Assembly: GCA_017994425.1 (NCBI GenBank)
Contig: JAGOKS010000016.1
Coordinates: 1-35,881 of the forward strand
Direction: 5' to 3'
Length of the DNA stretch: 35,881 nt
From: Bacteroidales bacterium
Lineage (GTDB): Bacteria > Bacteroidota > Bacteroidia > Bacteroidales > WCHB1-69
Under the pieces are notes generated by a model. That model was not told the DNA's origin, made no database searches, and saw nothing but the letters and a program-made list of their open reading frames with translations. This document shows, one piece after another, positions 1 through 35,881 of the stretch (positions are counted from its first letter, which is position 1; each line of letters opens with the position of its first letter). Position numbers and translations under genes: made by a program.

Positions 1-106
1 TATATTCCATGCATTAATCCACCTCGGGAAAGAAAAAAATAAAAAAAATAGGACAATAACCTTAACAAAAAAACATCGTAAAATAAACGTTAAAATCTGT
101 CAAAAT

Positions 107-382
107 ATGAAAAAATCAGGAAGAAAGTTTACCTCAGTTTTTAAGATAAATTTGTGTTAGAATTATTAAAAGAGCGGATCACTTTAAGTGAAATAGCTCA
201 GAAGAATGAAATCCATCCAACAATAATAAGTAAATGGGAAACCGAGTTTTTAGAAAAGGCTTCCATCGTTTTTTGAAACTGAAAAAGAAAAAACAAAAGA
301 ATTATTCAACCCTGAAGAACTATTCAAGAAGGTCGGAAAAATGAAGGTAGAAAATGGTAATATCAATCGCTATTTTTCATAG
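107..382 (+). pseudogene. IS3-family transposase OrfA remnant, doubly frameshifted
   Basis: An ATG at 107 opens MKKSGRKFTSVFKI, the usual start of an IS3-group OrfA helix-turn-helix protein, but that frame stops at 158. The homologous reading continues in another frame from about 157 (LELLKERITLSEIAQKNEI, then HPTIISKWETEFLEKAS) and stops at a run of T near 275. It resumes in a third frame as FETEKEKTKELFNPEELF, then KKVGKMKVEN, and ends at the TAG at 380-382. At least two frameshifts and loss of the C-terminus make it non-functional. No OrfB with a DDE catalytic domain follows and I see no terminal inverted repeats, so this is a decayed fragment. The family assignment rests on recalled OrfA sequence patterns. 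Confidence 0.7.
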
Positions 383-490
383 CACCTCAAAAAAAGAGTT
401 AAGCATTTATTTTAATATTAATGTTGATAAATTTGATTTTCAATTTTTTTTAATGCTGATTTGGAATGTACATTAAAAGCAATGCTATTG

Positions 491-521
491 TTTGAAAGAA
501 AATAAAAATAGTGTACTTTTG
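491..521 (+). promoter_or_regulatory. Bacteroidota-type promoter for hydF
   Basis: TTTG at 491-494 is followed by 19 bases and TACTTTTG at 514-521. This matches the Bacteroidota sigma-ABfr consensus TTTG-N19-21-TAnnTTTG. The hydF start codon lies 21 bases downstream, so the 5' leader is short. Confidence 0.65.
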
Positions 522-542
522 TATCATCAATAAAAAATAAGC

Positions 543-1724
543 ATGAAAACAAAACGTATTTTTATCGGTATATTCGGGAGAAGAAATCAAGGGAAAAGTT
601 CTTTAATTAATGCTATCGCAGGACAAGATATTGCGATTGTTTCCAATATTCCGGGAACAACTACTGATCCTGTTAAGAAATCAATAGAAGTGTTTGGTAT
701 TGGTCCTGTTGTTTTTGTGGATACCGCTGGGATTGATGATGTTGGAGAAATGGGAGAGAAACGAATAAAAAAAACAATGGAAGTGTTGAAAACCATTGAT
801 GTGGCTATCGTTTTAATTTCAGAAAACATATTTGGTCAACCGGAGGCAGATGTAATTAAACAACTAAATAATTATCAAATACCTTTTGTTATTGTTCATA
901 ACAAATCGGATAAAATAACGATAGGTAAAAATTTATTTTCTGTCTTATCCGAATATGCAAGTCCAATCGTAGAATGCAGTGCTCAAGATAAAACGGGTAT
1001 TCCCGAATTGATAGATACACTCGTAAAGATCACTCCTCCATCTGCTTATATTTCTAAAACATTGCTTGGGGATGTAGTGTCAGAGGGAGATTTAATAGCG
1101 TTGGTTATGCCTCAAGATTCGGAAGCGCCCGAAGGTCGATTAATATTACCCCAAGTACAATTGATACGCGATATTCTTGATAATAATGCGATTGCTATAG
1201 GCTTGCAACCACCTGAATTAAAAGCGTATTTGCAAAAACAAAAACCTCATTTGGTCATAACAGATAGTCAGGTGTTTGATTTCGTTTCTAAGATTGTTCC
1301 GGCTGAAATCCCATTAAGTAGCTTTAGTATTATTTTAGCTCGTTCGAAGGGAAATTTTTCGGATTATTTACTAGGTACGCCTTTCATCTCAACATTGAAA
1401 GATGGTGATAAAATATTAATGATGGAATCGTGTACTCATGTAACTTCATGCGAAGATATAGGCAGACATAAAATTCCGGCGATGTTGCAGAAATTTACAG
1501 GCAAACGTTTAGAGTTTGATTGGGTTTCTTCGTTATCACCTTTACCTGATTTGAAGTTGATTAGCATGGGGATACAATGCGGAGCCTGCATGGTAACCGA
1601 AAAACAAGTTTCAAACCGGGTAAAACAATTACTGGATAATAATATTCCAGTCTCAAATTATGGTATGACCATAGCCTATGTAACAGGAATTTTCGATAGA
1701 GTAACAGAAATATTTAGAAAATAA
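543..1724 (+). CDS. hydF: [FeFe]-hydrogenase H-cluster maturation GTPase HydF
   Basis: HydF is the GTPase and iron-sulfur scaffold on which the 2Fe subcluster of [FeFe]-hydrogenase is finished before transfer to apo-HydA. At 393 residues it has the expected size. The N-terminal Ras-like GTPase domain shows the P-loop GRRNQGKS (residues 12-19), DTAG (60-63) and NKSD (120-123). The C-terminal cluster domain has C297-T-H299 followed by DIGRHKIP, then C346-G-A-C349. In the usual C-x-H-x(46-53)-H-C-x-x-C motif a His precedes the last Cys pair; here that residue is Gln345. HydE, HydG and a hydrogenase are not in the window. The amidase gene starts five bases after the stop, so the two are probably cotranscribed from the promoter at 491-521. 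The ATG at 543 matches the family start. Confidence 0.93.
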   Translation: MKTKRIFIGIFGRRNQGKSSLINAIAGQDIAIVSNIPGTTTDPVKKSIEVFGIGPVVFVDTAGIDDVGEMGEKRIKKTMEVLKTIDVAIVLISENIFGQPEADVIKQLNNYQIPFVIVHNKSDKITIGKNLFSVLSEYASPIVECSAQDKTGIPELIDTLVKITPPSAYISKTLLGDVVSEGDLIALVMPQDSEAPEGRLILPQVQLIRDILDNNAIAIGLQPPELKAYLQKQKPHLVITDSQVFDFVSKIVPAEIPLSSFSIILARSKGNFSDYLLGTPFISTLKDGDKILMMESCTHVTSCEDIGRHKIPAMLQKFTGKRLEFDWVSSLSPLPDLKLISMGIQCGACMVTEKQVSNRVKQLLDNNIPVSNYGMTIAYVTGIFDRVTEIFRK

Positions 1725-1729
1725 CCACT

Positions 1730-2512
1730 ATGAATGTATCATCCTTACATGTTTGTTTGTTTCAAACGGATATCAGATGGAAAGCTGTGAAAGAAAATCT
1801 AATGCACTATGAGCAGTGTTTGGATCGGATGACGGGCAACCCTGATTTATTGATTTTTCCTGAAATGTTCAATACAGGGTTCGCCGTTGATACTATACAA
1901 TTAGCAGAAACAATAGATGGTGAAAGTGTGGGGTTTTTACGTTATTGTGCTGAAAAATACCATACGGCTGTTACAGCAAGTTTGGCTTTGAAAGAAAATG
2001 GGAAGTATTATAACAGTTTGTTATGGATTATGCCCGATGGGGAGATTTATCGATACGATAAGAGACATCTTTTTCGTATGGCATCGGAAGAGTATTTGTT
2101 TACACAAGGGCAAGAACGTTTATTTGTAAAATATAAAGGTTGGATATTTTTACCATTGATATGTTATGATTTGCGATTTCCTATTTGGAGCCGTAATGCA
2201 CGTAAAAGCAATGAATTTTTGTACGACTGTTTGCTGTATATTGCAAATTGGCCAAGCAGTCGGATGCAAGTATTTAAAACTTTATTATCTGCAAGAGCAA
2301 TTGAAAATCAATCGTATGCAATTGGAGTAAATCGAGTGGGAGAGGATGGCAATGGATTGCTTTATTCAGGTAATTCTCAAGTTATTAATCCTTTTGGAAT
2401 CATAATGTCGGAAGCTGCTTCTAAAGAGGAAATAATATCGGTTACATTGAATAAAGAGGATTTAGTAAAATATCGGATGCAATTTCCTGTGTCTTTGGAT
2501 TGGGATGTGTGA
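1730..2512 (+). CDS. Nitrilase-superfamily amidohydrolase (omega-amidase / YafV-like)
   Basis: This cytoplasmic carbon-nitrogen hydrolase of 260 residues carries the complete superfamily triad: Glu45 in FPEMFNTGF, Lys111 in YDKRHLF and Cys145 in PLICYDLRFP. The overall pattern is closest to the omega-amidase/YafV group, which hydrolyses 2-oxoglutaramate or 2-oxosuccinamate to the 2-oxoacid and ammonia. That substrate is inferred from family resemblance and cannot be proven from sequence. The gene begins five bases after hydF and shares its promoter, but I see no functional link beyond cotranscription. There is no signal peptide. Confidence 0.85.
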   Translation: MNVSSLHVCLFQTDIRWKAVKENLMHYEQCLDRMTGNPDLLIFPEMFNTGFAVDTIQLAETIDGESVGFLRYCAEKYHTAVTASLALKENGKYYNSLLWIMPDGEIYRYDKRHLFRMASEEYLFTQGQERLFVKYKGWIFLPLICYDLRFPIWSRNARKSNEFLYDCLLYIANWPSSRMQVFKTLLSARAIENQSYAIGVNRVGEDGNGLLYSGNSQVINPFGIIMSEAASKEEIISVTLNKEDLVKYRMQFPVSLDWDV

Positions 2513-2582
2513 TTTTTTTTTTGCATGCAACGTTTTTGCTATTGAAAACGTCTTAACGATATAGTTTATATCATAAAAAAAA

Positions 2583-2609
2583 TTGCAAACAATCAAATAT
2601 ATAAATTTG
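2583..2609 (+). promoter_or_regulatory. Possible promoter for the PKD-protein gene
   Basis: TTG at 2583-2585 and TAAATTTG at 2602-2609, separated by 16 bases, resemble the Bacteroidota -33/-7 boxes with a slightly short spacer. The boxes lie 32 bases before the ATG at 2641. Confidence 0.4.
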
Positions 2610-2640
2610 TAGATAAAACTAATAAGGTAAGAGAATAAAA

Positions 2641-5600
2641 ATGAGGCAATTAATCTTTTTTGTATTGTTGGTTATCATTTCTTTGTATAAAGGAAATGCG
2701 CAAACTTCAGATTTTATTGCTGATACTCTTACCGGTTGTGTCCCTATGCAAGTAACGTTTACCGATTTATCAGCCGGTAATCCGGTAGCCTGGGAATGGG
2801 ATATGGGGGACGGTTCTTCACATTTATATGTGCAACATCCTACCTATGTGTTTAATACACCCGGTGTGTATAGTATAACGCTTATGGTTACTTTTGCAGA
2901 TTCTACCAAAAAATCAAAGACGATTAATAATTATATTACAGCTTCATCAGGTCCTTATGTAAATTTTTCTTCGAATTATAAGGCGATTTGTCCGTATGAA
3001 AGCATACATTTTATCGATACTATTTTACCCGGAGGAACGAACGTAAAGAGTCGTTTATGGGATTTCGGAGATGGGGGAACATCAACAATTCAAAATCCCA
3101 ACTACACATACAAAACACCCGGTATTTATAAAGTGTCTTTGACTGGCTATAATCAAATGGGATGTGCAACTAAAACAGAAAAATTGTCATTTGTAACGGT
3201 TTATTCCAAGCCTATTGCGGATTTTGTGGCAGATTCAATTCATTGCGTTAACGATTCAGCAGAGAAAAAAATGATATCTTTTACAAATAATTCCAGTGGG
3301 CATTTGAGTTCGTTTTGGTTGTTTGAAGACGGCACAACATCCACCTCTGCTTCTCCTTCCAAATTATTTGGAGTAGGTAAACACGATGTGATGCTTGTTG
3401 TTACGAATGATAAAGGCTGTAAAGATACCTTGTCTAAAAAAGATTATGTTACTATAAATCATTTTGTTGCTGTGTTTTCTGCTTCTGATACTGTAGTATG
3501 TGATACAAGTACAGAGATAAGTTTTTCCGGAAGTAATGCAATCCAATATACCTGGACTTTTGGAGATGCTTCAAGTGATTTGGGAAAGAATGTAAAGCAT
3601 ACCTATGGACAATCAGGTAAATATACAGTTACTTTATATGCAACCAGTGATATGGGATGTATAGATACGGTAGTAAAAACTAATTATATTACTGTCTATG
3701 ATTCCGTTCCTGCTTTGGTAACTATTTTTGAAAATCCTCATTGTGATTCTGATGCTGTTATTACTTTTATAAATATCACCCAATATCCTTCCTCTGATGA
3801 TTTTGGTCTGGAATCGGTAATTTGGTATCCCGAGGGGGATACCTCCATTGCTCTTAGTGGTGATACAGCAACTTATGTTTACGGACGTTATGGAGAATGG
3901 AATGTAAAAGGGTATATCATAACACCTTATGGATGTAAAATAGAAATCGTACCGCAACGTATGAGAATTTTTCCTATGAAACAAGTGGGAGAAAATTTTT
4001 TTGATAAACATCCGGGAGGTTGTGCTCCTCTTACAGTTAAGCCAACTAGTTTCGGATACATTGAGACTTCATCTCCGATTGTACAATATATGTGGATATG
4101 GGATAACGGAGATACTACTTATTCTACTCAAACTGATTCTGTTGAATATACGTACCATGATACAGGAGTGTTTAACGTAAGAGTAATAGTAACCAATGCA
4201 CAGGGCTGTATTCTTGAAGTAACTGTTGCTCCTATAGCTGTTGGATTCAAGCCAATCTGTGTTTGGACTTCAACGCCAACGACTGCGTGTAAAAGTAACT
4301 ATGAAATGCCGGTAGTAGCCCATGATTCTTTAGATAGTAACGGGAATTTGGTAGGGGATGCTTATGCTAATTCGTGGATTTGGTTTTGGAATGGGAAAGA
4401 TGTTACACGCGTTGGGGATACCAGTTTTGTTTTAAGTTTTAAAGATACCGGCTTAATTACGTATGCTTCACTGGTATGTTATCATAATTTCTGTCCTAGT
4501 GATTCGGTAACAAAAAATATTCAAGCTTATGTTTGTCCTCCAATTGCACGAATTGATCCTGCTGTTTATAAAAGTTTTATAGATCCTTTTTGTAATGTAT
4601 TTCCAATATTACCGGATACGATGAACAAATCAATCGGAGCGAATTTATTCCGTTGGAATTTCGGAAATGATTTTGACTCAACCTTACTAGGCGGTTCAAA
4701 TTTTAAAGGAGATACTAGTACGGTTGAAAATCCTTATTATCAATATAAATATGGTCCATATTTGATGGGAAAAGATGGTAAAATTCATCTCACATTGATA
4801 TGTGCCAATGACAACACTTCTATTTATAATGCGTGTGGTTATTGTGAAGACACAATAGTACTACTTATTAATATTTCATATGCTGATATGAAAATGATTG
4901 CTACTGACAGAGATTCTATGTTGATACAAGAAATTTGTCAAGATGATACAGCGTTTTTTTGGGATTCTACTTTGTGTACAAGTAGCTTAGCTTATTGGGG
5001 GATGCGTGTAGTCGATAGTGTATTGCTGGATTGGGCAATAGCAAAGGGATATCCTATTGATAGTGCAACTATCATGGATACAACTGTGATTTATCATCAT
5101 AGTTTTTATGACTCTATTAATTATGAAAGAGGAGCAATTAGAAGAAATATGTCGGTTTATTTTCCTGATTATGGCGTGTATTATGTTTATTTATATAATG
5201 TAGATACTATTAATTGTGGCAGAATTAAAAACCTTGGTGCGATTGATACGAATTATAAGATAGAAGATGTGTATGAACCAAGTGATTACAGAATGGATAC
5301 TCTCCGTTTTGTTGTGAATCCACGGAGTGTGCCCGATTGTAGTGTTCCTTCTCCTGTTTGTGTAAATGATACAGTAATATTTAATGATTTATCATATACT
5401 GTTTCTCCTTTTCAATATTTCGCCATTACTGATTATTTGTGGCAGTCAGGCGGTAAAACCGATACGGCACGGAATCCTACATTTGTATATACGAGTGGAG
5501 GGAAGTATGATATAGCACTTAGTATTGTGAATGAAAAAGGGTGTGACAGCACCATATTGTTTGAAGATAAAATTACCGTATATAAAATAAATGCCGGTTT

Positions 5601-7527
5601 CTCTAAATCTGCTTCTGAGGTATGTAATAAACAATTGGTGTCTTTTCGAAATATAACGCTTACAACACCCCATATTACAAGCTTGGCATATCAGTGGGAT
5701 TTTAACGGTCAAGGTAGTTCGATTTCTAAAAATGCACAATTTGCTTTTGAAGTTGATACGTCCCGTTGGGTATATATACGGTTAACAGTTACAGATACAG
5801 TAATAGGATGTAGTAGTTTTCGACTTGATTCTGTTTATGTTCATCGTGTTCATGCTGATTTTTATTCACCGGAATACATAGCTCCTTGTCCGGAATTACA
5901 ATGTTATTTTGTGGATAGTTCGCATGGGAATTCTATAGTCAGTTGGGAGTGGTTATTTGGTGATACATTAAGTAAAGCAAATACCTCTGCTTTGCAAAAC
6001 CCTTCTCATAATTATACATATGCAGGAAAGTATGATGTTACATTAATTGTTACCAATAGTCTAAATTGTACGGATACTGTTATTAAAAAACAATATGTAC
6101 GGATTGATGGACCTTATGGTACTTTTGAAATTGATACGTTACATGGATGTGCTCCTTTGACAGTTCATTTCACATGTAAAATTTCAGATGCAGATACTAT
6201 GATTATTATTACAGGCGATGGGAATACGATTACTGCTACTCAAAATTTAAGTTCAGTTTATGCATATACTTATCAGTCTCCTGAGCGTTATATTCCTTCT
6301 ATGCAATTAATAAAGTGGGTAACAGATAGTGTAACCGGAGAAAGATTACCATGTGTTCAAAATTTTTGGAATGATGATACAGTATGGGCGATTAATGTAA
6401 ATCCGGATTTTTTAACCGATAGTGTCTATTGTCAAGGGATTCCACTTGTTTTTCAAAATTTTACCGATTCGTTACATGGAAATATTTACCCATCATATTT
6501 ACCGCTTGATTCGTTTTATTGGGAATTTGGAAATGGGCAATTAGATAGTATACATTTTAATGGTATTACACAGTATGATAATCCGGGAACATATTTGGTT
6601 AATTTAACTTCTAGTGTTAAAAGTTGTACAAAAACAAAAAAGAAATTGATAAAAGTCTTTGATTTTCCCGATTTAAAATTTACGTATTCCGATTTATCCG
6701 CTTGTGATTCTTTATCGGTAGATTTTGAAGCCAAAAACATATCAGGAGAAGAACTTTCATTTGTTTGGAATTTTGACGATGGTGTTCAATTAAACGGGAA
6801 TCCGGTGAGTCGTTTATTTTATGCCTCAGGGGCATATTCCTATCGCTTGAATGTTACATTTCTAAATAGTCAATGTGTAAAAAGCTATGACGATACGGTT
6901 TATGTGAATGCATGGATACCTCCTAATGCTGATTTTATTATTTTAAATGCGAAAGGAGAAGATGTTACCGATAGAACAGATAAAGGTGTAAAAGCAAAAG
7001 AAAAGGCTGCTTTTATTGATAAATCAACACCAAACGATGGCCAAATTCTAAGGTGGATATGGGATTTTAACGATAATACATATGATACAACGGATGCAGG
7101 TGAAGATGTTTATCATGCATATACAACAACATCGGGAATAGTTACTATAATTTTGTATACAATTGATGAATACGGATGTGAAAGCATCGCCAAACATGAT
7201 TTGTTGGTTTTAGAATCTTTAAGTTTTCCGAATATTTTTTCTCCGAATAATGATGGTATTAATGATTATTTTTACCCATTGGAAATATTAGGCTATTTTG
7301 AAAATTTTGAAATGGTAATTTATACAAGGTGGGGAACTAAGGTATGGCAGAGAAATTGTAAAGACCCTAATTGCCCGAATTATGAAGATGAAAATTTTTG
7401 GTGGAATGGTAAAAATAAATCAGGGCAAGATGTTTCAGAAGGAGTGTATTATTGGGTAGTTTCTGCAACGCCTAAATCTCAAACGAATATGTTTATATTA
7501 AACGGTAGTGTAACTATAGTTCGTTAA
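2641..7527 (+). CDS. Giant multi-PKD-domain protein with type B T9SS C-terminal domain
   Basis: A 1628-residue exported protein. The N-terminus (residues 1-21, ending KGNAQ) is a Sec signal peptide. About a dozen PKD-like beta-sandwich repeats follow, seen as recurring W-x-F/W-G/D-D-G, NP-x-Y-x-Y and GxYxVxLxVTNxxGC signatures (for example WDFGDGGTS and WTFGDASSD). The middle, roughly residues 550-880, is more divergent and many repeats end in Cys. Residues from about 1528 to the end form a gliding-motility-associated C-terminal domain: FPNIFSPNNDGINDYF, then YTRWGTKVW, WNGKNKSGQDVSEGVYYW, and a terminal V-R. That domain is the type B sorting signal of the type IX secretion system, so the protein is probably exported and attached to the surface or released. 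A role in adhesion or matrix building is inferred from PKD content. No catalytic domain was recognised. Confidence 0.9.
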   Translation: MRQLIFFVLLVIISLYKGNAQTSDFIADTLTGCVPMQVTFTDLSAGNPVAWEWDMGDGSSHLYVQHPTYVFNTPGVYSITLMVTFADSTKKSKTINNYITASSGPYVNFSSNYKAICPYESIHFIDTILPGGTNVKSRLWDFGDGGTSTIQNPNYTYKTPGIYKVSLTGYNQMGCATKTEKLSFVTVYSKPIADFVADSIHCVNDSAEKKMISFTNNSSGHLSSFWLFEDGTTSTSASPSKLFGVGKHDVMLVVTNDKGCKDTLSKKDYVTINHFVAVFSASDTVVCDTSTEISFSGSNAIQYTWTFGDASSDLGKNVKHTYGQSGKYTVTLYATSDMGCIDTVVKTNYITVYDSVPALVTIFENPHCDSDAVITFINITQYPSSDDFGLESVIWYPEGDTSIALSGDTATYVYGRYGEWNVKGYIITPYGCKIEIVPQRMRIFPMKQVGENFFDKHPGGCAPLTVKPTSFGYIETSSPIVQYMWIWDNGDTTYSTQTDSVEYTYHDTGVFNVRVIVTNAQGCILEVTVAPIAVGFKPICVWTSTPTTACKSNYEMPVVAHDSLDSNGNLVGDAYANSWIWFWNGKDVTRVGDTSFVLSFKDTGLITYASLVCYHNFCPSDSVTKNIQAYVCPPIARIDPAVYKSFIDPFCNVFPILPDTMNKSIGANLFRWNFGNDFDSTLLGGSNFKGDTSTVENPYYQYKYGPYLMGKDGKIHLTLICANDNTSIYNACGYCEDTIVLLINISYADMKMIATDRDSMLIQEICQDDTAFFWDSTLCTSSLAYWGMRVVDSVLLDWAIAKGYPIDSATIMDTTVIYHHSFYDSINYERGAIRRNMSVYFPDYGVYYVYLYNVDTINCGRIKNLGAIDTNYKIEDVYEPSDYRMDTLRFVVNPRSVPDCSVPSPVCVNDTVIFNDLSYTVSPFQYFAITDYLWQSGGKTDTARNPTFVYTSGGKYDIALSIVNEKGCDSTILFEDKITVYKINAGFSKSASEVCNKQLVSFRNITLTTPHITSLAYQWDFNGQGSSISKNAQFAFEVDTSRWVYIRLTVTDTVIGCSSFRLDSVYVHRVHADFYSPEYIAPCPELQCYFVDSSHGNSIVSWEWLFGDTLSKANTSALQNPSHNYTYAGKYDVTLIVTNSLNCTDTVIKKQYVRIDGPYGTFEIDTLHGCAPLTVHFTCKISDADTMIIITGDGNTITATQNLSSVYAYTYQSPERYIPSMQLIKWVTDSVTGERLPCVQNFWNDDTVWAINVNPDFLTDSVYCQGIPLVFQNFTDSLHGNIYPSYLPLDSFYWEFGNGQLDSIHFNGITQYDNPGTYLVNLTSSVKSCTKTKKKLIKVFDFPDLKFTYSDLSACDSLSVDFEAKNISGEELSFVWNFDDGVQLNGNPVSRLFYASGAYSYRLNVTFLNSQCVKSYDDTVYVNAWIPPNADFIILNAKGEDVTDRTDKGVKAKEKAAFIDKSTPNDGQILRWIWDFNDNTYDTTDAGEDVYHAYTTTSGIVTIILYTIDEYGCESIAKHDLLVLESLSFPNIFSPNNDGINDYFYPLEILGYFENFEMVIYTRWGTKVWQRNCKDPNCPNYEDENFWWNGKNKSGQDVSEGVYYWVVSATPKSQTNMFILNGSVTIVR

Positions 7528-7638
7528 GATTAAAAATCTTTATGTTAATCAAATTTTATTTATTATTCTTATTATTTATTTGTTTATTTTTGTAATTCAA
7601 TAAAAACATATAACATATTAAAATAAATAATAATAAGG

Positions 7639-8838
7639 ATGAAGATATTAGTGTTAAATTGTGGGAGTTCATCAATCAAATATCAATTGATTGATATGGA
7701 AAATAATGCCGAAGTATTGGCTAAAGGTTTAATGGAACGTATAGGTTTGGAAATGGGTGAATTTACTCACAAAGCAAAAGGGAAAGATAAGTATTATGTA
7801 CAAGTTCCCATTGCTGATCATGCAGTTGGAATAGATTTGTTATTAAAAACGCTTACAGATACAGACTTAGGTGTTATTTCTGATGTGAATGAAATAAGTG
7901 CTTGTGGACATCGAGTAGCTCACGGCGGAGAATATTTTCCTAAAAGTTCCATCATTGGCGAAAAAGAAATGCAAGAAATAGAAAAATTATGTGTCATAGC
8001 TCCACTTCATAATCCCGGTAATTTGTTGGGAATAAAGGTTATGAAGAGTGTTTTGCCAAAAGTGAAACAGGTAGGCGTTTTTGATACCTCTTTTCATCAA
8101 ACGATGCCAGCAGAAGCTTTTTTATATGCTATTCCTTATGAATATTATACCCAACAAAAAATTAGACGCTATGGTTTTCATGGCACAAGTCATAAGTTCG
8201 TGGCCCCAAAAGCTGCAGAATTACTCGGTATAGATTGGAAAACAAAAAAAATTATCGTTTGTCATTTGGGTAATGGTGCTTCTATTTGTGCCGTTAATTG
8301 TGGGCAGTCAGTAGATACTTCTATGGGTTTTACTCCTGTTGAAGGTTTGATAATGGGAACTCGTACCGGAGATCTTGATGCAGGTGTATTAATGTATATT
8401 GCCGAAAATGAAAAACTAGATTATAAGGGAATGAATACATTGGTAAATAAAAAATCCGGATTACAAGGGATATCGGGGGGTAAGTCTGATATGCGAGATA
8501 TTCGAGCCGGTAAAGAAGCTGGCGATGAACGTTGTGCTCATGCTTTTAATATGTTTGCATATAGAGTAAAAAAATACATAGGTGCGTATACAGCAGCTAT
8601 GAATGGTGTTGATATTATTGCAATGACCGGTGGAATTGGAGAAAATGCTTGGTTTATGCGGGAAGCTATTCTTGAGAATTTAGATTATTTAGGCATAGTA
8701 CTAGACAAGAAAGCTAATCAAGATTTTGCAGGAGTTGATGGAGTTATCTCATCAGCAGAAAGTAAAGTGAAAGTTCTTTCTGTAACCACGAACGAAGAAT
8801 TAGTCATTGCTTTAGATACCTATCAATTGGTAAAATAA
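7639..8838 (+). CDS. ackA: Acetate kinase
   Basis: Acetate kinase interconverts acetyl phosphate plus ADP with acetate plus ATP, the ATP-yielding last step of acetate fermentation. At 399 residues it is full length. ASKHA-family motifs are intact: LNCGSSSIKYQL at the N-terminus, GHRVAHGG with the substrate Arg, FDTSFHQTMP with the catalytic Asp, RYGFHGTSHKFV, CHLGNGASICAV, GTRTGDLDAG, GGIGENAWF, and TNEELVIA near the C-terminus with the metal-binding Glu. The usual partner pta is not adjacent; the upstream neighbour is the PKD gene. A -7-like TATTTTTG lies at 7585-7592 in the 111-base gap, without a clear -33 box. Confidence 0.96.
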   Translation: MKILVLNCGSSSIKYQLIDMENNAEVLAKGLMERIGLEMGEFTHKAKGKDKYYVQVPIADHAVGIDLLLKTLTDTDLGVISDVNEISACGHRVAHGGEYFPKSSIIGEKEMQEIEKLCVIAPLHNPGNLLGIKVMKSVLPKVKQVGVFDTSFHQTMPAEAFLYAIPYEYYTQQKIRRYGFHGTSHKFVAPKAAELLGIDWKTKKIIVCHLGNGASICAVNCGQSVDTSMGFTPVEGLIMGTRTGDLDAGVLMYIAENEKLDYKGMNTLVNKKSGLQGISGGKSDMRDIRAGKEAGDERCAHAFNMFAYRVKKYIGAYTAAMNGVDIIAMTGGIGENAWFMREAILENLDYLGIVLDKKANQDFAGVDGVISSAESKVKVLSVTTNEELVIALDTYQLVK

Positions 8839-8869
8839 TAAATTTTATTCAATTTAAATACTTATTTTA

Positions 8870-10261
8870 ATGGTTTATATAAAAAGCATTATATTGACTT
8901 TGTTTTTATTGCTTTGTTTGCATATGAGTAATGCGCAAATCGAAAAATTATGTGGCTTATGGATGGATACATTAAAAGTTAATAATGATGTCATGCTTCG
9001 TTTAGTTTTTTCAATCGAAAAACAAAATGATACAGTTGTTATATTTGCTGATAGTCCTGATCAGTATGTTAAGAATATTCCTATTACAAATTATAGTTTT
9101 TCAGATGACACACTTATATTAACGATACATTCATTAGGAGCTAGTTTTAAAGGTGTTTACGACCAAGTTAAGCATGTAATTGTAGGTACCTTTAAACAAA
9201 GTAGTATGAAATTTCCAATACAGTTAGAACGTATTCCTGAACGTATAGTTTGGAATCGACCACAAACTCCTAAAAAACCATATCCTTATACAACAGAAGA
9301 TATTGATTTCTTAAGCGCAGATAAATCCACTTTACTTTCAGGAACTTTATGCCTGCCCCAGGGGGAAGGTCCATTTCCATTAGTAATTTTGATTAGCGGC
9401 AGTGGTTGGCAGGATAGGGATGAAAGTATTTTTGGGCATAAGCCATTTTTAGTAATTGCTGATTATCTTGCTTGTAATGGTGTTGCTTCTTTTCGATACG
9501 ATGATCGTAAAATGGATAGATATTTGGTATCTACTACTATGGATTTATCTAAAGATACAGAAGGAGCGTGGAAATATTTTTCAAAAGACCAACGTTTTAA
9601 TAAAATCGGTTTGATGGGACATAGTGAAGGAGGAATCATTGCGCTTATGCTGGCATCAAGAAATAAAAAAATAGATTTTTTGATTTCATTAGCCGGTTTA
9701 GTACAAGAAGCTCCTGATGTTTTGTTATATCAAATTAACGTATGGTGTAATACAATGAAATTTTCCGAAGAAGAAAATCAGGTCTGTCAGACAATGAATA
9801 GAGATATCTTTACATTAATACAAACAGAAAAAAAAACAGATAAATTATCTGTAAAGTTAGATGAAATGTATACCTCTTTTTCACAAATTTATACATCGGA
9901 TATCTTAACACGCATCGGTTTTTCTCCCAATGAATTTATGGCTAAAAAAATGCAATTAACAAACCCTTGGTATTTGTACTTTATTCGTATGAAACCTAAG
10001 AAATATGCTGTAAAGGTGAGATGCCCAGTTTTAGCTTTAAATGGCAACAAAGACATGCAAGTTCCTTTTGAAAATATACGATTATTAGAAAAATATCTAA
10101 TTCCGAATCCTTCTTCGGAATTTTATGTGATGGATGGATTGAATCATCTCTTCCAGGTTGCAAATAGCGGATTGGTAGAGGAGTACGGTAAAATTGAAGA
10201 AACAATTTCAGAGGAAGTTTTGCATAAAATGGTATTGTTTATAAAAAAAATTATAAAATAA
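8870..10261 (+). CDS. Exported alpha/beta hydrolase (serine aminopeptidase S33-like)
   Basis: A 463-residue protein with a Sec signal peptide (residues 1-23, ending SNAQ). Residues about 24-125 form a beta-rich N-terminal domain. From about residue 140 there is an alpha/beta hydrolase fold with LSGTLCLP, then ILISGSGWQDRDE (oxyanion region) and the nucleophile elbow GHSEGG. The apparent triad is Ser252, Asp395 (in NGNKDMQVP) and His426 (in GLNHLFQ). The family includes esterases and peptidases; the substrate is unknown. The start lies 31 bases after ackA, so it may be cotranscribed. Location is probably periplasmic, since no lipobox or type IX C-terminal domain is visible. Confidence 0.82.
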   Translation: MVYIKSIILTLFLLLCLHMSNAQIEKLCGLWMDTLKVNNDVMLRLVFSIEKQNDTVVIFADSPDQYVKNIPITNYSFSDDTLILTIHSLGASFKGVYDQVKHVIVGTFKQSSMKFPIQLERIPERIVWNRPQTPKKPYPYTTEDIDFLSADKSTLLSGTLCLPQGEGPFPLVILISGSGWQDRDESIFGHKPFLVIADYLACNGVASFRYDDRKMDRYLVSTTMDLSKDTEGAWKYFSKDQRFNKIGLMGHSEGGIIALMLASRNKKIDFLISLAGLVQEAPDVLLYQINVWCNTMKFSEEENQVCQTMNRDIFTLIQTEKKTDKLSVKLDEMYTSFSQIYTSDILTRIGFSPNEFMAKKMQLTNPWYLYFIRMKPKKYAVKVRCPVLALNGNKDMQVPFENIRLLEKYLIPNPSSEFYVMDGLNHLFQVANSGLVEEYGKIEETISEEVLHKMVLFIKKIIK

Positions 10262-10360
10262 TTTTGTTTAAAACTCAAATAAAGTCTTTTCAAGAAATAA
10301 TTTTATAATTTTGTAAAAATTTAAAATTAATTAAAAAAATAATATTAATAAATTAAAGAT

Positions 10361-11554
10361 ATGTTAAAGAGAACAATAGTGGCAATGCCTGGTGATGGAA
10401 TCGGAAAAATAGTATTGGAACAATGCATACGGTTACTGAATGCAGCAGGTTTTGATGCAAATTACGTACATGCGGATATAGGTTGGGATTTTTGGTGTAA
10501 AGAGGGTAATCCACTCCCTGATAGAACTATTGAATTATTAGAGAAACATAAAATAGGCTTATTTGGAGCAATTACGTCCAAACCCAAAGACAAAGCAGCA
10601 TCAGAATTAATTCCTGAGCTTCAAAATAAAGGATTGGTGTATTATAGTCCTATTGTTACAATGCGTCAACATTTCAAAATGGATATTTGCATGCGTCCCT
10701 GTAAAACTTTTAAAGGGAATCCATTGAATTTTATACGTCGTACTGCACAAGGTGATTTTTCTGAACCTATGGTCGATGCAATGATATTTCGTCAAAATAC
10801 AGAAGGTTTGTATGGCGGTATTGAATGGAGTGATGCATCGGATGAAGTTTGGAATGCTTTTATGACACATAAAAAATTTGTATCTAATTTTTCAATGCAT
10901 CCTCGCAATGAAGTATTTATTTCAACGCGGATTTTAACAAAAAAATATACGGAACGTATTTTACGTGCTGCTTTTGATTATGCAAAAGAAAGGGGATTTA
11001 AAGGAGTTACCGTATGCGAAAAACCTAATGTTATACGTGAAACTTCCGGAATGATGTTGAAATTAGCTCAAGATATTGCTAAAAAAGATTATCCGGGAAT
11101 AGCGGTTTGGGATACAAATATTGATGCTCAAATGATGTGGTTAACCAAAAATCCGGAAGACTATAATGTAGTCGTAGCCAGCAATATGTTTGGGGATATC
11201 TTATCCGACGGTTTTGCCGGTTTGGTTGGAGGATTAGGTTTTGCCAGTTCAGCGCAATTTGGAGAAAATGGGGTTGCTGTTTTTGAACCTACTCATGGTT
11301 CTGCGCCTAAATATGCTGACTATACAGTATCAATTGTTAATCCTATCGCCATGTTCTTATCGGCTTGCTTAATGTTGGATTATATTGGTGAAAAAGCATT
11401 ATCTCAACGTATTGAAAAAGCTATTGCTGATGTAATTGCTGAAAGTAAAGTTAAAACATACGATATGATGAAAATGAGCGGTTCTCCGGATGTTATAAAC
11501 AAAGGAGCTGCTTCAACGATTCAAATGACTGATGCTATAATTGCAAAACTGTAA
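10361..11554 (+). CDS. Isocitrate/isopropylmalate dehydrogenase family protein (probably NAD-dependent isocitrate dehydrogenase)
   Basis: A 397-residue beta-decarboxylating dehydrogenase. Visible motifs are MPGDGIGKIV at the N-terminus, FRQNTEGLYGGIEW in the substrate loop, VCEKPNVIRETSGMM, WDTNIDAQMMWL with the metal and catalytic acids, NMFGDILSDGFAGLVGGLG, and EPTHGSAPKYA in the cofactor region. The members are isocitrate, 3-isopropylmalate, homoisocitrate and tartrate dehydrogenases. No leuA, leuC, leuD, citrate synthase or aconitase gene lies nearby to decide. The length and the NTEGLY motif favour an isocitrate dehydrogenase-like role in making 2-oxoglutarate, but this is inference. Translation probably starts at the first ATG, just before MPGDGIG. 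Confidence 0.82.
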   Translation: MLKRTIVAMPGDGIGKIVLEQCIRLLNAAGFDANYVHADIGWDFWCKEGNPLPDRTIELLEKHKIGLFGAITSKPKDKAASELIPELQNKGLVYYSPIVTMRQHFKMDICMRPCKTFKGNPLNFIRRTAQGDFSEPMVDAMIFRQNTEGLYGGIEWSDASDEVWNAFMTHKKFVSNFSMHPRNEVFISTRILTKKYTERILRAAFDYAKERGFKGVTVCEKPNVIRETSGMMLKLAQDIAKKDYPGIAVWDTNIDAQMMWLTKNPEDYNVVVASNMFGDILSDGFAGLVGGLGFASSAQFGENGVAVFEPTHGSAPKYADYTVSIVNPIAMFLSACLMLDYIGEKALSQRIEKAIADVIAESKVKTYDMMKMSGSPDVINKGAASTIQMTDAIIAKL

Positions 11555-11562
11555 ATTAAAAA

Positions 11563-12144
11563 ATGATATCAAATCTCTTACGTGTAAAACAAACTCCACA
11601 TGTTTTAAAAGCAGGAAATATTCTTATTTCTGTGCCTTTTATGTCAGATACGTATTTTTATAGAACCGTCGTTTTATTAATAGAGCATAATCAGAGTGGT
11701 TCATTTGGTATCGTTATTAATAAAAAACTCGAAAAAATACCCCTAAAATTCGTAAAAACAGAAACACAAAAAAAATTGAATCTTTATAACGGTGGACCGG
11801 TAGAAATAGACCGTTTATTTTTCATACATATGTATGGTGATTTATTGGAGAATAACATAAGCCTACCGCAAGGATTGTTTTTTGGAGGCAAAGAATATGA
11901 TTTAATCTCTCTCATTAAAGCTGATTTAGTGGATGAAGAAAATATTAGGTTTTATATAGGTTATAGTGGATGGGAGTCAGGACAATTGGAAACAGAAATC
12001 AAAGCAGAGATGTGGGTTGTAGGTAGATTTGAAAAAGAATATGTGTTTCCTGAAAATCCACAAGTGTGGTCGCATGCTGTGGAAGCTTTAGGAAAAGAAT
12101 ATGCTCATTGGCTTCAATTTCCTGAAAAAGCATATTATAACTAA
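11563..12144 (+). CDS. YqgE/AlgH family protein
   Basis: A 193-residue UPF0301 (YqgE/AlgH) protein. Signatures seen are GNILISVPFMSDTYFYRTVV, IEHNQSGSFGIVINK, LYNGGPVEIDRLFFIH and FYIGYSGWESGQLETEI. The family is widespread; its molecular function is not settled (AlgH was named as a regulator of alginate synthesis in Pseudomonas). The gene starts eight bases after the dehydrogenase, suggesting one transcript. Its last four bases overlap the end of the convergent yicC gene. Confidence 0.9.
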   Translation: MISNLLRVKQTPHVLKAGNILISVPFMSDTYFYRTVVLLIEHNQSGSFGIVINKKLEKIPLKFVKTETQKKLNLYNGGPVEIDRLFFIHMYGDLLENNISLPQGLFFGGKEYDLISLIKADLVDEENIRFYIGYSGWESGQLETEIKAEMWVVGRFEKEYVFPENPQVWSHAVEALGKEYAHWLQFPEKAYYN

Positions 12145-13022
12145 AGTATATTTGCCAATTGTTCTTTAATTTTTTCTAGTTCATCTTTCATTTGCACTAC
12201 TTTTTGTTGTATGTTTATTTCTAACGATTTAGACCCTAAAGTGTTTATTTCACGACCAATTTCTTGAGAAATAAAACTTAGCTTTTTCCCATTTGAAGTT
12301 TCATCTTTCATTGTCTGTATGAAATAATCGCAATGTTTAACTAAACGTACTTTTTCTTCCGTAAAATCAATTTTTTCTAAATAAAAAATTAATTCCTGTT
12401 CTAAACGGTTAGAGTCAAAATCCGTATTTTGTATACAATGCTCTTTTAATGCTTTTTGTAAACGTGTTCTAATTGCATTGATTCTTTCATTTTCATAAGG
12501 TTCAATATCGTTTAGATAAGATATAATATTCATAATATGCAGTTCGAAATCTGAAGACAAGGTTTTTCCTTCATTTTCTCTGCATACATTTGTTAAACGA
12601 CAGGCTTCTTCAATAGTGCTTTTCAAGGTAAGCCATTCATCCTCGCTAGTTAGAATATCTGTTACATCCATAATATCAGGCATATTCATTGCTATCGATA
12701 AAATTTCTACATCAGGGATAGCTATACATAAATCACTTGCTATTTGTTTGAGTTCTTTGAAATATATTTTCACTAATGCGTGATTGATGCAATGGCTATT
12801 GTTAATTGTGTTCTTTTGAATACTTATAGTGCATTCAATTTTTCCTCTTTCTAAAAATTGAGATATTATTTTTCTTATATCATTTTCTCTGTATTTGTAT
12901 TCAGAAGGAATTTTAAGACTGAAATCAAATTGTTTAGCGTTGATAGTTTTGATATCAACTATATAATTTTGTTTGTTGTCCTTCGATGAACAACTTCCGA
13001 AACCGGTCATTGATTTAATCAT
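12141..13022 (-). CDS. yicC: YicC family endoribonuclease
   Basis: A 293-residue YicC-like protein. It has the diagnostic start MIKSMTGFGS and a C-terminal DUF1732 segment (GKKLSFISQEIGREINTLGS, then a coiled-coil-like KMKDELEKIKEQ tail). The family has been described as RNases involved in RNA turnover. In many Bacteroidota gmk follows yicC; here the next gene is the convergent algH, whose stop overlaps by four bases. It lies 20 bases downstream of rsmD and is probably the last gene of the minus-strand operon that begins at 15080. Confidence 0.9.
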   Translation of the reverse strand: MIKSMTGFGSCSSKDNKQNYIVDIKTINAKQFDFSLKIPSEYKYRENDIRKIISQFLERGKIECTISIQKNTINNSHCINHALVKIYFKELKQIASDLCIAIPDVEILSIAMNMPDIMDVTDILTSEDEWLTLKSTIEEACRLTNVCRENEGKTLSSDFELHIMNIISYLNDIEPYENERINAIRTRLQKALKEHCIQNTDFDSNRLEQELIFYLEKIDFTEEKVRLVKHCDYFIQTMKDETSNGKKLSFISQEIGREINTLGSKSLEINIQQKVVQMKDELEKIKEQLANIL

Positions 13023-13042
13023 AACTTTTGATTTTTATTGTT

Positions 13043-13582
13043 TTATAAATTTTCGGCGAAAAGGCTGAAATTAACCTTGCCGTATTTTCGATGTTCATAA
13101 AATTTTGGATGTTTTTCATAGTTAATTCGTGAAGGATGTTCAATAATTAAGAATCCATTCTCTGAAAGTAAAGTACCGGAGAAAACGAGTTCAGGAAGAA
13201 TGGGAAAAGAATCCCAATCATAAGGAGGATCTGCAAAAATAATATTGAATTGTTGTTTGCATGATTGTAAAAATGAAACAACATCTGTTTGGATGATATG
13301 TACATTGTCAAATGCTAATTTTGTAATGATTTTATGGATAAATGCCGTACAAGCAGGGTGATTATCAACAGAAATAATGGAAAGAGCTCCACGGGAAGCA
13401 AACTCATAGGTAATATTACCTGTGCCGGCAAATAAATCCAAAACCTTGATGTTTTCGAAAAAGAAATAGTTGTTTATAATGTTGAATATGCTTTCTTTGG
13501 CTAAATCAGTGGTAGGTCTTACTGGTAAGTTTTGTGGAGCTATGATTTGTCTTTTTTTATGATTGCCACTGATTATACGCAT
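13043..13582 (-). CDS. rsmD: 16S rRNA (guanine(966)-N(2))-methyltransferase RsmD
   Basis: A 179-residue SAM-dependent methyltransferase that modifies G966 of 16S rRNA. It begins MRIISGNHKKRQI with the family RPTTDLAKESIFNIINN segment. It then has the SAM-binding VLDLFAGTGNITYEFASRGA and the catalytic N6-type motif DPPY (in IFADPPYDWD). Length and order match the family. It sits 11 bases after the DUF3822-like gene and 20 bases before yicC, within a compact minus-strand operon. Confidence 0.93.
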   Translation of the reverse strand: MRIISGNHKKRQIIAPQNLPVRPTTDLAKESIFNIINNYFFFENIKVLDLFAGTGNITYEFASRGALSIISVDNHPACTAFIHKIITKLAFDNVHIIQTDVVSFLQSCKQQFNIIFADPPYDWDSFPILPELVFSGTLLSENGFLIIEHPSRINYEKHPKFYEHRKYGKVNFSLFAENL

Positions 13583-13593
13583 AATAAGATTAG

Positions 13594-14415
13594 TTAAAAA
13601 ATATCGCAGTAATAATGATAATGATCTGTCTTCGTTTCATTTTTAGCTTGTAAAATACAAGTTTGATTGAAATATTTCTTTAATGATTGAAAAATAGGAG
13701 ATCTTTCTTCAATGTTACCGCAAATTATAATTTGAATGTCGCTTGTTTTAATAAATATTTTTCGAATAAAATTTACTGTATAATATGTGAAATCAGCTTC
13801 GTTAACAAAACTGAATCCATTTGCTCCCAAAAAATATTTTTTTTCTGCCGCTAAAATAGTAAAATGCAGTTTTTCTACAAAAATCAATACTTTTTTTTCA
13901 CTTTCACTATAATTGTATAAATTTGAAAATAAATTTGAAATTGAAGTTTTTAATTTAAAATCAGGGAAATGCTGTTGAATGTTAGTATATAACGATTTGT
14001 TGCAAGCGGAAATATTAAAAAAATTATAAAATTCAATATTTTCACTTAATGATATATAATCTTCTGCTTTAGAAGTCAATAATGAGAGTATTGCATTGTC
14101 TCCTTCTTTCGTATAATAATCAGTAGGAACTTGTGTGTTTATTTTAGTATATACGTAAAATATATTTGTTTTGCATTCCATAGAAAGTTGCCTATTGGCT
14201 TCTGAAATATATACGATAAATTCATTTTCTATTAGATCACTTGGAATGGTATATTGATTTATTGAATAGGATTTCTTGCTATCGGTTTCATGGATACAAA
14301 TGCAAAATGTGTCAGATAACAAACGAATGGATTTTGTACATATATTTAAATCAATATTTTCAAAAGAATTTTTGTAGCTGAAAGCAGTTTTAATAGTTTC
14401 CATAGCTATTGCCAA
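13594..14415 (-). CDS. DUF3822-like family protein
   Basis: A 273-residue cytoplasmic protein with no signal peptide or membrane segment. Its position directly upstream of rsmD and its beta-rich pattern fit DUF3822, a Bacteroidota family with a predicted actin/ASKHA-like fold commonly found next to rsmD. That assignment rests on gene context and recalled family features, not on a motif I can point to. It overlaps the upstream gene by ten bases, implying translational coupling. The function is unknown. Confidence 0.6.
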   Translation of the reverse strand: MAIAMETIKTAFSYKNSFENIDLNICTKSIRLLSDTFCICIHETDSKKSYSINQYTIPSDLIENEFIVYISEANRQLSMECKTNIFYVYTKINTQVPTDYYTKEGDNAILSLLTSKAEDYISLSENIEFYNFFNISACNKSLYTNIQQHFPDFKLKTSISNLFSNLYNYSESEKKVLIFVEKLHFTILAAEKKYFLGANGFSFVNEADFTYYTVNFIRKIFIKTSDIQIIICGNIEERSPIFQSLKKYFNQTCILQAKNETKTDHYHYYCDIF

Positions 14416-15080
14416 TTACCATCCGTTGTGGCTTCAGTTAAAGAGCCTAATATTAAATCAATAACATTATCTTTATAGTCAAATTTGGGGCCTAAGAATT
14501 GATCTTGTAAATCATTGAATAAGATTCTGCTCAAAAATGATGTTTTTATATGGGAGTCATCATTTAAATTTTTTAAATATTGAGATTTTAATGCTTTTAC
14601 CTCATAAACATGTACATTGATATTTCCTTTTACAATGGTATCGGCATCAATAATAAATTGTTCACCATGAGAATAGGGGATAATATCAAATGTTTTAACA
14701 TCTAGATTAGGTAAAGATTTTAAAATTTCATCTTTTGCATTAACCAAGACAGTATCTCTTCGAACGATTTTTAATTTAATAGCTTCAATTTCAGTTAAAG
14801 TATCAGGTACATGACCTTCTTTAACAATAATTCTCATTTTTCCGTCTGTATAAAATGATTTAAGTTCGTCAAAAGATTTTGCATAAGCACCTTTTTCATT
14901 TTTATAAAAATTTTGTAAGGTACGAATGTCTTCTAACTTCTTTATGACCGTTGTTTTTCGAGCTTCATAAATCTCATTAAATTTTACGGGGCGCATTAAT
15001 GAGCGATATATTAACAATGCAAGAACAATTATACCAATAATTAATCCTGTTTGTATTAGTGTATACTTTGCACTTTTCAT
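14406..15080 (-). CDS. Hypothetical membrane-anchored protein, pseudopilin-like N-terminus
   Basis: A 224-residue protein I do not recognise by name. After a short positive N-terminus, residues about 8-28 form one hydrophobic helix (TGLIIGIIVLALLIYRSL). A basic helical stretch follows, then RTLQNFYKNEKGAYAKSFDEL, which resembles the start of the globular domain of type II/IV pseudopilins. The rest is mixed alpha/beta with no catalytic motif. No prepilin peptidase site (G-F/Y-T-L-x-E) is evident, so pilin kinship is only a suggestion. It is the first gene of the operon with the DUF3822-like gene, rsmD and yicC. A -7-like TACATTTG lies on the minus strand at 15161-15168. Confidence 0.7.
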   Translation of the reverse strand: MKSAKYTLIQTGLIIGIIVLALLIYRSLMRPVKFNEIYEARKTTVIKKLEDIRTLQNFYKNEKGAYAKSFDELKSFYTDGKMRIIVKEGHVPDTLTEIEAIKLKIVRRDTVLVNAKDEILKSLPNLDVKTFDIIPYSHGEQFIIDADTIVKGNINVHVYEVKALKSQYLKNLNDDSHIKTSFLSRILFNDLQDQFLGPKFDYKDNVIDLILGSLTEATTDGNWQ

Positions 15081-15279
15081 TTTTTTATATTTTATTATTC
15101 AATTATTTAATTATTTACATTAATTTATGTAGAGATAGTGTTTCCCCTAAATTATAAATGCAAATGTACTAAAAATTGTTTTTCGTTTATTAAAAAAATC
15201 AATCTTAAAGAAAAAAATAATTTTATGTAGTATTAGAAATTATATTTCTATTGTGTTCATTTCTTTTTTCTTATACACA

Positions 15280-16338
15280 TTAGATGTAATAAATACATCC
15301 TCCACAGTTGTTTTTTTTCGCACCTGTTACACTTCGCAAGCAATTGTTTTCTTCGTTTATACGCATTAATCCTAAAAAGGCAAATATCAAAGCTTCTTTA
15401 TAATCGATAATCAAATCATTGGGCATAAACAGTTTAATTTCATACATATATTTTTGGATTTTTTCAATGAGAAACTTGTTTTTTGCCCCACCACCACTAA
15501 TGAAAATTTCTTTTATGTTTGTGTGTTTTATGACTTCACTTATTTGAAAGGCAATGTGTTCTATCAAGGTTCTTAAATTATCTTCGGGTGAAAGTTGAAA
15601 ATGTGCAAAACAAGGCAACATTGTTTCTATTAACCATTCTTTTCCTAATGATTTTGGGAAAGGTTGACTATAATAATCCAGAGAATTTAAATTAGTAAAT
15701 AATTTTTCATGAAAGCAACCTTGTTTAGCCAAAAAACCATTTTTGTCATAATCAAAGTTTCTTTTCTTTGCAAAATAATTTAAAATTATATTTGCCGGTG
15801 AAATATCAAAAGCAATACGAACATTATTTATCTTATAGGATATATTTGCAAAACCTCCTATATTTAAGCAAGCATCATAATTGCCAAAAAGTAATTCATC
15901 TCCTATGGGGACTAAAGGAGCACCTTGACCTCCCAATGCAACATCCAAAGATCTGAAATCACAAATTGTAGTGATTCCGCATTCGGCAGCAATAGCAGCA
16001 CCCGAACCAATTTGTTTTGTAAATCCTTTTTCTGGTTGATGAAAGATTGTATGTCCGTGAGAAGCAATATAATCCGGTTTTAATCCGCTTTTTTTAATAA
16101 ATGAGGCTACCAGTTGTCCTAATAAATGTCCATATTCACTATCTGTTAAGTTAAATGTTAATGCATCAGTATGCTCCAAGTTTTGTAGACGGTAAGTCCA
16201 TTCGCCCGAGTAGGGAAAAGTTTCGGCACAAACTATATCATAATGCCATTTGTTTTGTACTTTTTCGAATGAACAATAAGCAACATCCACTCCATCCAAT
16301 GAAGTCCCTGACATAATACCTATTATGTTAGTTCTCAT
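15280..16338 (-). CDS. anmK: Anhydro-N-acetylmuramic acid kinase
   Basis: AnmK hydrolyses and phosphorylates 1,6-anhydro-MurNAc to MurNAc-6-phosphate during peptidoglycan recycling. The 352-residue protein has the family start GIMSGTSLDGVDVAYC, then ASHGHTIFHQP with the catalytic region, ICDFRSLDVALGGQGAPLVP, NIGGFANISY, and FISGGGAKNKFL in the ATP-binding half. It begins seven bases after the murF stop, pairing a recycling enzyme with a synthesis enzyme in one transcript. The C-terminus is CLRSVTGAKKNNCGG, and the SVTGA element is usual for the family. Confidence 0.94.
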   Translation of the reverse strand: MRTNIIGIMSGTSLDGVDVAYCSFEKVQNKWHYDIVCAETFPYSGEWTYRLQNLEHTDALTFNLTDSEYGHLLGQLVASFIKKSGLKPDYIASHGHTIFHQPEKGFTKQIGSGAAIAAECGITTICDFRSLDVALGGQGAPLVPIGDELLFGNYDACLNIGGFANISYKINNVRIAFDISPANIILNYFAKKRNFDYDKNGFLAKQGCFHEKLFTNLNSLDYYSQPFPKSLGKEWLIETMLPCFAHFQLSPEDNLRTLIEHIAFQISEVIKHTNIKEIFISGGGAKNKFLIEKIQKYMYEIKLFMPNDLIIDYKEALIFAFLGLMRINEENNCLRSVTGAKKNNCGGCIYYI

Positions 16339-16345
16339 GCTTTTT

Positions 16346-17629
16346 TTATATTATTTCAAGAAAACGTTCCATTTTCATTGTGCGAGAGCCTTTAATTAAT
16401 ATCATGGAATCTTGAGGTTTTTTTAAGCTAATAAATGTACTTGCTTCTTCATAGGATTCAAATATTTGCATGCCTTGGTTGTGTGTTTTTTTAAACTCAG
16501 GGCCCACTAAAAACACCTCAGAAAAATCCAGTTTATTGATTAAATTAACAATTTGTTGGTGTTCTTCTTCACTTGCAATCCCTAATTCTTTCATATCTCC
16601 CAATATGATTATTTTATTTTTTGATTTGAGGGAAGCAAAGTTATAAAGAGCTACTTCCATACTCGAAGGGTTTGCATTGTATGCATCAAGTATAATGGTG
16701 TTTGTCCCAATATATAGAATTTGAGAACGACTATTTGTTGGTTTATAAGTAGCCAATGATGTTTGTATGTTTTGTAAAGAAATATTAAAATATCTTCCTA
16801 CAGCAATGGCTGCCATAATATTATAAAAATTATAATTTCCAATCAATTGAGTTGAGATAATGGTGTTGGTTGTTGGCAGTAATACTTTACAAAATAATTC
16901 ATCGGAAAGTAATTCGCCTTTATAGTCAGCCTTATTGTTTTTGCCATACGTAATTAATAGACTTCCGTATGCATAGTTGAGTAATAAAGAATCATCGTTG
17001 TTAACAAATAATTGCCCATTTCTTTGTTTTACAGATTTATACAAGGCTGTTTTGGTTTCGATTATAGTATTGATTGTATGAAATCCTTCCAAATGGGCTT
17101 TCCCAATATTGGTTATTAAGCCCATAGTCGGTAAAGCGAGTGAGCATAAAAAAGCAATTTCATGGGGATGATTGGCACCCATTTCTATGATGGCTATTTC
17201 TACATCTTTATTAATAGAAAGTAAAGATAATGGAACACCTATATGATTATTTAAATTTCCATAAGTAGCGAACACATTGTATTGTGATGATAATATGGTA
17301 TTGATTAGTTCTTTAGTCGTAGTTTTGCCATTGCTACCTGTAATACCGATGATGGGAATATTCAGATGTGCGCGATGACACTGTGCGAGCTTTTGAAGTG
17401 TATCTAAAGAATTCTTTACATAAATACATTTATTATTTAACACATATTCTTTTTCGTCAACAATAACAAAAGAAGCTCCATTTTCAAGTGCTTGATGTGC
17501 AAAAGTATTTCCGTTAAAATTCTCTCCTTTCAAACAAAAGAAAATACAATTTTCAGTTATATTTCTTGTATCTGTACAAATTACAGAATGGGTAAGATAT
17601 AAAGTATAGATATCTGTAATAGATAACAT
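16346..17629 (-). CDS. murF: UDP-N-acetylmuramoyl-tripeptide--D-alanyl-D-alanine ligase
   Basis: MurF adds D-Ala-D-Ala to UDP-MurNAc-tripeptide, the last cytoplasmic step of the muropeptide precursor. The 427-residue protein has an N-terminal substrate domain (SVICTDTRNITENCIFFCLKG). The central ATPase domain has GITGSNGKTTTKELI and AIIEMGANHPHEI. The C-terminal domain contains ILDAYNANPSSM and ILGDMKELG. It lies downstream of gldJ but is separated from it by a hairpin terminator, and is followed closely by anmK. The D-Ala-D-Ala ligase gene ddl is also in this window, on the other strand near 30005. A gldJ-murF neighbourhood is also known to me from Flavobacteriia. Confidence 0.95.
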   Translation of the reverse strand: MLSITDIYTLYLTHSVICTDTRNITENCIFFCLKGENFNGNTFAHQALENGASFVIVDEKEYVLNNKCIYVKNSLDTLQKLAQCHRAHLNIPIIGITGSNGKTTTKELINTILSSQYNVFATYGNLNNHIGVPLSLLSINKDVEIAIIEMGANHPHEIAFLCSLALPTMGLITNIGKAHLEGFHTINTIIETKTALYKSVKQRNGQLFVNNDDSLLLNYAYGSLLITYGKNNKADYKGELLSDELFCKVLLPTTNTIISTQLIGNYNFYNIMAAIAVGRYFNISLQNIQTSLATYKPTNSRSQILYIGTNTIILDAYNANPSSMEVALYNFASLKSKNKIIILGDMKELGIASEEEHQQIVNLINKLDFSEVFLVGPEFKKTHNQGMQIFESYEEASTFISLKKPQDSMILIKGSRTMKMERFLEII

Positions 17630-17648
17630 TGTAATATGTTTTAAAATA

Positions 17649-17681
17649 AAAATCCCCCCTTAAAAGACAAGGGAGGATTTT
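17649..17681 (-). terminator. Terminator after gldJ
   Basis: A 13-bp stem with one mismatch (17649-17661 paired with 17669-17681) encloses a seven-base loop. On the minus strand it is followed by a T-rich run. It lies between the gldJ stop and murF and probably separates the two units. Confidence 0.7.
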
Positions 17682-17701
17682 GAATATTAATAGTTAATTT
17701 A

Positions 17702-19222
17702 TTATTTTCCATAATTAGGATAACCAACACGTGCCATAGCGCAACGGAATCCTATATAAGCAGTTGCTTCGTTTTCATCAAGGAATCTTCTTTGCCCTGG
17801 ACTTAACCAATACTGCATATCTTGCCAAGAACCACCTTTATAAACTTTTGCTTTGTCTTCCACTAAAGAATAAGTTCCACGAGGGTAGGCAGTTTTTCCG
17901 TACATTTCAAGATTTGCCTTTTCATTTCGACCTTGTCTTTGCCATACTTCTGTATTACCACCACCGTAGGTTGATGCCCAATCACCATCTAAAAAGTTTT
18001 TATTGTCAGCAGCCCGATAGTTTCTTCTTCTGTCATTTTTAAAATCAGAAACCGGAACCATAGGTACTTGACCGACTTTATCGCCATCATCAATTCTATC
18101 ATCAATAGTGCCATCATCTAATAATTTTGGGGTAGTATAGTAGTTTCCTCTGTATGGATTCAAATCGGTCATGTCATCAACCGATACTTGACGATACACA
18201 TCCATTACCCATTCGGCAACATTACCTGCCATATTGTACAAACCATAATCATTAGGCCAGTAATAAATGACAGGAGATGTATAATCCGCAACGTCATTCA
18301 AATTGCCGGCAACACCCATATAATCACCGCGTCCTCTTTTAAAATTCGCAACCATAGAACCATAAAATTTTTTATCGTCTGTACGTGCAAAGTGTCCATT
18401 CCACGGATAAGTTCTTCTTTCTAATATTCTTTCTTGTAGAGTATTGCCTATAAGTCCCAATGCCGCAAATTCCCATTCAGCTTCAGTCGGTAGTCGGTAT
18501 CTCGGAAGAAGAATGCCATCTTCCATACGAGCATTACGTTCTTCTCCCGTAAGGATGTATTGCAGCCTACGATCACTATTTTTTTCGTAATCAGGATACA
18601 TGAGATAAGCATCTGTATTAAAATACCCTTCAGCAGTAGGTTCATTGGTTTGATCAATTAATCCTAAATCAACTAAAATTTGTTCATTAACACGGTCTGT
18701 TCTCCAAGCACAATAGTTTACTGCTTGAATCCAACTCACACCTACAACCGGATAATCTCTATATGCTGGATGTCTTAAATAATATTCAACGTATGGTTCA
18801 TTATAGGATAATTTATCACGCCAGCAAGCAGTATCCGGTAAAGCTTTTGCATATACTGATATAAAATCAACAGGAACAAAAACACGATATAACCAGTGTA
18901 AATATTCTAAATATGCTAAGTTGCTTACTTCAGCTTCATCCATAAAAAAAGATGAAACGGTAACTGTACGAGGATAATTATCCCAATCTTTCATCACATC
19001 TTCTTCAGTTCTTCCCATTGTAAAGCGACCACCTTCAATGAAGACAAGTCCGGGACCTGTAATTTGTTCCTGATAAGGAGCGACTTCGAATCCTCCATTT
19101 TCAGGATTGTTATATTCCCATCCTGTTGTAGTAGAGTATTCTCTTTTACAAGAGTTGAAGAATATAAAGCATAAGCTTATGCTAACTAAAACTAATAAGT
19201 TTAAAATTTTATTTGTATTCAT
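17702..19222 (-). CDS. gldJ: GldJ-like gliding/type IX secretion lipoprotein, FGE-sulfatase fold
   Basis: A 506-residue lipoprotein. The signal peptide ends in the lipobox FFNSC with lipidated Cys25. GldJ and its paralogue GldK/PorK belong to the outer-membrane ring and gliding machinery of the type IX secretion system and share a formylglycine-generating-enzyme-like domain. That domain runs from about residue 58 (FIEGGRFTMGRT) through MDEAEVSNLAYLEYL, PVVGVSWIQAVNYC, RLPTEAEWEFAALG and YNMAGNVAEWVMDVY to VYKGGSWQDM and FRCAMARVGYP. The early TGWEYNNPENGGFEVAPYQ region, with EQITGPGLVFIEGG, favours GldJ over PorK. Absence of the PorL/PorM/PorN genes downstream supports this. PorP/SprF lies 29 bases upstream in the same transcript. 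The active-site cysteines of true FGE enzymes are not conserved, so a structural role is expected. Confidence 0.85.
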   Translation of the reverse strand: MNTNKILNLLVLVSISLCFIFFNSCKREYSTTTGWEYNNPENGGFEVAPYQEQITGPGLVFIEGGRFTMGRTEEDVMKDWDNYPRTVTVSSFFMDEAEVSNLAYLEYLHWLYRVFVPVDFISVYAKALPDTACWRDKLSYNEPYVEYYLRHPAYRDYPVVGVSWIQAVNYCAWRTDRVNEQILVDLGLIDQTNEPTAEGYFNTDAYLMYPDYEKNSDRRLQYILTGEERNARMEDGILLPRYRLPTEAEWEFAALGLIGNTLQERILERRTYPWNGHFARTDDKKFYGSMVANFKRGRGDYMGVAGNLNDVADYTSPVIYYWPNDYGLYNMAGNVAEWVMDVYRQVSVDDMTDLNPYRGNYYTTPKLLDDGTIDDRIDDGDKVGQVPMVPVSDFKNDRRRNYRAADNKNFLDGDWASTYGGGNTEVWQRQGRNEKANLEMYGKTAYPRGTYSLVEDKAKVYKGGSWQDMQYWLSPGQRRFLDENEATAYIGFRCAMARVGYPNYGK

Positions 19223-19251
19223 ATCTTATAAATTTTATTCTTTTTTAAATA

Positions 19252-20271
19252 TTAAAAACTAGGACAATTAAGCGCTCGTATTCTTCTTGCTTTCACGGGA
19301 CAAGGTAATTTAAATTGTGCTGAAACTTCATGAGAACCACCGGATCCGTTTAAAGAAGAAAGAGTCATATCATAAGAATATCCGACTTTAAAAAAATCAT
19401 ATTCCAATCCGAATAGGAAAATAAGAGCATCCACATTAGTAAGACCATTACGCAGCCAAACGCCTACAGTTAAAGGATAAACATTGAAATACGCTCCGTA
19501 ATTCATGGTATAATAAGCGGCTCCCTTAGATAATTTTGATTGATATTGGAAAATTAAATTAGGTGAAATTGACATATCACCTATGCGTTTAGTGGTTTTA
19601 CTTTTATGTTTATTTAGATTAAACATTGCCCCAACGTGAGCCGTTATTTTCATGGGTAGACGAGAAAATACATCGTCATCTGTTAAAAATCCTTCTTTTG
19701 GTTGAGTAAAGTGATTAACTGCAAAACCGCCGTATATTTTATCGGAATAAATAACCAAACCGGCAGAAAAATCGGCAATGCCTTTACTTAAATATTTTAA
19801 ATCTTCTCGTGTTTCATACACATAACCGTATTTCGGATCTATCATGTCTCCGAAAAGTAATTTATTCCAATCTAATGTTTTTTGTTGAAAGGTAGCTTGT
19901 AATGCCATTCGCATAGCCACTTTCTTGGAAAGGTCAACTTTATAAGCATAAATTACACTGATAGCATTTGTGTTAACAGTTCCGTTAGCGGCTCTATCAC
20001 CTAAGAATAAAACACCTATGCCACCCGATAAAGCATCAAAATGTTGATCGTAGGATGCAGAGTAAGAAGTGTATTTTCCGCTTTGATTGGGCCATTGCTC
20101 TCGAAAATTTGCTACAATACGCGGACAAATAATTGATCCGGCAAATGATGGATTTAAATATAATGGATTAGCATAATATTGAGAAAAATGGACATCTTGT
20201 GCTTGTGTGCGTAACCCCACATAAAACACTAGTAATCCAATTAAACCTATAGTTTTAGCCCTACTGATCAT
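19252..20271 (-). CDS. PorP/SprF family type IX secretion membrane protein
   Basis: A 339-residue outer-membrane beta-barrel protein with a signal peptide (residues 1-24, ending RTQAQ) and the diagnostic N-terminus DVHFSQYYANPLYLNPSFAG. Many amphipathic strands and aromatic residues follow, up to the final CPSF. PorP and SprF proteins are components of the type IX secretion system; several are paired with a specific type B cargo. The neighbour gldJ follows within 29 bases, suggesting one operon. The giant type B CTD protein at 2641-7527 is a candidate client, but it is far away, so the pairing is only a guess. Confidence 0.9.
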   Translation of the reverse strand: MISRAKTIGLIGLLVFYVGLRTQAQDVHFSQYYANPLYLNPSFAGSIICPRIVANFREQWPNQSGKYTSYSASYDQHFDALSGGIGVLFLGDRAANGTVNTNAISVIYAYKVDLSKKVAMRMALQATFQQKTLDWNKLLFGDMIDPKYGYVYETREDLKYLSKGIADFSAGLVIYSDKIYGGFAVNHFTQPKEGFLTDDDVFSRLPMKITAHVGAMFNLNKHKSKTTKRIGDMSISPNLIFQYQSKLSKGAAYYTMNYGAYFNVYPLTVGVWLRNGLTNVDALIFLFGLEYDFFKVGYSYDMTLSSLNGSGGSHEVSAQFKLPCPVKARRIRALNCPSF

Positions 20272-20699
20272 CTACTTTATTTTAATCTGCAAAGATACAT
20301 TTTTTTAAAAAATAAAAATTATATTTATCAAAAAAATTACTCTGTTATACGTTAATTATTAAAAAAAGGTTACCATAAACTTCTTATAAAAAGAAAAAAA
20401 ATCTTTATGCAAATGTAATATATTCTTTAATATAAATTTGAGACTTGTTTAATTTTTTTTTATTAATTTTTATCTTTTTTATTTCATACGAATTCAACAA
20501 CTTATATGATAATTGTTTTTTTATCAACGCAACAAACAGACTTAAATTTTATAAAAAAATAAATATGTGAAAAAAAAATGTCATAAAATTAATTATTTTT
20601 GTATAAAATAGCGATTTGGCTTGCATTTAAAACAGAACAATTATACAATAATAATTTAATTCTTGTCGTTAAAGAAAATGTAAAATTATCAATGCAAAA
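20272..20699. promoter_or_regulatory. Divergent intergenic region between porP/sprF and porU
   Basis: A very AT-rich stretch of 428 bases with no gene, carrying divergent promoters for the two type IX secretion operons. On the minus strand, TATCTTTG at 20290-20297 matches the -7 box about 20 bases before the PorP/SprF start. On the plus strand, TATTTTTG at 20594-20601 is a candidate -7 box about 100 bases before porU. Neither has a convincing -33 box. No ORF, repeat or stable hairpin stands out. Confidence 0.45.
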
Positions 20700-23600
20700 A
20701 TGATTAAAAAAGTTTCGGTTTTTATATTTCTTATATTTAACTTTTTTTTAATTAATTGTCAAACTGTTTTTATATCAGATACCTTAGAATGGCGAAATCC
20801 GGTTACTGAAAAAATTACAGATGATCAAGTGTTTTCGTATTTATATTTTGAAGGAGCAGAGCTTCAAAAAATAGATGAGTCTATCCTCCCAATGTATGTT
20901 AAATATTTTCCCATCACAGACATTTACTTCATGCCAGAATTGACGATTTCTTCTTCTAAGACTATTCCCATGACAAAGAATGAACTAGGTTTTGTGGATT
21001 ATAATCTTATCAAAGAAGAATTTGAGATACAAACAGATATTGTACGAACTAAAAAAAAGGCATATTTGCAAATTAAATTTTCCCCTTTTAAGAAAAATAT
21101 TACCGGCTATGAAAAATTAGTGTCTTTTACAATTCAAGTTAAATGGAATCCTTTAAAAGAAAGTAAAATTCATAAAGCTAAAACCTATGCTGCCACCTCC
21201 ATATTATCTAGCGGAAATTTTTACAAGATTGCCATATCAAAGACAGGTATTCATAAAATTACTTATGCCGATTTTGAAAGTCTAGGAATAAGTATTGATA
21301 ATTTAAAAATAAATGATATAGCTTTATTTGGCAATGGAGGAAAAATGCTTCCTGAAAATACGCTTGATTTTACATTTGATGATCTTAACGAAGTTCCACT
21401 TTTTATTGTAGATACCGATAAAGATGGAATTTTTGATGCAGATGATTATGTGCTTTTTTATGGCATAGGTGTAGTAGCATGGGAACCGGCTTCTCCTTTG
21501 TTTACTCACAATCTTAATATCTACTCTGATTTTGCCTATTATTTTATTAATGTTGATAAAAATATTGGTTTAAAGAAAAGAGTTTCAATGATATCGGAAT
21601 CAACTATGCCCAAGACACATGATGTGTCTTCCTTTAATTTTTACAATGTGTATGAAAAAGATGCTATTAGTCCGAACGAATTAAGTAGAATATGGTTCAG
21701 TGAAGTGTATGATGCAGTAACAACTCATAATTATTCATTCACTATGCCTGAATTAGTGAACGGAGAAAAAGCCATACTACGATTTTCTGTAGCTGCAAAA
21801 TCACCTTCTGGCTATTCTCGTTTTACAGCTACTGTCAATAAGGACAATACTTATACAATAAACATAGCTCCTCATGGCGAAGGTTTGCAACACACCAGCA
21901 CATATTCTTATAACCAGACAGGTAATATTGTAAATATTGATATGACCTATACAAAACCAACGAATAATGCAGTTGGATGGTTAGACTACATTGAAATTCA
22001 AGGAATATGTAAATTGCAAGCTTTTGAGAATCAAATGGCATTTCGTAATACTGCATTTGTTGGTACAGGTAATGTATGTGAATATGTTTTTGACACCAAG
22101 GGAAATAATGTAAGCATTTGGGAGGTTACAGACCCTCATGACATTAATAAAATAAATGCCAGATTAAGTGGAAATATCTTACGTTTTAAGTTGACTGCAG
22201 ATACGTTACGGGAATTTATTGCTTTTTACGGGTCTAATTTTTATTCGGTAACACCTATTGGAAAAATCGCGAATCAAAATTTACATAGCTATACAACGGC
22301 AGATTTTGTAATTGTTACTCATCCTGATTTTGTTGATTATGCAAATCAATTGGCTAATTTTAGAAAAACAAACGATGGAATGAAATCCATGGTGGTTACA
22401 ACTACACAGATTTACAATGAATTTAGTAGTGGAGCACAAGACTTGGCAGCAATCCGTAATTTTTTAAAAATGCTCTATGACAGAAATACAGTAAATTATC
22501 CAAAAAATATATTGTTGTTTGGGAAAACTTCCTATGATTTTAGAAATATAACAGGCTTAAATAGTAATTTTATTCCTAATTATCAAGGGAAAGAACCTTT
22601 TCGAAAAGATGATTGTTTATCTACGGATGATTTCTTAGTTAAATTAGATGATGGAGAAGGTTATAATAATATGGGATCTATGGATATGGGCTTAGGTAGA
22701 TTTACGGTTAGCACGAAAAGTCAGGCTCAAATAGTCGTAAAAAAGTCTATGGATTATGCAAGCAAAAAAAACTTGGTTTCCGCAACCACAAATTCGGTTT
22801 CCAATCTTGCGGATTGGAGAAATACAATTACCATTTGTGCAGATGATGACGCGGATCAAGATCATTTTGGAAATGCAGAATCAATAGCTAATTTTGTGTT
22901 TAATACTTTTCCGGTTATGAATGTAGATAAAATATATTTAGATGCTTTTAAAAAAATCTCAACTTCTCAGGGACAGCGTTATCCTGATGCTACTAATGCT
23001 ATGAATCAACGCATCAATAAAGGAACTCTTATTTTTACGTATATGGGACATGGCGGTGATAATGGATGGGCACATGAACGTTTTTTAAAAAGAACTGATA
23101 TCGCTTCGTGGGAAAATAAATTTAATCAAGCCTTATTTTTTGCAGGATCTTGTTCTTTCGGAGTCTATGATAAAACTAACTCACAATCACCCTCAGAAGA
23201 CATATTGTTGAAATCGAATGGGGGTGGTATAGGAGTAATTTCTGCCACCAGAAATTCATACGGTTCTACCAATGAGTTTTTTGGGAAAGTATTACATCAA
23301 TATGCTTTTGATAAAATTGGCAATACTCACCGTACTATAGGACAAATTTTTTCAGACGCAAAAAATGTATCTGGAAGTGTAAATATGTATGTATTAATGG
23401 GAGACCCTTCCTTAACGCTCGCTTATCCGATTCATGTTGTAGTTACCGATAGTATTAATGCTTTTTCAATCGCTTCAAAGACAGATACCATACAAGCATT
23501 GGAATTTGTTACTATTAAAGGTAGGGTTGCGAATGCTGCCAATCATACTATGAATGATTTTAATGGATATGTATATCCTACCATATATGATAAACCATCA

Positions 23601-24506
23601 ACGATTACTACTTTGTTAAATAATAACAACAGCGTTGTAAAGAAATTTTTATTACAAAAAAATATTTTATTTAAAGGGAAAGCTAGTGTAAAAAACGGTC
23701 TTTTTGAATTCTCTTTTTTAGTTCCTAAAGACATTAATTATGATTACGGTTTTGGGAAAATCAGTTATTATGCCTTTAACAATGTTACCGATGCCAATGG
23801 CTTTGATAGTATATTTATAGGAGGAATAAAAGATACTATCATTGCGGATGATCGGGGACCTGAGATAAAAGTATATTTGAATAATGAAAATTTTGTCAGT
23901 GGGGGAATCACGAATAAAAATCCGGTATTATATGCTCTTATAAAAGATGAAAATGGTGTCAATACCGTAGGTAACGGTATAGGACACGATATTGTAGCAT
24001 TTCTTGATGATAAAATTGATAATAGTATCATTTTAAATGATTTTTTTGAATACAATGAAAACAGCTATACTTCTGGTAAAATCATGTACTTGTTAAATGA
24101 TTTAGAACCCGGGCACCATAAACTTACGTTAAGAGCTTGGGATGTTTTGAATAATATGGGGGAAACTACCCTTGAATTTACGGTTGTAAATGATGAATCC
24201 TTACAATTAGCACATGTCCTTAACTATCCCAATCCTTTTACTACACAAACCCAATTTTTCTTTGAACATAATCAGCCTAATGCAATGCTTTATGTAAGTA
24301 TTCAGATTTTTACTGTGTCGGGAAAATTGGTTAAAACCATTGAATATACTACTTTAAGCAATGCATTACGCTGTGGACCTATTACATGGAACGGTCTTGA
24401 TGATTTTGGAGATACACTTGCTAAAGGGGTGTATATTTACAAACTTAAGGTGAAAACCGCAGATAATAAAATTGCTGAAAAAATTGAAAAACTCGTTATA
24501 CTTTAA
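20700..24506 (+). CDS. porU: Type IX secretion system sortase PorU
   Basis: PorU is the surface gingipain-like transpeptidase that cleaves the C-terminal domains of T9SS cargo and links the proteins to A-LPS or an equivalent. The 1268-residue protein has a signal peptide (residues 1-21, ending LINCQT). A beta-rich N-terminal half follows, then a peptidase C25 domain at about residues 540-910. The catalytic pair is visible: His784 in YMGHGGDNGW and Cys818 in FAGSCSFGV, 34 residues apart as in gingipains. Near the end, NYPNPFTTQTQFFFEHN, then FTVSGKLVKT, WNGLDDFGD and GVYIYKLKV form the protein's own CTD-like/FlgD-like domain. porV follows 81 bases later, the usual PorU-PorV pairing. Confidence 0.94.
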   Translation: MIKKVSVFIFLIFNFFLINCQTVFISDTLEWRNPVTEKITDDQVFSYLYFEGAELQKIDESILPMYVKYFPITDIYFMPELTISSSKTIPMTKNELGFVDYNLIKEEFEIQTDIVRTKKKAYLQIKFSPFKKNITGYEKLVSFTIQVKWNPLKESKIHKAKTYAATSILSSGNFYKIAISKTGIHKITYADFESLGISIDNLKINDIALFGNGGKMLPENTLDFTFDDLNEVPLFIVDTDKDGIFDADDYVLFYGIGVVAWEPASPLFTHNLNIYSDFAYYFINVDKNIGLKKRVSMISESTMPKTHDVSSFNFYNVYEKDAISPNELSRIWFSEVYDAVTTHNYSFTMPELVNGEKAILRFSVAAKSPSGYSRFTATVNKDNTYTINIAPHGEGLQHTSTYSYNQTGNIVNIDMTYTKPTNNAVGWLDYIEIQGICKLQAFENQMAFRNTAFVGTGNVCEYVFDTKGNNVSIWEVTDPHDINKINARLSGNILRFKLTADTLREFIAFYGSNFYSVTPIGKIANQNLHSYTTADFVIVTHPDFVDYANQLANFRKTNDGMKSMVVTTTQIYNEFSSGAQDLAAIRNFLKMLYDRNTVNYPKNILLFGKTSYDFRNITGLNSNFIPNYQGKEPFRKDDCLSTDDFLVKLDDGEGYNNMGSMDMGLGRFTVSTKSQAQIVVKKSMDYASKKNLVSATTNSVSNLADWRNTITICADDDADQDHFGNAESIANFVFNTFPVMNVDKIYLDAFKKISTSQGQRYPDATNAMNQRINKGTLIFTYMGHGGDNGWAHERFLKRTDIASWENKFNQALFFAGSCSFGVYDKTNSQSPSEDILLKSNGGGIGVISATRNSYGSTNEFFGKVLHQYAFDKIGNTHRTIGQIFSDAKNVSGSVNMYVLMGDPSLTLAYPIHVVVTDSINAFSIASKTDTIQALEFVTIKGRVANAANHTMNDFNGYVYPTIYDKPSTITTLLNNNNSVVKKFLLQKNILFKGKASVKNGLFEFSFLVPKDINYDYGFGKISYYAFNNVTDANGFDSIFIGGIKDTIIADDRGPEIKVYLNNENFVSGGITNKNPVLYALIKDENGVNTVGNGIGHDIVAFLDDKIDNSIILNDFFEYNENSYTSGKIMYLLNDLEPGHHKLTLRAWDVLNNMGETTLEFTVVNDESLQLAHVLNYPNPFTTQTQFFFEHNQPNAMLYVSIQIFTVSGKLVKTIEYTTLSNALRCGPITWNGLDDFGDTLAKGVYIYKLKVKTADNKIAEKIEKLVIL

Positions 24507-24587
24507 TTTTATTAAATACAAAGTATGTACAATAATCATTTTTAGCTTACGTTAATATGCTACAATTGAAAAGAAATACTAATAATA

Positions 24588-25853
24588 ATGTCGAATAAAT
24601 TAACAAGGATAAAATATTTGTTTATAGGATTATTGCTCCTTCGTGGTACTTTGATGTCTTATACACAATCAGGTAATGATATACTAGGTAGAGATAAAAT
24701 CAATGCGAATCCTATTACTACAGCTGTCCCATTTTTAATGATAGGACCTGATTCACATACAGGAGGCATGGGTGAAGTTGGAGTTGCTCTTTTAAACGAT
24801 TTGAATGCCCAACATTGGAATCCGGCAAAATATGTTTTTTCTCCCAATATAGGAGGTATTTCCGTTTCCTATAGCCCTTGGTTATTCGGTTTGGGATTAA
24901 ATGATATTTATTTGGCTTATTTATCCGGATATTATAAAATTACAGATATGGATGCTGTGTCTATGTCTTTACGTTTTTTTTCCATGGGAGATATGGAACT
25001 AATGGATTATGAAGGACGTAATCCATTGGGAGATAATGTAATGGTTAGCCCTCATGAATTTTCTATTGACGCTGCCTATTCCCGAAAATTCACCAAAGAA
25101 CTTTCAATGTCGGTAGCCGGACGTTTTATTTATTCCAATTTAACTAATGTCAGTGGTGTAAGTAGTACTACTGAAGGAATAAAACCCGGTTTATCAGGTG
25201 CTGCTGATATCAGTTTGTTCTACAGAAAAAACTTGAATGCCGAACGTTTGTATAAAAGCATTTTATGTTTTGGGCTTAATTTCTCAAACATAGGAGCTAA
25301 AATATCTTATTCCAGTAGTTTAGAAAGAGATTTTTTGCCAGCTAATTTTCGAATAGGTACTGCATATACAATGTATATTGACAAATACAATAGTTTGACT
25401 TTTGCATTGGATTTTAATAAACTATTAGTACCCACACCACCTAAATATGCAACGGATAGTTTTGGTGTTATTATAAGAGATCCAGAAGGAAATGCTATTA
25501 TTGAAGCGGGTAAAGATCCGTATAAATCATCTGTTGTAGGCGCTGTTTTTACTTCATGGTATGATGCTCCCGATGGTTTTAAAGAAGAAATGAGTGAGTT
25601 TATCATCAATGTTGGGTTGGAATATGCCTATAATGACTTGCTTTATATTCGGGCAGGATATTTTAATGAAGCTCAAACAAAGGGTGATCGTAAATATTTA
25701 ACCGCAGGTGTTGGTATTAAATACAGTATTTTTGCTTTGGATGCTTCCTATATTATTCCCGTAAATCAACGGAATCATGCATTGGAAAACACGTTGCGAT
25801 TTACCTTGTCCTTTGATATAGGTGCAATGGGTTTAGCAAAAGAATCACTTTAA
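24588..25853 (+). CDS. porV: Type IX secretion outer-membrane protein PorV (LptO)
   Basis: PorV is an outer-membrane barrel that collects cargo from the T9SS translocon and delivers it to PorU. The 421-residue protein has a hydrophobic signal segment (about residues 8-27). The conserved PorV start follows: NPITTAVPFLMIGPDSHTGG, then MGEVGVALLNDLNAQHWNPA. Repeated amphipathic strands make up the rest, with aromatic-rich segments such as YAYNDLLYIRAGYF. It lies directly downstream of porU and five bases upstream of ispF, so the three may share a transcript. Confidence 0.94.
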   Translation: MSNKLTRIKYLFIGLLLLRGTLMSYTQSGNDILGRDKINANPITTAVPFLMIGPDSHTGGMGEVGVALLNDLNAQHWNPAKYVFSPNIGGISVSYSPWLFGLGLNDIYLAYLSGYYKITDMDAVSMSLRFFSMGDMELMDYEGRNPLGDNVMVSPHEFSIDAAYSRKFTKELSMSVAGRFIYSNLTNVSGVSSTTEGIKPGLSGAADISLFYRKNLNAERLYKSILCFGLNFSNIGAKISYSSSLERDFLPANFRIGTAYTMYIDKYNSLTFALDFNKLLVPTPPKYATDSFGVIIRDPEGNAIIEAGKDPYKSSVVGAVFTSWYDAPDGFKEEMSEFIINVGLEYAYNDLLYIRAGYFNEAQTKGDRKYLTAGVGIKYSIFALDASYIIPVNQRNHALENTLRFTLSFDIGAMGLAKESL

Positions 25854-25858
25854 AGTGT

Positions 25859-26335
25859 ATGAAAATAAGAGTAGGTTTTGGTCAAGACACACACAAACTT
25901 GTAAAAGGAAGACCAATGATAATTGGTGGTGTGCATGTACCTTATCATTTGGGTTGTGAAGGTCATTCAGATGCAGATGCATTATTACACGCTATTTGCG
26001 ATGCTATGCTTGGAGCTGCCAATTTGAGAGATATTGGATATCATTTTCCCGATAAGGATATACAATATAAAAATATTGACAGTAAAATTTTATTAAAAAA
26101 AACGAAGCAACTAATTACAGAAAAGGGTTGGATAATTAATAATATTGACACAACTATATTATTAGAACATCCTTCAATATCACCGTACATTCCTGAAATG
26201 AAAGCAATTATTGCCTCTGTATTGGAAATAGATATTGAAGATATAAGCATAAAAGCAAAAACCTCTGAAAAAATGGGTTTTATAGGTAGAGAGGAAGGCT
26301 TAAGTGTATATGCTATTATATTACTACAACAATAA
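25859..26335 (+). CDS. ispF: 2-C-methyl-D-erythritol 2,4-cyclodiphosphate synthase
   Basis: IspF converts CDP-methylerythritol 2-phosphate to the 2,4-cyclodiphosphate with loss of CMP in the non-mevalonate isoprenoid pathway. At 158 residues it is full length. It shows the metal ligands Asp and His in GFGQDTHKL and the third in GHSDADALLHAICDAMLGA. DIGYHFPDKD and KAKTSEKMGFIGREEG complete the signature. It begins five bases after porV and ends before a bidirectional terminator. Confidence 0.95.
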   Translation: MKIRVGFGQDTHKLVKGRPMIIGGVHVPYHLGCEGHSDADALLHAICDAMLGAANLRDIGYHFPDKDIQYKNIDSKILLKKTKQLITEKGWIINNIDTTILLEHPSISPYIPEMKAIIASVLEIDIEDISIKAKTSEKMGFIGREEGLSVYAIILLQQ

Positions 26336-26350
26336 ACGTAAAGTATAAAA

Positions 26351-26387
26351 AAAAAGGGAATAAATTTGCTGATTTATTCCCTTTTTT
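26351..26387. terminator. Bidirectional terminator between ispF and the DUF2795 gene
   Basis: AAAAAGGGAATAAA (26351-26364) pairs with TTTATTCCCTTTTT (26373-26386) around an eight-base loop. It has A runs upstream and T runs downstream, so it can serve both convergent genes. Confidence 0.85.
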
Positions 26388-26404
26388 AATTTCTGAGGAG
26401 TTAA

Positions 26405-26626
26405 TTAATATTCGTCCTCATGGAAGAAGAAGTCTTCTTTAGAAGGGTAATCTGGCCAAATGTCTTCAATAGTATCATAAATTTCACCTTCATCTTCAAT
26501 CTCTTTTAAATTCTCTGCTACTTCCAGCGGAGCTCCCGAACGGATGGCGAAATCTATTAATTCTTCTTTTGTTGCAGGCCATGGGGCATCTTCTAATTTA
26601 GAGGCTAATTCAAGTGTCCAATACAT
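26405..26626 (-). CDS. DUF2795 domain protein
   Basis: A 73-residue acidic protein matching the small DUF2795 family: MYWTLELASKLEDAPWPATK, then ELIDFAIRSGAPLEVAENL, an acidic helical DEGEIYDTIEDIWPDYP and a terminal HEDEY. It is conserved in Bacteroidota and of unknown function. It is monocistronic, convergent with ispF and shares the bidirectional terminator. A minus-strand TACTTTTG at 26665-26672 is a candidate -7 box about 40 bases upstream. Confidence 0.85.
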   Translation of the reverse strand: MYWTLELASKLEDAPWPATKEELIDFAIRSGAPLEVAENLKEIEDEGEIYDTIEDIWPDYPSKEDFFFHEDEY

Positions 26627-26820
26627 CTTTTTATATGGTTTAATATGGTATTTAAAAATTTTTGCAAAAGTAAAAAAATATACATATGAAAAGTAAAAAA
26701 TATTAAAATTTATTTATCATAAAATCAGCTATATGCAATAATGATTTAAAATTGTGATGAAAAACATGGTATATTTTAGTATTTTTTCAGAAAAATTAAT
26801 ATTTATATTTAAAAAAAAAA

Positions 26821-26828
26821 TACTTTTG
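26821..26828 (+). promoter_or_regulatory. -7 promoter box for tRNA-Leu
   Basis: TACTTTTG fits TAnnTTTG and ends 12 bases before the first base of the tRNA. No clear -33 TTG is seen in the A/T-rich upstream DNA. Confidence 0.5.
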
Positions 26829-26839
26829 CAGTCGCTAAA

Positions 26840-26923
26840 GCCCGAGTGGCGGAATTGGTAGACGCGTCGGTCTCAAAAACCGATGAGGTAACACTCGTGC
26901 CGGTTCGACCCCGGCCTCGGGTA
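26840..26923 (+). tRNA. tRNA-Leu (anticodon CAA)
   Basis: A type II tRNA. The acceptor arm GCCCGAG (26840-26846) pairs with CTCGGGT (26916-26922, G-U at the first pair). The D-loop has AATTGGTAGAC. The anticodon stem TCGGT/ACCGA encloses the loop CTCAAAA, giving anticodon CAA, which reads UUG. A long variable arm and the T-loop GTTCGACCC follow. The discriminator is A; CCA is not encoded, since CAT follows. Confidence 0.95.
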
Positions 26924-26930
26924 CATCGCA

Positions 26931-26966
26931 AGGAATTGATTTTGAAATAAGTCAATTCCTTTTTTT
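26931..26966 (+). terminator. Terminator after tRNA-Leu
   Basis: AGGAATTGA (26931-26939) pairs with TCAATTCCT (26952-26960), followed by a run of T. This is a typical intrinsic terminator just after the tRNA. Confidence 0.8.
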
Positions 26967-27011
26967 ATGTTTAGAGAGATAAGTTATGCTATTTTCTATG
27001 GATGTAAAAAT

Positions 27012-27042
27012 AAAAAAAGGCATACGTAAAACATATGCCTTT
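27012..27042 (-). terminator. Terminator after serA
   Basis: AAAGGCATA (27016-27024) pairs with TATGCCTTT (27034-27042). On the minus strand the stem is followed by seven T, marking the end of the serC-serA transcript. Confidence 0.8.
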
Positions 27043-27062
27043 GACTGTATAGATGCAAAAAG

Positions 27063-27983
27063 TTATTTATTTACCTGAAAAGTGGTATCTCCGTTTGCTA
27101 AGAATTTCACTATTTGGTTGGCCGATGCTAAGCCGGCATTAATGTTGGCTTCTGCTGTTTCGGCACCCATTTTCTTAGGGGTGGCAAAATAGCGGTTTTG
27201 GAATTTTTCAGCCATTTCTGCAGCATTGTCAGGAGCAATGTCGGAGCAATATTTTAAGTCGGTTCTTTCTTGCATTACTTTTACCAATTCTTCTTCATGG
27301 ATTACTTCCTTGCGTGCTGTGTTGATTATACAAGCGCCTTTGGGCATTTGGGATAATAAATGATAGCCAATTGATTTTTTGGTTTGCTCGTTGGCAGGAA
27401 TATGTAAAGATATGAAATGGCATGTTTGATATAGTTTCTCAACACTATCGACCGGAGTAACGCCTTGTGCTTTGATTTTATCGGCAGAGATAAAGGGGTC
27501 GTAAGCGTAGATTTCCATTCCAAATCCTTTCGCAATATGAGCCGCTAAGCACCCAACATTGCCGTACGCATGGATTCCCAGTTTTTTACCTTTTAATTCT
27601 GAACCGGTTCCCGGTTTAAAGGTATTACGCGACATGTAAATCATCATACCAATGGCTAATTCGGCAACGGCATTGGAATTTTGTCCCGGAGTATTCATGC
27701 AAACAATTTTTTTTGCTGAACAAGCGGCTAAATCCAGATTATCATAACCGGCACCGGCACGAACAACTATTTTTAATTTTTGAGCAGCATCTACTACCTC
27801 TTTAGTAACTTTATCCGATCGTACAATTAATGCATCAGCATCGCTTACAGCTTTGTAGAAGTCTTTCACATCGGTGTATTTTTCAAGGAGTGCCAATGTG
27901 TGTCCTGCTTTTTCCACTATTTTACGTATCCCGTCAACGGCGGTTTTTGCAAATGGTTTTTCTGTTGCTACTAATACTTTCAT
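27063..27983 (-). CDS. serA: Phosphoglycerate dehydrogenase (short form, no ACT domain)
   Basis: SerA oxidises 3-phosphoglycerate to 3-phosphohydroxypyruvate, the first step of serine synthesis. The 306-residue protein has the D-2-hydroxyacid dehydrogenase layout: VRAGAGYDNLDLAA, NTPGQNSNAVAELAIGMM, a nucleotide-binding GKKLGIHAYGNVG, and INTARKEVIHEEEL containing the conserved Arg. It lacks the C-terminal ACT regulatory domain of the E. coli enzyme. At the site of the canonical catalytic His (TPHIGAS in most SerA) the sequence reads ATPKKMGAETAEANINAG, and the usual ALDVFExEP Glu motif is replaced by CSDIAPDN. As I recall, Bacteroides SerA has the same substitution. It follows serC by 14 bases. 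Confidence 0.88.
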   Translation of the reverse strand: MKVLVATEKPFAKTAVDGIRKIVEKAGHTLALLEKYTDVKDFYKAVSDADALIVRSDKVTKEVVDAAQKLKIVVRAGAGYDNLDLAACSAKKIVCMNTPGQNSNAVAELAIGMMIYMSRNTFKPGTGSELKGKKLGIHAYGNVGCLAAHIAKGFGMEIYAYDPFISADKIKAQGVTPVDSVEKLYQTCHFISLHIPANEQTKKSIGYHLLSQMPKGACIINTARKEVIHEEELVKVMQERTDLKYCSDIAPDNAAEMAEKFQNRYFATPKKMGAETAEANINAGLASANQIVKFLANGDTTFQVNK

Positions 27984-27997
27984 GAGTTTAATTTTTA

Positions 27998-29071
27998 TTA
28001 TTTATTTAGTTTTTCAAATTCCTGCATGCAATCAACGAAGGCTTGCACACTTTCTTTCGGACAGGCATTATAGATAGATGCACGGAAACCTCCAACGGAA
28101 CGATGTCCTTTAATGCCAACCATGCCACGTTCTTTGGCAAAAGCCATAAACGCTTCTTCTTTGTCTTTGTATCCTTCAGACATAACAAAACATACGTTCA
28201 TTATAGAGCGGCTGTCTTTTTCTGCAGTGCCTACAAACATAGAGTTACGGTCAATTTCGTTGTATAACAATGCTGCCTTTTCTTCATTCATTTTTTGAAC
28301 CGCTTTTAATCCACCCAATCGTTTTACCCATTTTAATGTTTCGTTCATTACAAGTATGGAGAATACAGGAGGAGTATTAAACATGGAACTTTCGTCAATA
28401 TGGGTTTTATAATTCAACATAGTAGGTAAATAGCGGCTTACTTTTCCTAACGCATCTTCTTTGATGATAACAAAAGTTACACCTGCAGGGCCTACATTTT
28501 TTTGAGCACCACCGTAAATCATTATGTATTTTGAAACATCTACCGGACGACTCATAATGTCGGATGACATATCAGCAATCATAGGAACCGGAGAGTCCAT
28601 ATCGTAACGGATTTCTGTTCCGTAAATAGTATTATTGGTAGTAATATGGAAATAATCAACATCTTTAGGAATGGTATAACCTTTGGGAATATAGTTAAAT
28701 GTTTTATCTGCTGATGAAGCAACACATACAGCATCACCAATTCCTTTTGCTTCTTTTAAAGCTTTCTTTGCCCATACACCGGTTTCTAAATAAGCAGCTT
28801 TCTTTTCCATAAAATTTAATGGTATCATGGCAAATTGCATGGAAGCACCACCACCCAAGAATAATACTTTGTATCCATCAGGAATATTTAGTAATTCTTT
28901 CCATAAGGCTTCTGTTTCATCCATCACTGCTTGCCATTCTTTGGAACGATGGGATACTTCTATCACCGACATTCCTGTACCTTTAAAATCTTTCAATGCT
29001 TCGATAGCTGCATTGATAGCTTCTTTTGGAAGGACACACGGTCCTGCATTAAAATTATGTACTCGTTTCAT
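27998..29071 (-). CDS. serC: Phosphoserine aminotransferase
   Basis: SerC transaminates 3-phosphohydroxypyruvate with glutamate to phosphoserine, using PLP. The 357-residue protein starts [20 protein letters not shown]. It has ISHR-type [11 protein letters not shown], the phosphate-binding [14 protein letters not shown], and the PLP lysine in [20 protein letters not shown]. The C-terminal part has [21 protein letters not shown]. With serA directly downstream it forms the serine-synthesis operon; phosphoserine phosphatase (serB) is not in the window. Confidence 0.95.
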
Positions 29072-29202
29072 GTGTATACTTTTATAGTTAAAAATTTAAT
29101 TTCAAAAATTTATTTATCGTTATTTTTATAATTCTGCAAAATTAGACAAATTAACAATAGGTTTTATAAACTTATATAAAATTTTGTTTGCTTAAAAAGC
29201 AA

Positions 29203-29237
29203 AAAAGGAGGTTAATTTTTTGAATCAACCTCCTTTT
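29203..29237 (-). terminator. Terminator after the small lipoprotein gene
   Basis: AAAAGGAGGTT (29203-29213) pairs with AACCTCCTTTT (29227-29237). On the minus strand a T run follows the stem. It lies 17 bases past the stop of the lipoprotein gene and upstream of serC. Confidence 0.8.
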
Positions 29238-29253
29238 GATTTTGTTGGAGGAT

Positions 29254-29661
29254 TTATCGTATCAAATGGATATCGCAGGTTACGGTATCATTTCCTTTTA
29301 ATTCGATGTTTGCGGAACGACCTTCAAAAATAGTTTCTTCATTTCCGAATTTCATAATGAATTTGGCACTTACCTGATACAATATTTTAGATGTATCATT
29401 TAAATCAATCATAATTCCAGATATTTGATAAAATCCTGTGTCGTTGGCAGTTACTTCTTTTAAAGGTGTTTCGTTGTTGACATTATGTAATTTAACACTT
29501 GCACTTTTTGCATCACCTTCCCAACCCGTTTCTGTATCTTCATAGGTTATTTTTCCTTGGATAACACTTTTTAAAATTGGTTCCTCTTCTTCCGGTTTAC
29601 AGGAAGCAAAGCATAAAACGAGTGCAACTACTGTCAATGCTAAAATATTTCTCATTTTCAT
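29254..29661 (-). CDS. Small lipoprotein, carboxypeptidase-regulatory-like fold
   Basis: A 135-residue protein with a signal peptide and lipobox CFASC (lipidated Cys21), followed by an acidic KPEEEEP linker. The mature part reads VIQGKITYEDTETGWEGD, then SASVKLHNVN, VTANDTGFYQISGI and VTCDIHLIR. This resembles the small beta-sandwich regulatory-like domains (CarboxypepD_reg) of many Bacteroidota lipoproteins. I do not know its function. It is monocistronic with its own terminator. A minus-strand TACTTTTG at 29712-29719 is a candidate -7 box. Confidence 0.7.
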   Translation of the reverse strand: MKMRNILALTVVALVLCFASCKPEEEEPILKSVIQGKITYEDTETGWEGDAKSASVKLHNVNNETPLKEVTANDTGFYQISGIMIDLNDTSKILYQVSAKFIMKFGNEETIFEGRSANIELKGNDTVTCDIHLIR

Positions 29662-30004
29662 TGTTGTTAATTTTTTATTGTTATTAAACGATTATTTTAA
29701 TTTTTCAAAAACAAAAGTATATAAATTATTTTAAAAAAACCATTCTTTTTATAAATTTTATTTTATTGTATATCAAAGATATGATTATAAAGTATGATTT
29801 TACTAATGATAAACATGTCAATAAAGGCAATTAAAATTCTTTGGGAAATACAAATAGTAGCTAAAGTTAAATGTAAAAATATATTTTTAATAATAGTGAA
29901 AAGATAATTTTATGTAAATTTGCATTCACTATTTAAAAAAGGTAAAATAATCTATACCAAAAGATTAATGCTTTTACATTGAGAATAAATATATGATTAC
30001 GTTT
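29662..30004. other. AT-rich divergent intergenic region before ddl
   Basis: About 340 bases between the divergent lipoprotein gene and ddl. TACTTTTG on the minus strand (29712-29719) and TAAATTTG on the plus strand (29915-29922) look like -7 boxes. I see no ORF, RNA gene or strong hairpin in the rest. Confidence 0.4.
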
Positions 30005-30988
30005 ATGAAAAAGAATATTGCAGTAATTGCCGGTGGAAACTCAGGAGAACACGACATTTCCATACGCAGCGGTCGTAACATTGCCGATAAATTGGATAAG
30101 TCCAAGTATGAAGTGTATTTTATACATTTACAAGGAATGGATTGGAAATACATAGCTTCTGACGGGACCTTGTACGATGTTGATAAAAATGATTTTAGTG
30201 TTGTTGTTAATCACAATCGCATTCGTTTTGATTGTGCTTTCATTGCTATTCACGGTAATCCCGGCGAAGACGGGAAGCTGCAAGGGTATTTAGATATGCT
30301 TGGAATTCCTTATGCCGGTTGTAGTGCGGCAGTTTCTGCATTGACGTTTAATAAAAACCTGTGCAATAAGTTTCTTTCAGCTTTTGGTGTTCCAATGGCA
30401 GCTTCTTTGCATTTGTCTCTGGGTGATGCGGTTAATACTGCCGATATAATTCGCAAAGTAGGCTTGCCTTGTTTTGTGAAACCTTGTTGTTCCGGTTCTA
30501 GTGTAGGTGTGTCGAAAGTGTTGAGCGAAAAAGAAATATTACCTGCCATTAAAAACGCCTTTCAACATGATACGGAATTAATCATTGAAAGCTTCATTCA
30601 AGGACGCGAAATTACTTGTGGCGTGATGAGTCTTAAAGGAAAAGTGGAAGTGTTGGCTATAACAGAAGTCATCAGCAAAAAGGCATTCTTTGATTTAGAA
30701 GCTAAATACGACCCCAATCTGGCTGATGAAATAACTCCGGCTCTCATTGATAAAAACGTTCAAACGCAATGTGAACTAATGTCAAAAAACATCTATCAAT
30801 GGTTGGGATGTAAAGGTATTGTGCGGGTTGACTATATTTTCAATGAAAATGGTATCTATTTTATTGAAATCAATACCATCCCGGGTCAAACCAACGAAAG
30901 CATCATCCCTAAGCAAGTACGCTATAAAAATCTTGATTTTACCGCTTTATGCTCTGCCTTTATTGAAGAAGCCATGCATCACCTATAA
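30005..30988 (+). CDS. ddl: D-alanine--D-alanine ligase
   Basis: Ddl makes the D-Ala-D-Ala dipeptide that MurF (also in this window) attaches to the muropeptide. It is an ATP-grasp enzyme: MKKNIAVIAGGNSGEHDIS at the N-terminus, AIHGNPGEDGKLQGYLDMLG, GLPCFVKPCCSGSSVGVSKV for ATP binding, EITPA, and VRVDYIFNENGIYFIEINTI with the Mg-binding residues. I chose the ATG at 30005 because the family starts right at M-K-x-x-I-A-V; an in-frame ATG at 29993 adds only MITF. Length is 327 residues, normal for the family. Confidence 0.93.
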   Translation: MKKNIAVIAGGNSGEHDISIRSGRNIADKLDKSKYEVYFIHLQGMDWKYIASDGTLYDVDKNDFSVVVNHNRIRFDCAFIAIHGNPGEDGKLQGYLDMLGIPYAGCSAAVSALTFNKNLCNKFLSAFGVPMAASLHLSLGDAVNTADIIRKVGLPCFVKPCCSGSSVGVSKVLSEKEILPAIKNAFQHDTELIIESFIQGREITCGVMSLKGKVEVLAITEVISKKAFFDLEAKYDPNLADEITPALIDKNVQTQCELMSKNIYQWLGCKGIVRVDYIFNENGIYFIEINTIPGQTNESIIPKQVRYKNLDFTALCSAFIEEAMHHL

Positions 30989-31043
30989 TATTATTTGTGT
31001 TATTGCGTTTATTCTTTGCTTCTATTATAATGAAAGATATCAG

Positions 31044-32447
31044 ATGAAAAGATTTGTAGGCTATTTGTTTCTGTTTTCAGCTATTGCATTTACATCATGT
31101 AATAAATTAAATATTTATGACAAAAAAGATGCGAAATTAAAATTTTCGTCTTCGATCATTACTTTCGATACAATTTTTACAAGCGTAAGCTCTATTACCA
31201 AACGATTGGTAGTGTATAATCCGTATAGCGGTGATATTAACACCGACATCTACTTATTGGGAGATAACAATTCTTATTTCAGCCTGAATATAAATGGAGT
31301 TGCGGCACGAAAGCTTACGGATGTAGAAATACCGGCAAAGGATAGTATTTTTATTTTCGTGAAAGTAATCATAAATCCTAATCAGCAAAACACTCCCATG
31401 CTGTTAACGGATACCATCCGATTTTTCACCAATGGGAATACCCAAAATGTTGAACTATTGGCTTACGGACAGGATGCGAATTTTATTGTTCCCAACAGAA
31501 GTTTGGGAAATTTAAGTTATTTCATTGTTGCCGGTGAAGGCGAAGAAGTAACATGGACAAAAGAAAAACCCTATGTTATTTACGGTTATGCCGTTGTTGA
31601 TTCGGTAGGTAAACTTAATATTGAAGCGGGTACTAAAATTTATGTACATAAAAAAGGAGGATTGTGGATTTACAAAGGAGGGTGCTTGCACGTAAATGGC
31701 ACTCAAGACGAGCCTGTTGAATTCCAAGGTGACCGTCTCGAAGACTTTTTCCAGGATGATTATGAACAATGGGACAGAATATGGATAAACGAAGGTTCTC
31801 AAGACAACATCATCAATTATGCGGTGATTAAGAATGCGTTTATCGGTATACAAGCCGAAATACTAGATAAGGATATGGGTAATAAACTCATCCTTACAAA
31901 TAGCATTATTAAAAAGTCGGCAGGCATGGGGTTCTTAGCCAAAAACTATACGGTAGAAGCGTATAACAATATCATTGCCAATTGCGGACAGCATTGCATA
32001 GCTTTGACACAAGGAGGTACCTATACGTTTATCCACAACACCATTTACAATGCCTACAGCTTGGGAACAAGGGCTACTCCTTCGGTTTTCTTCAGCAATT
32101 ATTATATCGTTAATAACGTGATGTATCTCTCCGATTTCCATTGCGATTTTATTAACAACATTGTTTGGGGTACAAATAAGAGAGAGTTTAACTGTGATTA
32201 CGATAAATCGGCACTCTTTCAAGCTAACATAAGCCATTGTGCCTTTAAATCGGATACCAGTTTCCCCACATATTTTACCTCTATGCTGCTCAATAAAGAC
32301 CCTTTGTTTGAAAAGGTTGCCGATTACGACTTTCAGTTGCAGGCAGCTTCCCCATGCAAGGGGGCCGGTAAATCAAGTACGGGTGTTTTATTCGATATAA
32401 AAGGAAATTCACGAAATGCACCTCCCTCCATAGGTGCTTATGAATAA
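31044..32447 (+). CDS. Right-handed beta-helix lipoprotein
   Basis: A 467-residue lipoprotein. The start at 31044 gives a clean signal peptide with lipobox AFTSC (lipidated Cys19); the open frame upstream lies within ddl and is not credible. Residues about 20-150 form an Ig-like domain (FDTIFTSVSSITKRLVVYN). From about 170, VDSVGKLNIEAGTKIYVHK, GTQDEPVEFQGD, NIINYAVIKNAFIG and NKLILTNSIIKKSAG form parallel beta-helix turns. The end is ASPCKGAGKSSTG then DIKGNSRNAPPSIGAYE, as in choice-of-anchor/pectate-lyase-like proteins. No lyase residues are identifiable, so the function is unknown. It starts 55 bases after ddl and overlaps aroK. Confidence 0.82.
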   Translation: MKRFVGYLFLFSAIAFTSCNKLNIYDKKDAKLKFSSSIITFDTIFTSVSSITKRLVVYNPYSGDINTDIYLLGDNNSYFSLNINGVAARKLTDVEIPAKDSIFIFVKVIINPNQQNTPMLLTDTIRFFTNGNTQNVELLAYGQDANFIVPNRSLGNLSYFIVAGEGEEVTWTKEKPYVIYGYAVVDSVGKLNIEAGTKIYVHKKGGLWIYKGGCLHVNGTQDEPVEFQGDRLEDFFQDDYEQWDRIWINEGSQDNIINYAVIKNAFIGIQAEILDKDMGNKLILTNSIIKKSAGMGFLAKNYTVEAYNNIIANCGQHCIALTQGGTYTFIHNTIYNAYSLGTRATPSVFFSNYYIVNNVMYLSDFHCDFINNIVWGTNKREFNCDYDKSALFQANISHCAFKSDTSFPTYFTSMLLNKDPLFEKVADYDFQLQAASPCKGAGKSSTGVLFDIKGNSRNAPPSIGAYE

Positions 32448-32967
32448 GAAAGACATGCGTATCTATATCCTTGGTTTTATGGGTAGCGGCAAAAGCACAT
32501 TCGGTAAACAATTGGCACATTATGCCAAGTGTCCGTTTATTGATTTGGATAAACATTTTGAGAAAACATATCATACAAGTATCCTCGATTTTTTCACACA
32601 TCATGCTGAAAGTGAGTTCAGGGAAAAGGAAGCGGCATTGCTGCGTGAAAGCGATTTTCCTGCCCAAGCGGTTATTTCATTGGGTGGAGGTACGCCTTGT
32701 TTTTACGATAATATGGATTGGCTCCTTAAAGACGGTTTGTGTGTGTATTTGAAACTTTCGCCCAAAGGCTTGCAATATCGTTTGTTGCATTCCAAAAAAC
32801 AACGTCCCTTGGTTCAAGGGAAAAGTCCGGAAGAACTGCTCACTTATATTGATACATTGTTGCAAGAAAGAGAAAAATATTACGAGCAGGCACATCTTAT
32901 TGTTCCCGGAATTATCTTGAAAAGTGCTCACAAAAGCGAAACCTTCCGCAGGATAATGAATGTGTGA
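32440..32967 (+). CDS. aroK: Shikimate kinase
   Basis: Shikimate kinase phosphorylates the 3-hydroxyl of shikimate in the aromatic amino acid pathway. It has Walker A GFMGSGKSTFG, FIDLDKHFEK with the shikimate-binding Asp, SEFREKEAALL with the binding Arg, ISLGGGTP (the GGG loop) and the lid KKQRPLVQG. Possible starts are GTG 32434, ATG 32440 and ATG 32455. The one at 32440 overlaps the preceding stop by eight bases, implying coupled translation. The ATG at 32455 (MRIYILGFMG) is closest to the usual family start. A strong terminator follows 15 bases after the stop. Confidence 0.92.
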   Translation: MNKKDMRIYILGFMGSGKSTFGKQLAHYAKCPFIDLDKHFEKTYHTSILDFFTHHAESEFREKEAALLRESDFPAQAVISLGGGTPCFYDNMDWLLKDGLCVYLKLSPKGLQYRLLHSKKQRPLVQGKSPEELLTYIDTLLQEREKYYEQAHLIVPGIILKSAHKSETFRRIMNV

Positions 32968-32981
32968 AAGTGTCTTGCTCT

Positions 32982-33016
32982 GTAAGCGGGTGATTTGAAT
33001 TCACCCGCTTACTTTT
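32982..33016 (+). terminator. Intrinsic terminator after aroK, left end of repeat unit 1
   Basis: GTAAGCGGGTGA (32982-32993) pairs perfectly with TCACCCGCTTAC (33001-33012) around a seven-base loop, followed by TTTT. The same hairpin opens each repeat unit. Confidence 0.85.
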
Positions 33017-33040
33017 CCGCAATAAAAAATATTTCACGTT

Positions 33041-33068
33041 TTGCTTATTGTAATATTTTGTATATTTG
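33041..33068 (+). promoter_or_regulatory. Promoter of target gene 1
   Basis: TTG at 33041-33043 (within TTTTG), 17 bases, then TATATTTG at 33061-33068: a good Bacteroidota -33/-7 pair. The leader to the ATG at 33122 is about 50 bases. Present unchanged in all three units. Confidence 0.65.
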
Positions 33069-33121
33069 CAAAATTAAATGTACAAAGATTTATCAAATTT
33101 ATAATTTAACAATAATCTATT

Positions 33122-34054
33122 ATGAATAAATACATTATTTCTTTATTGGTACTTATTTTCAGTTTGAATGCGGCGGCACAAACTAAGCCTACGCCGGTAA
33201 GTGAACGTATGGTTGATGGTAAACGCATGGTAATTTATAGTGATGGCACTTGGAAAGAAAAAGAATATACCAAACCCAAAATCCAATGGGTTGCTATACC
33301 CGGGGGCACATTTACCATGGGGAGCCCTTATGACCAAGCAGACAGAGAGGATATCGAAACACCCCATCAAGTAACATTGAGTGCGTTTAAAATGAGTAAG
33401 TATGAAATTACCAATGCCCAGTATGCCGCCTTTTTAAATGCCAAAAACATTGGCAGTGATGGAAAATATGAGGCAGGATCCTATCCTACAGAAGAACTAA
33501 TTTATCAAAGTGGAGGCAATTATGATTGGGGGTTGCATTATGTAGATGGACAATGGGTGCCGGTTGCGGGATATGAAAACTACCCGGTGATAAATGTTAC
33601 TTGGTATGGAGCCTCGGAATTTGCTGCCTATATGGGTTGCCGCCTGCCTACTGAGGCTGAATGGGAATATGCCTGCCGAGCGGGAACTACCACCCATTTT
33701 AATACAGGTATCTGTTTAAATACCACACAAGCCAATTATGATGGGAGTTACCCCATGGAATGGTGTAGCGAGGGAGTATATAGAGGCAAAACAATGCCGG
33801 TGGGTAGTTTTTCTCCCAATGCTTGGGGCTTGTGTGATATGCATGGAAATGTATGGGAATGGTGTAGTGATTGGTACGATGAATATCCAATCTATGCACA
33901 AACAAATCCTAAAGGTCCTGCAAGCGGGGCGTGCCGAGTTTTCCGTGGCGGTAGTTGGTACAACGATGCTCGCTATTGTCGTAGTGCCTATCGCAACCGC
34001 TACTTTCCGTTCAACTACTACAACCTTATAGGTTTTCGTGTGGTTTCTCTTTAG
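33122..34054 (+). CDS. Exported FGE-sulfatase-fold protein, probable DGR variable protein 1
   Basis: A 310-residue protein with a Sec signal peptide (residues 1-20, ending NAAAQ) and a short GKRMVIYSDGTWKEK module. A formylglycine-generating-enzyme-like (C-type lectin-like) domain runs from about residue 55: WVAIPGGTFTMGSP, KYEITNAQYAAFLNAK, CRLPTEAEWEYACRAG, LCDMHGNVWEWCSDWY and VFRGGSW. The last 35 residues are GGSW, variable, ARYCRSA, variable, RN, variable, GFRVVSL, the layout of diversity-generating retroelement target proteins such as Treponema TvpA. True FGE enzymes have two active-site Cys here; only YC remains, so it is a ligand-binding fold and not an enzyme. It has no type IX CTD or lipobox, so location (periplasm or outside) is unclear. 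Compared with its paralogue at 34499, most changes fall in the C-terminal loops and at residues 116-140. Confidence 0.88.
   Translation: MNKYIISLLVLIFSLNAAAQTKPTPVSERMVDGKRMVIYSDGTWKEKEYTKPKIQWVAIPGGTFTMGSPYDQADREDIETPHQVTLSAFKMSKYEITNAQYAAFLNAKNIGSDGKYEAGSYPTEELIYQSGGNYDWGLHYVDGQWVPVAGYENYPVINVTWYGASEFAAYMGCRLPTEAEWEYACRAGTTTHFNTGICLNTTQANYDGSYPMEWCSEGVYRGKTMPVGSFSPNAWGLCDMHGNVWEWCSDWYDEYPIYAQTNPKGPASGACRVFRGGSWYNDARYCRSAYRNRYFPFNYYNLIGFRVVSL
33923..34039 (+). other. DGR variable region (VR) of target gene 1
   Basis: In this 3' end of the gene, codons that differ from copy 2 within the GGSW-to-IGF loops all end in C or T (TAC, AAC, GAT, TAT, CGC, TTT, TTC, CTT). That is the NNY spectrum expected when AAC/AAT template codons are adenine-mutagenised. 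Framework codons (GGT AGT TGG, GCT CGC, TGT CGT AGT, GGT TTT CGT) are unchanged. Differences at 33923-33934 (S-G-A-C versus S-G-S-H) suggest the VR begins there. The template repeat is not in the window. Confidence 0.75.
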
Positions 34055-34094
34055 TTTAGGTGGAAATTTTCATCCTTCCTTTTAAGCAAAAAGA

Positions 34095-34163
34095 GCTTTG
34101 CCATAAGGGAGTGAGGCAAGGCTCGTGCGGAGCCGAGACAGACGAACGACTAATAGGCAAAGC
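34095..34163 (+). other. Structured intergenic element 1 (nested inverted repeats)
   Basis: GCTTTGCC (34095-34102) pairs with GGCAAAGC (34156-34163) as an outer 8-bp stem. Inside, GGCTC (34120-34124) pairs with GAGCC (34130-34134) around a five-base loop. It lies 41 bases after the target gene stop. It is kept in copy 2 with one change only in the inner loop. No T run follows, so it is probably not a simple terminator. Confidence 0.6.
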
Positions 34164-34192
34164 GATGAAAAAATAAAATAAAAATATCAACA

Positions 34193-34306
34193 ATGCAGAT
34201 ACGAATATTTACAATACCCATAACAGATAGTGGAGAATTACAGGGAGAAATGAATAGATTTTTAGCAAGTCAAAGTGTAAAGAGTCCTGGGTGCCGAAAC
34301 AATTAA
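34193..34306 (+). pseudogene. Truncated DGR accessory (HRDC-type) gene fragment 1
   Basis: A 37-codon ORF beginning MQIRIFTIPITDSGELQGEM, then NRFLASQSV, and ending in unrelated SPGCRNN. The start resembles, as I recall, the N-terminus of HRDC-domain accessory proteins encoded between the target gene and the reverse transcriptase in Bacteroidota DGRs. The HRDC domain itself is absent, so this looks like a breakpoint-truncated copy carried along in the tandem duplication. It could instead be a small expressed peptide. Confidence 0.5.
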
Positions 34307-34358
34307 AAATTAAAAATTAAAAATTAAGGAGAAAATAGCATGTGAATTACGCTGATAT

Positions 34359-34394
34359 AGTAAGCGGGTGATTTGAATTCACCCGCTTACTTTT
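34359..34394 (+). terminator. Terminator hairpin, left end of repeat unit 2
   Basis: GTAAGCGGGTGA (34360-34371) pairs with TCACCCGCTTAC (34379-34390), followed by TTTT. It insulates target gene 2 from transcription of unit 1. Confidence 0.85.
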
Positions 34395-34417
34395 CGGAAT
34401 AAAAAATATTTCACGTT

Positions 34418-34445
34418 TTGCTTATTGTAATATTTTGTATATTTG
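34418..34445 (+). promoter_or_regulatory. Promoter of target gene 2
   Basis: TTG at 34418-34420, 17 bases, TATATTTG at 34438-34445, identical to the unit 1 promoter, 53 bases before the ATG at 34499. Confidence 0.65.
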
Positions 34446-34498
34446 CAAAATTAAATTTACAAAGATTTATCAAATTTATAATTTAACAATAACCTATT

Positions 34499-35449
34499 AT
34501 GAATAAATACATTATTTCTTTATTAGTACTTGTTTTCAGTTTGAATGCGGCGGCACAAACTAAGCCTACGCCGGTAAGTGAACGTATGGTTGATGGTAAA
34601 CGCATGGTAATTTATAGCGATGGCACCTGGAAAGAAAAAGAATATACCAAACCCAAAATCCAATGGGTTGCTATACCCGGGGGCACATTTACCATGGGAA
34701 GCCCTTACGACCAAGCAAACAGAGAGGATGACGAAATACCCCATCAGGTAACATTGAGTGCGTTTAAAATGAGTAAGTATGAAATTACCAATGCCCAGTA
34801 TGCCGCCTTTTTGAATGCCAAAAACATAGGTAGCGATGGGAAATTTGCGGCAGGAGCATTTCCTACACAAGTTTTAATTTATGAAAGTAGTAGCGTTTAT
34901 GATTGGGGTTTGCATTATGCCGATGGACAATGGGTGCCGGTTGCGGGCTATGAAAACCACCCGGTGATAAAAGTTACTTGGTATGGAGCCTCGGAATTTG
35001 CTTCCTATATGGGTTGCCGCCTGCCTACTGAGGCTGAATGGGAATATGCCTGCCGAGCCGGAACTACCACCCATTTTAATACAGGTATTTGTTTAAATAC
35101 CACACAAGCCAATTATGCTGGGAATTACCCCATGGAATGGCGTAGCGAGGGAGTATATAGACGCAAAACAATGCCGGTGGGTAGTTTTTCTCCCAATGCT
35201 TGGGGCTTGTGTGATATGCATGGAAATGTATGGGAATGGTGTAGTGATTGGTACGGTGAATATCCAAATTATGCACAAACAAATCCTAAAGGACCTGCAT
35301 CCGGGTCGCACCGAGTGTTCCGTGGCGGTAGTTGGCACAGCCTTGCTCGCTATTGTCGTAGTGCTCGTCGCAACTACTCCTATCCGCTCAACTACTCCGA
35401 CTTCTTCGCCAGCTACGACTATATTGGTTTTCGTGTGGTTTCTCTTTAG
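34499..35449 (+). CDS. Exported FGE-sulfatase-fold protein, probable DGR variable protein 2
   Basis: A 316-residue paralogue of the protein at 33122, with the same signal peptide (NAAAQ end), the same SDGTWKEK module and the same FGE/C-type-lectin-like framework. It is six residues longer, all in the last variable loop: RNYSYPLNYSDFFASYDYIGF compared with RNRYFPFNYYNLIGF. A second cluster of replacements is at residues 116-140 (FAAGAFPTQVLIYESSSV compared with YEAGSYPTEELIYQSGGN). Substitutions elsewhere are few and mostly silent. Other loop changes include H-S-L after GGSW and SGSH for SGAC. These are the exposed loops of the fold, so the two proteins probably differ in ligand specificity. 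It has its own promoter and is preceded by a terminator. Confidence 0.88.
   Translation: MNKYIISLLVLVFSLNAAAQTKPTPVSERMVDGKRMVIYSDGTWKEKEYTKPKIQWVAIPGGTFTMGSPYDQANREDDEIPHQVTLSAFKMSKYEITNAQYAAFLNAKNIGSDGKFAAGAFPTQVLIYESSSVYDWGLHYADGQWVPVAGYENHPVIKVTWYGASEFASYMGCRLPTEAEWEYACRAGTTTHFNTGICLNTTQANYAGNYPMEWRSEGVYRRKTMPVGSFSPNAWGLCDMHGNVWEWCSDWYGEYPNYAQTNPKGPASGSHRVFRGGSWHSLARYCRSARRNYSYPLNYSDFFASYDYIGFRVVSL
35300..35434 (+). other. DGR variable region (VR) of target gene 2
   Basis: The equivalent of 33923-34039, with an 18-base in-frame insertion. Variable codons between GGSW and the final GF are again all NNC or NNT (CAC, AGC, CTT, TAT, CGT, TAC, TCC, CTC, GAC, TTC, GCC). The codon before GGTTTTCGT is ATT here and ATA in copy 1, consistent with a template adenine. 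Confidence 0.75.
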
Positions 35450-35489
35450 TTTAGGTGGAAATTTTCATCCTTCCTTTTAAGCAAAAAGA

Positions 35490-35558
35490 GCTTTGCCATA
35501 AGGGAGTGAGGCAAGGCTCGAGCGGAGCCGAGACAGACGAACGACTAATAGGCAAAGC
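35490..35558 (+). other. Structured intergenic element 2 (nested inverted repeats)
   Basis: The same 8-bp outer stem (35490-35497 with 35551-35558) and inner GGCTC/GAGCC hairpin as element 1, same total length. The single base difference falls in the inner loop. Confidence 0.6.
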
Positions 35559-35587
35559 GATGAAAAAATAAAATAAAAATATCAACA

Positions 35588-35701
35588 ATGCAGATACGAA
35601 TATTTACAATACCCATAACAGATTGTGGAGAATTACAGGGAGAAATGAATAGATTTTTAGCAAGTCAAAGTGTAAAGAGTCCTGGGTGCCGAAACAATTA
35701 A
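35588..35701 (+). pseudogene. Truncated DGR accessory (HRDC-type) gene fragment 2
   Basis: Second copy of the 37-codon ORF, differing by one residue (TDCG for TDSG). It is followed by the same (TTAAAAA)n tract and AT-rich tail, so the truncation existed before the duplication or was spread by it. Confidence 0.5.
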
Positions 35702-35754
35702 AAATTAAAAATTAAAAATTAAGGAGAAAATAGCATGTGAATTACGCTGATATA

Positions 35755-35789
35755 GTAAGCGGGTGATTTGAATTCACCCGCTTACTTTT
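35755..35789 (+). terminator. Terminator hairpin, left end of repeat unit 3
   Basis: GTAAGCGGGTGA (35755-35766) pairs with TCACCCGCTTAC (35774-35785), followed by TTTT. Confidence 0.85.
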
Positions 35790-35813
35790 CCGCAATAAAA
35801 AATATTTCACGTT

Positions 35814-35841
35814 TTGCTTATTGTAATATTTTGTATATTTG
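35814..35841 (+). promoter_or_regulatory. Promoter of a predicted third target gene
   Basis: TTG at 35814-35816, 17 bases, TATATTTG at 35834-35841, identical to the promoters of units 1 and 2. The gene it drives lies outside the window. Confidence 0.6.
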
Positions 35842-35881
35842 CAAAATTAAATGTACAAAGATTTATCAAATTTATAATTTA

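Follow-up and report, generated by a model that had tools for sequence, protein, structure and literature searches.

The TvpA diversity-generating retroelement (DGR) of T. denticola includes FGE-fold target genes and an HRDC accessory gene, with several targets per genome, and the cited portions of its published description include orphan targets, in isolates with 0 reverse transcriptase (RT) genes, 0 template repeats, and 2-6 FGE targets (PMC4891356). A second close relative, L234 (= G050:C162), is a complete FGE/HRDC-type DGR on a 3.8-kb contig, in the order of target, HRDC gene (~190 nt downstream), RT, and template. The locus described here lies at the right end of a 35,881-nt stretch of Bacteroidales DNA (the window), which belongs to a genome designated G000. 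It shares with L234 the order of target and HRDC gene, the GGSW scaffold, and variable columns that match the adenines of the L234 template, but differs in that L234 has a single target and full-length HRDC and RT genes. Unlike the seven targets of one T. denticola isolate, which are scattered according to the cited portions of that report (PMC4891356), at least two targets are adjacent in the window; each is followed by a truncated HRDC gene, and no template was identified in G000.

The left anchor of the locus is a plus-strand shikimate kinase gene (32434-32967; Pfam SKI, 4e-35). A palindromic hairpin with a run of T after it, similar to an intrinsic terminator, opens the first repeat unit (32982-33013); it is supported by its predicted fold (z = -7.3, with 0 of 200 shuffles equally stable) and by repeats at 34359 and 35754. 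The upstream region of target 1 (33014-33121, plus strand) has a 97% identical 300-nt block as its counterpart at 34391-34690 and contains TATATTTGC at 33061-33069, which we take to be a putative Bacteroidetes-type -7 motif. Target gene 1 (33122-34054, plus strand; 310 aa) contains variable region 1 (33929-34030, plus strand), bounded here by the first and last variable codons, although template-defined limits may differ. Two small plus-strand hairpins 3′ of the gene (34098-34134) occupy the expected place of DGR target hairpins and may represent them, with a non-significant fold score (z = -1.19). The sequence downstream of target 1 is 99% identical to that of a sister species over 93 nt. Next come a truncated 5′ end of an HRDC accessory gene, 37 codons in length and hereafter called a fossil (34193-34306, plus strand), and a junction filler (34307-34358) that, by comparison within the genus, carries a dispersed AATTAAAAATTAA repeat; the matches listed for this repeat, with no more than 40 candidates scored per genome, were many genus-wide sites and nothing else. 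The second unit opens with a copy of the terminator-like hairpin (34359-34391) and continues with target gene 2 (34499-35449, plus strand; 316 aa), variable region 2 (35306-35425, plus strand), and a second fossil (35588-35701, plus strand) whose peptide is 97% identical to that of the first. The beginning of a possible third unit (35755-35881) is an exact 127-nt copy of 32982-33108 and ends with the contig. Repeat-unit spacing is 1377 and 1396 nt, and at the ends of the units two 300-nt blocks align without gaps at 97% and 98% identity.

The initial annotation had proposed two adjoining genes of the FGE/C-type-lectin fold, almost the same apart from their C-terminal loop codons. Both ORFs are present and both match Pfam FGE-sulfatase (E = 4.6e-60 and 1.8e-60 for targets 1 and 2, respectively), while residues 158-307 of target 1 match the T. 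denticola TvpA structure 2y3c (E = 9.5e-19). The combination of this fold, as predicted from sequence, with a C-terminal variable region is that of a DGR variable protein, and the last variable codons reach 7 codons before the stop. The N-terminus of target 1 is signal-peptide-like, and the remainder is predicted to be an FGE/C-type-lectin-fold protein. As to near-identity, the differences do cluster C-terminally, but ~9% of the remaining residues differ as well; the two proteins are 88% identical over the query and 90.9% identical without their last 45 residues.

At the nucleotide level, targets 1 and 2 differ at 23 nt in their C-terminal 41 codons vs. 50 nt in the other 269 codons (p = 1.7e-5), and codon positions 1 and 2 account for 20 of the 23 C-terminal differences compared to 28 of the 50 elsewhere (p = 0.016). 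Most of the C-terminal differences are at NNC/NNT codons, with third positions almost fixed. When copy 1 was compared to its sister-species orthologue, 14 of 807 nt differed in the gene body and 25 of 123 in the C-terminal segment. Adenine columns were defined from the templates of 10 FGE-type relatives, in which template-variable pairs had been located by script; a column with A in at least half of the 10 templates qualified, as did 20 of 78 core columns. Left out of this panel were L081, although it has such pairs, and L238, L196, L239, and L240, whose pairs belong to other target types. L125, a near-copy of L124, stayed outside the template-finder run, and the finder detected nothing in L007, L009, L012, L017, L053, L235, L236, or L184, none of which is in the panel. 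In the 78-nt ungapped core of both window genes and the sister orthologue, 15 of 17 differing nucleotides were in adenine columns (hypergeometric p = 4e-10, with columns treated as independent) and two at non-adenine columns; the L234 template alone likewise had adenines at 15 of the 17. The earlier expectation that variable-region differences map to template adenines was thus borne out, with relatives' templates standing in for the cognate one. As a negative control, the homologues of G002 and G003 lacked the pattern: third positions took 15 of their 26 changes, and adenine columns 8 of the 16 in the core (p = 0.03). All four pairs involving a distant copy (G5c32a) were without a C-terminal excess of differences (p = 0.26-0.43); three of them fit the adenine columns more poorly (10/19, 13/21, and 10/18), and the fourth had 17/24.

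The HRDC gene occurs in the window twice, each time as its 5′ part alone and without the HRDC domain itself; the first copy has no Pfam match of its own and was recognized by its homology to DGR HRDC genes. A search of 60 genomes, G000 included, found fossil-like ORFs at E<0.01 in four other genomes, all four with a DGR-like RT on the same contig, while two matches at E = 0.5 and 0.69 were disregarded. L022, too, has a fossil homologue with a DGR-like RT on its contig. PF00570 (HRDC) was above its cut-off in 5 of 5 full-length homologues scanned. The HRDC gene is not part of every DGR, and G005, G012, G025, G046, G053, and G059, among the 60 genomes, had RT matches without a fossil match. These homologies support a tie between the repeat unit and a DGR. 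Together with the adenine columns of the relatives, the fossils strongly support the initial assignment of both genes as TvpA/FGE-type DGR targets.

The checks for the remainder of a DGR had a different outcome, as neither the RT nor the template that would complete one was found in the G000 assembly (88.5% complete, 144 contigs). The initial annotation had expected both to the right of the array, where this assembly has a gap. Neither the Pfam PF00078 model nor a DGR RT from G005 used as query detected an RT in G000. An exact N-masked pattern, which does recover both variable regions, detected no cognate template in G000. With 3 mismatches allowed, none was found in six genus genomes (G000-G005) or, with up to 3, in 104 family genomes; the patterns were built on the window's scaffold, such that templates with other scaffold codons would escape, and the mismatch searches had no positive control. 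The sole RT match in the six genus genomes, three of which are 93-97% complete, is that of G005, which adjoins an N-rich presumed template encoding YYWSSTE...VRAVRDF. Since this RT lies beside a presumed template of another type, the genus has no known FGE-type DGR core. The G005 RT was also considered as a trans-acting enzyme, and was dropped because its neighboring presumed template is YYWSSTE-type and no paired variable region was found on the contig by script. G047:C106, where an RT fragment lies close to an FGE gene, was set aside as well, the frames of this fragment resembling those of a broken group II intron RT. G057 also has RTs. In G000, contig C54 carries a YYWSST-type target, likewise without an RT. 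The scaffold pattern had 0 matches in viral contigs, and relatives in phage and plasmid collections (22 and 480 records) were all <60% identical; nothing in these comparisons points to the array having recently come from a phage or plasmid.

We consider it highly probable that the target end of a DGR of the FGE/HRDC type was duplicated in tandem to give the array, and that adenine-specific mutagenic retrohoming rewrote its variable regions. The unit would span the shikimate-kinase terminator, a promoter, a secreted-looking FGE-fold protein with its variable region, and roughly 29 codons from the start of the HRDC gene. The DGR core would formerly have been located directly downstream of the target, a duplication that broke within the HRDC gene would have produced the copies, and the variable regions would have been rewritten from a postulated template whose variable codons read AAC or AAT. 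Homology, the mutation pattern relative to the relatives' templates, and the HRDC fossils are the parts of this proposal that were observed directly. Counting against it, variable region 2 exceeds variable region 1 by six codons, and a single template would be insufficient without slippage or a second template. At the corresponding locus of the sister species (L181), shikimate kinase (8621-9154) lies upstream of a single target with other genes to its right, and neither an HRDC fossil nor a DGR core was found there.

Two readings of the present state of the locus are compatible with the DGR-target proposal. The first, which in our judgment falls just short of probable, is that the full HRDC gene, RT, and template were lost from the lineage, leaving variable regions that are frozen or drifting. 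Consistent with such a loss, no RT or template was found in G000, the HRDC copies are all truncated, the sister locus has no core, and RT- and template-free T. denticola isolates with FGE targets are on record. However, G000 is incomplete and fragmented, the array ends at an assembly break beside a missing stretch, and both target genes have open frames and clean NNC/NNT codons; the RT-less YYWSST-type target on C54 fits general loss and general assembly failure alike. The second reading, plausible but tentative, is that an intact core, in the gap to the right of the array or elsewhere, diversifies all copies. A duplication breakpoint inside the HRDC gene would place an intact gene at the right end, ~3 kb expected rightward, judging from the sister species, were not found in the G000 assembly, and the variable regions of the near-identical copies differ strongly. 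The coreless sister locus and the other-type G005 RT as the only match in the genus, with three of the six genomes 93-97% complete, argue against an active core. TGGAAYAAYAATGCTCGCAAYTGTCGTAGTGC is proposed as a search sequence for unbinned contigs of the same sample.

It is doubtful that the array is an amplifiable cassette bank in which every unit has a terminator and promoter of its own, a target, and, as a fixed 3′ tail, the hairpins and the HRDC fossil. If it were, a trans-acting or now absent core would have written a different variant into each copy, and one cell would store several binding specificities, with expansion or shuffling by inter-unit recombination.

The third cassette suggested at the edge of the window is represented by a repeat-unit start of just 127 nt, probably an assembly-graph node; identity to unit 1 extends over exactly this length and stops there on the left. 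A de Bruijn node with k = 127 would leave such a terminal repeat, and the contig end is therefore an assembly stop. A third target copy likely exists beyond it, and the cassette number may exceed 2. The terminal repeat and the single-target sister locus would also suit an assembly artefact, in which unit 2 and the contig end came from a strain mixture or graph loop and the true genome had one cassette. This seems quite unlikely, as the inter-unit junction holds HRDC fossil sequence that is not found at the sister locus, and the body of gene 2 differs from those of gene 1 (50/807 nt) and the sister gene (41/807 nt). Least likely by our estimate are ordinary paralogues shaped by diversifying selection or gene conversion without a retroelement, since the variable codons change at positions 1-2 with the third almost fixed, the changes coincide with adenines of relatives' templates, and HRDC fossils are present, even though a second variable stretch (residues ~116-133) is without third-base conservation and suggests some divergence by ordinary recombination or selection.

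Taken as a tandem duplication of DGR targets, the array may be viewed as a snapshot of targets multiplying and parting from their core, with the unit boundaries, the accessory-gene fossil as a scar, and the single-copy locus of the sister species as its informative parts. This suggests that, where assemblies are fragmented, short accessory-gene fossils could point to orphan DGR targets. Surveys requiring an RT beside the variable region would miss such targets, and one survey states, in its cited portion, that its own approach is blind to remote targets (PMC8144416).

The view that near-identical targets seldom form arrays loses ground with L035, the complete DGR of a MAG from the Bacteroidia (PDTX01000007.1), which has an RT, a template, and a paired variable region. 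Like the window, L035 has two tandem FGE genes, which are 84.9% alike when the last 45 aa are excluded and have ends resembling the template; unlike the window, its core is present, and the script paired the upstream target alone with the template. The ORF list contains no HRDC-like ORF between the L035 targets, a weak negative given that the fossil query misses L035 altogether. Thiohalocapsa PB-PSB1, as described in the cited portions of its report, also has duplicated targets and incomplete DGR loci that lost their RT or template, some of them with diversification that is most readily accounted for by a system acting in trans; its target duplications appear to be due to mobile elements, and its targets differ from those of the window in being putative conflict-system proteins with other domains (PMC10907252). 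The array is not unprecedented, as orphan FGE targets are on record for T. denticola and tandem targets occur in L035.

The window covers the entire contig (C72; 35,881 bases) of a genome (G000) that comprises 2.24 Mb in 144 contigs and is 88.5% complete. At its right end, two ORFs lie in tandem at 33122-34054 and 34499-35449 and encode proteins of 310 and 316 aa, respectively. In both proteins the Pfam FGE-sulfatase domain spans approximately residue 55 to near the end, and the N-terminus carries what we read as a signal-peptide-like stretch. Residues 158-307 of the first protein match TvpA, a variable protein of Treponema denticola (2y3c; E = 9.5e-19), and this first protein also matches solved formylglycine-generating enzymes. 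The two proteins are 88% identical overall and 90.9% identical without the last 45 residues. A palindromic, terminator-like hairpin precedes each gene (z = -7.3 for the folded first copy, of which copies 2 and 3 are repeats), with spacings of 1377 and 1396 between units. A protein search of the genome returned four matches, namely these two genes and two weak ones (34% and 29% identity), and hence no other close copy. A second variable stretch was observed at residues 116-133 of both proteins (window ~33461-33525 and 34838-34902), where paralogues in the sister species (G005) have insertions of differing length. Because its changes include third positions, it is unlike template-adenine mutagenesis and possibly arose by recombination between paralogues. 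The contig also carries type IX secretion genes at 20700-25853 and 17702-19222, including a peptidase C25 gene and PorV; an FGE-domain gene on the same contig may, by our reading, be of the GldJ/GldK kind.

The initial annotation had proposed the tandem FGE-fold genes as targets of a diversity-generating retroelement (DGR), and the pattern of variation bears this out. Differences between copies 1 and 2 fall mostly in NNC and NNT codons whose third base is kept, and the same pattern was found in the orthologue that occupies this locus in the sister species (L181; G005:C123, 9308-10243), which differs from copy 1 at 14 of 807 nt in the body and 25 of 123 nt in the C-terminal segment. Templates were sought with a script that finds repeat pairs differing at the adenines of one member. 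Pairs were recovered with the FGE scaffold in L234 and L237, with other targets in L238, L196, L239, and L240, and also in L022, L065, L081, L079, L078, L124, L035, L063, and L074; the script found no pair in L235, L236, L184, L007, L009, L012, L017, or L053. Ten FGE-type templates (all FGE ones except that of L081) were aligned ungapped with the window codons (78 nt). At 15 of the 17 columns where copy 1, copy 2, and the sister-species gene differ, at least half of these templates carry adenine, which is so for 20 of the 78 columns in all (p = 4e-10 for this consensus, columns treated as independent). The L234 template alone also covers 15 of the 17 (p = 4e-9, same treatment), and single templates cover 10 to 15. 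The two exceptions lie at third codon positions (GTT/GTG and GCC/GCT/GCA). The base composition of the three genes over the adenine columns of L234 is 27 A, 22 T, 9 G, and 8 C. In a negative control of more distant homologues (genomes G002 vs. G003), 15 of 26 differences were at third positions and the adenine columns were followed weakly (8/16; p = 0.03). Counting against the reading, four pairs with a divergent sister-species copy (G5c32a) showed no excess of differences in the C-terminal segment (p = 0.26-0.43); three of them fit the adenine columns less well (10/19, 13/21, and 10/18), the fourth at 17/24. Taken as a whole, we consider it highly probable that the variable regions were written by adenine-specific mutagenic retrohoming. 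They differ in length by six codons, for which slippage in an AAC-rich template, or a second template, would be needed.

Each unit is followed by a 37-codon ORF beginning MQIRIFTIPITDSGELQGEMNRFLASQ (34193-34306 and 35588-35701), which we read as a fossil of the 5' end of an HRDC gene. When its first 30 residues were searched against 60 genomes, own included, two own matches and four others were obtained at E < 0.01 (G050:C162, G051:C19, G024:C82, and G020:C157); two matches at E = 0.5 and 0.69 were disregarded. All four other contigs have a DGR-like reverse transcriptase (RT) match, and two have a script-found template pair (L234 and L237). The same ORF adjoins the RT in L022. The HRDC domain (PF00570) is present in all five full-length homologues, downstream of the stretch retained by the fossil. 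In L234 the target is followed by the HRDC gene, the RT, and the template, in L237 by the HRDC gene, the template, and the RT. To us the fossil appears to mark the former start of an FGE/HRDC-type DGR core, and the array was probably made by tandem duplication with its right breakpoint inside the HRDC gene. Several of the 60 genomes have a DGR-like RT match without such an ORF, which therefore marks one DGR type only. The final 127 nt of the window are identical to 32982-33108, and the identity ends one base further left. A contig that stops in an exact, left-maximal repeat of 127 nt is what a branching node would leave in de Bruijn assembly with k = 127. The third cassette reported at the edge is thus probably the start of a further unit, of which 127 nt are visible.

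The RT and template had been expected to the right of the array. No RT was found in this 88.5%-complete assembly with the Pfam model or with a DGR RT query that matched 25 of the 148 genomes searched, nor was a cognate FGE template found in 6 genomes of the genus or 104 of the family; the DGR assignment holds for the targets, and the element is incomplete here. Loss of the core from the lineage is a serious possibility, close to an even chance. In the sister species, shikimate kinase is followed by a single target, 93 nt of downstream sequence (99% identical), and two genes that we take from their sequence to be HD-like and mutL-like; that genome has no HRDC match, and the contig with this locus has no RT match. 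A dispersed repeat of the ATTATTGCGTCAATAA type, found at eight places on eight G000 contigs, directly follows the sister target (L181, ~10335-10467) and could have mediated core loss. That the core instead lies hidden in an assembly gap or elsewhere is a somewhat more tentative explanation. Of a 4401-nt sister stretch, positions 369-3378, where the HD-like gene and the greater part of mutL lie, had no match in G000 at a threshold of E = 0.001 (of 81 first-look candidates, 40 were scored), and G000 contig C75 begins inside mutL. These observations therefore point to an assembly hole right of the array, which, assuming conserved gene order, would span about 3 kb or more. A DGR-like target of another type (YYWSSTE...VRAVRAF; G000:C54:27932-28057, L264) is likewise without an RT in the assembly. 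It has 55% identity to the peptide of an N-rich, presumed YYWSSTE-type template in a DGR-like core of the sister species (G005:C92; L184, 6549-8453), which also holds a DGR-like RT and an apparent Avd-like gene cut by the contig end; no variable region paired with a template was recovered by the script from that contig.

In a study of T. denticola, FGE-sulfatase was the predicted domain of the target genes, and an HRDC accessory gene separates the template from the RT; 8 of the 17 isolates lack both RT and template yet carry 2-6 targets, viewed there as leftovers (PMC4891356). Thiohalocapsa PB-PSB1 has loci from which the RT or the template has been lost, and some of these continue to be diversified, apparently in trans (PMC10907252). 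Multiple variable regions were reported for 271 of 948 non-redundant DGRs (PMC6642488); in our own survey, near-duplicates included, 22 of 166 loci had at least two ORFs of this C-terminal pattern. The most alike pair in the survey (L146) was rejected as a case of diversification, its C-terminal codons being identical. Two further sister-species FGE genes (L183; G005:C32, 6092-9112), 69% alike without the last 45 aa, have an unrelated gene between them, and one has a membrane-like N-terminal extension in place of a signal peptide. On a viral contig (L122), two FGE-type ORFs (8262-8981 and 9956-10675; 78% alike without the last 45 aa) have C-terminal codons that differ largely at NNC/NNT codons, with no DGR RT match within the fetched stretch. 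A limited check of titles and abstract openings returned none that describes truncated HRDC genes lying between tandem targets. The array arrangement itself has close precedents. Like the window, a Bacteroidia locus (L035, 710-5820) has tandem FGE genes, two adjacent ones downstream of the template that are 84.9% alike without the last 45 aa, with one target upstream, but its DGR is complete.

Follow-up and report, generated by a model that had tools for sequence, protein, structure and literature searches.

The segment at the 3' end of two tandem genes in the window, the whole 35,881-nt stretch of Bacteroidales DNA analysed here, is best explained as a variable repeat (VR) belonging to an FGE/HRDC-type diversity-generating retroelement (DGR) of bacteria, lying in a duplicated unit that has no DGR core of its own and is probably served in trans or now orphaned, a reading to which a probability of about 0.9 is assigned. 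The VRs of the window belong to a known kind of DGR target, and what is less usual is the core-less tandem arrangement and the variation in length. The two genes present a clear case of DGR targets that RT-anchored searches miss, and they mark a secreted hypervariable binding protein in the source organism. Table 1 summarizes the features of the array.

Table 1. Features of the tandem array, in positions of the window.
Feature	Position	Strand	Basis
Start of tandem unit: terminator-like inverted repeat and upstream region of copy 1	32982..33108	+	repeat D3
Copy 1, probable DGR target gene encoding an FGE-sulfatase domain protein of 310 aa	33122..34054	+	PF03781 E=4.6e-60
VR core of copy 1, YNDARYCRSAYRNRYFPFNYYNLI, flanked by RGGSW and GFRV	33959..34030	+	codon alignment; columns match TR adenines
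Inverted repeat after VR1, GCTTTGCC...GGCAAAGC, containing a GGCTC/GAGCC inner stem; candidate hairpin/cruciform for target recognition	34095..34163	+	DNA fold
Truncated start of HRDC accessory gene: MQIRIFTIPITDSGELQGEMNRFLASQSVKS, followed before the stop by 6 unrelated residues	34193..34306	+	62% identity over 29 aa to L263
Copy 2, second probable DGR target gene, 316 aa	34499..35449	+	PF03781 E=1.8e-60
VR core of copy 2, HSLARYCRSARRNYSYPLNYSDFFASYDYI	35336..35425	+	codon alignment
Six extra codons of copy 2, TCC GAC TTC TTC GCC AGC, all NNC	35396..35413	+	codon alignment
Inverted repeat after VR2, as after VR1	35490..35558	+	98% identical 300-nt repeat D1
Second truncated accessory start, truncation point in common	35588..35701	+	sequence comparison
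Exact 127-nt copy of 32982-33108 at contig end	35755..35881	+	127 matches forward, 0 backward

Target genes and their variable segment

Both genes are assigned to the C-type-lectin/FGE fold by PF03781, with the VR lying at the 3' end and finishing a few codons short of the stop, and the copies are 88% identical. Copy 1 begins with MNKYIISLLVLIFSLNAAAQ, which was judged by eye to resemble a Sec-type signal peptide. Its relatives include solved FGEs as well as the variable protein of Treponema denticola, the structure of which is known (2y3c, E = 9.5e-19). The catalytic formylglycine-generating enzyme carries two active-site cysteines in its C-terminal segment. Such a pair was sought in the aligned C-terminal segment of the window protein and was not found, DARYCRSAYR, which aligns to YCYRYRCAAR of SUMF1, having a single Cys. 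Since one cysteine stands where the enzyme has a pair, a binding fold is likelier than an enzyme, and the protein is thus more likely to be secreted and to bind a ligand through a randomised surface.

The preliminary description held that every codon varying between the copies ends in C or T and that the framework codons around them are fixed and free of silent changes. Codon alignment of the two genes over their full length bore this out in part. The eight codon pairs then listed are real, follow the NNY form and conserve the third base, and two further NNY differences (AAC/GAC and CTT/TAT) were found, but ATA/ATT at codon 303 breaks the rule. GGT AGT TGG, GCT CGC, TGT CGT AGT and CCG are indeed identical in both copies, whereas GCC/GCT at codon 289 is a silent framework change. 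As an argument, moreover, the lack of silent changes is weak alone, third positions differing at 2/33 in the segment and 23/278 in the rest of the gene (P = 1), and it was dropped. The real signal in the segment is an excess of changes at codon positions 1-2, with 14/66 changed against 31/556 elsewhere (P = 7e-5). Outside the segment the copies differ by 19 silent and 26 replacement codon differences, a divergence of 6.5%.

A homologue of copy 1 in the same-genus genome G094 (G94a, G094:C123:9308-10243) is 94% identical and syntenic, with the left flank in common; its divergence from copy 1 is 2.3% in the rest of the gene and rises to 20.2% within the segment, with 17/66 sites at codon positions 1-2 changed in the segment against 10/556 outside (P = 1.4e-11). 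No such excess was seen in a control pair of same-genus FGE genes, G091/G093 (16% inside and 15% outside, P = 1), where changes fall mostly at third positions. Between the two species, the framework codons of the VR have hardly drifted. Other FGE genes of the source genome (C27; window 17702-19222) were considered as further VRs and rejected, their codons being without the NNY pattern.

Agreement with template adenines

Because no template was found in the source genome, the count of substitutions at template A against other bases, proposed earlier as a check, was run on related template repeats (TRs), drawn from independent DGRs in the order and family of the window and not including the cognate one. 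In related TR/VR pairs of equal length, some of which share one organism, each VR has changes at 10 to 18 template adenines, against 0 changes at non-A sites in most pairs, 1 in a few and 3 at worst, of 66-75 sites each. In one such pair, for example, 14/29 A and 0/70 non-A sites are changed. The columns polymorphic between the two window copies coincide with adenines of independent same-order TRs (P = 6e-4 to 3e-7), and so do those polymorphic among four copies (P = 6e-9 to 7.6e-15), whereas the G091/G093 control gave P = 0.03 to 0.33. The interpretation as adenine-directed mutagenesis is therefore supported, with the TRs of relatives standing for the template.

The same comparison accounts for the two exceptions to the NNY rule, at which the four copies read GCC/GCT/GCA/GCG and ATA/ATT/CTG/ATG. 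Both are expected, since template codons GCA and ATA would vary at the third base; the TR of L263 reads GTA GCA where the matching VR codons are GTG GCC. Two other changes, AGT to GTT in G94b and GGT to GGA in G94a, do not fit simply with an origin at a template A.

Diversification of the binding loop by positive selection and recombination among FGE paralogues, with no retroelement involved, is very improbable. Mosaic exchange does occur among these genes, as suggested by a second replacement-rich patch at codons 116-133 (33467-33520 and 34844-34900), in which copy 1 is like G94a and copy 2 like G94b, and because the copies diverge at this patch and elsewhere, paralogue recombination contributes to their differences and could also have shuffled VRs. 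Nevertheless, selection predicts neither that all variable NNY codons keep their third base, nor that a single GCN codon, and no other, varies silently in four ways, nor the coincidence with template adenines; the G091/G093 pair shows third-position changes instead, and an HRDC stub stands downstream of each gene.

An order-wide search with a DGR HRDC accessory protein recovered complete DGRs in many genomes, composed, in this order, of a VR gene, HRDC, an RT with IGNLTSQ...YMDD and an FGE-type TR. The family of the window contains two complete DGRs, L262/G103 and L263/G075, the latter with an accessory protein starting MQIRIFTIP, an RT and a TR. The window resembles these and other FGE/HRDC-type systems of the order (L143-L157) in its FGE-sulfatase target, its VR of the form RGGSW...CR(S/V)A.R....P......GFR, and a gap of about 140-200 nt, with an inverted repeat in most, followed by an HRDC-type accessory gene starting MQI(R/K)(I/L)FTIP. 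It differs in that HRDC is cut to about 30 codons, that the contig has neither RT nor TR, and that the target unit is tandemly repeated with VRs of different lengths. Viral contigs scanned with the VR framework pattern gave 0 matches, and only one distinct complete FGE-type DGR (L209/L210) was seen among the viral relatives of the gene that were retrieved.

A tandem unit without a core

The inverted repeat downstream of VR1 lies about 50 nt past the VR and folds as DNA with z=-2.6, 2/200 shuffles folding at least as well. Most of the complete relatives checked fold strongly at the same place, L145 being without such an inverted repeat. The repeat in the window and the strong folding in most relatives recall the hairpin/cruciform of Bordetella phage BPP-1, which is needed for DGR homing (PMC3240598). 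BPP-1 shares adenine mutagenesis of a C-terminal VR, which is followed there by a hairpin/cruciform, but it is a phage DGR of the Avd type, its GC-rich hairpin is short, shorter than the repeat here, and its target is the tail protein Mtd.

The reading frame MQIRIFTIPITDSGELQGEMNRFLASQSVKSPGCRNN* begins 138 nt after each window gene and matches residues 1-29 of the accessory protein of L263, from the same family, at 62% identity, with the similarity ending there. The HRDC domain itself is present in L018, a full-length relative of the stub. In G094 (L110 10330-10425), dispersed repeats of the type ATTATTGCGTCAATAA stand in place of the stub; repeats of this type also match several contigs of the source genome.

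The repeated unit is about 1.38-1.40 kb long, with the terminator-like repeat at 32982 marking its start. Judging from its sequence, the copy of the unit start at the contig end is an assembly-graph overlap of k-mer size, the mark of an assembly loop. With an exact 127-nt overlap there, the array continues or loops past the contig, and its copy number is not fixed by the assembly. By comparison with G094, about 3.2 kb of the right flank is missing: the HD-domain gene and most of mutL (names given by eye from translations), which come next in G094, are missing from the source genome, which picks up again at C75:1, within the beginning of mutL.

A complete DGR, with RT, TR and full HRDC accessory gene, was not found in the source genome, which is 88.5% complete and has the gap beside the array. 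Searches of that genome for RVT_1 and for a DGR-type RT with the IGxxxSQ motif gave no hit, HRDC was found there twice and only as its first 30 or so codons, and a search of the genus with an inferred TR for the cognate FGE-type TR matched VRs only. The G094 stretch syntenic to the array contains no RT or TR, and no RT/TR/HRDC core for the FGE target type was detected in G094 (93% complete). The sole RT found in the genus (G094:C92, L114/L115, about 6552-8453) is accompanied by bAvd and an N-rich TR; it was rejected as a trans-acting source because this TR serves a different target type, YYWSSTENNNNNAW...VRAVR, and the RT is thus not cognate. Given the completeness of 88.5% and the 127-nt end overlap, absence of the core from the source genome is not conclusive.

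Two special cases of the preferred reading are to be weighed here. An intact and active HRDC-RT-TR core may lie on an unbinned contig or to the right of the array, where the assembly has a gap, which would make this an ordinary cis DGR. The exact overlap of the contig end with the upstream region of copy 1, the missing HD-domain gene and mutL and the incompleteness of the genome leave room for it; however, the syntenic G094 stretch is without RT or TR and both HRDC copies are truncated alike, and from this common truncation it follows that the repeated unit itself is core-less. Such a cis core is considered unlikely. Somewhat better placed, though still short of an even chance, is the loss of the core, with VRs frozen and either drifting or kept as fixed binding proteins. 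It agrees with the truncated HRDC and with the failure to detect RT, TR or HRDC in the source genome or, for the FGE target type, in G094, and there is a precedent in T. denticola, some strains of which keep target genes without RT and TR (PMC4891356). Against it, the VRs of the tandem copies are strongly different despite a 3' flank of 98% identity, and their framework codons are almost without drift across two species, so that any loss of the core would be recent.

Proposed course of events and loop length

According to the preferred reading, RNA from a template repeat with AAC/AAT codons (predicted translation ending (N)6-12IGFRV) would have been copied by the RT, which made errors at adenines; mutagenic retrohoming would have put the resulting cDNA in place of the VR and so altered about 15 residues, presumably surface ones, on a secreted binding protein of C-type-lectin fold. 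The VR-HRDC-RT-TR cassette would have lost everything past the first ~30 HRDC codons, and the remaining unit of target gene, hairpin and HRDC stub would have been duplicated in tandem. Diversification would have gone on in trans, with an RT and a TR that either lie in genomic sequence missing from the assembly or have since been lost. We infer this order of truncation, duplication and diversification, which is supported by three observations: both units are truncated at one point, their 3' flanks are 98% identical, and their VRs are strongly different. Diversification probably continued after the truncation, because the VRs differ while 300 nt of 3' flank are 98% identical. Amplification of core-less target units with continued diversification in trans is thereby suggested, and it is testable.

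Parts of this arrangement have parallels. The T. denticola DGR (TvpA) has the same target fold class (2y3c), an HRDC accessory and several target genes, but its targets are remote, whereas those of the window form a tandem array. The DGRs of Thiohalocapsa PB-PSB1 also have FGE-domain VR targets and incomplete loci; diversification has been observed at such loci, candidate remote targets were reported, and action in trans was explored by the authors (PMC10907252). FGE targets in that organism are joined to STAND NTPase/effector domains, unlike the stand-alone secreted FGE-domain protein of the window.

The VRs also differ in length. From CCG to the ATA-type codon before GFR, the NNY run is 6 codons long in copy 1, against 7 in G94a and 12 in copy 2, and the extra codons of copy 2 are read as a putative expansion of the inferred (AAC)n tract of the template. 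Such a change could plausibly come from slippage on the AAC tract; a search of the available literature on slippage in DGRs turned up no relevant paper. Change of VR loop length in whole codons within AAC tracts is likewise suggested and open to test. It is a speculative proposal, and a rather doubtful one as a whole, that a core-less, tandemly amplified target unit is diversified in trans by an RT that slips codon-wise on the AAC-rich tract, so that the loop (6, 7 or 12 NNY codons) would vary in length as well as in sequence. Among the relatives, two independent TR/VR pairs, L075 and L209 (L209/L210), each have a VR that exceeds its TR by one NNC-type codon, the additional codon lying in the AAC tract before GFR, where copy 2 has its expansion, and 25 other TR/VR pairings, including some duplicates, are of equal length.
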